This document shows positions 1-64,000 of a stretch of 64,000 nt of DNA, in pieces. The stretch covers positions 992,001 to 1,056,000 of the forward strand of contig NZ_ML769312.1 in NCBI RefSeq assembly GCF_009720365.1, given 5' to 3'. A program made the position numbers and the translations under genes. Under the pieces are notes generated by a model that searched no databases, was not told the DNA's origin, and was given only the letters and a program-made list of their open reading frames with translations. The stretch is from Catellatospora paridis (GTDB lineage: Bacteria; Actinomycetota; Actinomycetes; Mycobacteriales; Micromonosporaceae). Each line of letters begins with the position of its first letter. Position 1 is the first letter of the stretch.

Positions 1-1287
1 GCGCACACCCCCGACAACGAGTCCCTCGTCCGCCGGATCCTCGCCTCCGCGAGCCTGGGCCGCGACGCCAAGCCGTCGTCCGACAGCCTGCTCACCACCG
101 CGACGGCGACCGGGGCCGCCACCGCCGCGGCGCCGCTGGCGGCGGCCGGGCCGCAGCCGGGCGTGTACACCGGCAAGGGCTTCGACACCTGCGCCGCCCC
201 GTCCCAGTCGACCATGAACGCCTGGCGCAACAGCTCGCCATACCGGGCCGTCGGCATCTACATCAGCGGCGCGAGCCGGTCGTGCTCCCAGCCGAACCTG
301 ACCGCAAACTGGGTGACCAACCAGACCAACAACGGCTGGCGGCTCATCTCCATCGAGCTGGGCCGGCAGGCCCCCTGCGGCACCCGGCTGCCGAAGATGT
401 CCGCCGACCCCGCCACCGCGCGTTCCCAGGGCGTCACGGCCGCCAACAGTGCAGTGAGCGCCGCGCAGGCGCTGGGCATCCCCGCCGGCAGCGCGATCTA
501 CAACGACATCGAGCAGTATCCGTCGAACGCCTCGTGCAAGGCTGCCGTCCTGTCGTTCCTGTCCGGCTGGACGGAGCAGCTGCACGTGCGCGGGTACCTG
601 TCCGGCATGTACTCCAGCGGGTCCTCCGGCGTGACCGACGTCTGCAGCGCCTACCACGACTCCAACTACACCCGGCTCGACCACCTCTGGATCGCGTGGT
701 GGAACGGCGTGGCCGACACCGACGCCGGCCCGTACTGCGACGCGTCCTACTACACCAACCACCGGCGGCTGCACCAGTACGTCGGCGAGGTGCTGGAGAC
801 CTGGGGCGGGGTGCAGATCAACATCGACCGCAACTACCTCGACGTGTCGACGAGCGTCTCGGAGCCACCGCCGACGTCGTGGAGCGCCGTCGTGGACAAC
901 ACGACCGCGGGCGGTTTCACCGCCAGCGCGAACTGGGGCTCCTCGGCGTTCTCCGCCCAGCGCTATGGCACCGACTACCGCTTCGCCGACCCGGTCGCGG
1001 CCAGCGACCCGGCCTGGTACCGGGTGACCATCCCGGAGACCGCGTCGTACGAGGTCGCGGTCTGGTATCCGGCGAACGCCGGCTACAACGACGCGACCCC
1101 GTTCATCGTGGCCACCACCGGTGGCAACCAGACGGTGACCGTGAACCAGCGCGTCAACGGCGGACAATGGATCTCGCTGGGCGTCTTCACCCTCGCCGCC
1201 GGCACCGGCGACAAGGTCGGCGTGAGCCGGTGGACCACCGGCACCGGCTACGTCATCGCCGACGCCGTGCGCTTCACCCGCGTCTAG
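1..1287 (+). CDS. Secreted DUF1906 (glycoside hydrolase-like) protein with golvesin-type C-terminal domain, 5' end cut off
   Basis: The frame is open from the first base, so the start and any signal peptide lie outside the window; 428 residues are visible. After an Ala/Pro-rich linker comes a DUF1906 (Rv2525c-like, TIM-barrel) domain beginning near GKGFDTCAAPS, with the acidic motif IYNDIEQYP and several paired cysteines that suggest an extracellular protein. From about residue 298 a beta-sandwich follows, starting VVDNTTAGGF and ending YVIADAVRFTRV, which matches the golvesin/xanthan-lyase C-terminal type. Family members are cell-wall or polysaccharide-associated and their enzymatic role is mostly unproven. 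A GTG at 163 is in frame but is probably not the real start, because upstream codons continue as a plausible linker. A strong hairpin follows the stop. Confidence 0.85.
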   Translation, partial: AHTPDNESLVRRILASASLGRDAKPSSDSLLTTATATGAATAAAPLAAAGPQPGVYTGKGFDTCAAPSQSTMNAWRNSSPYRAVGIYISGASRSCSQPNLTANWVTNQTNNGWRLISIELGRQAPCGTRLPKMSADPATARSQGVTAANSAVSAAQALGIPAGSAIYNDIEQYPSNASCKAAVLSFLSGWTEQLHVRGYLSGMYSSGSSGVTDVCSAYHDSNYTRLDHLWIAWWNGVADTDAGPYCDASYYTNHRRLHQYVGEVLETWGGVQINIDRNYLDVSTSVSEPPPTSWSAVVDNTTAGGFTASANWGSSAFSAQRYGTDYRFADPVAASDPAWYRVTIPETASYEVAVWYPANAGYNDATPFIVATTGGNQTVTVNQRVNGGQWISLGVFTLAAGTGDKVGVSRWTTGTGYVIADAVRFTRV

Positions 1288-1290
1288 CAA

Positions 1291-1334
1291 GCCGTCCCGG
1301 GGACCCGGTTGCGCGCACGGGTCCCCGGAACGGC
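1291..1334. terminator. Bidirectional hairpin terminator between convergent genes
   Basis: Arms 1291-1307 and 1318-1334 (17 bp, one mismatch, 10-nt loop) lie just after the stop of the DUF1906 gene and before the 3' end of the minus-strand azoreductase. There is no U-tract, as is common for actinomycete terminators. Confidence 0.7.
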
Positions 1335-1354
1335 AGGTCGGGGCAGGCCGCGAC

Positions 1355-2008
1355 TCAGGCCGTCACGCCGACGGCGGGCGACAGGAAGCCCCTGCCCAGA
1401 TTGCGGGCCTGCGCGACGGCCCCGGTCAGGGCCGCCTCGCGCTGGTGCGGGGTGATGTCCATCGGCTGGGCGTGGATGAACCGCACGTCCGTTATGCCGA
1501 CAAACCCGAAGACCGTCCGCAGGTACGGCTCCTGGAAGTCGTACGAGTGCAGGTACGTCCCCGCGGAGTAGTCCGCGCCACGGGAGGTCACGCAGACCAT
1601 CCTCTTCCCGTTGACCATCGGCACGACCTGGCCGGTCTCGTCGTACCGGAACAGGTATCCGGGCTGCACGATGCAGTCGATGTAGTACTTCAGCGCGTAC
1701 GGCACGCCGAAGTTCCACATCGGTGCGGTGATCAGGTAGGCGTCGGCGGAGACGAAGTGCTCGATCAGAGACTCGACCTGCCGCCACGACTCGGCGTGGT
1801 CGCGGTCGATGGGCCTGCCCACCATCAGCGCGTACTTCGCCTCGATGTTGTCGCCCGCCATCGCGGGCAGGTCCTGGCGGTAGAGGTCGACGACGTCGAC
1901 GGTGACATCGCCGGACTGCTCTCGGACACCCTGCAGAAAGGACTCGGAAACACGAAGCGAATGGGATTCGGAACCACGGGGACTGGCGATGACGTGCAGA
2001 ATGCGCAT
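1355..2008 (-). CDS. azoR: FMN-dependent NADH:quinone oxidoreductase / azoreductase
   Basis: This 217-residue protein has the flavodoxin-like fold of the AzoR/NQO family. The N-terminus MRILHVIASPRGSESHSLR is the FMN phosphate-binding loop, and the family motif PMWNFGVPYALKYYID lies mid-protein. Such enzymes reduce quinones and azo compounds with NAD(P)H by two-electron steps in the cytosol. Length is normal for the family (about 200-215). The ATG at 2008 has GAGGGAAC upstream. The gene stands alone and converges on the DUF1906 gene; nothing adjacent points to a specific substrate. Confidence 0.88.
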   Translation of the reverse strand: MRILHVIASPRGSESHSLRVSESFLQGVREQSGDVTVDVVDLYRQDLPAMAGDNIEAKYALMVGRPIDRDHAESWRQVESLIEHFVSADAYLITAPMWNFGVPYALKYYIDCIVQPGYLFRYDETGQVVPMVNGKRMVCVTSRGADYSAGTYLHSYDFQEPYLRTVFGFVGITDVRFIHAQPMDITPHQREAALTGAVAQARNLGRGFLSPAVGVTA

Positions 2009-2222
2009 GGCGTTCCCTCAGCACTCGAAGTGAAGGACAATCTAGCGACAGCCTGCCCGGACATTGCCGATGTGTCGGAAGTCGGCGACCATTCGAGTGA
2101 TTCGCGCCGACCGACGCGAATTCCCTTCACCATAGACTCCGCTCCTATCCGGGCAGTCCCGATCCGACCGCCGGGGCGGACGGCCAGAGCCATGCCCGCC
2201 ACGACCATCGAGGAGCGCACCA

Positions 2223-2726
2223 GTGCAGACTGTCTTCGCCGGGCCGTTCCACGTCCACTACGGGCAGTATTCGCTGTTCGATGGCGACCACGACGCCGGC
2301 CCGGAATGGGAGTCGCTCGAAGCGGGTGGTGTCGGCGTGATCGGGATCGAGGCGGGAAGCGCGCTGCTGCTGACGAAACGGCATACCGGTGATGTGGCAC
2401 TGACGGTGGCGTACGCCGAGGCCGAGCCGGCGCTGGACGAGTCGTACGACGACGTCGTGGAGATCGACTTCGTGGCCGAAGCGCAGTCGTTGCGCCTGAC
2501 GACATGGCACGAGGAGGAGTTCGAGCTGCCAGACCTGCCCGCCGGGCCGGGCAACTACCGGCTGCGCTACCACGGCCGGCAGACCGGGGACCTGGCACCG
2601 GAACCGGCCGGCATGGACGAGATCGTCGACGAGTACCTACTGCAGATCTGGCCCGCGATGCCCAGCCCGTCCCGCGTGGTCAGGTCCACGTCGGGTTGGC
2701 TGGATCGCTGGCTGACCGTGAGCTGA
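2223..2726 (+). CDS. Hypothetical protein, about 167 aa
   Basis: A soluble, acidic 167-residue protein with no signal peptide or membrane segment. It starts at a GTG preceded by a GAGGAG-like site (around 2212). The first part (VFAGPFHVHYGQYSLFD) and the repeated short strands suggest an all-beta N-terminal region; the C-terminus carries YLLQIWPAMP. I do not recognise a characterised family. Single-domain beta proteins ending in a Tyr-Leu-Leu-Gln-Ile-Trp-like motif recur in actinobacterial genomes near immunity or housekeeping genes, but function is not assigned here. It is transcribed away from azoR, with a 214-bp intergenic region carrying both promoters. Confidence 0.65.
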   Translation: MQTVFAGPFHVHYGQYSLFDGDHDAGPEWESLEAGGVGVIGIEAGSALLLTKRHTGDVALTVAYAEAEPALDESYDDVVEIDFVAEAQSLRLTTWHEEEFELPDLPAGPGNYRLRYHGRQTGDLAPEPAGMDEIVDEYLLQIWPAMPSPSRVVRSTSGWLDRWLTVS

Positions 2727-2851
2727 CCATGATCTGGGACCGACCCTGCACCTCCACGACGTGATGCTGCCCTGCCCGTTCGTGGGCCGCGGGTCACCGC
2801 ACGCCGCACGACGTAGGGTTGGCCCGAGATCACCATGGAGAGGTACCCGAC

Positions 2852-3622
2852 ATGAGCAGTTTCCTGGTCACCGGTTCCGCGGACGGCATCGGCCTGCACA
2901 CCGCACGCGAGCTGCTGGCGCTCGGGCACCGGGTGGTGCTGCATGCCCGCAACGAGCAGCGGGCCGCGCAGACCCGCGACACCGTGCCGGACGCGGCAGC
3001 GGTGCTGGTCGGCGACGTGTCGTCACTGGCGCAGACCAGGTCCCTGGCCGCCGCGGCGAACGAGCACGGGCCCTACGACGCGGTCATCCACAACGTCGGC
3101 GCGGGCTCGGCGGCCCGGCGGGAGGTCACCGAGGACGGCATCGAGCGCATCTTCGCGGTCAACGTGCTCACGCCGTACCTGCTGACGGCCTTGATGCCGT
3201 TGCCGCAGCGGCTGGTGTACCTGACCTCCGGGCTGGAGGCGGCCGGCCGCGCCGACTTCGACGACCTGCAGTTCGAGCGCAAAGCCTGGGACGGGATGCG
3301 GGCCTACAGCGACTCGAAGATGCACGACGTGCTGCTGGCGTTCGCGGTGGCGCGACTGTACCCGGCCGTGCTCAGCAATGCCGTCGACCCGGGCTGGATC
3401 AAGACCCGGATGGGCGGCCCGAACGCCACCGACTCGCTCGCCGACGGGGCCGAGACACAGGTGTGGCTGGCCACCGCGGAGCTCGCCGAGGTCGGCTTCA
3501 GCGGCCACTACTTCAAGCGCCGGCAGGACCTGCGCGCCAATGCGGCCGCCTACGACATCGCCGCCCAGGATCGCCTCCTGGCCGCCTGCGCCGAACTCAC
3601 CGGCGAGAAGCTCCCCGCCTGA
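2852..3622 (+). CDS. Short-chain dehydrogenase/reductase
   Basis: A 256-residue classical SDR with Rossmann fold. Visible motifs are the cofactor loop TGSADGIG at the N-terminus, a central Ser (YLTSGLEAAG) and the catalytic YSDSK (Y-x-x-x-K). The usual NNAG is replaced by NVGAG. The ATG at 2852 is chosen because GGAGAGG lies 9 bases upstream; an in-frame earlier start would add residues with no SDR similarity. Substrate is not predictable. It converges on the Gfo/Idh gene across a hairpin-rich 96-bp spacer. Confidence 0.85.
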   Translation: MSSFLVTGSADGIGLHTARELLALGHRVVLHARNEQRAAQTRDTVPDAAAVLVGDVSSLAQTRSLAAAANEHGPYDAVIHNVGAGSAARREVTEDGIERIFAVNVLTPYLLTALMPLPQRLVYLTSGLEAAGRADFDDLQFERKAWDGMRAYSDSKMHDVLLAFAVARLYPAVLSNAVDPGWIKTRMGGPNATDSLADGAETQVWLATAELAEVGFSGHYFKRRQDLRANAAAYDIAAQDRLLAACAELTGEKLPA

Positions 3623-3635
3623 CCCCGCCGCGCTC

Positions 3636-3715
3636 CCGCAGTTTCGGGGAAAGCGCACGCCGGCCGCTCCGGGTTCCTGCGGTTTCGGCGAACCTGCGGG
3701 AACCGGAGCGGCGCG
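3636..3715. terminator. Hairpin-rich convergent 3' region with a repeat-family B motif
   Basis: Two structures lie between the stops of the SDR and the Gfo/Idh gene. CCGCAGTTTCGGGGAAA begins at 3636 and resembles the elements at 20662 and 20703. A larger hairpin runs from about 3662 to 3712, with GC-rich arms around GCCGCTCCGG and CCGGAGCGGC and one bulge. It probably ends transcription from both sides. Confidence 0.55.
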
Positions 3716-3718
3716 TGA

Positions 3719-4798
3719 TCACTGCCAGGGTTCGACGCCCACGTCGACGGTGTGGCCGGTGCGGGCGGACTCGTCGATGGCAAGGCTGATCAGGTGGTCC
3801 TGGCAGGCCTGTGCCAGCGGGTAGGGGGCTTCGGCCGCGCCGCGCGCCCACCGGCCGGTCGACTCCAGGATGGTCGCGATCGCGATCTCCTCGTCGGACA
3901 GCCGTACGCCCGCGTAGGGGTTGATGTAGACCACCGAGCCGTCGAAGCTGATGTGGTCCAGGTCGAAGCCTTCGAGGTTGAGGTCGCGGCCGGTCTGGCG
4001 GCGGCGCAGCTCCGACTCGACGATCGTCCGGGTGCCCTGCAGCCGCACCACCCGGTCGTCGACCAGCTCGCCGAGGCTGCCCCGGACCAGGATGCGCCGG
4101 GTGCGCAGCTGGTTCCACCACTGGTTGTCGGTGAAGTCGTACAGCCCGCTCCGGCCGCCGAAGTCGATGGTGGCCAGGGTGTTCACGGCGGGCTTCGGGG
4201 TGGCGTCGTCGCGCCAGCCGGCCGGGCTCATCGGGTCGGCCAGCGGAGCGGTGAAGGTGCGGGCGTGCACGCTCGCCGGGCCCATGCCGACCTCCAGCAT
4301 GCCGCGCAGCATCGACACCGCGTGGTAGCCGTGCGTGGACGACACCTGGGCCGAGGTCGGCTCGCCGATGACGCCGGAGCGCAGCACCGCCAGCCGGGCC
4401 GCGTGGTCGGGCAGCAGCAGGTACTGCTCGGCGACCTGGACCTTCTCGGCCTTGCCGACCTGTCCCCAGAGCTTGCGCAGCCCGTCGAGGTCGGGCGCGG
4501 GCGGGGTCTCCGACAGCACCGGCAGACCGCGTTCCACCAGCGTCTCGACCAGGCCGGGGTTCACGCCCCACGGCACCGAGGTGATGACGTACTCGGGGTC
4601 ACCGGTGCGCAGCAGCTCGTCGAGGTCCTGGGTGACGGGCAGCCGCCAGCGCCCGGCCACCTCGGCGGCGGCCTCGACGGAGCGGGTCATCACGCCGGTA
4701 ACCGTGAAGCGCTCGGGCATCAGCTCGGCCAGTTTGAAGAAGAACTGCGCACGCCAGCCGCGCCCGACGACGGCATACCTGATCGGGTTGTGAGTCAC
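3719..4798 (-). CDS. Gfo/Idh/MocA family oxidoreductase
   Basis: A 359-residue NAD(P)-dependent oxidoreductase of the Gfo/Idh/MocA type. The N-terminus RYAVVGRGWRAQFFFKLA is the dinucleotide-binding beta-alpha-beta unit. The usual EKP triad after the second strand region is degenerate here (SETPPAP), so the catalytic lysine may be missing or displaced. The C-terminal alpha/beta domain is complete. The GTG at 4798 is chosen because the fold begins there; the open frame extends far upstream, but that extension is Arg/Pro-rich and lacks any domain. It is divergent from the two-component system, so both may read the palindrome at 5105. Sugar or inositol derivatives are usual substrates of the family. 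Confidence 0.82.
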   Translation of the reverse strand: MTHNPIRYAVVGRGWRAQFFFKLAELMPERFTVTGVMTRSVEAAAEVAGRWRLPVTQDLDELLRTGDPEYVITSVPWGVNPGLVETLVERGLPVLSETPPAPDLDGLRKLWGQVGKAEKVQVAEQYLLLPDHAARLAVLRSGVIGEPTSAQVSSTHGYHAVSMLRGMLEVGMGPASVHARTFTAPLADPMSPAGWRDDATPKPAVNTLATIDFGGRSGLYDFTDNQWWNQLRTRRILVRGSLGELVDDRVVRLQGTRTIVESELRRRQTGRDLNLEGFDLDHISFDGSVVYINPYAGVRLSDEEIAIATILESTGRWARGAAEAPYPLAQACQDHLISLAIDESARTGHTVDVGVEPWQ

Positions 4799-4868
4799 CG
4801 GCAAACCGTAGCCCGCCCGGGAGCAACGCGGAACAGACCTCAGACGCACAGGCAGGCTGATCCTCGGA

Positions 4869-4921
4869 GTGCCGGGCGGCCGGGCGCATGACACACCATG
4901 CTCCGCCCAGCCGCCCGGCAC
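4869..4921. repeat. Long GC-rich hairpin in divergent promoter region
   Basis: Outer arms GTGCCGGGCGGC (4869-4880) and GCCGCCCGGCAC (4910-4921) pair perfectly, and inner GGGCG/CGCCC and CATG/CATG pairs extend the stem. It lies 70 bp upstream of the Gfo/Idh start, an unusual place for a terminator. Confidence 0.6.
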
Positions 4922-5104
4922 ACTCGGCGGTCGCCGCAGCGGCACGGCGCGCGACGACCTCCGGGACGGCCGTCGCCAGACCCCACCGACGGGCACGGAC
5001 GACGGCCTGGCACGCCCACGGCCTTCTCCCCCGGCCGGACGGGCGCACGTCCGCACACCGGCACGCGCGCGCCGTGGCACCGGCGGCGGCATGCCGATCA
5101 ATCG

Positions 5105-5121
5105 TTAAGAAACTTTCTTAA
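5105..5121. promoter_or_regulatory. Operator-like palindrome TTAAGAAACTTTCTTAA
   Basis: A perfect 8-bp inverted repeat with a one-base centre lies 131 bp upstream of the response regulator. TTAnGAAAnTTTCnTAA-type palindromes are typical targets of LacI or ROK sugar regulators in actinobacteria (general knowledge). A ROK regulator is encoded at 24194, and a degenerate version precedes the chitinase gene at 26747. Confidence 0.5.
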
Positions 5122-5252
5122 AGACGTTTCGAGTCAACCACCGGCGCTGATCCAAGTCAAGGCATCTGTCAATGAACACCGGCCCCGTTGGCGCGCGGGT
5201 GCGGCCGTGACGCATCATCGAAGGCCACATGGGCGTGGAGGGGAGGTCAGGC

Positions 5253-5909
5253 GTGCGGATCCTGCTGGTCGAGGACGACCTGCGCGTCGCCACGGCGATG
5301 AGCGCCGCGCTGACCCGCCGCGGGTACGACGTCGAGCACGCCGCCACCGCCGCCGCGGCCCTGTCCGCCGCGCCCTGCGACCTGGTGCTGCTCGACCTGT
5401 CCCTGCCCGACGGCGACGGCCTCGACGTGTGCCGCACCCTGCGTAGTCGCAGCCCCCAGCTGGGCATCATCGCGGTCACCGCCCGCGGCGAGGAGCGCGA
5501 CCGGGTGGTCGGGCTGCGCGTCGGCGCGGACGACTACGTGGTCAAGCCGTTCTCGATGGTCGAGCTGCAGGCGCGCATCGAGGCGGTACTGCGGCGGGCG
5601 GCGTACGCCTCCCCCGAGCTGATGGTGATCGTCGCCGGGCGGGTGCGCATCGACGTGCCCGCCCGCGCCGTCAGCGTCGACGGCAACGACGTCGCGCTGA
5701 CCCGCAAGGAGTTCGACATCCTGCTGTCGCTGGCCCGCCACCCCGGCCTGGTCATCACCCGCGACCGCATCCTGCTCGACGCCTGGCAGACCACCTGGGT
5801 CGCCCGGCACACCGTCGAGGTGCACGTCGGCTCGCTGCGCGGCAAGCTCGGCGACCCGCGCCTCATCGAGTCGGTGCGCGGCGTCGGCTACCGGCTGCGC
5901 AGCGAGTAG
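5253..5909 (+). CDS. OmpR-family two-component response regulator
   Basis: A 218-residue regulator. The receiver domain (1-115) has the acidic pair in VEDD, the phospho-acceptor Asp in LVLLDLSLPDGDG and the conserved Lys in YVVKPF. The C-terminal winged helix (about 125-217) ends SVRGVGYRLRSE. The GTG at 5253 is preferred over the ATG at 5229 because GGAGGGGAGG lies just upstream and the domain starts directly. The kinase gene follows after 2 bp, so the two are translationally linked. The nearby TAXI gene suggests a TctD-like role in sensing organic acids, which is inference. Confidence 0.9.
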   Translation: MRILLVEDDLRVATAMSAALTRRGYDVEHAATAAAALSAAPCDLVLLDLSLPDGDGLDVCRTLRSRSPQLGIIAVTARGEERDRVVGLRVGADDYVVKPFSMVELQARIEAVLRRAAYASPELMVIVAGRVRIDVPARAVSVDGNDVALTRKEFDILLSLARHPGLVITRDRILLDAWQTTWVARHTVEVHVGSLRGKLGDPRLIESVRGVGYRLRSE

Positions 5910-5911
5910 CC

Positions 5912-7294
5912 GTGCGCCGACGCCTGGCCGCCAGCTACCTCCTGCTGATGACGCTGGTCCTGCTCGCCCTGGAGATCCCGCTGGCCCTCACCCTGGCCAG
6001 CCGCGAGTCCGACCTGGTCCGCGCCGACCGGCTCGCCGACGCGACCCGCTTCGCCGCACTGGCCCGCCCCGGCCTGCGCACCGACACCGTCGGCACGGTG
6101 CGCGACGAGCTGACCCGCTACGACGAGCTGTACGGCATCGGCGCGGCCGTGCTCGACCGCGACCGGCACACCTTCGTCCGCTCGCTGAGCTACCACCTCG
6201 AACCCGCCCGGAGCGAGGCGGCCGTGCGCGCCGCGCTGGCCGGGCAGCAGTACAGCTCGGCCGAGTCGGTCCTGCCCTGGACCGGTGAGCCGATCGTGGT
6301 CGCCGTGCCGGTCAACGACAACGGCGAGGTGCTCGGCATGGTGGTCATCGTGTCGCCCGCCGACCGGGTCCGGGACGCGGTCACGTTCTGGTGGCTGGCG
6401 CTGGGCGGCATCGGCCTGCTCGCCGCGCTGGCCTGCGTGCTCACCGCGCGCAGCCTGGCCAACTGGGTGCTGCGCCCGGTTACCGTGCTCGACGCGATGA
6501 CCCACGAGGTCGCCGCCGGCGACGGCAACACGCGCATCTCCGACCAGGCCGGGCCGCCCGAACTGCGCCGGCTCACGCGCAGCTTCAACGACATGGCGTA
6601 CGCCGTGGCCGACGCGATGGAACGCCAGCGCGCCTTCGTCGCCCACGCCAGCCACCAGTTGCGCAACCCGCTCACCGCGCTGCGGCTGCGCGTCGAGGAA
6701 CTCGGGCCGAGCCTGGCCGACGACGACGGCCGCAGTGAGCACCGGCTCGCCCTGGAGGAGACCGACCGCCTCGCCACCGTGCTCGACGGTCTGCTGACCC
6801 TGGCCCGCGCCGAACGCGGCCGGCACCAGCTGGTCACCATCGACGCGGTCGCGGTCGCCGAGTCCCGGGTCGCGGCGTGGGAGCCGCTGGCCCGTCACCA
6901 CGCCACCACGCTGACGCTGACCGTCGGGCTGCCGGTGGCGCTGGTGCAGGTCGTGCCGACCGCCCTCGACCAGACGCTCGACGCGCTGATCGACAACGCG
7001 GTGAAGTTCAGCGGTCCAGGTGGCCGGGTCGAGGTGGAGGTGCGCGCCGCCGACGAAGGGATCGCGGTGCATGTGCGCGACGACGGCCCCGGCATGACCG
7101 ACGCCCAGCTCGACCAGGCCACCGAGCGGTTCTGGCGGGCCCCGGACGCGCAGAACATCGACGGCTCCGGCCTGGGCCTGACCATCGCGGCCGTGCTCGT
7201 CGACGCGTCCGGCGGCAGGCTCGCGATGACCCATGCCGACCAGCGCGGCCTGGACGCCCGCGTCTGGCTACGCGGCCTGGATGCCCCGGCCTAA
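5912..7294 (+). CDS. Sensor histidine kinase (TctE-like architecture)
   Basis: A 460-residue membrane kinase. TM1 is near residues 7-27 (LLLMTLVLLALEIPLALTLA), an extracytoplasmic sensor spans about 30-155, and TM2 is near 160-180. HAMP follows, then a dimerisation/phospho-acceptor helix (ASHQLRNPLTAL, His near 247) and an ATPase domain with LIDNAVKFS (N box), VRDDGPGM (G1) and GSGLGLTIA (G2). It sits 2 bp after its response regulator. Its stop codon overlaps the stop of the convergent TAXI protein gene by 4 bp, which ties the two units physically. Confidence 0.92.
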   Translation: MRRRLAASYLLLMTLVLLALEIPLALTLASRESDLVRADRLADATRFAALARPGLRTDTVGTVRDELTRYDELYGIGAAVLDRDRHTFVRSLSYHLEPARSEAAVRAALAGQQYSSAESVLPWTGEPIVVAVPVNDNGEVLGMVVIVSPADRVRDAVTFWWLALGGIGLLAALACVLTARSLANWVLRPVTVLDAMTHEVAAGDGNTRISDQAGPPELRRLTRSFNDMAYAVADAMERQRAFVAHASHQLRNPLTALRLRVEELGPSLADDDGRSEHRLALEETDRLATVLDGLLTLARAERGRHQLVTIDAVAVAESRVAAWEPLARHHATTLTLTVGLPVALVQVVPTALDQTLDALIDNAVKFSGPGGRVEVEVRAADEGIAVHVRDDGPGMTDAQLDQATERFWRAPDAQNIDGSGLGLTIAAVLVDASGGRLAMTHADQRGLDARVWLRGLDAPA

Positions 7295-8214
7295 GGCTTG
7301 ATCGACTGGTAGTAGCGGGCCGCGCCCGGGTGCAGGGGCAGCGGCGCGGTCGCGATGGCCGACTGCGGGTTGAGCCGCCCGGCGGCCGGATGGGCGACGC
7401 CGAGTTCGTCGCGGTACTGCATGAGCAGGCGGGTCAGCTCGTAGACCAGGTCGTCGGGCATGTTCTCGCTGACGACGAGGTAGTTCGGGTCGGCGACGGT
7501 GCTGATCGGGTCGAGGCCGTACACCGAGAACGGGATGTCGCGACTGACGTAAACCTCGCTGTAGCGCACGCGCAGCGGCTCGGTCCACTCGCCGAGTTCG
7601 ACCAGCCGTATCGGCATCGCGTCGACCAGCTGCTCCACCGCTTTCACCGGCGGGCCGCCGGAGAAGAAGAACGCGTCGATCTCGCCCTTGCTCAGCGCTT
7701 CGGCCGACGCGTCCAGGCCGAGTTCGCTGACCTTCACCTGGTCGCCGGCCAGGTCGGCGACGTCGAGCAGGCGGTTCGCCGTGATCGCGGTGCCGGAGCC
7801 GGGTGCGCCGACCGAGACGGTGCGGCCGCGCAGGTCGGCGAGGCGGCGCACCGGGCCGTCGGCGCGTGTCACGAGGTGGAGCAGGTCGTCGTAGACGCGG
7901 GCCACGGCGCGGACCTGGTTGCCGGTGGTGGGCAGGATGTCGGCCTGGGTGAAGCCGAGCTGCACCCGCCCGCCGCCGACGAGCTTGACGTTCTCCGCCG
8001 AGGCCGTGGTCACCAGGACGTTCGCGTGCACGTGTGGCAGCTCGCGGTTGATGATCGCCGCGTACGCCTGCCCGAAGACGTAGTAGACGCCGGTGCGGCT
8101 GCCGGTCGCGATGTCGAGGCGTACCGGCTCGGGCTTGGGCTCGGTGCACGCGGCCATGCCGAGCAGGACCGCCACGACCAGCGCGGCGGCCGACGGCACT
8201 CGCACACGGACCAC
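7291..8214 (-). CDS. TAXI-family TRAP solute-binding lipoprotein
   Basis: A 307-residue protein of the TAXI (TRAP-associated extracytoplasmic immunogenic) family. The N-terminus has a short basic stretch, a hydrophobic segment and a lipobox-like MAAC, so it is probably a lipoprotein on the outer membrane face. Family motifs include IATGSRTGVYYVFGQAYAAI and the binding segment FTQADILPTTGNQV. These proteins bind organic acids or amino acids for TRAP transporters. No TRAP membrane subunit (DctQM) is encoded nearby, so it may act as a sensor partner for the adjacent kinase. The GTG at 8214 is chosen to start at the signal peptide; an ATG at 8244 would add ten residues. Confidence 0.85.
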   Translation of the reverse strand: MVRVRVPSAAALVVAVLLGMAACTEPKPEPVRLDIATGSRTGVYYVFGQAYAAIINRELPHVHANVLVTTASAENVKLVGGGRVQLGFTQADILPTTGNQVRAVARVYDDLLHLVTRADGPVRRLADLRGRTVSVGAPGSGTAITANRLLDVADLAGDQVKVSELGLDASAEALSKGEIDAFFFSGGPPVKAVEQLVDAMPIRLVELGEWTEPLRVRYSEVYVSRDIPFSVYGLDPISTVADPNYLVVSENMPDDLVYELTRLLMQYRDELGVAHPAAGRLNPQSAIATAPLPLHPGAARYYQSIKP

Positions 8215-8308
8215 GGCGCAGAACCTACCCGACGCGCCCCGCATACCGCCGTGGCGCGCACCGCGGCCACGTCCGTCTCGGCCCGGGGAATCGCCCCGAC
8301 GAGCCGCG

Positions 8309-8683
8309 TCAGTCGCCGTCACCGGCCAGGTCCCGGGCCTTGGCCTCCTGCTCGGCGTCGAAGCCGGAGATGCCGGTGTCACGGAACTGCTCGGCCTGGT
8401 CGTTGATCCAGCGGGTGTGTGCCTCCCAGGCCGACTGGCGGGTCATGCCCAGCGCGGCGCCGATCTGCGCCCAGGACGCCCCGGCGCTGCGCGCGCCGCG
8501 CACCGACAGCTGCCGGCCGTAACCGGCCTTCCGGATGATCAGCTCCCCGAGCGCCAGCAGTTGGAGTGATTCATCGGCGCTGAGGCCCGCCTCGCCGAGG
8601 GCCTCGCGCATGCGCAGATCGTTGAAGCGGGTGACGGCCGTCTGGAGGGTGTGCTCGCGTTCGAGCTCGTCAGGGGTGGTCAT
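8309..8683 (-). CDS. Small helix-turn-helix protein, 124 aa
   Basis: A soluble 124-residue protein. The centre reads ARSAGASWAQIGAALGMTRQ, a sigma-like helix-turn-helix of the kind found in short actinobacterial DNA-binding proteins; the N- and C-terminal thirds are helical and charged. It starts with ATG at 8683. It likely binds DNA, but no target can be named. It is transcribed in the same direction as the TAXI gene and ends 94 bp before its start, so co-transcription is possible. Confidence 0.68.
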   Translation of the reverse strand: MTTPDELEREHTLQTAVTRFNDLRMREALGEAGLSADESLQLLALGELIIRKAGYGRQLSVRGARSAGASWAQIGAALGMTRQSAWEAHTRWINDQAEQFRDTGISGFDAEQEAKARDLAGDGD

Positions 8684-8828
8684 GCCGTCAGGCTAGCCTG
8701 ACAGCGGGCCGACCGGCCCGCCTTTATGCCGAGAGCTGAGCCGACGACCGGCGACCGCCCCGGCTCGCGCGCGAATCGACCCCACCAGACGCGCATCGCA
8801 ATGCCCACAAAACGACCATGGCCCGATG

Positions 8829-8896
8829 CTTGATCCGTTTTTGTGGACGCTGGTTGTCCCTATAGGGGCGTCCAGCGTCCACAAAAACGGATCAAG
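8829..8896. repeat. Perfect 25-bp inverted repeat (68-nt hairpin)
   Basis: Arms 8829-8853 and 8872-8896 are exact reverse complements over 25 bp, including the AT-rich core CCGTTTTTGTGG. An inner GTCCC/GGGGC stem continues across the 18-nt loop. It lies 119 bp after the stop of the WhiA-like gene and 146 bp before the start of the small helix-turn-helix gene on the same strand. It is a likely terminator, though unusually long and perfect. Confidence 0.8.
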
Positions 8897-9014
8897 GACC
8901 AGACCGGGAGCGCGGCGACCGGCATGAATGACGCATATCCGGACCGATGTCGAGTCGACCACACCGTGGTCGGGCGTCAGGGTGCCAGGCGGGCCGGGAC
9001 GAGGAGCGCGGCGC

Positions 9015-9674
9015 TCAGTGCAGGATGCCCGCGCCGTACAGGACGCGGTGGGCGCTGTCGGCGGGGATGCTGACCAGCAGGCTCCCCGCCTGCCGGGACA
9101 GGCTGGCCTGCGCGCCGAGCAGGTGTGCGCCACGGACCAGGATCGTGGCCAGGTCCTGGTCGGTGACGCGTACGCCGAGGATGTGTTTGCGCATGTGGCG
9201 GCCCGCGGCCAGCAGCACGCCGCGCCAGGCCGCACCGGCCAGCCGCAGCCGGTCGGCGTGCGCCGGCGCCGAGCCGCCGACCAGGGCAGTGCTCAGCACC
9301 GCCGCGCGTCCCTGCCGCCAGGCGCCGTCGCTGATGTCGAGGTACGCCGCGCGGTGCTCGCCGGGCACGCTGACCCGGTGCAGCAGGTAGCGGCGGCGCA
9401 GGCCGGCCTCGGCGGTCTCGTGGGCGTACGGCAGGTCCAGCGCCCGCATCAGCTGCCCCATGCGGCGGGCGGCGTGCTCGGCGCTGAACTCGACCGTTCC
9501 GGCCGGCGTGGCCGGGCGACGCGGATGGCCCACCCGCACTCCCCCGTCCGGCGTCAGCGACGTCGCCCGCACCAGACAGGCCAGCTCGAACGCGTCCGCC
9601 AGCCGGGAACGGTCGAGCCGGGCGGCCGGCTCGCACGCGGCGGCGGCGGGCAGCAGTTCGAGGGTGGACCACAT
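9015..9674 (-). CDS. WhiA-like LAGLIDADG-fold protein lacking the C-terminal HTH
   Basis: A 219-residue protein. From residue 25 its layout follows the N-terminal homing-endonuclease-like half of the sporulation regulator WhiA. An N-terminal helix and strand come first (FELACLVRATSLTPDGGVRV), then a VEFSAEHAARRM segment. A central AAWRGVLLAAGRHMR closely parallels WhiA's AAWRGAFLAHG. A second repeat ending SIPADSAHRVLYGAGILH closes the protein. WhiA is about 325 residues with a C-terminal helix-turn-helix; here the frame stops where that would begin. The match is from recalled family sequence, not a search. It could be a diverged paralogue acting by dimerisation or RNA/DNA binding. The ATG at 9674 is the natural start. 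Confidence 0.55.
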   Translation of the reverse strand: MWSTLELLPAAAACEPAARLDRSRLADAFELACLVRATSLTPDGGVRVGHPRRPATPAGTVEFSAEHAARRMGQLMRALDLPYAHETAEAGLRRRYLLHRVSVPGEHRAAYLDISDGAWRQGRAAVLSTALVGGSAPAHADRLRLAGAAWRGVLLAAGRHMRKHILGVRVTDQDLATILVRGAHLLGAQASLSRQAGSLLVSIPADSAHRVLYGAGILH

Positions 9675-9800
9675 GGCAAGCTCCCGTCGTCAACGTCGTG
9701 GTGCGGATGGTGTACCCACAGTGACGGGGGCTCGCGCCCGCGCGGAACCTTCCCGGCGCAGCCTTGAGGAAAACTTGCGCAACGACACCGTCCGCAAGTT

Positions 9801-9847
9801 TTGAAGAGTCGCGGCCTCGGGCAGCTCTCAAGGCCGCGACTCTTCAA
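9801..9847. terminator. Hairpin with 17-bp perfect arms
   Basis: Arms 9801-9817 (TTGAAGAGTCGCGGCCT) and 9831-9847 pair exactly around a 13-nt loop. It sits just beyond the 3' end of the minus-strand permease gene and upstream of the WhiA-like gene, so it should end permease transcription. Confidence 0.75.
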
Positions 9848-9869
9848 GATTTGCCGCAGGTGGGGCCGG

Positions 9870-11264
9870 TCAGGCGGGTGGCGGTGCGGCGGCTGAGCCG
9901 TCGCGGGGTGGCATACGCCCGACCACGAGGCGGTTCAGCGCCCACAGCGCGACACCGCCGAGTAGCAGCCAGAATGCCAGCAGGTAGATGCCGCCTTCGC
10001 GGACGAACGGAAGCAGGAACACCGCCGAGACGATCGCGCCGAGCACCGGGACGGCGGTCGGCGCACGGAAGTGCCGGTGCGGGACGTGGTCCCGGCGCAG
10101 CACCAGGGCCGCGATGTTGACCAGCAGGAACACGGCGGTCAGCAGCAGCACGGTGGTGTCGGACAGGTCGGTCAGGTCGCTGACGGTCGCCATCAGCAGG
10201 ATCGACAGCGCGGTGGTGAACGCGATCGCGATCCACGGCGTGCGTTTCACCGACAGCACCGCGAACGGCCGCGGCAGCACGTCGCGCCGGGCCATGCCGT
10301 ACAGCAGGCGAGAAGCCATCAGCATGTTGATCAGCATGGTGTTGGAGACCGCGACCATCGACACGGCGGAGAAGATCTCCGAGACGGGCAGGTCGGGCGC
10401 GCCGATCTTGACCACCTCCAGCAGCGGCCCGCTCGACGTGGTGAGCACGTCCAGCGGCACCACCATGGCCGCGGTAAAGGCGACCAGCAGGTAGACGACG
10501 GCAGCGGCGAGCAGGCCCGTGATCATGGCGGGCGGGAAGTCGCGCGACGGCTCCTTGGTCTCCTCGGCCAGGTTCACCGAGTCCTCGAAGCCCAGGAAGG
10601 CGTAGAAGGCGGTGGCCGCGCCGGCCATCACCCCGGTGACGACGCCGAAGCCCTGCCCGGAGAAGGTGAACGCGGCGGCCGGGTCGCCCGAGCCCTTGGC
10701 CAGCACGCTGGCCCCGACGCCGATGACGAACAGCAATCCGGCCAGTTCGACACAGGTGATGGCGATGTTGACCTTGATGGATTCGGACACGCCCCAGAAG
10801 TTCACGGCCGCGACCAGCAGGATCGCCACCGTGCCGATCAGGATCGTGGGCGGGTTCTCCACCCCGGTCAGGCCGCTGAAGTAGCGCCCGCCGACGCGGG
10901 TCGCCGCGAAGCTCGCCGAGGTCACCCCCGAGGCCATGATCGCGAAGGTGACCAGGAAGCTCAGAAACTTGATCTTGTATGCCCGGTCGCAGTACAGCGC
11001 ACCGCCGGCGGCCTGGGGGTACTTCGTGACCAGCTCCATGTACGCGAACGCGGTGAGGAACGCCAGCGCGAACGCGACCAGGAACGCCGCCCAGATCGCG
11101 CCGCCGACCTCCGCGCCGACCTGCCCGGTCAGCGAGTAGATGCCCGCGCCCAGGATGTCGCCCAGGATGAAGAAGATCAGCATCGGCCGGGTGATCACCC
11201 GGCGCAGCTCGTGGGGGTCGTCGCGCGGCGGATGCGGCGCGGGGACCGAAACGTCGGCGGTCAT
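9870..11264 (-). CDS. APC-superfamily amino acid permease
   Basis: A 464-residue integral membrane protein with about 12 hydrophobic segments. The first helix has the APC signature FILGDILGAGIYSLTG, the unwound glycine-rich substrate site. TM6 has AFYAFLGFEDSVNLAEET, resembling cationic amino acid transporters of the YfnA/CAT type. It imports amino acids by proton symport or antiport (family knowledge); the substrate is unproven. The ATG at 11264 is preceded by GGGAGG. The gene is alone, followed by a strong hairpin. Confidence 0.88.
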   Translation of the reverse strand: MTADVSVPAPHPPRDDPHELRRVITRPMLIFFILGDILGAGIYSLTGQVGAEVGGAIWAAFLVAFALAFLTAFAYMELVTKYPQAAGGALYCDRAYKIKFLSFLVTFAIMASGVTSASFAATRVGGRYFSGLTGVENPPTILIGTVAILLVAAVNFWGVSESIKVNIAITCVELAGLLFVIGVGASVLAKGSGDPAAAFTFSGQGFGVVTGVMAGAATAFYAFLGFEDSVNLAEETKEPSRDFPPAMITGLLAAAVVYLLVAFTAAMVVPLDVLTTSSGPLLEVVKIGAPDLPVSEIFSAVSMVAVSNTMLINMLMASRLLYGMARRDVLPRPFAVLSVKRTPWIAIAFTTALSILLMATVSDLTDLSDTTVLLLTAVFLLVNIAALVLRRDHVPHRHFRAPTAVPVLGAIVSAVFLLPFVREGGIYLLAFWLLLGGVALWALNRLVVGRMPPRDGSAAAPPPA

Positions 11265-11361
11265 CGGCTGCCTCCCGGGACCGAGCGGCCACCGGAGGGG
11301 TGCCCGCTGTCTACATCCTCCCCCGTTCCCGCCCGCCGGATGATCAAAACGCCGGGCGCGG

Positions 11362-12027
11362 TCAGGGCAGTTCGGCGAAGCGCTCCACCCGGTCCACCGG
11401 CCCGGCGACCACGATGATGTCGCCGTACTGCAACACGGTCGTCGCGTCGGCGTAGGTGAACTCGGTGCCGGGCGTCTTCACGCAGACGATGGTGACCCCG
11501 TGCTTGCGCCGCAGCCTCGTCTCACCGAGCGGCACGCCCACGTACTCGTGCGGCGGACGGGTCTTGACCAGCGCGAAGTTGGAGTCGATCTCCATGTAGT
11601 CGAGCATCCGGCCCGACACCAGGTGCGCCACCCGCTCGCCCATGTCGTGCTCGGGCAGCACGATGTGGCCCGCCCCGATGCGCTCCAGGATGCGGCCGTG
11701 CTGCCGGCTGACCGCCTTCGCCCAGATGTCGGCCACCTCGAGTTCCACCAGCAGCGACGTGGCCAGGATGCTGGCCTCCAGGTCGGAGCCGATGGCCACC
11801 ACCGCCCGGCCGAACTCGGCGACGCCGAGCTGGCGCAGCGCCTCCAGATCGGTGGCGTCGGCGGTCACCACGTGGGTGAGCTCCCCGGCCAGGCTCTGCA
11901 CGACCTTGGGCCGGTGGTCGATGGCCAGCACCTCGGTGCCGCGGCGCATCAGCTCCACGGCCAGCGAGCTGCCGAACCTGCCCAGTCCGATGACGACGAC
12001 CGGGTCGTTGCCGCTTTCAGCCGACAA
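11362..12027 (-). CDS. ktrA: Potassium uptake gating subunit (KtrA/TrkA type, RCK domains)
   Basis: A 221-residue cytosolic protein. The N-terminal RCK_N (TrkA-N) domain has the nucleotide-binding loop VVVIGLGRFGSSLA and an acidic residue at the next strand end (VLAIDH). RCK_C (TrkA-C) occupies about 140-218. It forms the ATP/ADP- or NAD-sensing ring that gates the membrane subunit. Its start overlaps the end of the ktrB-like gene by 11 bp, so the two are co-translated and form one K+ uptake system. Confidence 0.9.
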   Translation of the reverse strand: MSAESGNDPVVVIGLGRFGSSLAVELMRRGTEVLAIDHRPKVVQSLAGELTHVVTADATDLEALRQLGVAEFGRAVVAIGSDLEASILATSLLVELEVADIWAKAVSRQHGRILERIGAGHIVLPEHDMGERVAHLVSGRMLDYMEIDSNFALVKTRPPHEYVGVPLGETRLRRKHGVTIVCVKTPGTEFTYADATTVLQYGDIIVVAGPVDRVERFAELP

Positions 12028-13372
12028 GGGGACGCTCCTCGGGTAGCTCGTAATGGCGGGTCTTGGCGCGCAGTGCCAGCGCCGTGCCCAGGGTCAGCGG
12101 GCCGACCCGGCCCACGAACATCAGCATCGCGAGCAGTCCGTGGCTGACCGCGTCGAGCTCGGCGGTGATGCCGGTGGACACCCCGACCGTCGCGAACGCC
12201 GAGATGACCTCGAACAGCAACTGGTCCAGGGGGTGCGGGTTGAGGACCAGCAGCAGGTACGTCGAGGCGGCCACGATGCCCACGCCGACCAGCGCGATGG
12301 TGAGTGCCTGCCGGTGCAGCTGCTCGGGGATGCGGCGGCGGCCGACGTTCACCGACGGCTCGCCGCGCAGCTCCGCCCAGATCACGTAGGCCAGCAGACC
12401 GAACGTGGTGACCTTGATGCCGCCGGCGGTGCCCGCGCTGCCGCCGCCGATGAACATGAGCACGTCGTACGCCAGCCAACTGGACGGGTACATCGCCGCG
12501 ATGTCGATGGAGTTGAAACCGCCGCTGCGCGGCATCACCGCGCCGAAGAAGGCGTTGAGCAGCTGGTCCGCACCGGACATGTCGCCCAGCGTGCGCGGAT
12601 TGCGCCCTTCCGTGGCCAGCAGCAGCACCGTGCCGCCGACCAGCAGCACCGCGCTGAGGGTGAGCGTGAGGCGGGTGAGCACCGACCAGCGGCTCGGCCG
12701 CCGCCAGGAGTGGCGCAGCTCGAACAGCACCGGGAAGCCCAGCCCGCCGACGATCACACCGACCGCCAGGGTCAGGCAGATCCACGGGTCGGTGTTGAAC
12801 CTGACCACGCTGTCGGGCCACAGCGCGAACCCGGCATTGTTGAAAGCGGAGATCGAGTGGAACACGCCCAGGTAGACCGACCGCCCGAACGACTCGCCGT
12901 AGGCGAGCAGGAACCGGCCCGCCAGGACGATCGCGAGGATCGACTCCGTGACCAGGCTGAGCAGCACCACGTTGCGCACCACCCGGCGCAGGTCGGTCAT
13001 CTGCAGCGTCCTGGTCTCGGCCTGCACCAGCATCCGGGCCCGCAGCCCCATCCGGCCGGACAGCGCGACCGCGAACAGCGTCGCCATGGTCATGATCCCC
13101 AGGCCGCCGGCCTGTATCAGCGCCATGATGATGAGCTCGCCGGCGACGGACCAGTGCGTCTCGCTGTCGACCAGGATCAGGCCGGTCAGGCAGACCGCGG
13201 AGGTGGCCGTGAACAGGGCGTCCAGAAACCGGGCGGGCTCGCCGGACTCGGTCGCTATCGGCAGCGACAGCAGACCGGTGCCGATCAGCGCCGCGGCCGC
13301 GAAACCGCCGACGATCACCTGCGTCGGGTGGTGGAACTGATCGAGCACGACCGTCGACACACTCCTGCGCAC
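12017..13372 (-). CDS. ktrB: Potassium uptake membrane subunit (KtrB/TrkH type)
   Basis: A 451-residue protein with four M1-P-M2-like repeats. Selectivity-filter turns are visible as TSAVCLTGLIL and FNNAGFALW. A GGSAGTAGGIKVTT segment is typical of the third/fourth pore region of TrkH/KtrB. It starts with GTG at 13372 and ends inside the start of ktrA. It takes up K+, driven by Na+ or the membrane potential (family knowledge). The gene is divergent from the transhydrogenase with 130 bp between. Confidence 0.9.
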   Translation of the reverse strand: MRRSVSTVVLDQFHHPTQVIVGGFAAAALIGTGLLSLPIATESGEPARFLDALFTATSAVCLTGLILVDSETHWSVAGELIIMALIQAGGLGIMTMATLFAVALSGRMGLRARMLVQAETRTLQMTDLRRVVRNVVLLSLVTESILAIVLAGRFLLAYGESFGRSVYLGVFHSISAFNNAGFALWPDSVVRFNTDPWICLTLAVGVIVGGLGFPVLFELRHSWRRPSRWSVLTRLTLTLSAVLLVGGTVLLLATEGRNPRTLGDMSGADQLLNAFFGAVMPRSGGFNSIDIAAMYPSSWLAYDVLMFIGGGSAGTAGGIKVTTFGLLAYVIWAELRGEPSVNVGRRRIPEQLHRQALTIALVGVGIVAASTYLLLVLNPHPLDQLLFEVISAFATVGVSTGITAELDAVSHGLLAMLMFVGRVGPLTLGTALALRAKTRHYELPEERPLVG

Positions 13373-13502
13373 GCCGCGACCATACCAATGTCCTGATCCG
13401 CAGGCAGCCCGCGTCGTGAGCGCCCAGCCCGCCCGCCTCCGGTGCGAGGACCGCCGTTCGGAGGGTGCCCGCCGTTAACGTTGCCGTGCCAAGGTATGCG
13501 GC

Positions 13503-14906
13503 ATGCGTGATGTGGACGTCCTCGTCATCGGATCCGGTCCCGGCGGCCAGAAGGCCGCCATCGCGGCCGCCAAGCTGGGCCGGCGGGTGGCCATGGTGGA
13601 ACGCGGCGACATGATCGGCGGGGTCAGCGCCAACACCGGCACCATCCCGTCGAAGACCCTGCGCGAAGCCGTCGTCTACCTCACCGGCCTGAGCCAGCGC
13701 GAGCTGTACGGGCAGAGCTACCGGCTCAAGGAGGACATCACCGTCGCGGACCTGACCGCCCGCACCGAACACGTGATCAGCCGCGAGGTCGACGTGGTAC
13801 GCGGCCAGCTGGCCCGCAACGGCGTGCGGCTGCACGCCGGCACGGCCCGGTTCACCGACCCGCACACGGTGCACGTGACCGGCGAGCGCGGCCGCGACTT
13901 CTCGGTCACCGCCGACAACATCGTCATCGCCGCGGGCAGCCGCCCGGCGCGCCCGGCCACGGTCGAGTTCGACGACCTGACCATCATCGACTCCGACGGC
14001 ATCCTCAAACTCGACCGGGTGCCGCGCTCGATGGTGGTGGTCGGCGCGGGCGTGATCGGCATCGAGTACGCCTCGATGTTCGCCGCGCTGGGCACCAAGG
14101 TCACCGTGGTCGAGCGCCGCAGCCGCATGCTGGACTTCTGTGACCTGGAGGTCGTCGAGGCGCTCAAGTACCACCTGCGCGACCTGGCCGTGACGTTCCG
14201 GTTCAGCGAGGCCGTCGCCGCCGTCGAGAAGCACCCCAAGGGTGCGATCGCGGTGCTGGAGAGCGGCAAGACGATCGCCGCGGACACCGTCATGTACTCG
14301 GCCGGGCGGCAGGGCATGGGAGACGCCCTGGCGCTGGAGGCGGCGGGGCTGGCCGCCGACGACCGCGGGCGCATCACGGTGGACGAGAACTTCCGCACCA
14401 CGGTGCCGCACATCTACGCCGTCGGCGACATCATCGGCTTCCCGGCGCTGGCCGCCACCTCGATGGAGCAGGGGCGGCTGGCCGCCCACCACGCCTGCGG
14501 GCAGCCGCTCGGCCCGATCTCGGCGCTGCAGCCGATCGGGATCTACACCATCCCCGAGATCAGCTACGTGGGCCGCACCGAGGACGAGCTGACCGACCAG
14601 CGGGTGCCGTTCGAAGTCGGCGTGTCCCGCTACCGCGAGCTGGCCCGCGGTCAGATCATCGGCGACACGCACGGCATGCTGAAGATCCTGGTGTCGTCGG
14701 AGGACCGCAAGCTGCTCGGCGTGCACGTGTTCGGCACCGGCGCGACCGAGCTGCTCCACATCGGGCAGTCGGTGATGGGCTGCGGCGGCACCGTGGACTA
14801 CCTGGTCGAGGCGGTGTTCAACTACCCCACCCTGGCCGAGTCGTACAAGGTGGCGGCGCTGGACGCGACCAACAAGATGCGGCACATCGCGAGCCTGCGA
14901 GACTGA
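13503..14906 (+). CDS. sthA: Si-specific soluble NAD(P)+ transhydrogenase
   Basis: A 467-residue flavoprotein of the pyridine-nucleotide disulfide oxidoreductase family. The FAD loop is [20 protein letters not shown]. Where disulfide reductases have the CxxxxC pair it reads [15 protein letters not shown], the signature of SthA. The NAD loop [16 protein letters not shown] and the C-terminal dimer domain are intact. It transfers hydride between NADPH and NAD+ in the cytosol. Its position near 6-phosphogluconate dehydrogenase, a major NADPH source, makes a redox-balancing role plausible. ATG start at 13503. Confidence 0.93.
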
Positions 14907-14911
14907 ACCTG

Positions 14912-15913
14912 GTGGACACCAGGACGGCGCCGGCCACGGACGCCACGACACACCGACGGCTGCCCTTTTCACGCCGGGGCCGCAGCGCCCTCGGTCGTCC
15001 GCGAGGGCTGGTGCCGGCGGCGCTGTCCGTGCTCGTCGCGTGCCTGCTGGCGCTGCATGCCGCCGTGCCGAACACGTTCGGACGCCTGGGCAGCCTCCTG
15101 GAGACGTTCCTGCCCTGGCTGGGCCTGGCCGTCCCGCCGCTGCTCGGGGCCGCGTTGCTGCGCCGCTCGGCCCTGGCCCTGCTCGCGTCGGCGCTGGCCG
15201 TGGCCGCCTGGCTCGGCCTGTTCGCCGGGGTGCTGGCCCCGCCCGCCGAGCAGCCGTACGACCTCACCGTGGTGCAGCACAACGTCGACGACGAGAACCC
15301 GGATCCGGCGGGCACGGTGCGGGCGCTGACCTCGGTGTCGCCCGACCTCATCGCACTGGAGGAGGTCACGGACCAGGCCATGGCCGCATACGCGGCGGCG
15401 CTGGGCCCCGCCTACCCGCACGCGGCGGTGCGGGGCACGGTCGGGCTGTGGTCGAGGTTCCCGCTCACCGACGTGCGGGTGGTCGACATCCGGCCGCCCG
15501 CCATCGTGGACGACTGGAGCCGGGGCTTGCGGGCCACCGTGCAGCTGCCGCAGGGCGACGTCGCTGTGTACGTGGCCCACCTGCCCTCGCTACGCCTGGG
15601 CTGGACCGACGGGTTCGGCTCGGCGCGGCGCGACGACAGCGCGGCGAAGCTCGGCGCGGCGCTGGCCGCCGAACCGCAGGAGCGGTTGCTGCTGCTGGGC
15701 GACCTCAACGGCACCGTGGACGATCGCGGACTGGACCCGGTCCTCTCGCAGCTGTCCTCGGACCGGTCCGACTTCGCGTTCAGCTGGCCCGCGCAGGCTC
15801 CGCTGGCCCGCATCGACCACGTGCTCGCCCGCGCGGCCGCCGCCACCCGCGTCTGGTCGCTGCCCCGCACCGGCAGCGACCACCTGCCCGTGGCCGCCCG
15901 CATCAGGTTCTGA
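14912..15913 (+). CDS. Membrane-anchored endonuclease/exonuclease/phosphatase family protein
   Basis: A 333-residue protein starting with GTG 5 bp after sthA, so probably co-transcribed. Three hydrophobic helices near residues 30-52, 65-85 and 88-110 are followed by an EEP (DNase I/sphingomyelinase-like) domain facing outward. Catalytic motifs are VVQHNVDDEN, DLIALEEVTD, LGDLNGTVDD and SDHLPVAARI. Such proteins hydrolyse phosphodiesters; the precise substrate is unknown. The three-helix anchor plus extracellular EEP domain is a common actinobacterial arrangement. Confidence 0.85.
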   Translation: MDTRTAPATDATTHRRLPFSRRGRSALGRPRGLVPAALSVLVACLLALHAAVPNTFGRLGSLLETFLPWLGLAVPPLLGAALLRRSALALLASALAVAAWLGLFAGVLAPPAEQPYDLTVVQHNVDDENPDPAGTVRALTSVSPDLIALEEVTDQAMAAYAAALGPAYPHAAVRGTVGLWSRFPLTDVRVVDIRPPAIVDDWSRGLRATVQLPQGDVAVYVAHLPSLRLGWTDGFGSARRDDSAAKLGAALAAEPQERLLLLGDLNGTVDDRGLDPVLSQLSSDRSDFAFSWPAQAPLARIDHVLARAAAATRVWSLPRTGSDHLPVAARIRF

Positions 15914-16134
15914 GGGACCGCGAAGCGCCACATACGCTCTCGCCAGGCCGCGTCTTGGGAGAGGATGGAGGGCGCGGAACCTGGAGTCGATCACGAATCC
16001 GGCACGGCTTCTCGATCACTAGGACACCGCCGCCCCGGGCGTGCGCACCCGTGCCCGGCGTGGTGGGGTATGCGGTGGAAGGGACGCACCGGGGCGGCCG
16101 CAAACATCGAGCTTTCACGACCAGGAGTCACACC

Positions 16135-17562
16135 ATGGCAGCACAGATCGGTGTCACCGGGCTGGCGGTGATGGGCGCCAACCTCGCCCGCAACCTGGCC
16201 CGCAACGGCTACACCGTGGCGGTGCACAACCGCAGCCGCGCCCGCACCGACGCGCTGATCGCCGAGCACGGCGGCGAGGGCGACTTCGTCGCCACGGAGA
16301 CGATGCAGGAGCTGGTCGGCGCGCTGGAGAAGCCGCGCCGGGTCCTGATCATGGTCAAGGCCGGCAAGCCGGTCGACGACGTGATCGCCGAGCTGGTGCC
16401 GCTGCTCGACAAGGACGACATCATCATCGACGGCGGCAACTCCCACTTCACCGACACGCGTCGCCGCGAGGCCGCGCTGGCCGCCAACGGCCTGCACTTC
16501 GTCGGTGTGGGCGTATCCGGTGGTGAGGAGGGCGCACTCAAGGGCCCGTCGATCATGCCGGGCGGGTCGAAGAAGTCGTACGAGTCGCTCGGGCCGATGC
16601 TGGAGAAGATCTCCGCGCACGTGGACGGCGAGCCGTGCTGCCACTGGCTGGGCACCGACGGCGCGGGCCACTTCGTGAAGATGGTCCACAACGGCATCGA
16701 GTACGCCGACATGCAGGTCATCGGCGAGGCATACGACCTGCTCCGCTCCGGGGCGGGCATCGAGCCGGGCGAGCAGTCGAAGATCTTCGCCGAGTGGAAC
16801 AAGGGCGAGCTGTCGTCCTTCCTCATCGAGATCACCGCCGAGGTGCTCGGGCACGTCGACGCGAAGACCGGCAAGCCGTTCATCGACGTGCTGGTCGACG
16901 CCGCGGGCATGAAGGGCACCGGCGGCTGGACCGTGCAGGCGGCCCTGGAGCTGGGCTCGCCGGTCACCGGCATCGGCGAATCGGTGTTCGCCCGCGCGCT
17001 GTCGTCGCAGTCTGCGCAGCGCCCGATCGCACAGCAGGTGCTGGCCGGACACGAGGTCAAGGTGGACCTGCCGGACACGTTCGTCGAGGACGTGCGCCAG
17101 GCGCTGTACGCATCCAAGCTGGTCAGCTACGCCCAGGGCCTGGACATGCTGGTGTCGGCGTCCAAGGAGTACGGCTGGGATCTCGACCTGGGCGGCATCG
17201 CGTCGCTGTGGCGGGGCGGCTGCATCATCCGGGCGGCGCTGCTGCGCACCATCACCGAGGCGTACCGCGGCGACAACCCGCCGGCGAACCTGCTGTTCGC
17301 GCCGGAGTTCACCGCGGCGATCGGGGCGGCCCTGCCCGCCTGGCGCCGCGTGGTGTCCACCGCCGCGCAGCTGGGCATCCCCGCGCCGGTGTTCTCGTCG
17401 TCCCTGGCCTACTACGACGGCCTGCGCCGCGAGCGGCTGCCCGCCGCGCTCACCCAGGGTCTGCGGGACCTGTTCGGCGCGCACACCTACAAGCGGGTCG
17501 ACGCCGACGGCACCTTCCACACGCTGTGGTCGGGCGACAAGACCGAGGTCAAGCAGGACTGA
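16135..17562 (+). CDS. gnd: 6-phosphogluconate dehydrogenase, decarboxylating
   Basis: A 475-residue enzyme of the oxidative pentose phosphate pathway that converts 6-phosphogluconate to ribulose-5-phosphate with NADPH and CO2. The N-terminus IGVTGLAVMGANLARNLARN is the cofactor-binding Rossmann loop. The substrate motif GVSGGEEGALKGPSIMPGG and the catalytic lysine region GHFVKMVHNGIEYADMQ are intact. Length matches the long (about 470-residue) enteric-type enzyme. The ATG at 16135 is preceded by CAGGAG; longer frames upstream cross an intergenic region and have no homologous content. A strong hairpin follows the stop. Confidence 0.95.
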   Translation: MAAQIGVTGLAVMGANLARNLARNGYTVAVHNRSRARTDALIAEHGGEGDFVATETMQELVGALEKPRRVLIMVKAGKPVDDVIAELVPLLDKDDIIIDGGNSHFTDTRRREAALAANGLHFVGVGVSGGEEGALKGPSIMPGGSKKSYESLGPMLEKISAHVDGEPCCHWLGTDGAGHFVKMVHNGIEYADMQVIGEAYDLLRSGAGIEPGEQSKIFAEWNKGELSSFLIEITAEVLGHVDAKTGKPFIDVLVDAAGMKGTGGWTVQAALELGSPVTGIGESVFARALSSQSAQRPIAQQVLAGHEVKVDLPDTFVEDVRQALYASKLVSYAQGLDMLVSASKEYGWDLDLGGIASLWRGGCIIRAALLRTITEAYRGDNPPANLLFAPEFTAAIGAALPAWRRVVSTAAQLGIPAPVFSSSLAYYDGLRRERLPAALTQGLRDLFGAHTYKRVDADGTFHTLWSGDKTEVKQD

Positions 17563-17574
17563 CGCATTTCGCGA

Positions 17575-17619
17575 ACAAAGCTCCGTTCATGCCGTTGTGG
17601 TGCATGAACGGAGCTTTGT
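17575..17619. terminator. Hairpin with 18-bp perfect arms after gnd
   Basis: Arms 17575-17592 (ACAAAGCTCCGTTCATGC) and 17602-17619 are exact reverse complements around a 9-nt loop, 12 bp after the gnd stop. Confidence 0.8.
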
Positions 17620-17701
17620 CCGTGCCGCCCAATGCATGATCTTCAGGCACACCCGCTACGGTGTGGGCTCTGTCTTGAACATTGTCGAGGAGTGAACGCC
17701 C

Positions 17702-18991
17702 GTGGGCGGCTACGGCACCCAGGTTCTGCTGGTGCTTGTCCTTATGTTGATCAACGGAGCGCTTTCCGGCAGCGAGATGGCTCTCATCTCCCTGCGCGAG
17801 TCGCAGATCCAGCGGCTCGAGCGCTCCTCCTCGGGAGGCAAGGTGCTCGCGCGCCTTTCCCGCGACCCGAACCGGTTCCTCGCCACCATCCAGATCGGCA
17901 TCACCCTGGCCGGCTTCCTGGCCTCCGCCTTCGCGGCGACGTCGCTGGCCAAGCCGCTGGTGCCGGCTTTCGGCTTCCTGGGCTCCGCGGCTGAGCCGGC
18001 CGCCATCATCGCGGTCACCCTGGTGCTGACCTTCCTCACCCTGGTGCTGGGCGAGCTCGCGCCCAAGCGCATCGCCATGCAGCGGGCCGAGGGCTGGGCG
18101 CTGGTCGCCGCGCGGCCGCTGGACTGGATGGCCAGCGCCTCACGGCCGTTCGTGTGGCTGCTCGGCAAGGCCACCGACATGATCGTGCGGATCGCCGGGG
18201 TCGACCCGCGGGCGGGCCGGGAGGAGATCTCCGCCGAGGAGATCCGCGACCTGGTCGTGGCCCAGCGCAGCTTCACCGCCGAGCAGCGGGAGATCATCTC
18301 CGGGGCGTTCGAGATCAGCGAGCGCGACATCCGCGACATCCTGATCCCCCGCCGCGAGGTCGTCACGCTGCCCGCGGGCATGTCCGCCGAGCAGGCGCTG
18401 GGCGTGCTGGCCGAGACCGGCCACAGCCGGGCCCCGGTCGTCGGGGACGGAGACCTCGACTCGGTCGTCGGCGTGGTGCACCTGCGCGACCTGCTCGGCG
18501 CGGGCGGCCCGGTCGGCGAGCGCGCCCGCACGGCCGTGTTCCTGCCCGAGACGCTGTCCGTGTCGGACGCCATGCGCCAGCTGCGCACCCAGCGCGAGCA
18601 GTTCGCCCTGGTGGTCGACGAGCACGGCTCCATCGACGGCATCATCACCATGGAAGACCTCGTCGAAGAGGTCGTCGGCGAGATCTACGACGAGACCGAC
18701 CGGGACGTGGTCTCCGTGGTGCGCGAGGCCGACGACGTGTTCCTGGTGCCGGGCTCGTTCCCGCTGCACGACCTGCCGGACCTGGGCATCGACCTGAACC
18801 GGCTGGGCGAGATGGACTACACCACGGTCGCCGGCCTGGTGCTGGACAAGCTCGGCCACATCCCCACCAAGACCGGTGAGACGGTCAAGGTTCCCGGCTT
18901 CACCGCCGAGGTCACCGAGATCGACGGCCGCAGCATCACCCAACTCCGCCTGCGCCTGCTCCGCAACCACGACCGCCACCACGCCTCCTGA
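17702..18991 (+). CDS. CNNM/HlyC-CorC family transport protein with CBS domains
   Basis: A 429-residue membrane protein. A DUF21/CNNM transmembrane domain spans about 1-180 (first helix LLVLVLMLINGALSGSEMAL). Two CBS domains cover about 205-330 (IPRREVVTL..., and the second ending ITMEDLVEEVVGEI), and a CorC_HlyC domain closes the protein (SVVREADDVFLVPGS). The family is linked to Mg2+/Co2+ efflux. It starts with GTG at 17702. It lies alone between gnd and a repeated hairpin element. Confidence 0.9.
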   Translation: MGGYGTQVLLVLVLMLINGALSGSEMALISLRESQIQRLERSSSGGKVLARLSRDPNRFLATIQIGITLAGFLASAFAATSLAKPLVPAFGFLGSAAEPAAIIAVTLVLTFLTLVLGELAPKRIAMQRAEGWALVAARPLDWMASASRPFVWLLGKATDMIVRIAGVDPRAGREEISAEEIRDLVVAQRSFTAEQREIISGAFEISERDIRDILIPRREVVTLPAGMSAEQALGVLAETGHSRAPVVGDGDLDSVVGVVHLRDLLGAGGPVGERARTAVFLPETLSVSDAMRQLRTQREQFALVVDEHGSIDGIITMEDLVEEVVGEIYDETDRDVVSVVREADDVFLVPGSFPLHDLPDLGIDLNRLGEMDYTTVAGLVLDKLGHIPTKTGETVKVPGFTAEVTEIDGRSITQLRLRLLRNHDRHHAS

Positions 18992-19014
18992 CGCCGCTCG
19001 TCCTTGATCGCCGG

Positions 19015-19071
19015 ACTTGCCTGGCACCTGTGCGTATCTTGAACGCGCATTCGCCCAGGTGCCAGGCAAGT
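19015..19071. repeat. Hairpin repeat family A, copy 1
   Basis: Arms 19015-19030 (ACTTGCCTGGCACCTG) and 19056-19071 pair perfectly over 16 bp with a 25-nt loop. The arms and much of the loop (TGCGTATCTTG) recur at 29645-29703, so this is a dispersed repeat and not just a terminator. It follows the CNNM gene stop by 23 bp. Confidence 0.8.
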
Positions 19072-19122
19072 CGACGGATCTTGGACGCGGTTAGGTTGCG
19101 GCCGGCTACTACAACGGTCGCC

Positions 19123-20013
19123 ATGACAGACGTGATCAGTGTGGCGGCACTGCGGGCGCACATCGGACGGCTGACCGCGTACGGTCCACGCCACCGCGGC
19201 GACGGCCGAGCCGTGTCCGCCGCACTCGACCACATCACGGGCTGCCTGGCCGGTTACGGGTACGAGGTCGTGCGGGAGCCGTACGGCGACGCACTTCATG
19301 AGGTCAACCTGCTCGCCGAGCGGGCCGGCACCGGCACGGCTCCGGTGCTGGAGGTCGGCGCGCACTGGGACAGCGTCGCCGGCAGCCCGGGCGCCGACGA
19401 CAACGCCAGCGGCGTGGCCGGGCTGCTGGAGATCGCCCGGCTCTGCGCGGCGGAGCCGCCCGCGCCGCGTACCGTGCGGTTCTGCTTCTTCGGCGGCGAG
19501 GAGCACGATCCGGAACCGTGCAACGGCAGCCGGGCCCACGTCGCCCGGCTCGACGCCGCGGGCGCCGACGTGGAAGGGATCATCGTCCTGGAGATGATCG
19601 GCTACCGCGACCTGCGCCCCGGCTCGCAGACCTTTCCCGACGCCGACGGGCAGGCCGGCCCCGAACTCACCGGCCCGCATCGCGCCGACTTCATCGCCGC
19701 CGTCGGCAACGTCGAGGCCGCCGCTTACCTGGCCGCCATCGGCGACGGCGGGGCGGCCCAGGTTCCACCGCTGCCGGTCCTGGCGGTGCCGTTGCCGTCC
19801 GAGCACGACGCCCACGGTTCCCGCAGCGATCATCAGCCCTACTGGGCCGGCGGGCGGCTCGGCGTGATGGTCACCGACACCGCGGAGTTCCGCAACCCCC
19901 ACTACCACCGGCCGACCGACACGCTCGACACCCTCGACCTGGACTTCGCCGCGCAGGTGACACAGTCCGTCGCCAGCGCCGTGCGCACCCTGGCGCATCG
20001 ACCTGCCGAGTGA
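19123..20013 (+). CDS. M28-family zinc aminopeptidase-like protein
   Basis: A 296-residue protein with the M28 peptidase fold. Metal-binding motifs are VGAHWDSVAG (His, Asp), GADDNASG (bridging Asp), FGGEEHDP (catalytic and ligand Glu) and a C-terminal HYHRPTDTLDTLD (His). No signal peptide is visible from the ATG at 19123, so it may act in the cytosol, unlike most M28 enzymes. An earlier in-frame ATG at 19030 lies inside the repeated hairpin and is unlikely. The LEMIGYRD segment corresponds to the usual metal-ligand region. Confidence 0.82.
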   Translation: MTDVISVAALRAHIGRLTAYGPRHRGDGRAVSAALDHITGCLAGYGYEVVREPYGDALHEVNLLAERAGTGTAPVLEVGAHWDSVAGSPGADDNASGVAGLLEIARLCAAEPPAPRTVRFCFFGGEEHDPEPCNGSRAHVARLDAAGADVEGIIVLEMIGYRDLRPGSQTFPDADGQAGPELTGPHRADFIAAVGNVEAAAYLAAIGDGGAAQVPPLPVLAVPLPSEHDAHGSRSDHQPYWAGGRLGVMVTDTAEFRNPHYHRPTDTLDTLDLDFAAQVTQSVASAVRTLAHRPAE

Positions 20014-20058
20014 CGGCGGGCCGGCGGCCACCGCGAGTAGCGGGCGCTGTCCGCGAGC

Positions 20059-20622
20059 TCAGCGCGGGGTTGTCGGATCGGGCACGAACGCGGGGCCGTG
20101 ACCGGGCACGATCAGCACCGGGTTCAGCGCGAGCACCCGCGCGCGGGACGCCGACAGCGCGACGCCGTCCGTGGCGAACGGGTCCTTCGGCGGCCCTTCG
20201 GCGTGCCACCACACGTGGGTGAGCGCGACCAGTCCGTCGGCGGTGTCGACCAGCGTGGTGATGTCCTCGGCGGTGTGCCCGGGGGTGCGGATGAGCCGGA
20301 TCGCGTCGGAGAGCGCGAAGCCCTCCGCGTCCCGGCTGACCCACTGGTCGTCCACGTAGTAGGCCCAGTGGTCGTGGTAGCGGGCGTTGCGGAACAGCGC
20401 CGCGTTGATGGTGTGGTCCGGATGGTGGTGGCTGAAGATCACATCCGTGACGTCGTCGGGGTCGACGCCGAGGTCGGCCAGCGGGCCGAGGATCTGCTGC
20501 CGGTCCGCGACCATGCCGGGATCGACCACCACGGTGGTGTCCCCGTCCCGCAGCAATGCGACCGTGCTGGCCACTCGATCACCGACATACCCCGCGTTGA
20601 GCACCCACAGCTGCGCCGCCAT
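20059..20622 (-). CDS. Metallo-beta-lactamase fold hydrolase
   Basis: A 187-residue protein with the signature FSHHHPDHTINAALF (HxHxDH), the third ligand TPGHTAEDI and a C-terminal VPGHGP. Size and order resemble MBLAC1-like hydrolases, which cleave thioesters or phosphodiesters; the substrate is unknown. The ATG at 20622 is chosen; a GTG two codons upstream (20628) is also possible. The gene is convergent with the M28 peptidase gene. Confidence 0.8.
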   Translation of the reverse strand: MAAQLWVLNAGYVGDRVASTVALLRDGDTTVVVDPGMVADRQQILGPLADLGVDPDDVTDVIFSHHHPDHTINAALFRNARYHDHWAYYVDDQWVSRDAEGFALSDAIRLIRTPGHTAEDITTLVDTADGLVALTHVWWHAEGPPKDPFATDGVALSASRARVLALNPVLIVPGHGPAFVPDPTTPR

Positions 20623-20661
20623 ACCCACACGCTACCGACCATCGCGTCGCCGCGCGGCCCG

Positions 20662-20726
20662 CTGCAGTTTCGGGGAAACTGCACGAACCATGGGCCCGAT
20701 TGCTGCAGTTTCCCCGATAGTGCACC
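20662..20726. repeat. Hairpin repeat family B, two facing copies
   Basis: CTGCAGTTTCGGGGAAACTG (from 20662) and CTGCAGTTTCCCCGATAGTG (from 20703) flank a short spacer. TCGGGGAAACTGCA (20670-20683) pairs with TGCAGTTTCCCCGA (20704-20717), making a 14-bp stem. The first copy also folds on itself. A related sequence occurs at 3636. It lies just after the stop of the minus-strand SDR gene and should act as its terminator. Confidence 0.7.
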
Positions 20727-20748
20727 CGCCGGTCGTGGGCGGGGCGGG

Positions 20749-21519
20749 TCAGCCGGCGAAGGAGTGGCGGATGAGGGAACCGCCGTCGACGACGAGGGTC
20801 TGGCCGGTCATCCAGGAGGAGGTCTGGCCCGCCAGGAAGACCACCGCGCTCGCGATGTCCGCGGGCTCGCCGATGCGGCCGAGCGGGGTGTGCTGGTTGA
20901 TCAGCTCCTCGTTGTTCTCCCACAGGGCCTGGGCGAGCTTGGTGCGTACGATGCCGGGCGCGATGCCGTTGACGCGCACCTTGGGGGCCAGCTCGGCGGC
21001 GAACTGCCGGGTCAGGTGGATGACGGCGGCCTTGGTGGCGTTGTAGTAGCCGATGCCCATCTCGGTGGCCAGGCCGCCGACGGAGGCGATGTTGACGATC
21101 GCGCCGCCGTCGGCCGCCATCGAGGCGTGCCAGACGGCCTGCGTCCACAGCACGATGGACAGCTGGTTGACCTGCACGGTCTTCTCCGCGCGGGAGACAT
21201 CGAGATCGACCATGGGGCCGAAGTACGGGTTGGTGCCGGCGTTGTTGACGAGCACGTCGACGGATCCGAACTCGGCCACGGCGGCGGCGACGCAGGCGTC
21301 GGCCTGCTCTTTCTCCCCCACGTGCGCGGCCTTGGCGAGGAAGCCGACCTTCGGGTACGCCGCGCGGAACTCCTCGGCGACCGCGTCCAGCGCATCCTGC
21401 CGCCGGGAGGTCAGCACGACGTTGCAGCCCTCGGCGGCCAGCGCGGCCGCGGTGGCCTTGCCGATGCCGCGGGAGGCGCCGGTGACCAGCGCGGTACGAC
21501 CTTCCAGACCTGTGCGCAC
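20749..21519 (-). CDS. SDR-family oxidoreductase (FabG/3-oxoacyl reductase-like)
   Basis: A 256-residue classical SDR: TGASRGIG at the N-terminus, NNAGTN, catalytic Ser in NIASVGG and YYNATK (Tyr and Lys), and a C-terminal VVDGG typical of FabG-like enzymes. It is divergent from the acyl-CoA dehydrogenase gene, and the shared 185-bp region carries two TetR-type operators. A role in acyl chain or steroid-like beta-oxidation is likely from context. Confidence 0.87.
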   Translation of the reverse strand: MRTGLEGRTALVTGASRGIGKATAAALAAEGCNVVLTSRRQDALDAVAEEFRAAYPKVGFLAKAAHVGEKEQADACVAAAVAEFGSVDVLVNNAGTNPYFGPMVDLDVSRAEKTVQVNQLSIVLWTQAVWHASMAADGGAIVNIASVGGLATEMGIGYYNATKAAVIHLTRQFAAELAPKVRVNGIAPGIVRTKLAQALWENNEELINQHTPLGRIGEPADIASAVVFLAGQTSSWMTGQTLVVDGGSLIRHSFAG

Positions 21520-21579
21520 AGCTTCGCCCCTTGTCAGTCCTTGATGTTGCAGTCGATGTGCGCATACCTTAGCGATCCG

Positions 21580-21593
21580 ACCGACCGGTCGGT
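21580..21593. promoter_or_regulatory. TetR-type operator ACCGACCGGTCGGT
   Basis: A perfect 14-bp palindrome lies between the divergent SDR and acyl-CoA dehydrogenase genes. It resembles the binding sites of lipid-metabolism TetR regulators. The TetR gene two genes downstream is the obvious candidate binder. Confidence 0.65.
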
Positions 21594-21612
21594 AGGGTTG
21601 GTGACAGGCTAC

Positions 21613-21630
21613 ATACCAACCGGTCGGTAT
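21613..21630. promoter_or_regulatory. Second TetR-type operator ATACCAACCGGTCGGTAT
   Basis: An 18-bp palindrome with one mismatched pair, about 33 bp centre to centre from the first operator and 75 bp before the dehydrogenase start. It shares the core ACCGGTCGGT with the site at 21580. Confidence 0.65.
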
Positions 21631-21704
21631 TGACGGGGCGAGGCGGGACGCGCTTGGATGGGCACCCTGGACGGCGGCTGGTCCGCCACGGCGAGAGGGT
21701 GGGC

Positions 21705-23519
21705 ATGAGCCACTACCGGAGCAACCTTCGTGACCTGCGGTTCAACCTGTTCGAGGTGTTCGGCCTCGGCGACAAGCTGGGCACGGGACGCTTCGCCGAC
21801 CTGGACACCGACACCGTCGAGCACATGCTCGCCGAGGTGGAGCGGCTGTCGGTCGGGCCGATCGCGGCGTCGTACGCCGACGTGGACCGCAACCCGCCGG
21901 TCTACGACCCGCAGACCCACTCGGTCACCATGCCCGACAGCTTCCGCCGCTCCTACCAGGCGTGGATGGACGCCGAGTGGTGGCGGCTGGACATGCCCGC
22001 CGAGGCGGGTGGCGTGGTCGCCCCGCGCGCGCTGTGGTGGGCGCTGATCGAGCTGGTCCAGGGCGCGCAGGCGCCGGTGTACATGTACGGCGGCGGCCCC
22101 GGCTTCGGCGGCCTGCTGCACCGCATGGGCACCCCGCCGCAGCAGCGCGTCGCGGAGATCATGATCGAGCGCCAGTGGGGCGCGACGATGGTGCTCACCG
22201 AGCCGGACGCGGGCTCCGACGTCGGCGCGGGCCGCACCCGGGCCGTGCCGCAGGCCGACGGCTCGTGGCACCTCGAGGGCGTCAAGCGTTTCATCACCTC
22301 GGGCGAGCACGACCTGAGCGAGAACATCATGCACTTCGTGCTGGCCCGGCCGGTGGGCACGCCCGGCGCGGGCGGGCCGGGCACCAAGGGGCTGTCCATG
22401 TTCCTGGTGCCGAAGTTCCACTTCGACCACGAGTCCGGCCAGCTCGGCGAGCGCAACGGCGTGTACGCGACCAACGTCGAGAAGAAGATGGGCCTGAAGG
22501 TGTCCAGCACCTGCGAGCTGACCTTCGGCCAGCACGGCGTCCCGGCGAAGGGCTGGCTGGTCGGCGAGGTGCACGACGGCATCGCGCAGATGTTCAAGGT
22601 GATCGAGTCGGCGCGCATGCAGGTCGGCGTGAAGGCGATCGCGACGCTGTCGACCGGCTACCTCAACGCCCTCGACTACGCCCGGCAGCGGGTGCAGGGC
22701 CCGGACCTGACCCGCGCGGCGGACAAGACCGCGCCGCGGGTCACCATCGACCGGCACCCCGACGTGCGGCGCATCCTCATGCTGCAGAAGGCGTACGCCG
22801 AAGGCCTGCGCGCCACCTACCTCTACACCGCCGGCTGGCTGGACCGCGACCACGCGCAGGGCGCGAACGTCAACGACCTGCTGCTGCCGATCGTCAAGGG
22901 CGTCGGTTCGGAGCGCTCCTACGAGATGCTGGCCCTGTCGCTGCAGACCCTGGGCGGCTCGGGTTACCTGCAGGACTACCCGATGGAGCAGTACCTCCGG
23001 GACACGAAGATCGACACGCTGTACGAGGGCACCACCGCGATCCAGGGCCAGGACTTCTTCTTCCGCAAGATCGCGCGGGACCGGTCGGTGGCCCTGGACC
23101 TGCTCGTCGGCGAGATGGAGGAGTTCCTCGACGCCAACGAGTCCACGGATGAACTGAAGCTGGAGTGCGAGTCGCTGCGCGAGGCGATCGCGGACGTGCG
23201 CGGCATGGTGGCGACCATGTTCGGCTGGCAGAAGGCGGCGGGTGACGACGTCACCGAGGTCTACAAGGTCGGCCAGAACACCACGCGCCTGCTGATGAGC
23301 GTCGGCGACCTGGTGATCGGCTGGCTGCTGGTCCGCCAGGCCGCCGTCGCGCTGGCCGCGCTGGACGGCGCTTCCGGCGACGACGTGGGCTTCTACCAGG
23401 GCAAGCTCGCCGTGGCGCGGTTCTTCGCGCGTACCGTGCTCCCGGAGCTGACCGCGCGCCGCCGGGTGCTGGAGGCGACCGACAACGCGCTGATGGAGAT
23501 CCCGGATGGGGCGTTCTAA
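21705..23519 (+). CDS. Large acyl-CoA dehydrogenase (FadE5-like)
   Basis: A 604-residue flavoprotein, longer than the usual 380-residue acyl-CoA dehydrogenases. The N-terminus [20 protein letters not shown] matches the extended actinobacterial FadE5-type. FAD/substrate segments include [15 protein letters not shown] and the catalytic-domain motif [24 protein letters not shown] region near 425-445, with [12 protein letters not shown] after it. It oxidises acyl-CoA to enoyl-CoA. The ATG at 21705 follows GAGAGGG; an in-frame upstream start would overlap the operator. The TetR start overlaps its end by 14 bp. Confidence 0.9.
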
Positions 23520-24105
23520 GACCGAGGGCGCGGCCGGGGTGCGCGAGCGCATCCTGGCCGCGGCCTGCGAGCTGTTCGCCGAGCAGGGGTACGACGCGAC
23601 GTCGGTGCAGCAGGTCGTCGACCGCGCCGGCGTCACCAAGGGCGGCCTGTACCACTACTTCGGGGCCAAGGAGGACCTGCTCGTCGAGATGTACCGGGCG
23701 ATCTTCAGCGAGCGGCTCACGGCGCTGGACACGATCCTGGCCCAGGGCCGGGATCCGGAGTGGACGCTGCGGGCGATCATCGACGACATCGTGGTGGGCA
23801 CGGCGGCGATGCGGCAGGAGTCGGCGGCCGTGTCCCGCGAACTGGCCACCATGGACAGCGGGCGCACCCAGCGCCTGCAGGCCGACTGGCGCCGCTACCA
23901 GGAGGCGGTGCGAAGCCTGATCCGGCAGGCGCAGCAGGACGGGGCGTTCAGCCCCGTCGCCTCCCCAGAGGTGGTCTCCTGGTCCATCTTCGGGGTGACG
24001 AACTCGCTGCACACCTGGTTCCGCCCCGACGGCCCCAAGCCGGCCGAGACGATCGCCCGCGAGCTCGCGGACTTCGTGCTGGCCGGGTTGAAGACATCGT
24101 CCTGA
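23506..24105 (+). CDS. TetR-family transcriptional regulator
   Basis: A 199-residue regulator with an N-terminal TetR helix-turn-helix ([20 protein letters not shown], then [17 protein letters not shown]) and an all-helical ligand domain. It overlaps the acyl-CoA dehydrogenase gene by 14 bp, so it is translated from the same message. It most likely represses the dehydrogenase/SDR divergon through the two operators at 21580 and 21613, with an acyl-CoA-type ligand (inference). Confidence 0.9.
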
Positions 24106-24193
24106 TCGGACGCGAGCGCCGCCCTGGGCCGGGCCTCTCTCCTCACGTATGGTTGTTCCCTCAACCGTCCCCAGCCCACAAGGTCTTCCGCCC

Positions 24194-25420
24194 ATGCTGA
24201 CCAGCCCGACCGTGCCCGGGGCCGAGCTCGCACCGGACGACGGCCCCCGCCAGAACCTCGGCGCCCTGCTGCGGCACGTCCACCTGTCCGGTCCGCTGTC
24301 GCGCGCCGAGCTGGCCGAGCGGATGAGCCTCAACCGCAGCACGATCATGGGGCTGACCACCCGGCTCAGCGCCGCCGGGCTGGTGCGTGAGCGGCGGCCC
24401 ACCGCCGCCGGCCGGTCCGGACGGCCCTCGCTGGTGGTCACCCCCGCCGCGGACCGGGTGTACGTGCTCGCGTTCGATGTCGCCGTGGACCGCCTGGTCG
24501 TAGCGCGGGTGGCACTCGGCGGCGAGATCCTGGAACGCCGGGTCGCCGCCCGTTCGCGCTCCGGCCCCGACCTGGACGCCGTCGTCGGTGTGCTGGCCGA
24601 GTTCGGCCGGGATCTGCACCGCGGCGCGCCTGCGGATGCGATCTGCGCGGGGGTCGGCGCGTCCTACTGCGGCATGATCCGCCCCGGCGACGGCATGGTC
24701 CGCTACGGTCCCTACCTGGGCTGGGTCGACCAGGCGTTCGGCGCGGAACTCGGCGAGCAGCTCGGACTCGGCTTGCCGGTCGCGGTCGGCAACGAGGCCC
24801 ACCTGGGGGCGCTGGCCGAGCACGGGCGGGGCGCGGGCGTCGGCGTGCAGAACCTCATCTACCTGCACGGCGACGTCGGCGTAGGCGGCGGCATCATCGT
24901 CGGCGGCGAGGTGCTCGACGGGGAGGCCGGGTACGGCTGCGAGGTCGGGCACATGCTGGTCAACCCGCATGACGGGCGGCCCTGCTCGTGCGGTGCGCGC
25001 GGCTGTCTGGAGGCCGAGGCCGGCGAGCGGGCGCTGCTGTCCGAAGCGGGACGGCCGGACAGCCTGATCGGGCACGACGCGGTGCGCGCCGTCGTGGCCG
25101 ATGCGCAGCGCGGCGATCCCGCCGCCCAGCGGGCCGTGGCCCGGATCGGCGACTGGCTCGGCATCGGCGTCGCGAACCTGATCAACCTGTTCAACCCCGG
25201 CGTGCTGATCTTCGGCGGCATGATGCGCGACGTGTACCTGGGCGCAGAACCGCAGATCCGCAGCCGGATCGAGCGTAACGTGCTGCCGGTGTCGCGGGAG
25301 CGGGTGCGGCTGTCCGCCGCGGCGCTCGGCGACGACACCACCCTGCTGGGCGCGGCCGAGCTGGCCTTCGCCGAGCTGCTGGGCAATCCGCTCGGGGTGA
25401 TGGCGCAGGCCGGGACATGA
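24194..25420 (+). CDS. ROK-family transcriptional regulator (NagC/XylR type)
   Basis: A 408-residue protein. An N-terminal winged helix-turn-helix (SRAELAERMSLNRSTIMGLT) is followed by a sugar-kinase-like ROK domain with VGVGGGIIVGGEVLDGEAGY and the zinc motif CSCGARGCLEAEAG (C-x-C-G-x-x-G-C-x-E). Such proteins bind sugars or sugar phosphates and control glycan use. The ATG at 24194 is preferred; an ATG at 24149 adds 15 residues without domain content. The operator-like palindromes at 5105 and 26747 would suit a ROK regulator. Confidence 0.87.
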   Translation: MLTSPTVPGAELAPDDGPRQNLGALLRHVHLSGPLSRAELAERMSLNRSTIMGLTTRLSAAGLVRERRPTAAGRSGRPSLVVTPAADRVYVLAFDVAVDRLVVARVALGGEILERRVAARSRSGPDLDAVVGVLAEFGRDLHRGAPADAICAGVGASYCGMIRPGDGMVRYGPYLGWVDQAFGAELGEQLGLGLPVAVGNEAHLGALAEHGRGAGVGVQNLIYLHGDVGVGGGIIVGGEVLDGEAGYGCEVGHMLVNPHDGRPCSCGARGCLEAEAGERALLSEAGRPDSLIGHDAVRAVVADAQRGDPAAQRAVARIGDWLGIGVANLINLFNPGVLIFGGMMRDVYLGAEPQIRSRIERNVLPVSRERVRLSAAALGDDTTLLGAAELAFAELLGNPLGVMAQAGT

Positions 25421-25478
25421 GAGCCGGCCGCCCCTGACCCAGGCGGCGCCGTGACCGGGCTGGTTACCCGTCGTGCGT

Positions 25479-26447
25479 TCAGCGATGGACCGCCGAGGCA
25501 TCGGCACCGTTGGCCTCGACCTGGACGATCGAAGTCTCGGCCTTCTCGATGGCGGGCGTGCGGTTCGCGGGCATCCAGCCGGGCCGGTGCTGGGCGACCA
25601 CCTTCAGAGCGACGATTACGCAGGCCATGTAGGTGAGGTCACCGCCTAGCAGGATCAGTGTCGAGCCGAGGGTCGCGTCCGCGGCGGTGGTGGTGTCAGC
25701 GATGTCCAGACCACCGGTGGCGGCCGTGGCGACGAAGGCGAACAGGTTGGTCGCGGCGTGTGCGGCGATGGACACCTCGAGACCTCCGGTCCGGATGACC
25801 AGCAGGGCCCAGATGACGCCCCCGACGAACAGGGCCACGAAACCGGACCAGGTGCCGATTCCGTGGAGCAAGGTGAACGCAAGCGCTGAGCCGAGGATGC
25901 CGACCCACCGGTGGTACGCCCCGAGGGCTTGCAGGACGAAGCCGCGGGTGGCGTACTCCTCACCGGCGGCCTGCAGCGGAACCAGGACGACGAGCAGGAC
26001 CGCGAGCCCGAGGAACCGCCACGGGTCGATCGTCAGCCGCAGGTCGGCAAGGCTGCCGTAGACCGACACCAACGCCACGATGACCAGGACCGCCACGACG
26101 GCGGCCAGGCACCCGCACACGGCGAACCACCGCCAGCGCAGGCGACCGACCACCGAGTGCAGCATCCCCGCCGGCCGTCGTTGCACCAGTCGCGCGACAC
26201 CGAGGGTGACCGGGAGGAGCAGGGCGATAGACGCCAGCGCCAGAAGGTTGTCGACGAGTGGACTGCCGATAGACGCACCGTCGTCGATGTTTCCGCCGAG
26301 CGCCCACGTCACGGCGAGCGCGATGACCACCAGCCCACACACCGCCGTGGCGGCGACCAACGCTGCGGCCAGCACGGCGGCAAGTGGTGTCCACCACCGA
26401 TGAAAGCCCAGTCGCGCCAAGCGCTCGTAGGTCAGCTCCTCGTGCAC
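25479..26447 (-). CDS. CPBP-family intramembrane glutamic protease (CAAX/Abi type)
   Basis: A 322-residue membrane protein with about eight hydrophobic segments. The CPBP motifs are present: GEEYATRGFVLQAL (EExxxR), FTLLHGIGTW (His) and IAAHAATNLFAF (HxxxN). Homologues cleave prenylated proteins, self-immunity targets or membrane regulators; the target here is unknown. It starts with GTG at 26447 and is divergent from the chitinase gene. Confidence 0.85.
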   Translation of the reverse strand: MHEELTYERLARLGFHRWWTPLAAVLAAALVAATAVCGLVVIALAVTWALGGNIDDGASIGSPLVDNLLALASIALLLPVTLGVARLVQRRPAGMLHSVVGRLRWRWFAVCGCLAAVVAVLVIVALVSVYGSLADLRLTIDPWRFLGLAVLLVVLVPLQAAGEEYATRGFVLQALGAYHRWVGILGSALAFTLLHGIGTWSGFVALFVGGVIWALLVIRTGGLEVSIAAHAATNLFAFVATAATGGLDIADTTTAADATLGSTLILLGGDLTYMACVIVALKVVAQHRPGWMPANRTPAIEKAETSIVQVEANGADASAVHR

Positions 26448-26840
26448 CGTCGTAGCCTAGACGACCGAGCCTCGAGTCGATGGCCGTCATCGCGCAACGA
26501 CGATCTCCGGCGGACGTCGCTCCGTCCACATCAGACAGCAACGGTGCGGAACGGCCACGCGGGCACCGGGCTTTCACGATTCGCGGCGGAACAGCCCAGC
26601 GAGTAGGCGGCATTCGGGCTCGTTCGCATCGGACTGCGCCACACCGTCCACAAGCCGGGCGAGCACCTTCGCAGCCGGCCCTACCGCACCGCCAGGCGCG
26701 ACCGCGGATCGCCACAGTCACCGCACAGGGCACAAACGCATGACTATTAGGAAGCTTTATTTATTGATACTCTTCTCCGTGAGCGCTCTCTCACCTGTCA
26801 TCGACGATCCGCCGGCACCGCGCCGCGGAGAGGAGTCCCC
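26448..26840. other. Intergenic region upstream of chitinase
   Basis: About 390 bp between the divergent CPBP and chitinase starts. It becomes AT-rich near 26741-26775 (TTTATTTATTGATACT), the likely chitinase promoter area. I see no gene in it. Confidence 0.5.
26747..26763. promoter_or_regulatory. Candidate operator before chitinase (degenerate TTAnGAAnCTTTnTTnA)
   Basis: TTAGGAAGCTTTATTTA matches 12 of 17 positions of the palindrome at 5105. Family palindromes of this form commonly precede chitinase and other glycan-degrading genes in actinomycetes (general knowledge). Confidence 0.4.
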
Positions 26841-27914
26841 ATGTCACGACAACGTTCCCTGGCGTTGACAGGAGTGCTGGCCATCGTCGCCGCGCTCGCC
26901 GTCATCCTGCCGTCGAGTTCCGCGTCCGCCGCCAACTGCGTCACCGCGTGGCAATCGTCGGCCGTCTACACCGGAGGCATGACCGCCTCGCACAACGGCC
27001 ACAACTGGCTGGCCCGCTGGTGGACCCAGAACCAGGCCCCCGGCACCAACGAGGTCTGGACCGACCAGGGCACCTGCGGCGGCGGCACCACGCCCCCGCC
27101 CGGCGGCAACTGCAACCACCCGAACTGGGCCGCGGGCACCTGGTACACCACCGGCAGCATCGTGCGCTACACCAACGGGCTGTACTACATCGCCGAGCAC
27201 GACAACCCGGGCTACGACCCGATCATCAGCACCTGGTACTGGGACCCGTACACCTGCAGCGGCACTCCGCCGTCGAACCCGCCGACCAACCCGGGCGGCT
27301 TCGTCGTGTCCGAGGCGGCTTTCAACCAGATGTTCCCGGGCCGCAACTCCTTCTACACGTACCAGGGCCTGATCGCCGCGCTGAGCGCCTACCCGTCGTT
27401 CGCCACCACCGGCAGCGACACCGTGCGCCGCCAGGAGGCCGCGGCGTTCCTGGCCAACGTCAACCACGAGACCGGCGGCCTGGTGCACATCGTGGAGCAG
27501 AACACGGCCAACTACCCGCACTACTGCGACGCGGGCCAGCCCTACGGCTGCCCGGCCGGGCAGGCCGCCTACTACGGCCGCGGCCCGATCCAGCTGAGCT
27601 GGAACTTCAACTACAAGGCCGCCGGTGACGCGCTCGGCCTGCCGCTGCTGACCAACCCGTGGCTCGTGCAGAACGACGCGTCGGTGGCCTGGCGCACCGG
27701 CCTGTGGTACTGGATGACCCAGAACGGCCCCGGCACCATGACCGCGCACAACGCCATGGTCAACGGCGCGGGCTTCGGCCAGACGATCCGGAGCATCAAC
27801 GGGTCGATCGAGTGCAACGGCGGCAACCCGGCACAGGTCCAGAGCCGCGTCAACGCCTACCAGCAGTTCGTCGGCATTCTCGGCACCACCCCCGGCGGCA
27901 ACCTGTACTGCTGA
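26841..27914 (+). CDS. Secreted GH19 chitinase with two chitin-binding modules
   Basis: A 357-residue protein. A Sec signal peptide (cleavage near SASA-ANC, residue about 32) is followed by two CBM5/12-like modules. The first begins NCVTAWQSSAVYTGG; the second begins NCNHPNWAAGTWYTTG. Both are aromatic-rich for chitin binding. The GH19 domain spans about 155-357. Its catalytic acid lies in NVNHETGG, and YYGRGPIQLSWNFNY and CYS-paired loops are conserved. It hydrolyses chitin to oligosaccharides outside the cell with inversion. The ATG at 26841 follows GGAGAGGAG. Confidence 0.93.
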   Translation: MSRQRSLALTGVLAIVAALAVILPSSSASAANCVTAWQSSAVYTGGMTASHNGHNWLARWWTQNQAPGTNEVWTDQGTCGGGTTPPPGGNCNHPNWAAGTWYTTGSIVRYTNGLYYIAEHDNPGYDPIISTWYWDPYTCSGTPPSNPPTNPGGFVVSEAAFNQMFPGRNSFYTYQGLIAALSAYPSFATTGSDTVRRQEAAAFLANVNHETGGLVHIVEQNTANYPHYCDAGQPYGCPAGQAAYYGRGPIQLSWNFNYKAAGDALGLPLLTNPWLVQNDASVAWRTGLWYWMTQNGPGTMTAHNAMVNGAGFGQTIRSINGSIECNGGNPAQVQSRVNAYQQFVGILGTTPGGNLYC

Positions 27915-27922
27915 CCGGATCC

Positions 27923-27951
27923 GGCGGTGCGGAGCCTGCCTCCGCACCGCC
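27923..27951. terminator. Convergent terminator after chitinase
   Basis: Arms GGCGGTGCGGA (27923-27933) and TCCGCACCGCC (27941-27951) pair perfectly around a 7-nt loop, between the chitinase stop and the stop of the minus-strand hypothetical gene. Confidence 0.72.
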
Positions 27952-27956
27952 GCTGG

Positions 27957-28265
27957 TCACCAGCCGTCCAGGGCCTGGTCCTCGGCGAGGTCCCGCAATC
28001 CGTCAGCGATCTCGTCGAGGTATTTGGCCAGCACGTCGTTGTCGACGGGGCAGTCCCGCCAGTGGGCCTGGGCCTGGTCGAGCAGGGCCAGCAGCCTGGC
28101 GTTGAGCACGCTCAGCCGGTGGTCGTGAAGGCTGCCGCGGACGACAGCCCACTCCCAGTCGACCTCGCCGTCGTAGCGCTCGCCTTCGCAGATGGCGCGT
28201 TGCAGCCCATAGGCGACATCGATGTAGGCATCCCAAGCGGCCTTCTGATGTGTGGTGCTGTTCAC
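27957..28265 (-). CDS. Hypothetical helical protein, 102 aa
   Basis: A small soluble protein rich in Leu, Asp and Ala that is probably all-helical (QKAAWDAYIDVAYGLQRAI, then LSVLNARLLALLDQAQAHW). No known motif was recognised. The ATG lies at 28265. It converges on the chitinase gene. Confidence 0.6.
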   Translation of the reverse strand: MNSTTHQKAAWDAYIDVAYGLQRAICEGERYDGEVDWEWAVVRGSLHDHRLSVLNARLLALLDQAQAHWRDCPVDNDVLAKYLDEIADGLRDLAEDQALDGW

Positions 28266-28578
28266 GGCTGCTGCTCCCCCATGGCTCCCTCAGGCACGAA
28301 GCGTTCCCTCCGACGGTACGCGGCCAGTGCCGTCGTGCCACCGCTCCAGACGAGGTGACCGCCACTGCCCCGGCGCCTTCCGCCCGCCTCAGCCGCTGGA
28401 CGTGCGTAGTGCAGCAGGGCGCCCCGGTGCGACGCTAGTCGCCGTTTGCGGGCGATTGGCCGGTTTCACGAATAACGCCGGACCGGGCGACGCGCCCTCA
28501 CGGGTCTCGCACCGCAGGCGGAATACGCTGCCCCGCGCGTGGGTTCGACCTGTCGACGATCATGAGGGAGAGGCCGGT
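28266..28578. other. Intergenic region, 313 bp
   Basis: It separates the divergent hypothetical gene and the luciferase-like gene. Apart from ribosome-binding sequence at its end (GAGGGAGAGG near 28564) I see no repeat, RNA or gene. Confidence 0.4.
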
Positions 28579-29613
28579 ATGTCCGCACCGCTGGAGTTCG
28601 CGCTCGACACGTTCGGCGACGTCACGGTCGACGACACCGGGAGCACGGTGCCGTACGCGCAGGTCATCCGGAACGTGGTCGAGCAGGCGGTGCTGGCCGA
28701 CAGCCTCGGCGTGGACGCGGTCGGCATCGGCGAACACCACCGCGAGGACTTCGCCGTGACCGCGCCGGAGATCGTGCTGGCCGCGATCGCCTCGCGCACC
28801 GAGCGGATCAGGCTCGGCACCGCGGTCACCGTGCTCAGCTCGGACGACCCAGTACGGGTGTTCGAGCGGTTCGCGACCCTCGACGCCGTATCCCGCGGCC
28901 GGGCCGAGATCATCCTGGGGCGGGGCTCGTTCACCGAGTCGTTCCCGCTGTTCGGCTACGACCTGGCGCAGTACAACGAGCTGTTCGAGGAGAAGCTGGA
29001 CCTGCTGGCGCAGCTGCTCGACGAGGGGCCGGTCACCTGGCAGGGCAACCTGAGGGCCGGGCTGACCGACCAGCACGTGTATCCGAAGACGGAGTCGGGG
29101 CGCATCCGCACCTGGATCGGCGTCGGCGGCAGCCCGGAGTCGGTGGTGCGCGCGGCCGCGTACCAGATGCCGCTCATGCTCGCGATCATCGGCGGACGTC
29201 CGGAGCGCTTCGCGCCCTATGTCGACCTGTACCACCGCGCGCTCGCGCAGATGGAGGCCGACCGGCTGCCCGTCGGCGTGCACTCCCCCGGCCACCTCGC
29301 CGAGACCGACGCGCTGGCCCGCGAACAGCTGTGGCCGCACTACCGCAAGATGATCGACCGGATCGGCCGCGAGCGCGGCTGGCCGCCCACCAACCGCGAC
29401 CGGTTCGAGGCCGAGGCCGACGAGGGCTCGCTCTACGTCGGCTCACCCGAGACCGTCGCGAAGAAGATCGCCGCCACGGTACGCACGCTCGGCGTGAGCC
29501 GGTTCGAACTCAAGTACAGCGCCGGCACCCTGCCGCACAACAAGCTCATGACCTCGATCGCCCTCTACGGCGAGCAGGTCATCCCCCGCGTCCGCGACCT
29601 CCTCGCTGCCTGA
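28579..29613 (+). CDS. LLM-class flavin-dependent oxidoreductase
   Basis: A 344-residue luciferase-like TIM-barrel protein. Motifs include VDAVGIGEHHREDFAV at the end of the second strand, RIRLGTAVTVLSSDDPVRVFE and WIGVGGSPESVVRAAAY, as in the FMNH2- or F420-using branch. Substrate is not predictable. The ATG at 28579 follows GAGGGAGAGG; an in-frame upstream extension is Arg/Ala-rich and unlikely. Repeat family A copy 2 follows the stop. Confidence 0.87.
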   Translation: MSAPLEFALDTFGDVTVDDTGSTVPYAQVIRNVVEQAVLADSLGVDAVGIGEHHREDFAVTAPEIVLAAIASRTERIRLGTAVTVLSSDDPVRVFERFATLDAVSRGRAEIILGRGSFTESFPLFGYDLAQYNELFEEKLDLLAQLLDEGPVTWQGNLRAGLTDQHVYPKTESGRIRTWIGVGGSPESVVRAAAYQMPLMLAIIGGRPERFAPYVDLYHRALAQMEADRLPVGVHSPGHLAETDALAREQLWPHYRKMIDRIGRERGWPPTNRDRFEAEADEGSLYVGSPETVAKKIAATVRTLGVSRFELKYSAGTLPHNKLMTSIALYGEQVIPRVRDLLAA

Positions 29614-29644
29614 CCACCCGCGCCCACCCCGCGCATGATCGTCC

Positions 29645-29703
29645 AACTTGCCTGGCACCTGTGCGTATGTTGGAGCGCCATTCCCACAGGTGCCTGGCAA
29701 GTT
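29645..29703. repeat. Hairpin repeat family A, copy 2
   Basis: Arms 29645-29663 and 29685-29703 (19 bp, one mismatch) flank a 21-nt loop. The arms and the loop start (TGCGTATGTTG) match copy 1 at 19015, so the loop is conserved too. Confidence 0.8.
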
Positions 29704-29736
29704 GAGCGACCTTGACGGCCCGCGCACACTTGGCGG

Positions 29737-30042
29737 GTGGGTGTCGAGGTGGCAGCGCTCGTGGACTTGCTGGGTGAGGTGCGGGCGTGGCTGGCCCGGC
29801 CGGACAACGACTTCTCCTGGTCGTCCTTCCTGGACGCCGACGCCGCGCTCGTCGAGCTGGACGGGCTGACCGAACGGGTCCGCGCCGAGGGCAGGGTGCC
29901 GTTCGCGCTGTCGGTGCTGTTCGCCCCGACCGGCCCGATCCAGGAGGTGGCGCTGTCCAGCGGCTGGGGCGACGAGTTCCTCACCCTCGCCGAACGCTTC
30001 GACGCCGCTGCCGCCGCCGGGGGCGAAGATCCACCAGCCTAG
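29737..30042 (+). CDS. Hypothetical protein, 101 aa
   Basis: A small acidic soluble protein starting at GTG 29737. The sequence has a helical N-terminal half (VAALVDLLGEVRAWLA) and a short beta-like region (VPFALSVLFAPTGPIQEVAL). I do not recognise it. It converges on lysG with 36 bp between stops. Confidence 0.6.
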   Translation: MGVEVAALVDLLGEVRAWLARPDNDFSWSSFLDADAALVELDGLTERVRAEGRVPFALSVLFAPTGPIQEVALSSGWGDEFLTLAERFDAAAAAGGEDPPA

Positions 30043-30078
30043 GGTTTTCCGGTTGCCGACGGCTGCCCCGCTCGGCCG

Positions 30079-30966
30079 TCAGCGCAGCGCCTCGGCCGCG
30101 GTCGCCTGCACGGCGGTGGTGAGCGCGGCGAGGGCGACCGACTCCAGCCGCCAGTGCTGCCAGTACAGCGGCACGCTCAGGCGGCTGCCCGGCGCCAGTT
30201 CCCGGTATCGGCCTGCGGCCAGGTCGGCGTCCGCGACCTGCTCGGGCACCATGCCCCAGCCCAGGCCCAGCCGGATGGCCTCGTCGAACGCGGTCACCGA
30301 CGGCACGTAGTGGATCGGCGGGTCCGGCTCCTTGCGGGTCAGCGTGCGCAGGAAGCGGTGCTGGAGCTGGTCCTTGCGGTTGAGCACCAGCATCGGCGCG
30401 TCGGCGAGTGCCCGCGGGGTGACCCCGTCGGCGAACCAGTCGGCGTACATGGCCGGCGCCGCGACGGCCCGGTAATGCATCGCGCCCAGCCGTTGCGAGC
30501 GACAGCCCTGCACAGGCACGTTCTGTGCGGTGACCGCGGCCATCACGGTGCCGCTGCGCAGCAGCTCGGCGGTGTGCTCCTGGTCGTCCTGATGGACGTC
30601 GAACAGCAGCCGCAGCCCCGGGGGCACCGCCGCGAGCGCGGGCATGAACCAGGTCGCGAGGGAGTCGGCGTTGACGACGATGGCGGCCCTGGTCCAGGTG
30701 CCGCCGCGGCCGCCGCGGGCGGTGTCCAGGGCTTCGCGTTCGAGCAGCGCGATCTGCCCGGCCAGGCGCAGCAAGGGCTCGCCGGCCTCGGTGGCCCGGC
30801 ACGGCTTGCCGCGGCGGACCAGGATCTGACCGGCGGCCTGCTCCAGCGCCTTGATCCGCTGGCTGACCGCGGACGGGGTCAGGTTGAGCACCCTGGCGGC
30901 AGCGTCGAAGCTGCCCTCGCGTACGACGGCGGCGAACGTCTCCAGCTGTGCCGAGTCAAGTGTCAC
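30079..30966 (-). CDS. lysG: LysG/ArgP-family LysR-type regulator
   Basis: A 295-residue LysR regulator. The N-terminal winged helix is LETFAAVVREGSFDAAARVL and SAVSQRIKALEQ, followed by the periplasmic-binding-like effector domain. Sequence and context fit LysG, which activates the exporter lysE when Lys, Arg or His accumulate. It starts with GTG at 30966. The divergent lysE starts at 31038 and the dyad at 30977 lies between. Confidence 0.92.
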   Translation of the reverse strand: MTLDSAQLETFAAVVREGSFDAAARVLNLTPSAVSQRIKALEQAAGQILVRRGKPCRATEAGEPLLRLAGQIALLEREALDTARGGRGGTWTRAAIVVNADSLATWFMPALAAVPPGLRLLFDVHQDDQEHTAELLRSGTVMAAVTAQNVPVQGCRSQRLGAMHYRAVAAPAMYADWFADGVTPRALADAPMLVLNRKDQLQHRFLRTLTRKEPDPPIHYVPSVTAFDEAIRLGLGWGMVPEQVADADLAAGRYRELAPGSRLSVPLYWQHWRLESVALAALTTAVQATAAEALR

Positions 30967-30976
30967 ATAAGCGATG

Positions 30977-31000
30977 CTAATGGTTCTTAAGAAACATTAG
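30977..31000. promoter_or_regulatory. LysG operator: 24-bp dyad between lysG and lysE
   Basis: A nearly perfect 24-bp palindrome with core TTCTTAAGAA and ends CTAATG/CATTAG has one mismatched pair. It lies 10 bp from the lysG start codon and 37 bp from lysE, the expected place for LysG binding. Confidence 0.75.
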
Positions 31001-31037
31001 CTGGAGTGTATCCGGAAAGGGCCGTACCGTCGAGAAC

Positions 31038-31634
31038 ATGATCACTTCGCTGCTCGCCGGTTTCACGTCCGCCCTGGCGCTGATCGTGGCCATCGGCAGC
31101 CAGAACGCCTTCGTGCTGCGCCAGGGCCTGCGCCGGGAGCACGTGCTGCCGGTCGTGGTGACCTGCGCGGCCGCCGACGCGCTGCTGATCGCGGCCGGGG
31201 TCGGCGGGCTCGGCTCGCTCGTCGCCGACCGTCCCGGCCTGCTCGCGGTGATCCGCTGGGGCGGGGCCGCGTTCCTGCTCGGATACGCCGTGCTGGCGGC
31301 CCGGCGCGCGCTGCGGCCCGGCCGGCTCGACCCGCGCGACGCGGTGGGCACGCCGCTGCGCGCCACCCTGCTGACCTGCCTGGCGTTCACGTTCCTCAAC
31401 CCGCACGTGTACCTCGACACGGTGCTGCTGCTCGGCGGCCTGGCCCTGCGCGACCCCAGCCGGTGGCTGTTCGCGGCCGGTGCGGCGCTGGCCAGCGTGG
31501 TCTGGTTCACCGCGCTCGGCGCGGGAGCGCACCGGCTGGCCCCGGTCCTGGCCCGGCCCGTGACGTGGCGAGTGCTCGACGCCGTGATCGCGGTGACGAT
31601 GGCCCTCATCGCGGTCAGGCTGCTGGCCGGCTGA
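31038..31634 (+). CDS. lysE: LysE-type basic amino acid exporter
   Basis: A 198-residue membrane protein with about six hydrophobic helices. The N-terminus LIVAIGSQNAFVLRQGLRRE is the LysE signature, and TFLNPHVYLDTVLLLGG is the second family motif. It exports lysine and arginine using the proton or ion gradient (family knowledge). It is divergent from lysG, its expected activator. Confidence 0.93.
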   Translation: MITSLLAGFTSALALIVAIGSQNAFVLRQGLRREHVLPVVVTCAAADALLIAAGVGGLGSLVADRPGLLAVIRWGGAAFLLGYAVLAARRALRPGRLDPRDAVGTPLRATLLTCLAFTFLNPHVYLDTVLLLGGLALRDPSRWLFAAGAALASVVWFTALGAGAHRLAPVLARPVTWRVLDAVIAVTMALIAVRLLAG

Positions 31635-31847
31635 GCCGCCGAGCGCGGGCGTGTCGCGGCCGACGCGCAGCACCCGGGGACGTGATGTGGTCACGTCGCC
31701 GCAGAGATGCATCATCTCGGGCAAAATGGGTAACCGAGAGCGAAGAAGATCTCCGGGAAGCCGTGCGCCCGATCGCTGCCGCGAGCGGTCCGAAAGGTCC
31801 GCGCGCCGCCTGGCGTGGGCGCCCGTGAGGGAAAGGAACACTCTCCG

Positions 31848-33371
31848 ATGACCGCACAAGACCGCCGTCCCACGACGACGGATGCCGGCATCCCCGTCGC
31901 CAGCGACGAGCACTCGCTGACCGTCGGCCCGGACGGTCCCCTGCTCCTGCAGGACCACTACCTGCTCGAGCAGATGGCCAACTTCAACCGCGAGCGCATC
32001 CCGGAGCGCCAGCCGCATGCCAAGGGCGGTGGGGCGTTCGGGACGTTCGAGGTGACGCAGGACCGCAGCGCCCATACCCGGGCCGGGGTGTTCCAGCCGG
32101 GTGCGAAGACCGACGTGCTCATCCGGTTCTCGACCGTCGCCGGGGAGCGCGGTAGCCCGGACACCTGGCGCGACCCGCGAGGTTTCGCGGTCAAGTTCTA
32201 CACCGGCGAAGGCAATCTGGACATCGTCGGCAACAACACGCCCGTCTTCTTCATCCGGGACCCGCTCAAGTTCCAGCACTTCATCCGGTCCCAGAAGCGC
32301 CGGGCGGACAACAACCTGCGCGACCACGACATGCAGTGGGACTTCTGGACACTGTCGCCGGAGTCGGCGCACCAGGTCACCTGGCTGATGGGCGACCGCG
32401 GCATTCCGCGCAGCTGGCGGCACATGAACGGCTACAGCAGCCACACCTACATGTGGATCAACGCGCGGGGCGAGCGGTTCTGGGTCAAGTACCACTTCAA
32501 GACCGACCAGGGCATCGAGTTCTTCACCCAGGACGAGGGCGACCAGATGGCGTCCGCGGACACCGACTACCACCAGCGGGACCTCTACCAGCACATCGCC
32601 GCCGGCGAGTTCCCGAGCTGGACCCTGCACGTGCAGATCATGCCGTTCGAGGACGCCAAGACCTACCGGTTCAACCCGTTCGACCTCACCAAGGTGTGGC
32701 CGCACGGCGACTACCCGCTGCACGAGGTCGGCCGGATGACGCTGAACCGCAACGTGTCCGACTACCACACCGAGATCGAGCAGGCCGCGTTCGAGCCCAA
32801 CAACCTCGTCGCGGGGACCGGGCTGTCGCCGGACAAGATGCTGCTCGCCCGCGGGTTCAGCTACGCCGACGCGCACCGGGCCCGGCTCGGCGTGAACTAC
32901 AAGCAGATCCCGGTGAACGCGCCCAAGGTGCCGGTACACAGCTACTCCAAGGACGGCGCGATGCGCGTCGTCAACGTGTCCGATCCGGTGTACGCGCCGA
33001 ACTCCTACGGCGGCCCGCAGGCGCAACCGGGGCTGACCGACGACGGCGGGCTCTGGTATTCCGACGGCGAGATGGTCCGCGCGGCATACACCCTGCGGCC
33101 TGACGACGACGACTGGGGACAGGCCGGGACGATGGTCCGCGAGGTGCTCGACGACGCGGCCCGGCAGCGGCTGGTAGACAACATCGTCGGGCACCTGCTC
33201 AACGGGGTGAGCGAGCCGGTGCTGGAGCGGGCGTTCCAGTACTGGCACAACGTCGACAAGGAACTCGGCGACCGGATCGAGGCCGGCGTCCGCGCCAAGC
33301 AGGGCGAGAAGGATCCGAAGGCCGCCAAGCAGGGCAACCCCGCCCGCACCAGCATGCAGCAGAAGGCCTGA
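31848..33371 (+). CDS. katA: Monofunctional haem catalase
   Basis: A 507-residue catalase of small-subunit length. The distal catalytic His is in [18 protein letters not shown], the catalytic Asn in [14 protein letters not shown], and the proximal haem Tyr in [17 protein letters not shown]. It decomposes H2O2 to water and O2. The ATG at 31848 is preceded by GGGAAAGGA; an upstream in-frame GTG would add 11 residues. The 213-bp region before it could hold a redox-responsive promoter, but no operator is obvious. Confidence 0.93.
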
Positions 33372-33526
33372 CCAAGGTCTGCGCGGTACGGCGACACGGC
33401 CGGCATCGCCTCCACGGCTCGTTGACAAACATTCCGTGGAAAGCGATGCTGGCCGCATGCCGGGCCCGGTCAGCGCCCCCGGCGAATGATCGCTTGACGG
33501 CCCGACCCCGGCGAGGACGACGACGC

Positions 33527-33871
33527 ATGACCGATCCGACGCCTGACGTCGTCACCGGTGTGCCCAGCAGCCCCGGCCGGGCCAGCGGGCCCGCGAGAGT
33601 GGTGCGGTCCCTCGCCGACTTCGCCCGCGTGCGGCCCGGCGATGTGCTCGTCTGCCGGACCACCGATCCGGCCTGGACTCCCCTGTTCCGGCTCGCCGCC
33701 GCCGTCGTCGCCGAGACCGGTGGGCTGCTCAGCCACGCGGCGATCGTCGCCCGCGAGTACCGGATCCCCGCCGTGGTCGGCGCCTCCGGCGCGATGACCC
33801 GGCTGGTCGACGGAGCACGCATCTCCGTCGACGGCACGCTCGGCACCGTCGCGGCGGACGAGACACCCTGA
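33527..33871 (+). CDS. Stand-alone PEP-utilising enzyme swivelling (phosphohistidine) domain
   Basis: A 114-residue protein made only of the swivelling beta/beta/alpha domain of PEP synthase/pyruvate phosphate dikinase. The motif TGGLLSHAAIVAREYRIPAV carries the phosphohistidine. PEP-binding and ATP-grasp domains are absent, so it must act with other subunits. It ends in TGATG, sharing one base with the next gene. The ATG at 33527 follows GCGAGGA. Confidence 0.85.
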   Translation: MTDPTPDVVTGVPSSPGRASGPARVVRSLADFARVRPGDVLVCRTTDPAWTPLFRLAAAVVAETGGLLSHAAIVAREYRIPAVVGASGAMTRLVDGARISVDGTLGTVAADETP

Positions 33872-34467
33872 TGCCCCACCCGTCGTCCCCGGACCTGCTG
33901 GTGCTGCACGCCGTCCGGCTCAAGGGATTCGCCGAGACCGACGCCCTCGCCGCCCGCTTCGGCCTGGACGCCGCGCAGGCCCACGAGGACCTGCTCGACG
34001 CCGAGGCGTACGGGTGGGTCACCCGGGCCGCCTTCGCCGGCTTGAAGGGCTGGTCGCTGACCGAGGCGGGCCGCCGCCGCAACGAGACCGGGCTGCGGGA
34101 GGAACTCGACCGGGTCGGCGCCCGCGAGCCCGTCGCCGCCGTCCACGACGACTTCCTCCCGCTCAACGGGCAGGCGACCCAGGCCTTCACGGCCTGGCAG
34201 CTCGGATCCATGGCCGCCCCAGCGCCCGCGCCCACCGGCGACGTCCTCGGGCAGCTCGCCGGGATCGCGGACGGCCTCCACCCGCTGGAGCAGCGGCTGA
34301 CCGCGCACCTGATTCGGTTCGACGGCTACCACCGCCGCTTCGCCGGTGCGCTCGCCCGTGCCGCGGCCGATCCGGTGTGGATCACCGGCATGGAGGTCGA
34401 CTCCTGCCACCGGATCTGGTTCGAGCTCCACGAAGACCTCATCGCGACCCTCGGTATCTCCCGCTAG
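33871..34467 (+). CDS. Winged-helix-like protein coupled to the PEP swivelling domain
   Basis: A 198-residue soluble protein with its start codon overlapping the previous stop. Residues 5-70 look like a winged helix (LLVLHAVRLKGFAETDALAARF, then LLDAEAYGWVTRA and GWSLTEAGRRR). The C-terminal half is helical and ends GMEVDSCHRIWFELHEDLIATL. I do not recognise a named family for the C-terminal part. The tight coupling means stoichiometric expression with the phosphohistidine domain; a phosphorylation-controlled regulator is a hypothesis. Confidence 0.7.
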   Translation: MPHPSSPDLLVLHAVRLKGFAETDALAARFGLDAAQAHEDLLDAEAYGWVTRAAFAGLKGWSLTEAGRRRNETGLREELDRVGAREPVAAVHDDFLPLNGQATQAFTAWQLGSMAAPAPAPTGDVLGQLAGIADGLHPLEQRLTAHLIRFDGYHRRFAGALARAAADPVWITGMEVDSCHRIWFELHEDLIATLGISR

Positions 34468-34535
34468 GCGAGCGGCCCCGGCGGCGGGTCGGTCAGTTGA
34501 CTGTGCGGTGGCGAGCCGACGGTTAATCTTCCCGC

Positions 34536-34958
34536 GTGGACTTCCTGGAGCTGCGCGCCGTCGTGCCTGGACCACGCGCCTTCCTCGACGGCGTCGACCC
34601 CACGACGGGCGAGCAGGTCCACACGACCATCTACAGCGGACACGTCAGCCTGGCTCGATCCACGGCCTTCCGCGGTGCGGTGCGCCTCGACGACCTGCAG
34701 GAGATCTCGGTCTTCCTGCCGGACAGCCTGCCCTACCCGCAGCCGCCGCCGGCACTGTCGGTGGAACTCAGCGTGCGCCGTTTCCGCAGCACCGCCAACA
34801 TCGCCGCGGTGCACGTCGGCGCGTGCGACGAGCGCATCGAGGTGGCGGCCGACCCGCGCGGCGGCGAACGCTGCTGGCTGCGGCTGACCTTCCGGACGCC
34901 GATCTACTCCCACGACCTCGTGGAGATCAACTACCGGGTGACGGCCCAGTCCCGGTGA
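34536..34958 (+). CDS. Hypothetical protein, 140 aa
   Basis: A small soluble, probably beta-rich protein starting at GTG 34536. It has no signal peptide or membrane segment, and the C-terminus reads FRTPIYSHDLVEINYRVTA. I recognise no family. It lies between the PEP-domain pair and the SGNH hydrolase, all on the plus strand. Confidence 0.6.
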   Translation: MDFLELRAVVPGPRAFLDGVDPTTGEQVHTTIYSGHVSLARSTAFRGAVRLDDLQEISVFLPDSLPYPQPPPALSVELSVRRFRSTANIAAVHVGACDERIEVAADPRGGERCWLRLTFRTPIYSHDLVEINYRVTAQSR

Positions 34959-35004
34959 ACGCCGCGTGGACGACCGCGTCTGGGCCGCTGTTAGCATCCG
35001 CGGC

Positions 35005-35739
35005 ATGGGCCAGATCGCCGTACGTGCCAGCCGTCCCCTCGCGTATGCGCTGGCACCGGTACTGATCACGCAGGGCGTCCGGGTCCGCCGCCGGACCCCC
35101 GTGCTGCCCGAGGCCGGCGGCGACCGGCACGGCGTCGAGGGCGCCGGACCCCGCGAAACACTGGCGGTGCTGCTGCTCGGCGAGTCGACCGCCGCCGGTG
35201 TCGGCGTGTCCGAGCAGTCCGACGGGCTGGCCCCCGCACTGGCCGCGGGCCTGGCCCGGCACAGCGGACGCCAGGTGACCTGGCGAGTCGCCGCGCGGAC
35301 CGGGTCGAACGCCCGGCAGGCGTTGCGTGGCCTGCTGCCACCGGTGTCCGGCGACTCATACGACGTCGTGGTGGTCGCGCTCGGCGTCAACGACGTGCTG
35401 GAGATGCGGTCGGCGCGAGCGTGGCAGCGGGACGTCACCGCGCTTGTCACGGCGCTCGAAAGGTGCTTGCGCCCGGGCGGTCGCGTCGTTCTGGCCGGTG
35501 TTCCGGATCTCTCCGGATTCCCGTCGCTGCCCCAGCCGACGCGAGCGGTGCTGGCGAGGCACGCGCGGCACCTCGATCTTCGCCTCGATCGGGTCGCCGC
35601 GGCCGCACCGTCCACGGTCCACGTGCCCTCACCGCGGATCGACAGCCCCGACCTCTACGCCGAGGACGGTTTCCACCCCAGCGCCGCGGGTTATCGCATG
35701 TGGGCGGACCACCTCATGAACGCCACCACAACTGCCTGA
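35005..35739 (+). CDS. SGNH/GDSL hydrolase
   Basis: A 244-residue esterase/lipase-fold protein. Block I is GESTAAGVG (Ser nucleophile, GDS variant), block III VALGVNDVL (GxND) and block V DGFHPSAAGY (Asp, His). No clear signal peptide is visible, though residues 10-30 are moderately hydrophobic. The ATG at 35005 is chosen; 13 residues upstream in frame do not look homologous. Substrate is unknown. Confidence 0.82.
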   Translation: MGQIAVRASRPLAYALAPVLITQGVRVRRRTPVLPEAGGDRHGVEGAGPRETLAVLLLGESTAAGVGVSEQSDGLAPALAAGLARHSGRQVTWRVAARTGSNARQALRGLLPPVSGDSYDVVVVALGVNDVLEMRSARAWQRDVTALVTALERCLRPGGRVVLAGVPDLSGFPSLPQPTRAVLARHARHLDLRLDRVAAAAPSTVHVPSPRIDSPDLYAEDGFHPSAAGYRMWADHLMNATTTA

Positions 35740-35786
35740 ACCGCGGCTGGGGTGGTGCGTTCCCGGTGCCGAGGTGCAAGGATGTC

Positions 35787-36152
35787 GTGACCGGTCGCTG
35801 CAGCTATGTGGGTGGTGAAGTGGTGCCGTTCCGTTTCAGCACGGAGCCGCTGTCAGACCGCGTCGTGCTGCGCCTGGTCGGCGACTGCGACCGGTCCAGT
35901 CTGCTGGAACTGCAGCAGGCGATCAGGTCCGCGCTGGCGGAACACCCCGCGGTGCAGCTCGACCTCACCGCCGTCGGCTTCCTCGACTCCAGCGGCATCC
36001 ACGCCATGGTCACCGGATACCGCCACGCCACGCAGCACGGACGCACTCTGTACCTCACCGGAGCCAGCGGCCTGGTCTCCCACGTGCTGAAACTGACCGG
36101 AGTCGCCGAACTGCTGGCCCCACCGACCCCTGGACACGGCCATGAGCACTGA
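35787..36152 (+). CDS. STAS-domain anti-sigma factor antagonist
   Basis: A protein of about 110-121 residues with a STAS domain. The phosphorylatable Ser is in VGFLDSSGIHAMV. It is the antagonist partner in partner switching: dephosphorylated by a PP2C/SpoIIE phosphatase, it binds the HATPase kinase and frees a sigma factor. The start is uncertain; GTG at 35787 has purines upstream, and GTG at 35820/35823 would start at VPFRFSTEPL and give the more usual 109-110 residues. The next gene overlaps its 3' end by 11 bp. Confidence 0.8.
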   Translation: MTGRCSYVGGEVVPFRFSTEPLSDRVVLRLVGDCDRSSLLELQQAIRSALAEHPAVQLDLTAVGFLDSSGIHAMVTGYRHATQHGRTLYLTGASGLVSHVLKLTGVAELLAPPTPGHGHEH

Positions 36153-36546
36153 GCCGCCCACCTTCGCCGCCGAACCGCACCGCATCGCCTACCACGAGCC
36201 CGGCGACCTGGGGACGCTGCGCACCTACGTCACCTCGTACGCGGAACGGGCGGGCCTGCCGCCGTCCCGCTCCGGGCTGCTGGCGCTCGCCGTCAGCGAG
36301 CTGGCCACCAACACCCTGATGTACACGGCCGGCGGCGGCACCATGGTGCTGTGGGCGGAGCCTGGCGAGATCGTCTGCGAGCTGCACGATCAGGGCCCCG
36401 TCGACGTCCGGCCGGCGGCGGCCCGGATGCCGGCGGCGGACGCGCCCAGCGGGCGTGGGCTGGCGCTCGTGGACGAGGTCTGCGACGAGGTCCGCACATA
36501 CAGCACCGCCCAGGCGACCGTGGTCCAGGTGCGGATGCGGCTGTGA
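36142..36546 (+). CDS. HATPase anti-sigma regulatory factor (serine kinase type)
   Basis: A 134-residue GHKL ATPase. N-box-like SELATNTLMYTAGG and PSGRGLALVDEVCDEV are visible. Such proteins bind or phosphorylate STAS partners and inhibit sigma factors (RsbW/SpoIIAB-like). It overlaps the STAS gene by 11 bp and faces the SpoIIE phosphatase gene with 15 bp between stops, giving a complete three-component set without a local sigma gene. Confidence 0.85.
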   Translation: MSTEPPTFAAEPHRIAYHEPGDLGTLRTYVTSYAERAGLPPSRSGLLALAVSELATNTLMYTAGGGTMVLWAEPGEIVCELHDQGPVDVRPAAARMPAADAPSGRGLALVDEVCDEVRTYSTAQATVVQVRMRL

Positions 36547-36561
36547 TCGGCGACCGGCCGG

Positions 36562-38103
36562 TCAGCGCCGGATGCGGGCGGCCAGGACGCAGGTGTCGTC
36601 GTGCGGGTTCGGCGGCGGCAGCAGCGTGGTCAGTGGATGTGCGGCGTCGCCACTGAGGACCGACAGGGCCCGGGTCACCTCGTGCATCGTCTGGTCCTCG
36701 TCGTCGGCGCGCCGTTCGATCAGGCCGTCGGTGTAGAGCAGCAGCACGTCCTGCGGGCGCAGCCGTACCTGTCCCTGCGGGTATTCGGCCCGCGCCGAGG
36801 CGCCCAGCAGCAGGCCGTCCAGCCAGGGCAGCGGCCGGGCGGCACCGGCGCTGCCGAGCAGCGGCAGGGGGTGACCGGCCCGCGCCCAGACCAGCGTGCC
36901 GTCCGCGGGGTCGTACACCGCGATGACGGCGGTGGCGGTGGTGTTCAGCTGCAGGCACAGCGTGTTCATGTGGCGCAGCAGCTGTGCCGGGTCGCCGATG
37001 CCGACGGAGGTCCACGCGGTCAGCGAGTAGCGCAGGTGGGCCATGGCGGTGGCCGCTGGCAGGCCGTGCCCGACCACGTCGCCGACGGCCAGCAGCACCT
37101 GGCCCGCCGGCAGGGTGAGGGCGTGGTACCAGTCGCCGCCGACGCGTACGGAGTTCTCGGCCGGCAGGTAGCGCACCAGCGCCTGCAGGCAGCCCAGGTC
37201 GATGACGTCCTCGGGCACCGGCTGGATGATCTGCTGCAGGCGGCCGGCCAGCCGGTGCTCGGCCAGCATGGTCAGCTCCTGGGTGTGCAACTGCTCACGG
37301 AGCCGGTCCATCGCGGTGCGGGTCGTCTCCCGCGCGGTCACGTCCTGCACGACGCCGTACACCTTCACCGGGTGACCGGCCGGGTCGCGCGCGATGTCGG
37401 CGACCAGCCGCAGGTGCTTGATCTCGTCCCCGATGCGCACGCGCAGGGTCAGGTCGGAGATCGTGCCGCTGTCGAGGATCTGCCAGGCCGTCTCGCGCAG
37501 CGGCTGGTCCTCCGCGATGATCATGTCGGCTTGTGCTCGGCGGCTCAGCGGGCCGAGTGCCGGATCGCGCTCGAAGATCCGATACATGCCCGGGGACCAG
37601 GTCGTCTCGCCGGTGCTCAGGTCGGTCTCGCCCCAGCCCAGGCTGCCCAGGGTTTCGGTCTGTTCGAGCCGGCGCAGGTCCTCGTCCAGGCGCTGCCAGT
37701 AGACCAGCAGACCGCCGCAGGCCCGGTGCACCGTGATGTCGAACAGCGACGTCGCGACGATGCCGCGCTGGTCGGCGGTGTATCTGAAGTCCGGCAACCG
37801 GCCGGGCTCACCGTCGGCCAGCACCTGGTGGTACAGCTGCCACAACGGCTCCCCCACCAGCATGGGATACAGCTCCGCCATCGTGCGGCCGACCCGGTCC
37901 TGGCCGCTGCGCCCGCCGACGTCGTCGGCGCGTGAGCCGACCGCGGCGATCCGGAAGTCGCTCACCGTTCCGGCGGCGTCGAGCACCGGCAGCAGCCAGC
38001 TGCAGCTGGCGGGAAGGCCGGACAGCAACTCCCGCACGAACGGTGTCGCCGTCTCGCCGGAGAGCAGGCCCGAGGGCTCCGGCGCTTCGCCGGTCACGAT
38101 CAC
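36562..38103 (-). CDS. PAS-containing SpoIIE/PP2C phosphatase
   Basis: A 513-residue cytosolic phosphatase. An N-terminal PAS-like region (about 20-150) and a second PAS/PAC (about 160-280, ending KVYGVVQDVTARE) are followed by a PP2C/SpoIIE domain. Its metal motifs are VRVGGDWYHALTLPAG, AVGDVVGHGLPAA and LLYTDGLIERR. The second residue of the usual WYD is His here (GGDWYH). It dephosphorylates STAS antagonists in response to a PAS-sensed signal. The GTG at 38103 follows GGAGGAGG and is preferred over longer in-frame starts. Confidence 0.87.
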   Translation of the reverse strand: MIVTGEAPEPSGLLSGETATPFVRELLSGLPASCSWLLPVLDAAGTVSDFRIAAVGSRADDVGGRSGQDRVGRTMAELYPMLVGEPLWQLYHQVLADGEPGRLPDFRYTADQRGIVATSLFDITVHRACGGLLVYWQRLDEDLRRLEQTETLGSLGWGETDLSTGETTWSPGMYRIFERDPALGPLSRRAQADMIIAEDQPLRETAWQILDSGTISDLTLRVRIGDEIKHLRLVADIARDPAGHPVKVYGVVQDVTARETTRTAMDRLREQLHTQELTMLAEHRLAGRLQQIIQPVPEDVIDLGCLQALVRYLPAENSVRVGGDWYHALTLPAGQVLLAVGDVVGHGLPAATAMAHLRYSLTAWTSVGIGDPAQLLRHMNTLCLQLNTTATAVIAVYDPADGTLVWARAGHPLPLLGSAGAARPLPWLDGLLLGASARAEYPQGQVRLRPQDVLLLYTDGLIERRADDEDQTMHEVTRALSVLSGDAAHPLTTLLPPPNPHDDTCVLAARIRR

Positions 38104-38523
38104 GCCGCCTCCTCCGCATCGCCCGGTGGCCCCCAGAGCGTAGCGGTGCCGTCGGCACGCGGCGCTCGCCGAACAGGCCGCAATCGCCAAGCTGACGCCT
38201 TGTCCTGCGGGCCGGGCGCCACCGGGGCGGGCGCATCAGCGGTCACACCAGCCACACTCCGGGTGCCGCAGAGCGGTGACCACGGTCTCATAGCCGCACT
38301 CACCGTAGATGCTCCGACTACTTTCAGTGAAAGAATCTTGGCCCAGGCCTGGACACCCGCAGGTCAGGCGACATAACGTTTCGACCAGTGGCGCGACGCT
38401 CGATGAAGGCCCTGGGGGTCCCAGCGGGCCGGCCCGGCCGGAGAACTCTTTCCGGTTGGTGGCGCCGAGCGAAGTGCACAGGGGGATGGGTGGACAGATG
38501 CCGTTGGGGGACGGCGTCCACCC
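38104..38523. other. Intergenic region without recognised gene
   Basis: About 420 bp upstream of the phosphatase gene. It contains a small perfect dyad CTTTCAGTGAAAG (38321-38333) near the region's centre. No gene or RNA is supported. Confidence 0.4.
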
Positions 38524-38580
38524 GCACAGTGAAGGCCGGCGGTCGCTGACGGGGGTGAGCGACCGCCGGCCACACTGTGC
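38524..38580 (-). terminator. Long hairpin terminator after carbonic anhydrase
   Basis: GCACAGTG (38524-38531) pairs with CACTGTGC (38573-38580), and GGCCGGCGGTCGCT (38534-38547) pairs with its complement (38558-38571). It begins 7 bp past the gene's stop. Confidence 0.78.
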
Positions 38581-38587
38581 GCACCAC

Positions 38588-39085
38588 TCAGGCAGGCGCG
38601 ACTTCGCGCAGACCACCGGTTCTCACGTCGTAGACGAACCCACGGACCGAGTCCTTCACCGGGATGAACGGGTCGGCGAGGATCCGCCGCACCGACTGGC
38701 GCACGTCGTCGTCGAGGTCGGTGAACGCCTCCGAGTCCCAGGGCGGCCGGATGCCGGTCTCCTTGGCGATGCCGTCCTTGAGTCCGTCGTCGGTGAAGGT
38801 CAGCATGCCGCAGTCGGTGTGGTGGATCAGCACGATCTCGCGCGTGCCGAGCAGCCGCTGGCTGATGGCCAGACTGCGCAGCTCGTCGGCGGTCACCACA
38901 CCCCCGGCATTGCGGATCACGTGCGCATCGCCTTCCTCCAGCCCGAGCAGTCCGTACGGGTTGAGCCGGGCGTCCATGCAGGCGAGCACCGCCACTCCGC
39001 GGGCGGGCGGCAGCGGCAGGTCGCCTCTGGTGAACTCGCGCTCGTAACGCTGGGCGTTTACCAGCAGTTCGTCGGTCACCGACAT
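38588..39085 (-). CDS. Beta-class carbonic anhydrase
   Basis: A 165-residue enzyme that interconverts CO2 and bicarbonate. Zinc ligands are in ACMDARLNPY (Cys, with Asp/Arg dyad) and LIHHTDCGM (His, Cys). Length fits the small actinobacterial beta class. The ATG at 39085 is preferred because GGAG precedes it and the protein then starts MSVTDELL; an ATG at 39112 would add nine residues with a poorly spaced site. It is divergent from tauC. Confidence 0.88.
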   Translation of the reverse strand: MSVTDELLVNAQRYEREFTRGDLPLPPARGVAVLACMDARLNPYGLLGLEEGDAHVIRNAGGVVTADELRSLAISQRLLGTREIVLIHHTDCGMLTFTDDGLKDGIAKETGIRPPWDSEAFTDLDDDVRQSVRRILADPFIPVKDSVRGFVYDVRTGGLREVAPA

Positions 39086-39140
39086 CTCGCGCTCCATCCG
39101 ATAGTCGTTCATCCCTCAGCTCGAAGCTAGACCCACTATC

Positions 39141-39160
39141 CCGATAGGCAAAGTATGCAT
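39141..39160. promoter_or_regulatory. Weak sulfur-motif copy between carbonic anhydrase and tauC
   Basis: CCGATAGGCAAAGTATGCAT resembles the stronger element at 39214. It lies 55 bp from the preferred carbonic anhydrase start (28 bp from the alternative). CTATCCCGATAG within it is a short dyad. Confidence 0.35.
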
Positions 39161-39213
39161 TTGAGGTACCCGCGGCGCTCGTCGCCGCATCCCACTATGT
39201 AATTCATACTTGA

Positions 39214-39233
39214 CCGATAGGATATGTAGGCAT
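39214..39233 (+). promoter_or_regulatory. Sulfur-motif element before tauC
   Basis: CCGATAGGATATGTAGGCAT carries two TAGG words nine bases apart. It is 13 bp before the tauC GTG (or 40 bp before an alternative ATG). Similar elements precede ssuD (47299) and metX/osmC (50521). Confidence 0.55.
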
Positions 39234-39246
39234 CAGGCTTCGTGGC

Positions 39247-40071
39247 GTGTCCGCTTCCACCGTCGCCACGGCCATGTCGACCTCGCGCCGCTGGCGCACC
39301 GCCACACTGCGGGCCGGCGCCGTCGTCGTGTTCGTCACCGTGTGGTGGGCGGTGGCAGCGGCCGAGATCTGGCCGCCGGTGTTCGTGCCCTCGCCGCAAT
39401 CGGTCTGGCAGCAATTCCTCGACACCTCGGGTCTCCGTGACACCGCCCGGCCGGGCTGGGCCGGGTACACCCTCGGTGAGCACCTGTGGGCCAGCCTGCG
39501 GCGGATGGCGCTGGGGTGCGCCTACGGCATCAGCGGCGGACTGCTGCTGGGCCTGCTGATCGGCCTGCTGCCCGCCGCGGACGCCGTGCTCGGCCCGGCC
39601 GTGACGTTCCTGCGCACGCTGCCGCCGCTGGCCTACCTCAGCCTGCTGGTCATCTGGTTCGGCATCGACGAGTCGCCGAAGGTGTGGCTGCTGCTGCTGG
39701 CCGCACTGCCGCCGGTGGCCGTCGCCACCGCCGACGCGGTGCGCGGCGTGCCCGCCGACTACCTTCATGCCGCCCGTTCGCTGGGCACCGGTCGAGCCCA
39801 GCTGCCGTGGCGGGTGCTGCTGCCGGCCGCCGCCCCGGAGATCCTCACCGGCGTACGGCTGGCCGTCGGCGTCGCGTACACCACGGTCGTGGCCGCCGAG
39901 ACGATCAACGGCGTGCCCGGCATCGGCGGGATGATCCGCGACGCCCAGCGCTACAACCAGACCGACGTCGTCGTGCTCGGCATCATCCTCATCGGCCTGT
40001 CCGGCCTGGCCTTCGACGGCCTGCTCCAACTCGCCCAGCGCCGGCTCACCCCGTGGCGCGGACGCGTCTAG
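39247..40071 (+). CDS. tauC: Taurine/sulfonate ABC transporter permease
   Basis: A 274-residue inner-membrane permease of the NitT/TauT type with about six helices. The EAA-like cytoplasmic loop lies near VPADYLHAARSLGTGRAQLPW. ETINGVPGIGGMIRDAQRYN near the end is a TauC hallmark. It starts with GTG at 39247 (ATG 39274 possible). tauA and tauB follow in the same operon. Confidence 0.87.
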   Translation: MSASTVATAMSTSRRWRTATLRAGAVVVFVTVWWAVAAAEIWPPVFVPSPQSVWQQFLDTSGLRDTARPGWAGYTLGEHLWASLRRMALGCAYGISGGLLLGLLIGLLPAADAVLGPAVTFLRTLPPLAYLSLLVIWFGIDESPKVWLLLLAALPPVAVATADAVRGVPADYLHAARSLGTGRAQLPWRVLLPAAAPEILTGVRLAVGVAYTTVVAAETINGVPGIGGMIRDAQRYNQTDVVVLGIILIGLSGLAFDGLLQLAQRRLTPWRGRV

Positions 40072-40099
40072 ATCCCCACCTACGATCGAAAGGACTCCC

Positions 40100-41149
40100 G
40101 TGACACACCTTGTGGACCGCCGCCGCCTGCTGCTCGGCGCTCTCGGACTGGCCGCGGCGCCGGCGCTGGCGGCCTGCACCGGCGACCCCGACCCCTCCCC
40201 CGGCACCGGCGGCGCGCCGGCGCAGCTGCGCATCGGCTACCAGCTCATCCCTAACGGCGACCTGATCGTCAAGGACCTCGGCTGGCTGGAGGCCGCCCTG
40301 CCCGGCACCACCGTGGTGTGGAGCAAGTTCGACTCCGGCGGCGACGTGAACACCGCGATCCTGGCCGGCAGCCTCGACATCGGCCTGGCCGGCAGCAGCC
40401 CCGTGGCTCGCGGCCTGGCCGCGCCGCTGAACATCCCGTACGCCGTGCCGTGGATCTTCGATGTGATCGGCGACAACGAGTCGCTGGTCGTCAAGCCGGG
40501 CATCGCCGACCTGGCGGGCCTGGCCGGCAAGAAGGTCGCCACGCCGTTCTCGTCCACATCGCACTACAGCCTGCTGGCCGCCCTGGCCGGGGCGGGTGTG
40601 CCCGAATCCAGCGTGAAGATCATCGACCTGGAGCCGCCGGAGATCCAGGCGGCCTGGCAGCGCGGCGACATCGACGGCGCGTACGTGTGGACCCCGGTCC
40701 TGGCCGAACTGCGCAAGACCGGAAAGGTGCTGATCACCAGCCGCGAGCTGGCCGGCAAGGGCAAGCTGACCGCCGACCTGGCCGTGGTGCGCACCGCGTT
40801 CCTGCAGCAGCACCCGCAGGTCATCAAGACCTGGATCCAGCAGCAGGACCGCGCCGTCAAGCTGGTCCGCAGCGACAAGACCGCCGCCGCGCAGGCCATC
40901 AGCCGCCAGCTCAACCTCGACGCCGACGAGGCCGGGGCGCAGCTGTCCGAACTGGTCCTGCTCGACGCCGCCGAGCAGGCCGGCGCCGACTACCTGGGCA
41001 CCCCCGCCGCGCCCGGCAAGCTGGCCGAGAACCTGCACGACGCCGCCGGGTTCCTCGTCGCGCAGGGCAAACTGCCCGCGGCGCCTGGCCTCGACGCCTA
41101 CCGCAAGGGCCTGGCCGTGCAGGCGCTCGCCGATGCCGGCGCAGCCTGA
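40100..41149 (+). CDS. tauA: Taurine/sulfonate-binding lipoprotein
   Basis: A 349-residue periplasmic-type binding protein. The N-terminus has an RRRLLLG-like Tat/lipoprotein signal and lipobox LAAC near residue 25. TauA features are clear: WSKFDSGGDVNTAILAGSLD, TPFSSTSHYSLLAALAGAG and AAWQRGDIDGAYVWTPVLAE. It delivers taurine or similar sulfonates to TauC. It starts with GTG after AAAGGA; its end overlaps tauB by 17 bp. Confidence 0.9.
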   Translation: MTHLVDRRRLLLGALGLAAAPALAACTGDPDPSPGTGGAPAQLRIGYQLIPNGDLIVKDLGWLEAALPGTTVVWSKFDSGGDVNTAILAGSLDIGLAGSSPVARGLAAPLNIPYAVPWIFDVIGDNESLVVKPGIADLAGLAGKKVATPFSSTSHYSLLAALAGAGVPESSVKIIDLEPPEIQAAWQRGDIDGAYVWTPVLAELRKTGKVLITSRELAGKGKLTADLAVVRTAFLQQHPQVIKTWIQQQDRAVKLVRSDKTAAAQAISRQLNLDADEAGAQLSELVLLDAAEQAGADYLGTPAAPGKLAENLHDAAGFLVAQGKLPAAPGLDAYRKGLAVQALADAGAA

Positions 41150-41933
41150 CCTCGCGGCCGTGCCCGACAGCGCCACCGCCACCGCGGTGGCGCTGTCCGC
41201 GGTGCGGCACGAGTACCGCTCCGGCGGCCGGCGCATCCTCGCCCTCGACGGGATCGACCTGCGGCTGGCGGCGGGTGAGTCGCTGGCCGTGGTCGGCCCG
41301 TCCGGCTGCGGCAAGAGCACCCTGCTCCGGATGATCGCCGGTTTCCTGCGCCCGTCACGCGGCGAGATCAGGGTCGGCGGTGCAACGGTCACCCGCCCCG
41401 GGCCCGATCGCGGCGTGGTGTTCCAGCAGCCGCGGCTGTTCCCGTGGCTGTCCGTGCACGGCAACGTCGCCTACGGCCTGCGCGAAGCCGGCGTGCCCCG
41501 CCGCGCCCGGCGCGAACGCGTCGAGGAACTGCTCGGCCTGGTCGGCCTCGGCGACGTCGGCGCGCTGCGGCCGTACGAGCTGTCCGGCGGTATGCAGCAG
41601 CGCGCCGCGATCGCCCGCGCCCTGGCCCCCGACCCCGCGATCCTGCTGCTCGACGAACCGTTTGCGGCACTGGACGCGCTCACCCGCGAGCGGCTGCAGG
41701 AGGAGCTGCGCGCCATCTGGCTGCGCACCGGCAAGACGCTGGTTCTGGTGACCCACAGCGTCGACGAGGCGGCGCTGCTCGGCAGCCGGATCATCGTGCT
41801 CAGCCCGCGGCCGGGCACGGTCGTGCTGGACGAGCAGTCGGCGCTGCCACGGGTCGAGCATGCCCGCGACGTGCCGGAGTTCGCGGCCCTGCGCTCACGG
41901 ATCCTGCAGGCGGTGGGCGCCCCCCGAAGCTGA
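41133..41933 (+). CDS. tauB: Taurine/sulfonate ABC transporter ATPase
   Basis: A 266-residue ATPase. Walker A is VGPSGCGKST, the Q loop VVFQQPRLFPWL, the signature ELSGGMQQRAAIARAL, Walker B ILLLDEPFAALD, and the switch His is in VTHSVDEA. It drives sulfonate import with TauA and TauC. It starts inside the end of tauA. No tauD dioxygenase follows; the nearest desulfonating candidate is the SsuD-like gene at 46196. Confidence 0.92.
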   Translation: MPAQPDLAAVPDSATATAVALSAVRHEYRSGGRRILALDGIDLRLAAGESLAVVGPSGCGKSTLLRMIAGFLRPSRGEIRVGGATVTRPGPDRGVVFQQPRLFPWLSVHGNVAYGLREAGVPRRARRERVEELLGLVGLGDVGALRPYELSGGMQQRAAIARALAPDPAILLLDEPFAALDALTRERLQEELRAIWLRTGKTLVLVTHSVDEAALLGSRIIVLSPRPGTVVLDEQSALPRVEHARDVPEFAALRSRILQAVGAPRS

Positions 41934-41997
41934 CGGGTCGCTGTCGCGGTCCTGCCGCCCTCGTCCACGGCGGTGCGGCAGGCCTGCCCGGCAGCGA

Positions 41998-43083
41998 TCA
42001 CCTGGCGCCCAGCGCGAACCGCTGCGGCACGCGCTGCCCCGCCACCAGGTCCGCGGCGATCCGGCCGATCAGCGGCGCGAACTTGAATCCGTGCCCGGAG
42101 AACCCGGCCAGCACGGTGACCGCCCCGTGGCGGTCGAGGACGAAGTCGTGGTCGGGAGTGATCGTGTAGAGACACGTCGACGCGACCGCCCCGGTGGGGT
42201 CGACCCCGGGGACCCACTTCTCGGCGTACGCCACCACCTGCGCCAGCGCGACCGGATCCACGGTCCGGTCGCGGTGGTCGGCGTCGACCTGCGGGCCCAC
42301 GCCGTGGAAGCCCGCCTTCACGCCGTCGACGCTGCCCAGGCCGTAGGCGCCCGGCTCGGACCCGGTCGTGCCCCGGTAGTGCAGGAAACTGGGCCACGAC
42401 AGCGGATCGGCCGCCGGGAAGTGCACCGGCTGCTCCTGTGTGACCCGCAGCGTGGGCAGGCCGGGCACCGTGCGGGCGACCAGGTCCGGCGCCCAGCCGC
42501 CCACGGCCAGCACGACGGCGTCGGCGACGAACACCTCCCCCACGTCCGTGACGACCTCGACCCGGTCGTCGCGCGTCGGCGTCACCGACGCCACCCGCAC
42601 ACCGTGCCGGACGTCCACTCCGGACTTCGCGGCCACCTGCTGGAACGCCGCGGTGGCACGGTCGGCGTGCACTCGGCCCGCCTCCGGATGGAACAGCACG
42701 TGCTCGTCGAAACGCAGCCCGGGCCAGCGCTCGGCCGCCGCCGCCGGGTGCAGGATCTCGCAGGGCCGCCCGGCCGCGCGCAGCGCCGCCTCGATCGCCT
42801 CGACCTGCTCCCGCGGCCCGTGGTCGACGGCGCCGACCAGGTCCAGGAGCTCCTGCCCGGACTCCTGTTCCAGCTCCCGCCACAGGGGCAGGGCCCGCGC
42901 CGCCAGGTCGACGTAGAACGGGTCCGGATAGGCCAGCCGGAAGATCCGCGAGCTGCCGTGGGAACTGCCGCGGTCATGGCCCGGCCCGAACTGTTCGAGC
43001 AGGGTGACCTGGGCGTGCCGGGACAGGGTCCGGGCGGCCGCCGATCCCATCACGCCACCGCCGACGACCAGCACGTTGCGCAT
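41998..43083 (-). CDS. solA: Sarcosine / N-methyl-tryptophan oxidase-like flavoenzyme
   Basis: A 361-residue FAD enzyme of the monomeric sarcosine oxidase (MSOX/SolA) family. The FAD loop is VLVVGGGVMGSAAARTLSRH, followed by the family motif SSHGSSRIFRLAYPD. A C-terminal VLAGFSGHGFKFAPLIG is the flavin end motif, but the covalent-FAD Cys context reads TCLYTITPDHDFVLD. It oxidises N-methylated amino acids, releasing H2O2 and formaldehyde. The substrate here is a guess. Confidence 0.85.
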   Translation of the reverse strand: MRNVLVVGGGVMGSAAARTLSRHAQVTLLEQFGPGHDRGSSHGSSRIFRLAYPDPFYVDLAARALPLWRELEQESGQELLDLVGAVDHGPREQVEAIEAALRAAGRPCEILHPAAAAERWPGLRFDEHVLFHPEAGRVHADRATAAFQQVAAKSGVDVRHGVRVASVTPTRDDRVEVVTDVGEVFVADAVVLAVGGWAPDLVARTVPGLPTLRVTQEQPVHFPAADPLSWPSFLHYRGTTGSEPGAYGLGSVDGVKAGFHGVGPQVDADHRDRTVDPVALAQVVAYAEKWVPGVDPTGAVASTCLYTITPDHDFVLDRHGAVTVLAGFSGHGFKFAPLIGRIAADLVAGQRVPQRFALGAR

Positions 43084-43207
43084 ACCGCCACCTGGGCTTC
43101 CTCGCGCGACACCGACCGGGTCCCGCGATCAAGGGCATCGAAGCGCCAACGGTAGCGCGCGGGGCGTGATCCTGTCGCAAGTGGTACCGGCAGACCGGGC
43201 CCTGCGG

Positions 43208-45166
43208 TCACCGGCCGAGGAGCGCATTCAGGTCGGCGAGATGGCGTGACACGGGTCCGACGGTGAGCATGCCCGAACCGGCTCCGGCCAGCTCGTCCGC
43301 CGCGGGCAGCAGCGCGGCGTGGGCCCGGGCCGCCGACACCCGGTCGCCCAGGGCCACCGCGGCCTGGGCGGTCAGGCACCACAGGGCCTCGGACAGCAGG
43401 TCGTGCGGGGGACGCGGGGTGCGCCGCAGTGCCCGGGCGGCGGCCCTGCGGTCGCGCGTCAGCAGCACCAGCGGCAGCGCCCAGGGTTCGTACGGCCCCC
43501 AGTCGGCGTCGCCCACCGGCTCCCACGGTTCGTCCCGGGAGACCCGCAGGCACAGCAGCGCCAGTGGCAGCAGGCCGTGTTCGACGCCGGGCATGCCCCC
43601 GCCGTGCAGCCGGTCCGCGGCCCGGCCGTAGGCGTCCTCTGCCACCTGGAGCGGCGCGCCTCCCGCCGCCAGGCGCATCGCCCGGTACCACTCGGTGAAC
43701 ACGCCGGCCAGTGGCCGCTCGTGCCGGTCGGCGAGCTGCTCGGCGGCTGTGGCGTGGCGGTCCGCGCCCGTGAAGTCGGCCAGGGCGCCGCGGGCCTGCA
43801 TCCGGATGAGGTGGCCGAGGATCTCGAAGGTGGCCAGGCCGTGCCGGGCGGACAGGGTGACCAGTTCGGCGCCGATGCCGTCGCGGCGCGGGGCCAGACC
43901 GGTGTGCTGGAACGTCTGCATGTAGACGCCGTTGAGGGCGAACGCGAGCAGGGCCGGGTCGCCGAGGCGGCGTGCGAGGTGCTCGGCCTGCTGGGCGGCC
44001 TGCGGACCGCGTGGTTCGGGGGTGCCGCGCGACTCGATCGCGACGGTGGCGAGCAGGCGGGCCCGTGCGGCGTCGCCGGTGTCGGGGGTGAGTGCGGCCA
44101 GGGTGCGTTCGGCTACGGCCACGACCTGCGCCGACTGGTCCGGGTCGTCGGAGCGGGTCCAGATGGCGGGCACGTCGTATCCGCCGATGATGCGGGCGGT
44201 CAGTTCCGGGTCGCCGAGCTGCTCGGCGGCGGTGATGGCGGCCAGGCGCTGGTCGCGGGCCGCGGCGACGCCGCCGGCGACGGCGAGGCCGCGCAGCACG
44301 CCGACCGTCGATTCGAGCCGGGTACGGGCCCCGGGTGCGAGCGCGCGGTCATAGGCGGCGGTGGCGTCGGCCCAGAGCTGTGCCGCGGGGTCGGCCCCGG
44401 GCGCTTCCTGCTGGCGCAGGATGTCGGTCTCCAGTTGCCGCAGCCGTGGCCCCGGGTCGAGGCCGAGCTGTTCGGAGAGCCGACTGCGCGCGCGCCGGAG
44501 CACGGCCAGGGCGTCGCCTTGCCGGCCGGTGCGGTACAGGGCCAGTGCGAGCAGCCGCCAGGCGTCCTCGCGCCAGGGGTGTTCGGTGGCGTGGGCGTCG
44601 AGGTCCGGCACGGCGTCGGCGGAGCGGCCCATGGCGATCATCGCCTCGGCGCGGCGTTCGATCGCGGTCAGGCGCAGTTCCTGCAGCCGGGAGCGTTCCG
44701 CGCGGGCCCAGGTCGCGTCTTCGAAGTCGGCGTAGGCCGGTCCGCGCCACCAGGCCAGGGCCGTGTCGAGCCGGACGGCGGCCTGCGGCGGTGTTTCGGC
44801 GGCGGCGGTGGTCAGGGCCTGTTCGAACCGCCAGGCGTCGACCGCGTCCGGTGCGGCGCGCAGGGCGTATCCGGGACCTTCGGTGACCAGCAGCCGGGCG
44901 GGTCGGCGGGGTGGACGGTCGGGTTCGAGCGCGCGGCGCAGCGCGGCGACGAAGGTGCGCACCGTGGCGACGGCACCCGGTGCGGGGTCGTCCCAGAGGT
45001 CGTCGACCAGGCGGGTGACGGGCACGACCCGGCCGCGGGCGATGACCAGGCGGGCCAGCACGGCCCGGTGCCGGGGGCCTTTCACGTCGACGGGCTCGCC
45101 GGCGCCGTCCCAGGCGACGACGGGGCCGAGGACCCCGATGCCGACCACGGGTCGAACATACCGCAC
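43208..45166 (-). CDS. BTAD (SARP/AfsR-like) regulator lacking NB-ARC
   Basis: A 652-residue protein. An OmpR-like DNA-binding domain (about 5-100: GPRHRAVLARLVIARGRVVPV, WDDPAPGAVATVRTFVAALR) is followed by the BTAD helical repeat domain (to about 250). The C-terminal 400 residues are helical and TPR-like, with no P-loop. The full AfsR ATPase is therefore missing. Start is uncertain (GTG 45166 or GTG 45148, the latter beginning nearer the first strand). It is divergent from the hydrolase at 45229, a plausible target. Confidence 0.8.
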   Translation of the reverse strand: MRYVRPVVGIGVLGPVVAWDGAGEPVDVKGPRHRAVLARLVIARGRVVPVTRLVDDLWDDPAPGAVATVRTFVAALRRALEPDRPPRRPARLLVTEGPGYALRAAPDAVDAWRFEQALTTAAAETPPQAAVRLDTALAWWRGPAYADFEDATWARAERSRLQELRLTAIERRAEAMIAMGRSADAVPDLDAHATEHPWREDAWRLLALALYRTGRQGDALAVLRRARSRLSEQLGLDPGPRLRQLETDILRQQEAPGADPAAQLWADATAAYDRALAPGARTRLESTVGVLRGLAVAGGVAAARDQRLAAITAAEQLGDPELTARIIGGYDVPAIWTRSDDPDQSAQVVAVAERTLAALTPDTGDAARARLLATVAIESRGTPEPRGPQAAQQAEHLARRLGDPALLAFALNGVYMQTFQHTGLAPRRDGIGAELVTLSARHGLATFEILGHLIRMQARGALADFTGADRHATAAEQLADRHERPLAGVFTEWYRAMRLAAGGAPLQVAEDAYGRAADRLHGGGMPGVEHGLLPLALLCLRVSRDEPWEPVGDADWGPYEPWALPLVLLTRDRRAAARALRRTPRPPHDLLSEALWCLTAQAAVALGDRVSAARAHAALLPAADELAGAGSGMLTVGPVSRHLADLNALLGR

Positions 45167-45228
45167 TCATCCAGCGCTCATCGGTGCCCGGCACGCTGGG
45201 CAAACCGACGATCACGAGGAGCACAGCG

Positions 45229-46107
45229 ATGGCGTACGCCATGCCCGGTTTCGATTATCAGCGCGTCACGGTCGACGACGACGTGGCGCTGAACGTGGCG
45301 GTGGGCGGTTCCGGCAGCCCGGTCGTGCTGCTGCACGGTTTCCCGCAGACCCACCTGATGTGGCGGCACGTCGCCGCGGACCTGGCCGCCGATCACACCG
45401 TGATCTGCCCCGACCTGCGCGGATACGGGGCCAGCGACAAACCCGCCGAGCACGGCCCACACACCTATGCCAAGCGGACCATGGCCGCCGACGTGGTGGC
45501 GCTGGCGCGGGCGCTCGGCCATGAGCGGTTCGCGCTGGCCGGGCACGACCGCGGCGCACTGGTCGCGGTGCGAGCGGGGCTGGACCATCCGCACGCGGTC
45601 ACCCGGCTCGCCGCGCTGGACGTGCTGCCGACCCTGGACATGTGGGACGTCCTGCACGGCGCGCAGGCGGCCGTGGCGTTCCACCTGTACCTGATGGCCC
45701 AGCCGCCCGGCCTGCCCGAACAGATGATCGGCGCGAGCGCGGACGCGTTCTTCGGGCACTTCCTGGACGTCTGGACCCGCGATCCGCAGGCCATCCCGTC
45801 GGAGATCCGCGCGGAGTACCTGCGGGCGTCGCGGGAGGCGGTGCCCTCGATCGTGGCCGACTACCGCGCCTCGGCGGGCATCGACGTCGAGCACGACCGG
45901 GTCGACCGGACCGCCGGGCGGCGGCTGGCCATGCCGGTCACGGTCATCCAGCAGGACTGGGGTGCCGCGCTGGGCTACGACGCGGCGGCGGTGTGGCGCG
46001 CGTGGGCCCCGGACCTGCGCCACCACATCACCTCGGCGGGGCACTTCATGGCCGAGGAGGCGCCAGCCGAGGTCGTCGGCGCGCTGCGCGCGCTGCTCGA
46101 CCGCTAG
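45229..46107 (+). CDS. Alpha/beta hydrolase, haloacetate-dehalogenase-like
   Basis: A 292-residue alpha/beta hydrolase close to fluoroacetate dehalogenases. VVLLHGFPQTHLMWRHV, CPDLRGYGASDKP, nucleophile Asp in LAGHDRGALVAVRAG and His in TSAGHFMAEEAP fit that group. It may hydrolyse carbon-halogen, ester or epoxide bonds. The ATG at 45229 follows GAGGAG. It is divergent from the BTAD regulator, which may control it. Confidence 0.83.
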   Translation: MAYAMPGFDYQRVTVDDDVALNVAVGGSGSPVVLLHGFPQTHLMWRHVAADLAADHTVICPDLRGYGASDKPAEHGPHTYAKRTMAADVVALARALGHERFALAGHDRGALVAVRAGLDHPHAVTRLAALDVLPTLDMWDVLHGAQAAVAFHLYLMAQPPGLPEQMIGASADAFFGHFLDVWTRDPQAIPSEIRAEYLRASREAVPSIVADYRASAGIDVEHDRVDRTAGRRLAMPVTVIQQDWGAALGYDAAAVWRAWAPDLRHHITSAGHFMAEEAPAEVVGALRALLDR

Positions 46108-46138
46108 CGTCCGGGGCCGCTGCGCGCCGAGGAGACCG

Positions 46139-46170
46139 GGCACGGTGCGGGGCCGGTCCCGCACCGTGCC
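46139..46170. terminator. Convergent terminator, 13-bp perfect arms
   Basis: GGCACGGTGCGGG (46139-46151) pairs with CCCGCACCGTGCC (46158-46170) around a 6-nt loop between the convergent hydrolase and SsuD-like genes. Confidence 0.8.
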
Positions 46171-46195
46171 GTGGCGGCACTCCGGTCCCGGGTTG

Positions 46196-47269
46196 TCACG
46201 CCGAGGTGCGCACCAGCGGCAGCACGTGCTCGCCGACCCGGCGGGCCTCCTCCAGGTGCGGCCAGGCCGACAGGATGAACTCGTCGACGCCCAGGGCGGC
46301 GTACTCGCTGATCCGCTCGGCGACCTCGGCGTAGCTGCCGACCAAGGCCGTGCCCGCGCCTTCGCGGACCAGACCCACCCCGGCCCACAGGTTCGGCGCG
46401 ATGACCAGGCTGTCCGCCCGGCCGCCGTGCAGGGCCGCCATGCGGGCCTGGCCGACCGACTCCATCCGGGCGAACCGCTGCTGCGCGGCGGCGATGCGTT
46501 CCGGGTCCATGCCCGACAGGAGCCGGTCGGCCTCGGCCCAGGCCTGCTCGGCGGTGGGCCGGGCGATCACGTGGATGCGCAGGCCCAGCCGCAGGGCACG
46601 GCCGTGCTCGGCGGCCAGGGCGCGCATCCGGGCGGCCCGCTCGCCGATCGCGGCCGGCGGCTCGCCCCACATCAGGTACACGTCCGACAGGCGCGCGGCG
46701 ACCTGCTCGGCGGCCGCCGACGCGCCGCCGAAGTAGATCGGCGGGGCCGGGTCGAGTGCCCGGCCGAAGCCGCCGGCCTCGACGCGGTAGTGGTCGCCCT
46801 GGTAGTCGAACCGCTCCCCCGCCCAGCAGCGCCGGATGACGTCCAGGCATTCCGCGGTGCGGCTGTAGCGCTCGCCGTGGTCGAGGAAGTCGCCGTACGC
46901 CCGCTGCTCGGCGCCGTCGCCGCCGGTGACGGCGTTGAGGGCCAGCCGCCCGCCGGACATCGCCTGGAACGCCTCGGCCTGCTGGGCGACCAGCGTGGGC
47001 AGCGCGAACCCGGTCCGGAACGCGACCAGCAGCTTGAGCCGCTCGGTGTGCTGGGCGACGGCGGCGCATACGATCCACGGGTCCGGGCAGGCCGCGCCGA
47101 CCGGGGTCAGCGCGGCGGTGAAGCCGGACTGCTCGGCGGCGCGGGCGACGTCGGCGAGGTAGCCGATCGACGCCGTGCGGGCGTGCCGGGCCGCACCCGC
47201 CGCCACCGTGGCCGAGCCGACCTCGGTGCCGTCGCCCGAGGTGGGCAGGAACCAGTGGAACTGCGTCAT
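46196..47269 (-). CDS. ssuD: SsuD-like alkanesulfonate monooxygenase (LLM family)
   Basis: A 357-residue luciferase-like monooxygenase. The N-terminus TQFHWFLPTSGDGTEVGS and LKLLVAFRTGFALPTLVA match FMNH2-dependent alkanesulfonate monooxygenases, which release sulfite from sulfonates. RLALNAVTGGDGAEQRAYGDF is another family segment. No FMN reductase lies next to it. The ATG follows GAGGAGAAC, and the sulfur-motif element lies 30 bp upstream. Together with tauCAB it forms an uptake-desulfonation route. Confidence 0.84.
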   Translation of the reverse strand: MTQFHWFLPTSGDGTEVGSATVAAGAARHARTASIGYLADVARAAEQSGFTAALTPVGAACPDPWIVCAAVAQHTERLKLLVAFRTGFALPTLVAQQAEAFQAMSGGRLALNAVTGGDGAEQRAYGDFLDHGERYSRTAECLDVIRRCWAGERFDYQGDHYRVEAGGFGRALDPAPPIYFGGASAAAEQVAARLSDVYLMWGEPPAAIGERAARMRALAAEHGRALRLGLRIHVIARPTAEQAWAEADRLLSGMDPERIAAAQQRFARMESVGQARMAALHGGRADSLVIAPNLWAGVGLVREGAGTALVGSYAEVAERISEYAALGVDEFILSAWPHLEEARRVGEHVLPLVRTSA

Positions 47270-47298
47270 CCGTGTTCTCCTCGCTCACCGGTCGGCTC

Positions 47299-47318
47299 AT
47301 TCCTACATTTCCGACCGG
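47299..47318 (-). promoter_or_regulatory. Sulfur-motif element before ssuD
   Basis: On the minus strand it reads CCGGTCGGAAATGTAGGAAT, aligning base for base in length with the elements at 39214 and 50521. It is 30 bp upstream of the start codon. Confidence 0.5.
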
Positions 47319-47445
47319 CCTGCTAGCTTATGCGCTCGGCACGGCGCGCGGAAGATCGCCGGGGCGCAGCGTGGCTCAGCCCGGGCTTTCGTGCGCGAAG
47401 TCGACGCCGCCGCGGTGGTCCCCGGCGCCCCAGGTCAGCCGCCGC

Positions 47446-47928
47446 CTACTGGAGCCCGGACCGCACCGAGGTGACGCGTCGGGTGTTGAAGCCGAGCCAG
47501 TGCATACGGCCCAGGTAGCGCGCGTGCTCGATCTTGAGGCAGCGGTCCACGATCACGTCCAGGCCGCCGTCCTCGGCGATCCGCGCGCCCTCGGCGTTGA
47601 CGACGCCGAACTGGCACCACAGGGCCCCGGCCTGGATCTCCACGGCCTCGCGGGCGATGCCCGGCAGTGCGTCCGGCGCGCGGAAGACGTTCACCACGTC
47701 CACCGGCACCGGCACCTCGCGCAGGCTCGGATAGCTCTGCTGCCCGAGGATCTCGGTCTCGCGGGGGTTCACCGGGATCACCCGGTAGCCGTGCCGCTGG
47801 AGGTAGTAGCCGACGAAGAAGCTGGCGCGCAGCTGGTTGCTCGACAGGCCCACCACGGCGATCGTCCTGGCGGTGTGCAGCACCCGCTGGATCGTCGCGG
47901 TGTCCTGGTAAGGACTGAGGTCGGTCAT
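47446..47928 (-). CDS. CoA-binding (YccU-type) protein
   Basis: A 160-residue CoA-binding-domain protein with Rossmann-like nucleotide loop TIAVVGLSSNQLRASFFVG, and GYRVIPVNPRETEILGQ. Homologues lie next to methionine biosynthesis genes in many actinobacteria; function is unproven. The ATG follows GGAGGTGA and starts 4 bp after the metY stop, so it is the last gene of the metX-metY operon. Confidence 0.85.
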   Translation of the reverse strand: MTDLSPYQDTATIQRVLHTARTIAVVGLSSNQLRASFFVGYYLQRHGYRVIPVNPRETEILGQQSYPSLREVPVPVDVVNVFRAPDALPGIAREAVEIQAGALWCQFGVVNAEGARIAEDGGLDVIVDRCLKIEHARYLGRMHWLGFNTRRVTSVRSGLQ

Positions 47929-47932
47929 CGCG

Positions 47933-49252
47933 TCACCTCCTGGCCGCAGCCGCGGCCACGTGGGAGAAACCCTGCTCCAGGTCCCAGATCAGATCGTCGA
48001 CGGACTCGGTGCCCACCGACAGTCGCACCGTGCCCGGCGCGACGCCGGCCGCCCGCAGCTCGTCATCGCCGAGCTGCCGGTGCGTCGTGCTCGCCGGGTG
48101 GATGATCAGGCTCTTCGCGTCGCCGACGTTGGCCAGGTGGGACCAGAGGGTCACACCCCGGATGAGGTCCTGGCCGCCGGCCCGCCCGCCCACGCAGTCG
48201 AACGAGAAGACCGCGCCCGCGCCCCGCGGTAGGTACTTGCGCACCAGCGGCTGGTGCCTGCTGGCGGGCAGCGCCGGATAGGTGACGTTGGCGGCCAGTT
48301 CGTGCGAATCCAGGAAGGCCGCGATCACCTGCGCGTTCTCGACGTGGCGCTGCATGCGCAGCGACAGCGTCTCCAGCCCTTGCAGGAACAGGAACGCGTT
48401 GAACGGCGCGAGCGCCGCGCCGAGGTCGCGCAGGGTCTCGGCGCGCAGTTTCATCAGGTATCCGTACGCGCCGAACGTCTCGTGGAACTGCAGGCCGTGG
48501 TAGGCCGGGGAGGGATCGGCGATCACCGGGAAGCGCCCGTTGGACCAGTCGAACGTGCCGGCCTCGACGACGACGCCGCCGATGCTGGTGCCGTGGCCGC
48601 CGATGAACTTCGTCGCGGAGTGGACCACGATGTCGGCGCCCCACTCGATCGGGCGGCACAGGTACGGCGTCGCGAACGTGTTGTCCACGATCAGCGGCAG
48701 GCCGTGCTCGTGCGCGATGGCCGCGACGGTCTCGATGTCCAGGACGTTGCCGGCCGGGTTGCCGATCGTCTCGCCGAAGAACGCCTTCGTGTTGGCGCGC
48801 ACCGCCTTGCGCCACGCTTCCGGGTCGTCGGGGTCGACCCAGGTCAGTTCGACGTTCATCTTGCGCAGCAGGTGTTTGAGCTGGTTGACGGTCCCGCCGT
48901 ACAGGGCCGAGGACGACACCAGGTGGTCGCCGGGTTCGAGCAGGGTGAACAGCGCGGCGGCCTGGGCGGCGATGCCGCTGGCGAACGCCACCGCGCCGCA
49001 GCCGCCTTCGAGGTTGGCGACGCGCTCCTCGAACACCGCGACGGTCGGATTCATGATCCGCGAGTAGGTGTTGCCGTACTCCTGGAGGTTGAAGTAGGCC
49101 GCCGCGGATTCCGGGTCTTCGAAGACGTAGCTGGTCGTCTGGAAGATCGGCACGGCGCGGGCGCCCGTGTTCGGGTCGGGCCGCTGCCCGGCGTGCAGTT
49201 GCCGCGTCTCGAACCCGAACGTGCGGTCCTGTTCGACGGGTCGGTCGGTCAC
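47933..49252 (-). CDS. metY: O-acetylhomoserine sulfhydrylase (aminocarboxypropyltransferase)
   Basis: A 439-residue PLP enzyme of the Cys/Met metabolism family. The PLP lysine is in VVHSATKFIGGHGTSIGG; the N-terminus GFETRQLHAGQRPDPNTGA and WSHLANVGDAKSL are typical of MetY. It makes homocysteine (or methionine) from O-acetylhomoserine and sulfide (or methanethiol). It starts with GTG, 19 bp after metX. Confidence 0.93.
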   Translation of the reverse strand: MTDRPVEQDRTFGFETRQLHAGQRPDPNTGARAVPIFQTTSYVFEDPESAAAYFNLQEYGNTYSRIMNPTVAVFEERVANLEGGCGAVAFASGIAAQAAALFTLLEPGDHLVSSSALYGGTVNQLKHLLRKMNVELTWVDPDDPEAWRKAVRANTKAFFGETIGNPAGNVLDIETVAAIAHEHGLPLIVDNTFATPYLCRPIEWGADIVVHSATKFIGGHGTSIGGVVVEAGTFDWSNGRFPVIADPSPAYHGLQFHETFGAYGYLMKLRAETLRDLGAALAPFNAFLFLQGLETLSLRMQRHVENAQVIAAFLDSHELAANVTYPALPASRHQPLVRKYLPRGAGAVFSFDCVGGRAGGQDLIRGVTLWSHLANVGDAKSLIIHPASTTHRQLGDDELRAAGVAPGTVRLSVGTESVDDLIWDLEQGFSHVAAAAARR

Positions 49253-49271
49253 GGATGCCTCTTCCTGCGCG

Positions 49272-50480
49272 TCATGCGGCTGCCTGCGCCTGCGCGAGGA
49301 AGCGGCGGATGATGGGGGTCTGCCGTGCCTCCTCCAGCAGGAAGCAGTCGTGCCCGTACGGGGCGTCGATCAGGTGGTACTCGACCGGTTTTCCGGAGGC
49401 GAGCAGGGCCTGCTCGATCTCGCGGGAGGCGGTCGGCGGGTACAGCCAGTCCGAGCTGAACGCGATCAGCAGCGTGCGTGCCGTGATGTCGCGCAGCGCC
49501 CGGGTGAGCGATCCGCCGTGCTGGCGGGCGAGGTCGAAGTAGGTCAGCGCCCGGGACAGATAGAGGTAGGTGTTGGCGTCGAAGCGTTTGACGAACGCGT
49601 CCGCCTGGTGGCGCAGGTAGTTCTCGATCTCGAACTCGGGTTCGCTGATGGTGTGGCGGATGTCGTCGGCGAACTGCAGCCGCCGGCCGAACTTGTCGTC
49701 CAGCGCCGGTGCGGACAGGTAGGTGATGTGGCCGACCATCCGCGCCAGGCCCATGCCGGCGTCGGGCGCCCGGCCGGTGCCGTGGTAGTGGCCGCCCTGC
49801 CAGGAGACGTCGCGCATGATGGCGTCCCGGGCGATCGCGTTCCAGGCCACGCCCTGCGGATGCAGCGCGTGCGTGCTGGCGATCGCGACGACCGCGTCGA
49901 CCTGGTCGGGGTACAGGACCGCCCACTGCATCGCCTGCATGCCGCCGAGCGAACCGCCGGCCACCGCGGCGAGCCGGTCGATGCCGAGTTCGCCCAGGAA
50001 GGCGCGTTGCGTGCGGACCATGTCGGCGACGGTGACGACGGGGAAGTCCGATCCGTACGCCCGCCCGGTCACCGGGTCGGTCGAGGACGGGCCGGTGGTG
50101 CCGCGGCAGCCGCCGAGCACGTTGGTGGACACCACGAAGTACCGGTCGGTGTCGAACGCCTTGCCGGGGCCGATCATCCCGTCCCACCAGCCGAGCGCTC
50201 GGCCCGCCGCGCCGTCGCGGGCCTCGGCGGCGAAGCCGTCGCGGGTGCCCGCCTGCGCCGGTGTCGTGGCGTAGCCGGCCGCGTGGGCGTCGCCGCTGAG
50301 GGCGTGGCAGACCAGGATGACGTTGTCTCGTGCGGGTGACAGGGCGCCGTAGGTCTCGTACGCCACGCGGATCGGCCCGAAGTCGCGGCCACAGTCCAAT
50401 CGGAGCAGTCCGGGCAGGTCGAGGTGCTGCGTGTCGACGCTGCCGACCGAGGCGGCGGGCAGGGCCGGGGGCGCGGTCAT
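49272..50480 (-). CDS. metX: Homoserine O-acetyltransferase
   Basis: A 402-residue alpha/beta-hydrolase-type acyltransferase. The nucleophile Ser is in VAGGSLGGMQAMQWAV; Asp and His lie at the C-terminus (YGHDCFLLEE). NVLGGCRGTTGPSS and the LSGDAHAAG loop are family hallmarks. It makes O-acetylhomoserine for MetY. ATG at 50480; the promoter region is shared with the divergent osmC gene. Confidence 0.93.
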   Translation of the reverse strand: MTAPPALPAASVGSVDTQHLDLPGLLRLDCGRDFGPIRVAYETYGALSPARDNVILVCHALSGDAHAAGYATTPAQAGTRDGFAAEARDGAAGRALGWWDGMIGPGKAFDTDRYFVVSTNVLGGCRGTTGPSSTDPVTGRAYGSDFPVVTVADMVRTQRAFLGELGIDRLAAVAGGSLGGMQAMQWAVLYPDQVDAVVAIASTHALHPQGVAWNAIARDAIMRDVSWQGGHYHGTGRAPDAGMGLARMVGHITYLSAPALDDKFGRRLQFADDIRHTISEPEFEIENYLRHQADAFVKRFDANTYLYLSRALTYFDLARQHGGSLTRALRDITARTLLIAFSSDWLYPPTASREIEQALLASGKPVEYHLIDAPYGHDCFLLEEARQTPIIRRFLAQAQAAA

Positions 50481-50520
50481 GGCTGGTCCTTGAAGGAGGG
50501 TCGGTGTAATGTCGTGTTGT

Positions 50521-50540
50521 CCGATAGGAATTATAGGATA
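50521..50540. promoter_or_regulatory. Sulfur-motif element between metX and osmC
   Basis: CCGATAGGAATTATAGGATA has two TAGGA words nine bases apart. The reverse strand contains TATAAT, a good minus-10 for metX. The element is 23 bp before the osmC ATG and 41 bp before metX. Confidence 0.6.
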
Positions 50541-50563
50541 ACCATGGAGAGGGGTACGCCGAC

Positions 50564-51112
50564 ATGACCATCGTCGATAACGGCGTCAACGTCAAGGCAC
50601 TGCTCGACGCCCGCGAGGTCCTCAAGGACGCCGCCGAAGCCGCCCAGTTCACCTGGCGCGCCACGTCCAAATGGCAGAAGGGCGTGCACAGCACCACGAC
50701 GATCCAGAACTTCTTCGGCCTGGGCCAGGAGCAGAGCCACAAGGCCGAGGCCGTCTTCGACGCCGACCACCCCGAGGTGTTCGCGGCCGAGGACAACGGC
50801 ATCACGCCGATCGAATACCTCCTGGTCGGCCTCGCGAGCTGCCTCACCGCAGGCGTGGCCTCGGTCGCGCAGAACCGCGGCATCCAGCTGCGCTCGGTCG
50901 AGTCCACCGTCGAGGGCAACCACGACATCCGCGGCATCCTCGGCGTCGACGGCGACGTCCGCAACGGCTTCAACAACATCAAGGTGACCTTCACCATCGA
51001 CGCCGACGCCTCCCAGCAGGAGATCGAGGCGCTGGTCGCCCAGTCACAGAAGCGTTCGGCCGTCTTCGACGCGCTCACCAACCCCACCGACGTCACCGTC
51101 GAAGTCGCCTGA
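50564..51112 (+). CDS. OsmC-family protein with a single cysteine
   Basis: A 182-residue OsmC/Ohr-fold protein. The conserved cysteine lies in VGLASCLTAGVASVA, but the partner cysteine of peroxidatic OsmC/Ohr proteins is absent: the matching region reads KRSAVFDALTN. It therefore cannot follow the classical two-Cys mechanism. The same class of single-Cys OsmC proteins often occurs with sulfur or flavin genes. The ATG at 50564 follows GGAGAGG. The FAD monooxygenase follows 13 bp after. Confidence 0.85.
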   Translation: MTIVDNGVNVKALLDAREVLKDAAEAAQFTWRATSKWQKGVHSTTTIQNFFGLGQEQSHKAEAVFDADHPEVFAAEDNGITPIEYLLVGLASCLTAGVASVAQNRGIQLRSVESTVEGNHDIRGILGVDGDVRNGFNNIKVTFTIDADASQQEIEALVAQSQKRSAVFDALTNPTDVTVEVA

Positions 51113-51125
51113 GGAGGGCCGGGCC

Positions 51126-52358
51126 ATCGAGCGCGCCACCACGGTCGTCATCGGAGCGGGACACGCCGGCCTGGCCGCCAGCCGTTTCCTCGCCGGCCGT
51201 TCGATCGACCACGTCGTGCTCGAGCGCGGCGAGGTGGCCAACTCCTGGCGGCGGGAACGCTGGGACTCCCTGCGGCTGCTCACACCCAACTGGCAGACCC
51301 GCCTGCCGGGACAGCGCTACGACGGCCCGGACCCCGACGGCTACCAGACGATGGGCGAGGTGACCGCGTTCCTCGACGCCTACGCCACCGCCTCGGGGGC
51401 GCCGGTCCGCACCGGCACGAACGTCACCTCGCTACGGCGCGCCGACGGCGGATACGTCGCGACCACGAGCAACGGCCGGATCCATTGCCGCACGGTCGTC
51501 ATCGCCAGCGGAGCCTGCAACCAGCCGACGGTTCCTCCGTTCGCCGAAGCCGTCCCCAAGACCGTCACGCGGCTGACCCCGTTCGACTACCGCGGCCCGG
51601 CCCAGCTTCCCGACGGCGGGGTGCTCGTCGTCGGCGCGTCGGCGACTGGAGTGCAGCTGGCGGCGGAGCTGCGCCGAGCGGGCCGGCCGGTGATCCTGTC
51701 GGTGGGCGAGCACGTACGCCTGCCGCGCACCTACCGCGGGCGCGACGTGCTGTGGTGGATGGACGCCTCGGGCCTGTGGGACCAGCGCTACGACGAAGTC
51801 GACGACCTCGCCCGGGCCCGGCGGCTGCCCTCGCCGCAGCTGGTCGGCACACCCGAGCGCACCACACTGGACCTCAACGCGCTCGCCGCCATGGGGGTCG
51901 AGCTCGTCGGCCGCCTGGCGGCGGTGCGCGACGGCCGGGCGCTGTTCTCCGGCGGTCTGCGCAACGTGTTCTCGCTCGCGGATCTGAAGTTGCGGCGGCT
52001 GCTGGACACGTTCGACGAGTGGGCCGCCGGTCGCGACATCGACGTCGACCCGCCCGAACGTTTCGCGCCGACCGCCGCGGCCGAGACCGCGCGACTCCAG
52101 CTGGACCTGCACAGCAGCGAGGTCCGCACGGTCCTGTGGGCGACCGGGTTCCGGCCCGACTACCGCTGGCTCGACGTGCCCGTCATCGACGCGAAGGGCC
52201 GGCTGACGCATGACGGCGGCGTGGTCGACAGCCCCGGGCTGTACGCGCTGGGGCTGCCCCTGCTGCGGCGGCGCAAGTCCACCTTCATCCACGGCATCGA
52301 AGACGACGCCCGTGACGTGATCGACCACCTCGCGCGCCACCTCGCCGCACCGAGATGA
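51126..52358 (+). CDS. FAD/NAD(P)-dependent monooxygenase, non-canonical start
   Basis: A 410-residue group-B flavoprotein-monooxygenase-like enzyme. The FAD loop VVIGAGHAGLAASRFLAGR begins six residues after ATC at 51126, and the NADPH loop VLVVGASATGVQLAAELR is near residue 165. GxGxxG and ATG motifs (VLWATGFRPDY) are intact. No ATG, GTG or TTG lies in frame between the osmC stop and the FAD loop. ATC at 51126 has GGAGGG seven bases upstream, so it is the likely start, or a base has changed. The first canonical start, GTG 51216, would delete the FAD loop. It is coupled to osmC. Confidence 0.8.
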   Translation: MERATTVVIGAGHAGLAASRFLAGRSIDHVVLERGEVANSWRRERWDSLRLLTPNWQTRLPGQRYDGPDPDGYQTMGEVTAFLDAYATASGAPVRTGTNVTSLRRADGGYVATTSNGRIHCRTVVIASGACNQPTVPPFAEAVPKTVTRLTPFDYRGPAQLPDGGVLVVGASATGVQLAAELRRAGRPVILSVGEHVRLPRTYRGRDVLWWMDASGLWDQRYDEVDDLARARRLPSPQLVGTPERTTLDLNALAAMGVELVGRLAAVRDGRALFSGGLRNVFSLADLKLRRLLDTFDEWAAGRDIDVDPPERFAPTAAAETARLQLDLHSSEVRTVLWATGFRPDYRWLDVPVIDAKGRLTHDGGVVDSPGLYALGLPLLRRRKSTFIHGIEDDARDVIDHLARHLAAPR

Positions 52359-52580
52359 TCTAACGCCCGCCTGGGCCAGGAGTGCGTGCGCCGAGCCGCC
52401 CCACCAGCCATGCCGAGGACTCGCGCAACGCCGCCTGAGGTCATCGACCCCCCGGGTGGCCCATACCAGGACCGCTGAGCACACAAGCCGTCGTTCTCCA
52501 ACCAGTCCGTCGAACTGTGCCGTTTCTTACGTTGATCATCTTGTCTTGCGCTCACCGCACGATCGTGCGAATCTCGTCGC

Positions 52581-52904
52581 GTGAGTACGCGCAGAGTGGC
52601 CGCCGACGTGAGGACCGTATTGGCGGCTGTGCAGAACCCGGCTGCGGTGTCCAGCAGCGATGCGGTGCTGGCCGCACTGGCGGACGCGCATGCCCGGCGG
52701 ATGCGGGCCGAGGAGGAGATCCGGCTGCTGCTGGCGTACGGTCGCCAGTTCGTGTATCCGCACCCGTACACGCTGGGTGAGCTGGCTTCGGCGGCGGGGA
52801 TGTCGGTGTCAGGTGTGCGCACCGCATACGGACAGCAGGACGTCGACAAGGTCTCGGCAGCGACCGGCCTGGAGCCCGTGCCCTCCGAAGGAGAGGAAAG
52901 TTGA
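52581..52904 (+). CDS. Small helix-turn-helix protein upstream of STAS
   Basis: A 107-residue protein starting at GTG 52581 with no clear Shine-Dalgarno. The C-terminal half has TLGELASAAGMSVSGVRTAY, a helix-turn-helix; the first half is helical. It is followed by a STAS gene one base later, so the pair is co-expressed. A DNA-binding partner for the STAS signalling protein is suggested by position only. Confidence 0.7.
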   Translation: MSTRRVAADVRTVLAAVQNPAAVSSSDAVLAALADAHARRMRAEEEIRLLLAYGRQFVYPHPYTLGELASAAGMSVSGVRTAYGQQDVDKVSAATGLEPVPSEGEES

Positions 52905-52905
52905 C

Positions 52906-53307
52906 GTGGAGGTCACAGACGTCGACGTGCACGGCGACGACCCGCGCGAGGCGGTCGTGGCCGTCTCCGGCGAGATCGATCTGACAGCCCGTGACGACCT
53001 GCTGAACACCCTTTACTCGGCAATCCACACGGCGGGCGTCACGAGAGTCGTCGTCGACCTCGCCCAGGTCTCGTTCATGGATTCGACCGGGCTGCATGTC
53101 CTGATCACCGCCCGTGAGCGCGCGCTCGGTTCGGGTGTCGCCTTCCACGTCGTCGGGGCCACCGGCATCGTGCGCCGGGTGCTGGCGGTCACCGGCCTGC
53201 TGAAGCTACTGGCCGGTGACATGGACGCCGATCCGGACAAACCGGCGCCGCCGCCCGCCACCGACCCGTCGCACGCCACGAGCCTGCCGTCGGCGACAAG
53301 GTCATGA
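52906..53307 (+). CDS. STAS-domain anti-sigma factor antagonist
   Basis: A 133-residue STAS protein. The phospho-Ser/Thr site is in VSFMDSTGLHVLI, and residues after 105 form a Pro-rich tail. The GTG at 52906 follows GGAGAGGAAAG. It is separate from the STAS/HATPase pair at 35787; a matching kinase is not encoded next to it, so the partner lies elsewhere. Confidence 0.82.
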   Translation: MEVTDVDVHGDDPREAVVAVSGEIDLTARDDLLNTLYSAIHTAGVTRVVVDLAQVSFMDSTGLHVLITARERALGSGVAFHVVGATGIVRRVLAVTGLLKLLAGDMDADPDKPAPPPATDPSHATSLPSATRS

Positions 53308-53371
53308 TGGTCGCCGAATCACTGCTGCCGCGGACGGCGGTTCGGGCCGGGCCGGGACGCTCGCCGTCCGG

Positions 53372-53500
53372 TCACCGGCCGGCCCGTGAGCGGCGCTGCC
53401 GGAAGGCCCGGCCGGCGAAGTAGCCGAGGATGGCGACCGTCACGGCCGCGACGGGCAGCACAAGAAGGATTTCCGTGGTGTTGAGGTTCGAGATCACCAC
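53372..53500 (-). CDS. Small single-span membrane protein, 42 aa
   Basis: A short frame from GTG 53500: polar N-terminus, one hydrophobic helix (ILLVLPVAAVTVAILGYFAG) and a basic tail (RAFRQRRSRAGR), giving a positive-inside orientation with N outside. There is no Shine-Dalgarno. A TATCCT-like minus-10 lies 5 bases before the start codon, as expected for a leaderless message. Function is unknown. Confidence 0.5.
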   Translation of the reverse strand: MVISNLNTTEILLVLPVAAVTVAILGYFAGRAFRQRRSRAGR

Positions 53501-53657
53501 GAGAGGATAGGGGTAAGCAGCCAAGCGTGTGACCCCGGCTAGGCCGAACGGCCGATGTCATCGATACGTCGCTTCCGCAGAGGCCCGCGCAAGGGCGAAA
53601 ACGCCTGGCCACCCCGCTGGTGATGTCGGCCGCGCGGGCGCCCTGGGGCTTGACCGC

Positions 53658-54104
53658 TCAGCTGCCGGTCGGTTCCAGGACGAACACGGGGATCTCGCGG
53701 TCGGTCTTCTTCTGGTAGTCGGCGTACGGCGGATACGCCGCGACGGCCCGGTCCCACCATTGCGCCTTCTCCTCGCCGGTCACCTCGCGGGCCGCCATCT
53801 CCCGGCGCCGGGGACCGTCCTGGAGCTCCACCGTGGGGTTCTGCAGGACGTTGTAGTACCAGACGGGATGCTTGGGCGCTCCACCCAACGAGGCCACCAC
53901 GGCGTACCGGCCGTCGTGCTCGACGCGCATCAGCGGAGTCTTGCGGATCTTGCCGCTCTTGGCGCCCAGGGTGGCCAGGATGATCACCGGCAGGCCGGTG
54001 TCCATCAGCGTCGTGCCCTTGGTGCCGCCGGAACTCTCGTAGAGCTCCACCTGATCGCGCACCCACTTCTCCGGACTGGGTTCGTACTCACCTTCAAGTG
54101 GCAT
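53658..54104 (-). CDS. Deazaflavin-dependent nitroreductase-family protein (Ddn/DUF385)
   Basis: A 148-residue protein of the split-beta-barrel Ddn family that binds F420. Motifs include [19 protein letters not shown] and [16 protein letters not shown] with QDG. Family members reduce quinones or unsaturated lactones with F420H2. The presence suits an F420-making actinomycete. The ATG lies at 54104. Confidence 0.88.
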
Positions 54105-54296
54105 GGCATCCGTCCATTCACTGTCGCGTTCCTGGTCCTACGGTGCCTCGAATCGCGCCGCCGGACCGTGCTTTTCCAGGATTTCGACGACGGCTCCGGG
54201 CGGGACAACGGCACAGTCCGGCCGGCAACATGTCGACGACCGCTAAACGGCGCGTGCGCCGTGCAGCAGGCGGTGGTACAGCGGACCGTAGAGCAG

Positions 54297-55184
54297 TCAC
54301 GGCCGCGCCGACGCGGCGGGAATCTGCTGCAGTACTTCGATCATGATGGCGATGTCGCGGTCGGCGTATCCCAGCTCACGAGCTTTGCTGAGCAGCGCGT
54401 CGGTGACCTGCGCCGCCGGCAGCGCCACGCCGAGCGAGTCGGCGGTGGCAAGAGCAAGGCGGATGTCCTTCTGCATCAGCACCACGTCGAACCACGGCTC
54501 GGCCAGCGGATCGAGCAGGAAGTCAGCCCGGGCGCGCAGCGACGGCGAACCGATGGCGCTGCCATTCATCACCTCGATCGCCTTCTTGCGGTCGACCCCG
54601 CCCCGCTCGGCCAGCAGCACGCCTTCACAGAACGCCAGCAACTGCGCGGCCAGGCTGTCGTTGATGGCCAGCTTGAGCAGCAGCGCCTCGGCGTTGCCGC
54701 CGACATGGGTCACCTGTTGGCCCAGCTGATGCAGCAGCGGTTCGACCGCGTGGAAAGGTTCGGTGTCGCCGCCGACCATGATGGCGAGGCTGCCCTGCTC
54801 CACGGCGCGGACGCTGCCGGAGACGGGGGCGGCGAGCATGTGCGCGCCGATCCCGCGCACCTGGTCGCCGATCCCGCTGCTGGCGGCCGGGCTCACCGTG
54901 CTCATGTCGATGTAGATCTTCCCGGGTCCCAGGCCGGCGAGGATCCCGTCCGGGCCGGATGTGACCGACTCCAGGGCGGCGTCGTCGGTCACCATGCTGA
55001 AGACGACCTGCGCCGCGGCGGCGACCTCCCGTGGCGTGTCACACCAGGTGAGACCGCGCTCGATCAGCGGTTCTGCCTTGGCCCGGGTGCGGTTGGTGCC
55101 GTACACCCGGTCCCCGAGGTCGAGCAGGCGCCCGGCCATCCGGCCGCCCATCGCGCCGAGGCCGACATAACCGATCGTGTTCAT
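54297..55184 (-). CDS. NAD(P)-dependent beta-hydroxyacid dehydrogenase-like oxidoreductase
   Basis: A 295-residue 3-hydroxyisobutyrate-dehydrogenase-type enzyme. The cofactor loop is TIGYVGLGAMGGRMAGRLL, the substrate motif AAPVSGSVRAVEQGSLAI, and the catalytic Lys is in LLLKLAINDSLAAQL. It likely reduces a semialdehyde or oxidises a beta-hydroxy acid. The ATG at 55184 follows GAGAGGAG; the longer frame upstream is not supported. Confidence 0.87.
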   Translation of the reverse strand: MNTIGYVGLGAMGGRMAGRLLDLGDRVYGTNRTRAKAEPLIERGLTWCDTPREVAAAAQVVFSMVTDDAALESVTSGPDGILAGLGPGKIYIDMSTVSPAASSGIGDQVRGIGAHMLAAPVSGSVRAVEQGSLAIMVGGDTEPFHAVEPLLHQLGQQVTHVGGNAEALLLKLAINDSLAAQLLAFCEGVLLAERGGVDRKKAIEVMNGSAIGSPSLRARADFLLDPLAEPWFDVVLMQKDIRLALATADSLGVALPAAQVTDALLSKARELGYADRDIAIMIEVLQQIPAASARP

Positions 55185-55400
55185 CGCATGCTCCTCTCGC
55201 CTGCCCACGATCTCGGTGTCACACGCGCGGCGCCCATGCCCGCAGCGCACCAATTGAACCGTACGCCCGGTTTAGTCATGTGCGCTGGCAGATCATCAGC
55301 TCCGAACGCGAAGCAGTCGCGCGGCGACCCTCGTCGAACACGGTGATCGCCGACCATTTCGACGATGGCGACGGCGGTTCGGCGGTGGTCCGATGGCGCG

Positions 55401-56459
55401 ATGGAACCGTTCAGCGCGATCGCCATGCTGGCCGCCAAGCACGGCATCGTCATGGTCCTCGGTGCGCTGGGCGGCGACGACAAGCTCGCCGGCGTGGCAG
55501 GTGAGCTCTTCGCCTCGCTGACGGCGACGGAGAACGGCATCAACCAGCGGCTGGCCGGCGTCGAAGCACAACTGGCCGAGCTGGACAGGAAGAACTACGC
55601 GACCGCGCTCAGCAACGGGACGCGATACCTGTTCGAGGCGAACCTGGCCGGCGACCCCGCCCGTCGGGCAGCGGACCTCGAGCTGGCCCGGCAGCAGTTC
55701 ATCCATGCCCAGTCCGCAGCCGGTGAATCGTCACCGCTGCGGCGCGCCACCGCCGGCCGCTACCTGTTGCTGGTCTCCATCGCCACCGGGCGTACGGCGG
55801 CGGCCGCCGCCTCCCTGCCCGACGTGGAGGCGGCGCTGCTCGATGCGGCGCTGGTCGCCAGAGTGAAGCAGTTCGATCCCGAACCGGAGGCGCAACGGCT
55901 GGTGCGCGGCCAGGGCGCCGCCGGCCTGTTCAGCCGCGACGCCAAGCTGGACGCGGCCCGCAAGGCGGTGTTCACCGAGGGGGACGAATCAATGCGGCTC
56001 ATCGGCCAGATGCTCATCGAGATGGCAGTGCTGGCTCCCGCGCTGGGCCTGCCGCGCCGGCTCGACCCGATCCCCGCGGTGCGATGGGACCTGCAGGTGC
56101 CGCACGACGGCGGCCGGATCGCCGGCATCGGCTGCCGGTTCCGGGTGAAAGGCTGGCAGCACCGGGTCGGGCCGCTGAAGACGTTCGCCTATCCGATCTC
56201 GGCGGAGCTGACCTTCGAACCGCCGCTGCGGCAACCGATCACCCTCGTCGTACGCATGGCCAAAGGCCCCCACCACACCCAGCTCCTGGCCGCCGGCACC
56301 AGCCAGGTCGACGTCCCGTTCGACGGCTACACCGACGAGCTCACCGAACGCGCGCAGCGCATCGACATCTGCCCGAACGAGCAGGTCGGCGGGATGCTGA
56401 CCTTCGCGCCGCAGTCCTTCCAGCCGTGGGAGCCGGGCATGTGGAAGACCGGCAGCTGA
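55401..56459 (+). CDS. Orphan protein with hydrophobic N-terminus and beta-rich C-terminus
   Basis: A protein of about 352 residues. Residues 1-25 are hydrophobic (SAIAMLAAKHGIVMVLGAL). Residues 35-160 are helical with coiled-coil-like heptads. The C-terminal half (about 215-352) looks like a beta-sandwich ending FAPQSFQPWEPGMW. No enzyme motif is visible. ATG 55401 or ATG 55365 may be the start. The helical-plus-beta layout recalls proteins that insert into membranes or act as effectors, but no family was recognised. Confidence 0.6.
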   Translation: MEPFSAIAMLAAKHGIVMVLGALGGDDKLAGVAGELFASLTATENGINQRLAGVEAQLAELDRKNYATALSNGTRYLFEANLAGDPARRAADLELARQQFIHAQSAAGESSPLRRATAGRYLLLVSIATGRTAAAAASLPDVEAALLDAALVARVKQFDPEPEAQRLVRGQGAAGLFSRDAKLDAARKAVFTEGDESMRLIGQMLIEMAVLAPALGLPRRLDPIPAVRWDLQVPHDGGRIAGIGCRFRVKGWQHRVGPLKTFAYPISAELTFEPPLRQPITLVVRMAKGPHHTQLLAAGTSQVDVPFDGYTDELTERAQRIDICPNEQVGGMLTFAPQSFQPWEPGMWKTGS

Positions 56460-56632
56460 GCTGCCGTGCGCTGCCGGCCGTGCGGCAGAAGAGCCGCTAC
56501 GACCTCCGCTACAGAGTTTCCCCGGCGGCGTCGGCACGATCGCCGATCACCGCCGGGGTCTGCTCAGCTCGGTCGCCGCGGCCATGGCGCGGCGGCGCCG
56601 CTCGTGCTGTCAGGGCCGAAGGCCAGTCTGGT

Positions 56633-58150
56633 TCATCGGTAGCCCGCGGCGACGATGTTCGCCTGGACCGCGTTCTCGGTGGCATCGGACGGGTAGCCCG
56701 AGACCATGGCGCCCTCGTAGAACGTGCCGGCGCTGGCGTTGGCTCCGCCATCGGGCTTGCAGCAGTCTCCGCCGCTGCCCAGCACGATGGCGCCCTGCTT
56801 CTTCATCGGGCTGTATCCGCTGGGAAGCGCACCGTCCCAGAGGGTGTACAGGCTGCCGGACTGGGCGTTGCTGCCCTTGATCGCGAATCGCGAGACGCCG
56901 TTGTTCTTCAACGTCGCCGTGACGAACTTGCTGGTGAATGCCCGCTGGTTAGGGTTCCAGGTGCTGCTGCCGCCCGGGAAGAGGCCCCATTCGAGATCGG
57001 CCTGGACCCAGGGCCCGGAACCGGAGCAGCCGCCGAACCAGCAACTGGTGCCGAAGTAGATCGCGTCCATGGCGCCGGCCGCGTCGGCCTTGCGGGTGGT
57101 CTCGCTGTTGCCGTAGTCGAAGCAGCAGCCGCTGTTGACGTGGGTGCCGCTGGTGACCATGTACATTCCCTCGGGTGCGCTGCCGGTCGGGACACCCGTC
57201 AGGTGTCCGTCGCGCCAGTAGCTGTTGCCGGGGTTGATGTACAGCGAGTACGCCTTGCTGCCACCGACCGTAAGCGACTCGGTCGTCGCCGTGGCCGGAC
57301 GGCTCTGCGGTGATCCGGGGACCACGCTGGAGCCCTGATACCACAGGTCGTTGCCGCGCCCGGACTGGTCGAACAGCACCGTGATGACACAGGTGGTGTT
57401 CACGCAGAACGAGTCCTGCGCGGCCGCGTTGGCGACGCCGCCGGTACCGAGCACGCCGATGTTGCGGGTGGTGTTGTCCGACGAGCGCCTGACCTGGTAC
57501 AGGTTTCCGCTGTAGGACTGGTAGAGGGCCCGGGTGGTGCTGTGCGCCGCGACGCAGGGCGTGCCGCCCGCACCGTAGATGTCACAGGGGCCGCCCCCGG
57601 CGGGAGGCGCCGAGGTCGGGGTCGGGCTCGGCGAGCCCGGCACCGACTGCGTCCACTGCTGGTTGGCGCCGCCGTGGCAGGCCCAGAGCAGCACCTTGGT
57701 GCCGTTGGCGGTCGCGGCGGCGTTGGCGTCAAGGCACAGGCCCGACTGGACGCCGGTGATGGTGCCGTTGGCGTTGACGTTCCACTGCTGGTTGGTCTGG
57801 CCGTTGCAGTCCCAGATGATCGCCTGCGTGCCGTTGGTCGTGCCCCGGCCGGAGGCGTCGAGGCACTTGTTGCCGTAGACCGTCAGCTGGCCCGCCGTGG
57901 TGAGAGTCCAGGCCTGGCCGGCGGCGCCGTTGCAGTCCCACAGCTGTGTCTGCAGGCCGTTGCCGGTGCCGGAGTTGGGCACCTCCAGGCACCGGCCGGA
58001 CTGGCCGCCCACGATCCGCGTGGGCGTGCCGACCGTCGCCGCCTGGGCGACTTCGGCCTGCACGGCGACGGCGACACCCGCGGATGCCAGGGCCAGGGCC
58101 ATGGTGGCGGCTGCCACCCATCGGGAGCGGCCTTTGTTCGGATGAACCAT
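56633..58150 (-). CDS. Secreted GH54 alpha-L-arabinofuranosidase with N-terminal ricin-type CBM13
   Basis: A 505-residue protein. A Sec signal (about 1-37) is followed by a ricin-type beta-trefoil (about 40-170), with QxW-type repeats QSGRCLEVP, NKCLDASGRG and QSGLCLDANA. A Pro/Ser linker leads to a GH54 domain starting CDIYGAGGTPCVAAHSTTRA, with vicinal Cys pair CCFDYGN and candidate nucleophile Glu in ADLEWGLFPGG. It releases arabinose from arabinoxylan outside the cell. It lies 41 bp after the ThuA gene stop on the same strand, so may share its message. Confidence 0.9.
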   Translation of the reverse strand: MVHPNKGRSRWVAAATMALALASAGVAVAVQAEVAQAATVGTPTRIVGGQSGRCLEVPNSGTGNGLQTQLWDCNGAAGQAWTLTTAGQLTVYGNKCLDASGRGTTNGTQAIIWDCNGQTNQQWNVNANGTITGVQSGLCLDANAAATANGTKVLLWACHGGANQQWTQSVPGSPSPTPTSAPPAGGGPCDIYGAGGTPCVAAHSTTRALYQSYSGNLYQVRRSSDNTTRNIGVLGTGGVANAAAQDSFCVNTTCVITVLFDQSGRGNDLWYQGSSVVPGSPQSRPATATTESLTVGGSKAYSLYINPGNSYWRDGHLTGVPTGSAPEGMYMVTSGTHVNSGCCFDYGNSETTRKADAAGAMDAIYFGTSCWFGGCSGSGPWVQADLEWGLFPGGSSTWNPNQRAFTSKFVTATLKNNGVSRFAIKGSNAQSGSLYTLWDGALPSGYSPMKKQGAIVLGSGGDCCKPDGGANASAGTFYEGAMVSGYPSDATENAVQANIVAAGYR

Positions 58151-58191
58151 CGGGCTACCTCACAGAGTTCGGGGTACGGATCGAGGCCGGA

Positions 58192-60297
58192 TCAGGGCAG
58201 GGTCCACTTCTGGTTGGCGCCGCCGTTGCAGGTCCACAAGGCCACGACCGTGCCGTCGGCCGAGTTGTTGCCGGACACGTCCAGGCACTTGCCCGACTGC
58301 GGATTGCGCAGCGTGCCGTCTGACTGCGCAGCCCAGTTCTGCGCCCCGCCACCGGTGCACGTCCACAACTGGATCTTCGTGCCGTTCGCGGTCCCGCCGC
58401 CGCTGACGTCCAGGCACTTGCCGAGCGCCCGCAGCGTCGAACCCGACACCGTCCACGTCTGCGGGGCACCACCGTTGCAGGTGTACAGCTGGATCTGCGT
58501 GCCGTCGGCGCTCGCACCGTTGCGCACGTCCAGGCACTTGCCCGCCAACCCCTTGATCGGGCCGGTGCCAGCGGTGCTGGTGCCCTTGACCAGGACGAAC
58601 TCGTCCACGTCGAAGAGGAAGCCACTGGAGCCGGTGAAGGTCAGATACAGGTTCTGAGTGCTCGACGGGACACCCGACAGGCTCGTGGTGACGTTCTGGA
58701 AGTTCGTCCAGCTGCCGGTGTTGGGCACCGTGACGGAGCCGAGCACCGGCCCGGTGACCGAGCCGGTCCGGACCTGGATCGTGCCGCCGGCGCCGGCGGA
58801 TGCCACCCTGGCCCGGAACGAGGTGCTCCCGGTCAGATCGAGACCGTTGTACGCCGCCCAGTCGCCGGACTCGATGTTGCCCAGGACCTGGCCGCCGTTC
58901 GCACCCGACTTGGCCAGCGCCGAGACTCCGCCGGCTGAGGAGTACGACTCGGCCTGGCGGGTGATGTCGCCGGTGGGCGGGGTGCCGCCCAGGTCCTTGA
59001 TCCGGATGTTGCGGAAGGAGACGTCGTCGCCCGAGCCGTGGTTCTGGATGCCGATGTAGCCGGCCATCGAACGGGCCGAGTTGGTGTTGGTGTAGTCGTT
59101 GATCTTCGATCCGTTCAGGAAGACCTGCAGCCGCTCCCCTTCGACGAGCAGCTCGTAGGTGTTCCACTCCCCCGGCGGGTTGAGCGCCGCGTCGCGGGCG
59201 GTGATGTCGGCGGACTGGAGGGCGTAGATCGCGCCGGTGGTCCGGTCGGCGGAGTCGGTGGCGTCGATCTGGACCTCGTACCCGTTGTCCAGCGCGCCCT
59301 GTGCGGTGCTGCCCGCGGGGAACCCGATGACGACCCCGGAGTTGTCGTCGCCCGGCACCCGCCAGTCGAGCTTCAGCGAGTAGTTGACGTACTCGCGGGT
59401 GGTGTAAGCGAGCATGCCCATGCCGCCCGACGAGGTGAGCGTGGCGTCGGAGTTGCCGAAGCTGCCCGGGCCGGTCTGCGACCAGCCGGTGGTCGAGCCG
59501 TTGTAGAGGGCGGTGTAGCCGGTCTCCGGGCGGCAGTCGGCCTTGGCGCGGCCTGCGGCGTAGCGGATGCCGCCGAGCAGGTGGCTGCGGAACGCCGTCT
59601 CGGAGTACGCCGACTGCGAGTGCCCGCCGCCGGTGTAGAAGGACCGGCCGCCGCTGTAGGTCTTGCACCAGGAGTGCGGGTGGTCGGCGCCCATGGAGCC
59701 GCCGGAGTACGAGGACTCGTCGACGGTGGCCAGCACCCGGGCAGTGGAGCGGGCGTTGGTCTGGTAGTTGTACCACTCCTCGGTGCGCGTCCAGGTCGGC
59801 GACAGGTGTGCGGTGGCCGGGTGTGCCCGGTTCTCGACCTTGATGTTGGCCTGCTGGATCGACGGGTGGGAGGCGAAGTAGGCGCCGACGAGGTTGCCGT
59901 AGAACGACCAGCTGTATTCGGTGTCGGCGGCGGCGTGCACGCCGACGAAGCCGCCGCCGGAGCCGATGTAGGACTCGAACGCGGTCTGCTGGCCGGCGTT
60001 GAGGACGTCGCCGGTGGTGTTGAGGAAGACGACCGCCTCGTACTGGGCGAGGTTGCCGGTGGTGAACGCGGAGGCGTCCTCGGTAGCGGTGACGGTGAAG
60101 TTGTTGGCCGAGCCGAGTGACTGGATCGCCGAGATGCCGGCCGCGATCGAGTCGTGCCGGAAGCCGGCCGTCTTGGAGAAGACGAGCACGTCGTACGGGG
60201 CGTCAGCGGCGCTGGCCGGGCCGGCCGGAGCGGTGGCGGCGAGGACCGCGAGGACCGCGGTGGCCGCGCCGAGTACTGGTCGCAGGAGTCTGCGCAT
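58192..60297 (-). CDS. Secreted ThuA / DUF1080 (3-keto-sugar-type) protein with CBM6 and ricin domains
   Basis: The downstream half of the fused frame, 701 residues if started at ATG 60297, which has AAGGAG just before it and a Sec signal (RRLLRPVLGAATAVLAVLAA, to about 32). ThuA-like domain covers about 33-250 (YDVLVFSKTAGFRHDSIAAG). DUF1080, a family containing 3-keto-disaccharide hydrolases, covers about 258-430. CBM6 spans about 443-570, and a ricin beta-trefoil ends the protein. The stop is TGA at 58192-58194. Own ribosome site and signal peptide argue that it was a separate gene. Confidence 0.82.
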   Translation of the reverse strand: MRRLLRPVLGAATAVLAVLAATAPAGPASAADAPYDVLVFSKTAGFRHDSIAAGISAIQSLGSANNFTVTATEDASAFTTGNLAQYEAVVFLNTTGDVLNAGQQTAFESYIGSGGGFVGVHAAADTEYSWSFYGNLVGAYFASHPSIQQANIKVENRAHPATAHLSPTWTRTEEWYNYQTNARSTARVLATVDESSYSGGSMGADHPHSWCKTYSGGRSFYTGGGHSQSAYSETAFRSHLLGGIRYAAGRAKADCRPETGYTALYNGSTTGWSQTGPGSFGNSDATLTSSGGMGMLAYTTREYVNYSLKLDWRVPGDDNSGVVIGFPAGSTAQGALDNGYEVQIDATDSADRTTGAIYALQSADITARDAALNPPGEWNTYELLVEGERLQVFLNGSKINDYTNTNSARSMAGYIGIQNHGSGDDVSFRNIRIKDLGGTPPTGDITRQAESYSSAGGVSALAKSGANGGQVLGNIESGDWAAYNGLDLTGSTSFRARVASAGAGGTIQVRTGSVTGPVLGSVTVPNTGSWTNFQNVTTSLSGVPSSTQNLYLTFTGSSGFLFDVDEFVLVKGTSTAGTGPIKGLAGKCLDVRNGASADGTQIQLYTCNGGAPQTWTVSGSTLRALGKCLDVSGGGTANGTKIQLWTCTGGGAQNWAAQSDGTLRNPQSGKCLDVSGNNSADGTVVALWTCNGGANQKWTLP

Positions 60298-63243
60298 GGT
60301 GGCTCTCCTTGGTAGGGAAGGTGACGCGGGGGCCCCGCACCGGCACGCGGGCGCCGGTGAGGGGCCGGCGGGGCAGGGCAGGGTCCACTTCTGGGTGGCG
60401 CCGCCGTTGCAGGTCCACAAGGCCACGATCGTGCCGTCGGCCGAGTTGTTGCCGGACACGTCCAGGCACTTGCCCGACTGCGGATTGCGCAGCGTCTGAT
60501 CCGACGTTTGGTAGGTCCAGCTCTGCGCCGCGCCGCCGGTGCACGCCCACAACTGGATCTTCGTGCCGTTCGCGGTCCCGCCCCCGTTCACGTCGAGGCA
60601 CTTGCCGAACGCCCGCAGCGTCGAACCCGACACCGTCCACGTCTGTGCAGCGGCCCCGTTGCAGGTCAACAGCTGGATCTGCGTGCCGTCGGCCGTCGCG
60701 CCGTTGCGCACGTCCAGACACTTGCCCGCCAGCCCCTTGACCGGACCGGTCCCGGTGGAGGCACTGCCGGTGGTCAGGGTGAACGAGTCGACGTCGTACA
60801 GGAACCCGGTGCCGGAGCCGGCGAACGTCAGATACAGCGTGGTGGTGCCGCTCGGCGGGCTGGTGATCGTGCCGGTGACCGTGGCGAAGGTGTCCCACGA
60901 GCCGGTGACCGGCACGGTCGCCGAGCCGAGCACGGTGCCGGTCGCCGAGCCGGCCCGGATCTGCAGCGTGCCGCCGCTGCCCGCGGACGAGACGCGGGCG
61001 CTGAAGCCGGTCGCGTTGTTGATCCGGTACGGCTGGAACGCGATCCAGTCGCCGTTGTGGATGTCACCGACGGTCTTGCCGCCTTCGGCGGCGCTCTTGT
61101 CGAAGGTGGCGACCCCGGACGAGGTCTTGAAGTGCTCGGCCTGGCGCTTGCGCGGCTGGAGGGTGTGCTGGGTGTGCGTGGTCAGGCCGCCCGCGTCGGT
61201 GTACTCGGCGTCGAAGACGCCGAAGATGTTCGCGGCGTCGTCGTGCTCGCCGTCGACGGGAACCGCGATCGACCCGGTGCAGCCGCTCTGGGAGGTGATC
61301 TGGTGGCCGTGGCTGTCGTGGCCGAGCACGTAGGTCATCTTGACCTTGGTGCAGTCGATGGTGCCGTCCTCCGGGTCGGTCACCGTGATGCTGAACGGGA
61401 CGGTGTCGCCGAAGCTGAACAGCTGCCCGTTGGCCGGGGTGGTGATGGTGACCGTCGGCGCGGTGTTGCCGACGCCGATCTGCACGCCTGCCGTGCCGGT
61501 GGCGCCCTGCGGGTCCCGGACCGTCAGCGTGGCGTTGTAGGTGCCGTTGGCGGTGTAGGTCTTGGCCGGGTTGGCAGACGTCGACGTGGTGCCGTCACCG
61601 AAGGCCCACGAGTACGTGAGCGTTCCGCCCTCGGGGTCCGACGATCCCGCGGCGGAGAAGTTCACGGTCAGCGGGGCCGTGCCGGAGGTCCGGTCGGCGG
61701 TCGCCACGGCGGTCGGTGCCCGGTTGCCGCTGCCCACGTAGTCGTAGCGGTACAGGGCCGAGTTGGCGTCGCCGTTGTAGTAGCCGGTGCCGTAGTCCAG
61801 CACGTACAGCGCGCCGTCGGGTCCGAAGGCCATGTCCATGACCTGCTTGCCGTTCCAGGGGAAGGTCTCGATGGCGCCGCGGGTGCCGTCGGAGTTCACG
61901 TGGATCGGCTTGACCCAGCTCCGGCCGAATTCGCCGGCGAAGAACTGCCCGTCGAAGCCCTGGGGGAACTTGGTGCTGGAGGACGACGAGGCGTCGTACC
62001 GGTAGACGGGGCCGCCCATCGGGGACTCCGAGCCGCTGCCGAACTCCGACGGGCTGCCGGAGTCGCCGGCGTAGCGGATCCACGCCGTCTTGGCGGCCGG
62101 GAGGGTGGGCAGACCGGTGTTGCGGAAGGAGTTGTTGGTCGGGCCGCCGCTGCAGTTGTACTTCGAGCCGGCGCTGTTGGCGGCGAAGTCCCACTCGGCG
62201 TAGGTCTCGCTGGAGGTGTTCGTTCCGGTGCAGTAGGGCCAGCCGTAGAAGCCCGGCCCGGTGACCCGGTTGAACTCGACCTGCCCGCTCGGGCCCCGGC
62301 TGGTGGTGCTGCCGGAGTCCGGGCCGTAGTCGCCGACGTAGACCACGCCGGTGGCCTTGTCGACGCTGATCCGGAACGGGTTGCGGAACCCCATCGCGTA
62401 GATCTCGGGACGGGTCCGGTTGTCGGAGTCGACGAACATGTTGCCGTCGGGGATCGAGTACGACCCGTTCGCGTTGACCTTGATCCGGAGGATCTTGCCG
62501 CGCAGGTCGTTGGTGTTGGCCGCGGACCGCTGGGCGTCGAAGGCGGGGTTGCGGTTGGTCCGCTCGTCGAGCGGCGCGAACCCGGCGGACTCGAACGGGT
62601 TGGTGTCGTCGCCGGTGGACAGGTAGAGGTTGCCCGCGGCGTCGAAGTCGATGTCGCCGCCGGTGTGGCAGCAGATGCCGCGGTCCGCGGCGACGTCGAG
62701 GATGTCGACCTTGCTCGACTGGTTGACGGTGAAGTCGGAGTTCAGCGTGAACCGGGAGAGCCGGTTCACGCCCTGCCAGGCCGACCAGTTGCTGCCGGTG
62801 GTCGGGGCGTCGCCGCTCGGGGTCGACAGCGGCGGGGCGTAGTACAGGTAGATGTAGCGGTTCGATGCGAAGTTCGGGTCGACCCCGATGCCCTGCAGGC
62901 CCTCCTCGTCGTGGCTGTAGACCGAGATGGTGCCGACCACGGCCGTGTTGCCGGCCGCATCGGTGCGGCGCAGCGTGCCGTTGCGCGCGGTGTGCAGGAC
63001 CGACCGGTCCGGCAGCACGGCCAGCGTCATCGGCTCGCCCGTCTCGGACACCCCCTTGGCGAGGGTGACCTGCTGGTAGTCGGTGCTGACGATCGTGTGC
63101 GCCTGCGCCGGCACCGGGCCGCCGAGCCCTGCGGGGCCTGCGGTGAGAATGGCGGTCGCGCCGGTCGCGGTCAGCAGTAGCGCTGAGCCTGCGGAGAACC
63201 ATCGTCTGGTGCGGTGCGGGGGGAGGCCGTCCCTGATGGACAT
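58192..63243 (-). CDS. Fused frame: PQQ-type sugar dehydrogenase (PKD, CBM6, ricin) read through into ThuA protein
   Basis: One open frame of 1,683 residues from ATG 63243, which has AGGAAGGG before it. Residues 1-48 are a Sec signal. A six-bladed PQQ sugar-dehydrogenase-like propeller covers about 50-505 (ICCHTGGDIDFDAAGNLYLS, GFRNPFRISVD). PKD is at 507-590, a further domain at 590-690, CBM6 at about 700-825 and ricin repeats at 830-957. After residue 957 (KWTLP) the sibling gene has TGA where this frame has TGC (60373-60375). Translation then runs through 25 codons of former spacer into the ThuA signal peptide. Most likely a stop-loss (or a sequence error); a real giant bifunctional protein with an internal signal-like segment is the alternative. 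Confidence 0.75.
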   Translation of the reverse strand: MSIRDGLPPHRTRRWFSAGSALLLTATGATAILTAGPAGLGGPVPAQAHTIVSTDYQQVTLAKGVSETGEPMTLAVLPDRSVLHTARNGTLRRTDAAGNTAVVGTISVYSHDEEGLQGIGVDPNFASNRYIYLYYAPPLSTPSGDAPTTGSNWSAWQGVNRLSRFTLNSDFTVNQSSKVDILDVAADRGICCHTGGDIDFDAAGNLYLSTGDDTNPFESAGFAPLDERTNRNPAFDAQRSAANTNDLRGKILRIKVNANGSYSIPDGNMFVDSDNRTRPEIYAMGFRNPFRISVDKATGVVYVGDYGPDSGSTTSRGPSGQVEFNRVTGPGFYGWPYCTGTNTSSETYAEWDFAANSAGSKYNCSGGPTNNSFRNTGLPTLPAAKTAWIRYAGDSGSPSEFGSGSESPMGGPVYRYDASSSSSTKFPQGFDGQFFAGEFGRSWVKPIHVNSDGTRGAIETFPWNGKQVMDMAFGPDGALYVLDYGTGYYNGDANSALYRYDYVGSGNRAPTAVATADRTSGTAPLTVNFSAAGSSDPEGGTLTYSWAFGDGTTSTSANPAKTYTANGTYNATLTVRDPQGATGTAGVQIGVGNTAPTVTITTPANGQLFSFGDTVPFSITVTDPEDGTIDCTKVKMTYVLGHDSHGHQITSQSGCTGSIAVPVDGEHDDAANIFGVFDAEYTDAGGLTTHTQHTLQPRKRQAEHFKTSSGVATFDKSAAEGGKTVGDIHNGDWIAFQPYRINNATGFSARVSSAGSGGTLQIRAGSATGTVLGSATVPVTGSWDTFATVTGTITSPPSGTTTLYLTFAGSGTGFLYDVDSFTLTTGSASTGTGPVKGLAGKCLDVRNGATADGTQIQLLTCNGAAAQTWTVSGSTLRAFGKCLDVNGGGTANGTKIQLWACTGGAAQSWTYQTSDQTLRNPQSGKCLDVSGNNSADGTIVALWTCNGGATQKWTLPCPAGPSPAPACRCGAPASPSLPRRATMRRLLRPVLGAATAVLAVLAATAPAGPASAADAPYDVLVFSKTAGFRHDSIAAGISAIQSLGSANNFTVTATEDASAFTTGNLAQYEAVVFLNTTGDVLNAGQQTAFESYIGSGGGFVGVHAAADTEYSWSFYGNLVGAYFASHPSIQQANIKVENRAHPATAHLSPTWTRTEEWYNYQTNARSTARVLATVDESSYSGGSMGADHPHSWCKTYSGGRSFYTGGGHSQSAYSETAFRSHLLGGIRYAAGRAKADCRPETGYTALYNGSTTGWSQTGPGSFGNSDATLTSSGGMGMLAYTTREYVNYSLKLDWRVPGDDNSGVVIGFPAGSTAQGALDNGYEVQIDATDSADRTTGAIYALQSADITARDAALNPPGEWNTYELLVEGERLQVFLNGSKINDYTNTNSARSMAGYIGIQNHGSGDDVSFRNIRIKDLGGTPPTGDITRQAESYSSAGGVSALAKSGANGGQVLGNIESGDWAAYNGLDLTGSTSFRARVASAGAGGTIQVRTGSVTGPVLGSVTVPNTGSWTNFQNVTTSLSGVPSSTQNLYLTFTGSSGFLFDVDEFVLVKGTSTAGTGPIKGLAGKCLDVRNGASADGTQIQLYTCNGGAPQTWTVSGSTLRALGKCLDVSGGGTANGTKIQLWTCTGGGAQNWAAQSDGTLRNPQSGKCLDVSGNNSADGTVVALWTCNGGANQKWTLP
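58195..58566 (-). repeat. Ricin-tail direct repeat, downstream copy
   Basis: This 372-bp stretch encodes the ricin tail of the ThuA protein and is nearly identical to 60376-60750. The pair is a 2.2-kb-spaced direct repeat. Confidence 0.75.
60373..60375 (-). other. Stop-loss codon TGC (expected TGA)
   Basis: The ricin tail of the sugar dehydrogenase ends CTG CCC TGC on the minus strand, while the paralogous tail at 58192 ends CTG CCC TGA. A single base opens the frame into the next gene. Confidence 0.75.
60376..60750 (-). repeat. Ricin-tail direct repeat, upstream copy
   Basis: The 375-bp tail of the sugar dehydrogenase part is nearly identical to 58195-58566, differing mainly near the YQTSDQ/AAQSD segment and at the stop. 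Confidence 0.75.
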
Positions 63244-63312
63244 GAAGACCCTTCCTGACAAGTGATGGCCAGGCGGGCGCGAACCATCGCGCCGGATGCC
63301 GTGGGGGTGCTG

Positions 63313-63337
63313 CCTGTCAGGTGCCGCACCTGACAGG
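63313..63337. promoter_or_regulatory. Perfect 11-bp hairpin in the leader of the sugar dehydrogenase gene
   Basis: CCTGTCAGGTG (63313-63323) pairs with CACCTGACAGG (63327-63337) with a 3-nt loop, 70 bp upstream of the start codon. It may be a dyad operator or a message leader hairpin. Confidence 0.55.
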
Positions 63338-63464
63338 TGGCGGCCTCTGACGGCGGATGGAGCCATCACAGATCGCCAGTCGATGGGTCCCGCGCCGCCG
63401 GTACGCCTCGACGAAAAACTTGCCGATCTTGCCGACTCCCGTGTCACATGTCGTGGTGGGAGTC

Positions 63465-63480
63465 CACGTCATATGACGTG
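63465..63480. promoter_or_regulatory. Perfect 16-bp palindrome CACGTCATATGACGTG
   Basis: It lies in the divergent regulatory region 24 bp from a LacI-like site. The binder is unknown; it does not resemble the LacI motif. Confidence 0.6.
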
Positions 63481-63503
63481 TTATCAGGTAGTCGGCTCGG
63501 TCG

Positions 63504-63519
63504 ATGTTATCGGTAACAT
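63504..63519. promoter_or_regulatory. LacI-type operator ATGTTATCGGTAACAT
   Basis: An inverted repeat with arms ATGTTA/TAACAT and a CG centre, typical of LacI-family sugar regulators in actinomycetes, 261 bp upstream of the dehydrogenase start. Confidence 0.6.
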
Positions 63520-63636
63520 GTGAGTTGTCAACCCACCTGAAGGCATCGATCTTCCGCTTTTGATCGCCTCCGATGCGGACCGTCCACCTGACCTGCGCAC
63601 TCGCGAAACATTTTCGACACACCTTGACGCAAGTCC

Positions 63637-63650
63637 TGTTATCGGTCACA
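63637..63650. promoter_or_regulatory. Second LacI-type operator TGTTATCGGTCACA
   Basis: It matches 13 of 14 bases of the core at 63505-63518 and lies about 257 bp before the plus-strand gene. Co-control of the divergent genes is likely. Confidence 0.55.
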
Positions 63651-63906
63651 TTCGACTGACCGCGGTATGGTCGGCACCTTCATCCGCATCGGCTGGCAGG
63701 GCACCGATCGCGCACGTCATGGCGACGGGCCAGGTGTGCGGCGTGTTCGAGACGTCATACAGCGCACTTCATTTTCTGCACGCAAGTCGACCTCGCGGGT
63801 CGCGGTCCTCCCCTCGCCGCGGGCTCGCCGACGCGGCGGCCGGGTCCCGATCGGCACGCACTCGAACGCGGCGTCGCACCAGGTCGGCGACCTCCGAAGG
63901 AGAGAC

Positions 63907-64000
63907 GTGAAACATCCGTTCACCCTGCAGACCGGCCGGAACCTGCCCCGCCTGGCCCTGCTCGGCGCCAGTCTGCTGCTCGCGCTCACGCTCGCGCCGG
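63907..64000 (+). CDS. 5' end of a secreted protein (cut by window end)
   Basis: A frame from GTG 63907, preceded by GAAGGAGAGAC, encodes a basic N-terminus and a hydrophobic signal-peptide core (LALLGASLLLALTLAP). Only 31 codons are visible, so the product is unknown. The context and the shared operators suggest another extracellular carbohydrate-active protein. Confidence 0.7.
   Translation, partial: MKHPFTLQTGRNLPRLALLGASLLLALTLAP

Follow-up and report, generated by a model that had tools for sequence, protein, structure and literature searches.

An element of about 34 bp that recurs in the 64-kb window (the whole stretch of DNA analysed) of a Catellatospora-like soil actinobacterium (Micromonosporaceae) is probably the operator of a sulfur-limitation regulon, for which a CymR-like Rrf2 repressor is the best candidate binding protein. 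The element, which is conserved in relatives, most likely serves to bind a repressor, and under sulfur shortage the sulfur-scavenging genes behind it would be turned on. It consists of three boxes, CCTAY / CCNATNGG / ATAGG, the centres of which lie about 9 bp apart, and its consensus is AAAGCCTATCAATCCGATAGGAATTATAGGAAAA. The initial annotation had described a 20-bp element with two boxes; this is real, except that the true length is greater and a third box lies upstream.

The 20-bp pattern was found in the window at 39214 (+) and 47299 (−) with 0 mismatches, at 50521 (+) with 1, and at 39141 with 3. In 100 dinucleotide shuffles of the window, the mean number of matches at ≤3 mismatches was 0.01, a comparison that is circular taken alone because the pattern was derived from the same sites. 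The fair test of the element is a matrix trained outside the genus, or a held-out matrix, and not the 51-site matrix, which was built without 13 loci then lacking a clear sulfur gene and with which the scores of family sites are partly circular; two of the omitted loci (L083 and L128) later proved to have a luciferase-type gene and a molybdopterin oxidoreductase gene as neighbours. With an independent matrix of 31 non-genus sites, the four places named in the initial annotation were the top four of the window (41.1, 32.1, 22.7 and 21.6 bits), the fifth-ranked place scored 12.7 bits, and the reversed-window maximum was 2.9 bits (2.8 bits with the 51-site matrix). The place at 39141, previously taken for a weaker copy, is present and proved to be genuine; its best score is on the minus strand, in the orientation that faces a carbonic anhydrase gene.

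This minus-strand copy (39128..39161; 24.9 bits with the 51-site matrix and 21.6 with the non-genus matrix) faces a beta-carbonic anhydrase target gene (38588..39112, −; Pfam Pro_CA), and a site also adjoins its orthologues at L106 and L108, which belong to two other genera. The operator upstream of tauCAB (39201..39234, +; 40.2 and 32.1 bits, respectively) precedes genes for a TauC-like permease (39247..40071, +), a TauA-like substrate-binding protein (40100..41149, +) and a TauB-like ATPase (41133..41933, +), for which the best NCBIfam matches were TauC (200 bits), taurine_ABC_bnd (212 bits) and the taurine ATP-binding subunit (230 bits), below the cut-offs of 342, 304 and 357 bits; the core was also found before tauC in three more genomes of the genus (L064, L065 and L074). 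The operator at 47298..47331 (−; 26.9 and 22.7 bits) is upstream of ssuD (46196..47269, −), which encodes an FMNH2-dependent alkanesulfonate monooxygenase (421 bits with the NCBIfam alkanesulfonate monooxygenase model, short of its cut-off of 510). The highest-scoring operator (50508..50541, +; 45.6 and 41.1 bits) is located between the divergent metX(-metY) and osmC genes: metX (49272..50480, −; homoserine O-acetyltransferase, PRK00175, 484 bits, cut-off 331) and metY (47933..49252, −; O-acetylhomoserine sulfhydrylase, TIGR01326, 619 bits, cut-off 495) both exceed their cut-offs, and the target on the other side encodes an OsmC-family protein (50564..51112, +; Pfam OsmC). Gene calls were made from codon-position GC content and tblastn to proteins of the same genome, and the start codons are approximate; the measured distances from the 20-mer to the start codon were 13 bp for tauC (GTG 39247), 29 bp for ssuD (ATG 47269), 23 bp for osmC (ATG 50564) and 40 bp for metX (ATG 50480), in agreement with the spacing of 13-41 bp given initially.

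The motif does not occur at random frequency in its own genome. The 20-bp pattern gave 12 matches at ≤3 mismatches versus 5 for the reversed control, and the matches with 0-2 mismatches were the three window sites and one site upstream of an ssuA-type operon, with no others. The 17-bp core gave 36 matches versus 23 for the reversed control; the loose pattern has limited specificity genome-wide, and only matches with few mismatches or a high matrix score stand out. Matrix scoring of this genome covered the places within 3 mismatches of the two patterns together with fetched neighbourhoods, and 30 of the 36 core places had loci and were rescored, the other 6 being left out. A scan of related genomes, as recommended in the initial annotation, yielded a sharper separation: at ≤1 mismatch, the core gave 26 matches versus 0 for the reversed pattern in the genus, where all 11 of 11 genomes had it and 23 of the 26 matches came from genomes other than the one used to derive the pattern, and 64 versus 3 in 101 genomes of the family, with 49 of the matches outside the genus.

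When the 49 non-genus family loci were tallied by hand, 27 adjoined clear sulfur-regulon genes, namely cysteine dioxygenase (CDO; 9), ssuA/ssuD (9), osmC/metX (4), flavin reductase (2), carbonic anhydrase (2) and tauE (1). The remainder comprised 8 loci beside looser candidates, 3 loci with a recurrent FAD/NAD(P)-binding gene and 11 without an assigned neighbour. Overall, the genes preceded by the element serve the uptake and cleavage of sulfonates (tau, ssu, flavin reductase and SfnB), methionine synthesis (metXY) and sulfate transport, or encode cysteine dioxygenase, OsmC, carbonic anhydrase and a TauE-type exporter. The element also adjoins Rrf2-family regulator genes. Membership of such a regulon suggests that genes with little description so far, among them the OsmC-family and FAD/NAD(P)-binding genes, have a role in sulfur metabolism.

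Conservation upstream of orthologues was evaluated at loci fetched by protein similarity alone, using a matrix built without the CDO and osmC sites and a threshold of at least 15 bits. It was found that 29/30 CDO orthologues (a sample of 30 loci, 74 of the 101 genomes having matched) and 18/25 osmC orthologues (25 of the 30 loci found; the five omitted have ≤62% identity) carried an upstream site. At the same threshold, the controls at these CDO and osmC loci gave 0/55 downstream and 0/55 in the reversed upstream sequence; one locus (L318) is short, and its correctly placed downstream control scores -19.5. The initial pattern was fitted to only three sites, and the matches at 3 mismatches in the same genome are modestly above the reversed control, both of which would suit a chance resemblance or a mobile repeat. 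However, the element was recovered by held-out matrices and by orthologue sampling with clean matched controls; these tests rule out a chance match, and we consider an origin of this general kind to be vanishingly improbable.

The initial annotation had proposed an operator or a promoter element tied to sulfur supply, and the operator is the best fit. Words resembling a -10 hexamer (TANNNT) are concentrated at offsets -3 and 1-4 relative to the end of the core, with 35 counts over 59 sites versus 2 counts at all other scanned offsets on the same strand, where these other offsets, and not a shuffled expectation, are the baseline and one site can count twice. Because the element overlaps these -10-like words, repression is likely. 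A promoter is the less likely of the two, given that divergent genes share one site and that the distance to the start varies. In particular, a promoter of an alternative sigma factor active in sulfur starvation would account for the closeness of the element to start codons, and SigJ is described as part of the Rhodococcus sulfur response (PMC8557817), but the element has inverted boxes, a single copy serves both metX and osmC, the first base of same-orientation sites lies about 17-94 bp (in one case 200 bp) before the approximate start, some sites point the opposite way, and separate -10-like words adjoin the element. This alternative therefore appears very improbable. As a repressor site, the inverted boxes would be bound by a cysteine-poor CymR-like Rrf2 dimer, and the three boxes could take two overlapping dimers. 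With ample cysteine, or a related signal, the Rrf2 protein would cover the -10 region and keep the genes off; under sulfur scarcity it would release the DNA.

The best candidate for the regulator is a CymR-like Rrf2 protein, the link of which to the site is one of gene-site proximity, and proximity is not proof of binding. There are three Rrf2 paralogue groups, C2, C3 and C13, and none alone fits the distribution of the motif. Their genes in this genome lie on contigs C2 (722875-723339), C3 (652577-653011) and C13 (61028-61480). The three proteins belong to the Rrf2 superfamily (TIGR00738 scores of 93.5, 105.3 and 101.2 bits, respectively; cut-off 73.3) and do not pass the CymR equivalog model (54.2, 65.1 and 84.2 bits versus a cut-off of 195), C13 having the best CymR score of the three; the C2 protein matches the CymR structures 2y75 and 3t8r. 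Among 143 Rrf2 segments found by tblastn, 115 contain no cysteine (46/56 C2-type, 31/44 C3-type and 38/43 C13-type) and therefore have no Fe-S ligands; one segment has three cysteines, and the C3 protein of this genome has one.

At 6/6 named Catellatospora loci, which are from close relatives, a site of 29.3-32.8 bits precedes the Rrf2_C2 gene, and at the same 6/6 loci a second site of 17.5-24.0 bits precedes sbp-cysTWA, of which sbp and cysT exceed the NCBIfam cut-offs. The C2-type candidate, beside sulfate transport, would also control its own gene. All 30/30 C2-query loci had an ABC-transporter or tauE neighbour, some by generic ABC similarity only, and 15/30 had a site of at least 13 bits. 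The gap between Rrf2_C3 and tauE holds a site of 19.1-20.5 bits in 5/6 C3 loci of the genus; tauE lies alongside at 16/30 C3-query loci, and 14/30 have a site of at least 12 bits, so about half of the loci retrieved with either query (30 each) lack one. At C3-query loci outside the family, the searched sulfur genes adjoin only 3/27 and a site 0/27, and among the C13-type loci 21/24 have no sulfur neighbour and 23/24 no site.

Sites of at least 30 bits occur in 34/86 genomes with a C3-type match (E ≤1e-30) and in 0/15 without one (Fisher p = 0.0012, from a 2x2 table filled by hand in which the genera are related). Genome G045 has a single Rrf2 match, of the C3 type, and G014 has one match listed, also of the C3 type, another search having counted two. 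Genera g24 and g29 have no C3-type match, yet they carry weaker sites before osmC or CDO. The C3 type was rejected as the sole regulator on account of such persisting sites and the relatedness of the genera. The C2 type was likewise rejected, since the matches of the motif-bearing genomes G045, G041, G080 and G017 include no gene of this type, as was the C13 type, which was not found in G014 or G045 and has no site near its gene in this genome. We tentatively suggest, as a possibility somewhat short of even, that the Micromonosporaceae share one family-wide sulfur-scavenging regulon with duplicated, mostly cysteine-free Rrf2 repressors and a shared three-box operator with room for two overlapping dimers, different lineages keeping different paralogues for it.

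It is unlikely, although considerably less so than the sigma-factor promoter, that the element is the sulfur operator of some other regulator (TetR, ROK or LysR, for example) and that the Rrf2 genes are mere members or neighbours of the regulon. Such a regulator would explain why none of the Rrf2 paralogue groups accompanies the motif in every genome and why half of the Rrf2 loci lack a site. There is also a LysR gene in the window (30079-30966), but the nearest site is about 8 kb away and none lies near it. In Corynebacterium glutamicum, the same job is described as falling to McbR, CysR and SsuR, and there too the controlled genes include those for sulfate and sulfonate along with other sulfur genes (PMC2580772). 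McbR is of the TetR type (PMC8557817) and CysR and SsuR are ROK proteins, whereas the candidates here are Rrf2 proteins. The CysR site is given as a 10-bp inverted repeat with TGAAtnnAAt (PMC2580772), and inspection of both strands of the consensus AAAGCCTATCAATCCGATAGGAATTATAGGAAAA showed that the box in this form is absent. In addition, two Rrf2 paralogue groups repeatedly adjoin sulfur genes, often with a site, and Rrf2/CymR is a known sulfur repressor of the Firmicutes (PMC3828012).

The Rrf2 candidates resemble CymR, the repressor of cysteine metabolism in Bacillus subtilis and Staphylococcus aureus, by family. Most of them lack Fe-S ligands, and B. subtilis CymR is reported to bind no cluster (PMC9338935); the CymR regulon is described as including sulfonate (ssu) genes (PMC3828012), as here, and cysteine dioxygenase is listed among B. 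cereus cysteine genes (PMC3519770). As in a CymR-type regulon, operators precede sulfur and cysteine genes. In contrast to CymR, the candidates score only 54-84 bits against the CymR model, there are several paralogues per genome, and the regulon takes in genes that the available text of the CymR sources does not name, namely tau-like genes, metXY, tauE, osmC and the carbonic anhydrase gene. An actinobacterial CymR/Rrf2-like candidate for a global sulfur regulator, peg394 of Rhodococcus qingshengii IGTS8, was proposed from proteomics and homology, and the available account gives no operator for it (PMC8557817); in that account its gene has no sulfur neighbours, like most of the C13-type loci. 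If the family-wide regulon suggested above exists, its Rrf2 control would supply the master sulfur regulator that is missing from actinobacteria other than Corynebacterium. A conserved operator together with named candidate proteins makes the question of the regulator testable.

Across the class, the strict core was only modestly enriched, with 31 matches in 296 genomes versus 8 for the control; the same family accounts for 5 of these matches, and we rejected a class-wide spread as weak. Some of the matches outside the family score 40-46 bits and lie beside tauE, acyl-CoA dehydrogenase or LysE/PF03601 genes.

Of the sites in the window, the three full copies of the element that the initial annotation had placed at 39214 (+), 47299 (−) and 50521 (+) and the weak copy at 39141 were all recovered. 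The gene identities around them also hold: a beta-carbonic anhydrase gene, a tauC-tauA-tauB-like operon, ssuD, metY, metX and an OsmC-family gene, although the best NCBIfam matches on which tau and ssuD were assigned fall under the curated cut-offs. A shuffle test of the window was not independent because the original 20-bp pattern had been fitted to the sites themselves, and the fair test was a matrix built from 31 sites outside the genus. With this matrix, the four top places in the window were the same four sites (41.1, 32.1, 22.7 and 21.6 bits), and the maximum in the reversed window was 2.9 bits. The fifth-ranked place (55158-55191), within an open reading frame, scored 8.4 bits, or 12.7 bits with the non-genus matrix, and is probably noise. 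The window also encodes an SARP/AfsR-type regulator within the tau-met region (43208-45166, −), with no operator nearby, and a predicted 1751-residue protein (58192-63447, −).

Alignment of 71 unique matches and their flanks revealed that the 20-mer is the right-hand portion of a longer element, consisting of a left box CCTAY near position −7, a centre CCNATNGG (positions 1-8) and a right box ATAGG (positions 13-17), with box centres spaced about 9 bp apart. The consensus of 51 sites was AAAGCCTATCAATCCGATAGGAATTATAGGAAAA. Inverted pairs were strong in the core (positions 2/16 in 70, 4/14 in 66 and 5/13 in 61 of the 71 matches). Around the midpoint of the full 34-mer, pair counts were not clearly above the expectation for independent columns, and so the counts describe symmetry and are no proof of co-variation. 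In 59 sites, −10-like TANNNT words gathered at the right end of the element: offsets −3 and 1-4 held 35 counts and the remaining scanned offsets of that strand 2, where one site may contribute more than one count and the offset −3 words lie partly within the core. The other strand had 37 counts, 23 of them at a single offset. Because of this clustering, the element probably overlaps core promoters.

Over the whole Catellatospora paridis genome, the initial pattern outnumbered its reversed control at up to three mismatches (12 matches vs. 5) but was less impressive in this loose form, and a loose search with the 17-bp core gave 36 matches vs. 23. A matrix scan of fetched DNA from this genome found sites at an ssuA-type operon (score 49.4; SsuA over the NCBIfam cut-off, TIGR01728), osmC/metXY (45.6), tauCAB (40.2), a flavin reductase gene with a divergent ABC exporter (39.4), a family-5 solute-binding protein gene with a divergent SfnB-family sulfur acquisition oxidoreductase gene (33.4; SfnB over cut-off, TIGR04022), and genes for an FAD/NAD(P)-binding protein (32.9), the Rrf2-family protein Rrf2_C2 (29.9) and an NMT1-type binding protein (27.7). 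Further sites lay at ssuD (26.9), carbonic anhydrase (24.9), cysteine dioxygenase (23.9; CDO_I over the Pfam cut-off), sbp-cysTWA (20.0; sulfate-binding protein, TIGR00971, and CysT, TIGR02139, over the NCBIfam cut-offs, CysW under its own) and tauE (19.7; over the Pfam cut-off). One other place, in locus L024, scored 17.3 and had no sulfur gene; the maximum in reversed DNA was 8.7 (230,694 bases, overlapping loci counted).

The core CCNATAGGAWWTATNGG, with at most one mismatch, occurred 26 times across all 11 genomes of the genus (3 in C. paridis), and the reversed pattern 0 times. The genes downstream of these matches were ssuA (10), tauC (4), osmC/metX (4), flavin reductase (3), Rrf2_C2 (2) and an FAD/NAD(P)-binding gene (2), with one locus (L062) lacking an assigned gene. 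Among 101 genomes of the Micromonosporaceae there were 64 core matches, in 38 genomes, vs. 3 in the control, and 49 of the 64 fell outside the genus. When the contexts of these 49 were tallied by hand, 27 were clearly sulfur genes: cysteine dioxygenase (9), ssuA/ssuD (9), osmC/metX (4), flavin reductase (2), carbonic anhydrase (2) and tauE (1). Eight were looser: NMT1/ssuA-like binding proteins (3) and five contexts seen once, which were a tauB-like ATPase gene, a gene for a luciferase-type monooxygenase, an SfnB-like/solute-binding context, a molybdopterin oxidoreductase gene and an Rrf2 fragment adjoining a solute-binding protein; the remainder were the FAD/NAD(P)-binding gene (3) and loci with no gene assigned (11). 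By the full matrix, a partly circular scoring, 56 of the 64 family sites reached at least 30 bits, and all 8 below 30 were at loci without a gene assignment, 3 such loci exceeding 30. Beyond the family, a 45.9-bit site separates divergent genes for a LysE-type and a PF03601 transporter, the latter presumably YeiH-like (L187, 839-2761).

For osmC and cysteine dioxygenase, orthologues were gathered by protein similarity alone and scored with a 35-site matrix that excluded the sites of both genes. The conservation upstream of orthologues that the initial annotation had asked for was found (at least 15 bits within 200 bp upstream) at 18 of 25 loci for osmC and 29 of 30 for cysteine dioxygenase, leaving 7 and 1 below 15 bits, respectively. 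Neither downstream controls nor reversed upstream sequences reached 15 bits at any of the 55 loci, with one reversed sequence at 10 bits or more. On sequence grounds, the element is real and conserved and most likely a sulfur operator, a finding of use in the search for the sulfur regulator of actinobacteria. In a starvation regulon one would not expect it before genes of a cysteine-degrading enzyme (cysteine dioxygenase; L012, 1009-1482); this placement may indicate a link to the handling of taurine or sulfite.

Judged from sequence, the probable regulator of these sites is a CymR-type member of the Rrf2 family. The C. paridis genome has four full-length and two partial Rrf2 matches; three of the full-length proteins (C2, C3 and C13 types, named after their contigs) are CymR-like, with cysteine absent or nearly so, and the fourth, C14, has five cysteines. 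Rrf2_C2 is present in six named Catellatospora genomes (67-91% identity). In C. paridis its gene has a site upstream and is convergent with sbp-cysTWA, and sites at both were kept in all six named Catellatospora loci. The C3-type gene is followed by a TauE-family gene with the 19.7-bit site in between, as in four further genomes of the genus (19.1-20.5 bits); at the sixth C3 locus of the genus (L243), neither tauE nor the site was found. Loci fetched with the C2 protein had a site of at least 13 bits in 15 of 30 cases, the best one beyond the genus scoring 35.4 (L152); in all 30 an ABC-transporter or tauE gene lay nearby, some by generic ABC similarity alone. Those fetched with the C3 protein had tauE in 16 of 30 and a site of at least 12 bits in 14 of 30. 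At C13-type loci, sulfur-type neighbours were found in 3 of 24 and a site in 1 of 24 (L207, adjoining cysteine dioxygenase). We take the C2 and C3 proteins to resemble Rv1287 of M. tuberculosis.

In searches of the open-licence literature, none of the papers listed dealt with this motif or with a sulfur operator of an Rrf2 protein in Micromonosporaceae. In B. subtilis, CymR acts together with CysK. By analogy with CymR (PMC3828012, PMC9338935), the genes would be repressed when cysteine suffices, and the repressor would be released in starvation, possibly with a partner enzyme; MetY or CysK might be guessed to be that partner here.

The operator also accompanies poorly described genes. The FAD/NAD(P)-binding gene carries it repeatedly (C. 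paridis C13:143506, L026 1592-3016 +; L070, L075, L094, L095 and L111), assigned by Pfam NAD_binding_9 for L026, L070 and L111 and by eye for L075, L094 and L095, and its product is a candidate new sulfur enzyme. At C. paridis C1:956130, the operator lies between the genes for the family-5 solute-binding protein and the SfnB-family oxidoreductase (L014, 13657-15429 − and 15612-16958 +), and in other genomes it again adjoins acyl-CoA dehydrogenase-like genes (L107, L179, L180 and L184); these genes are perhaps an organosulfur scavenging set.
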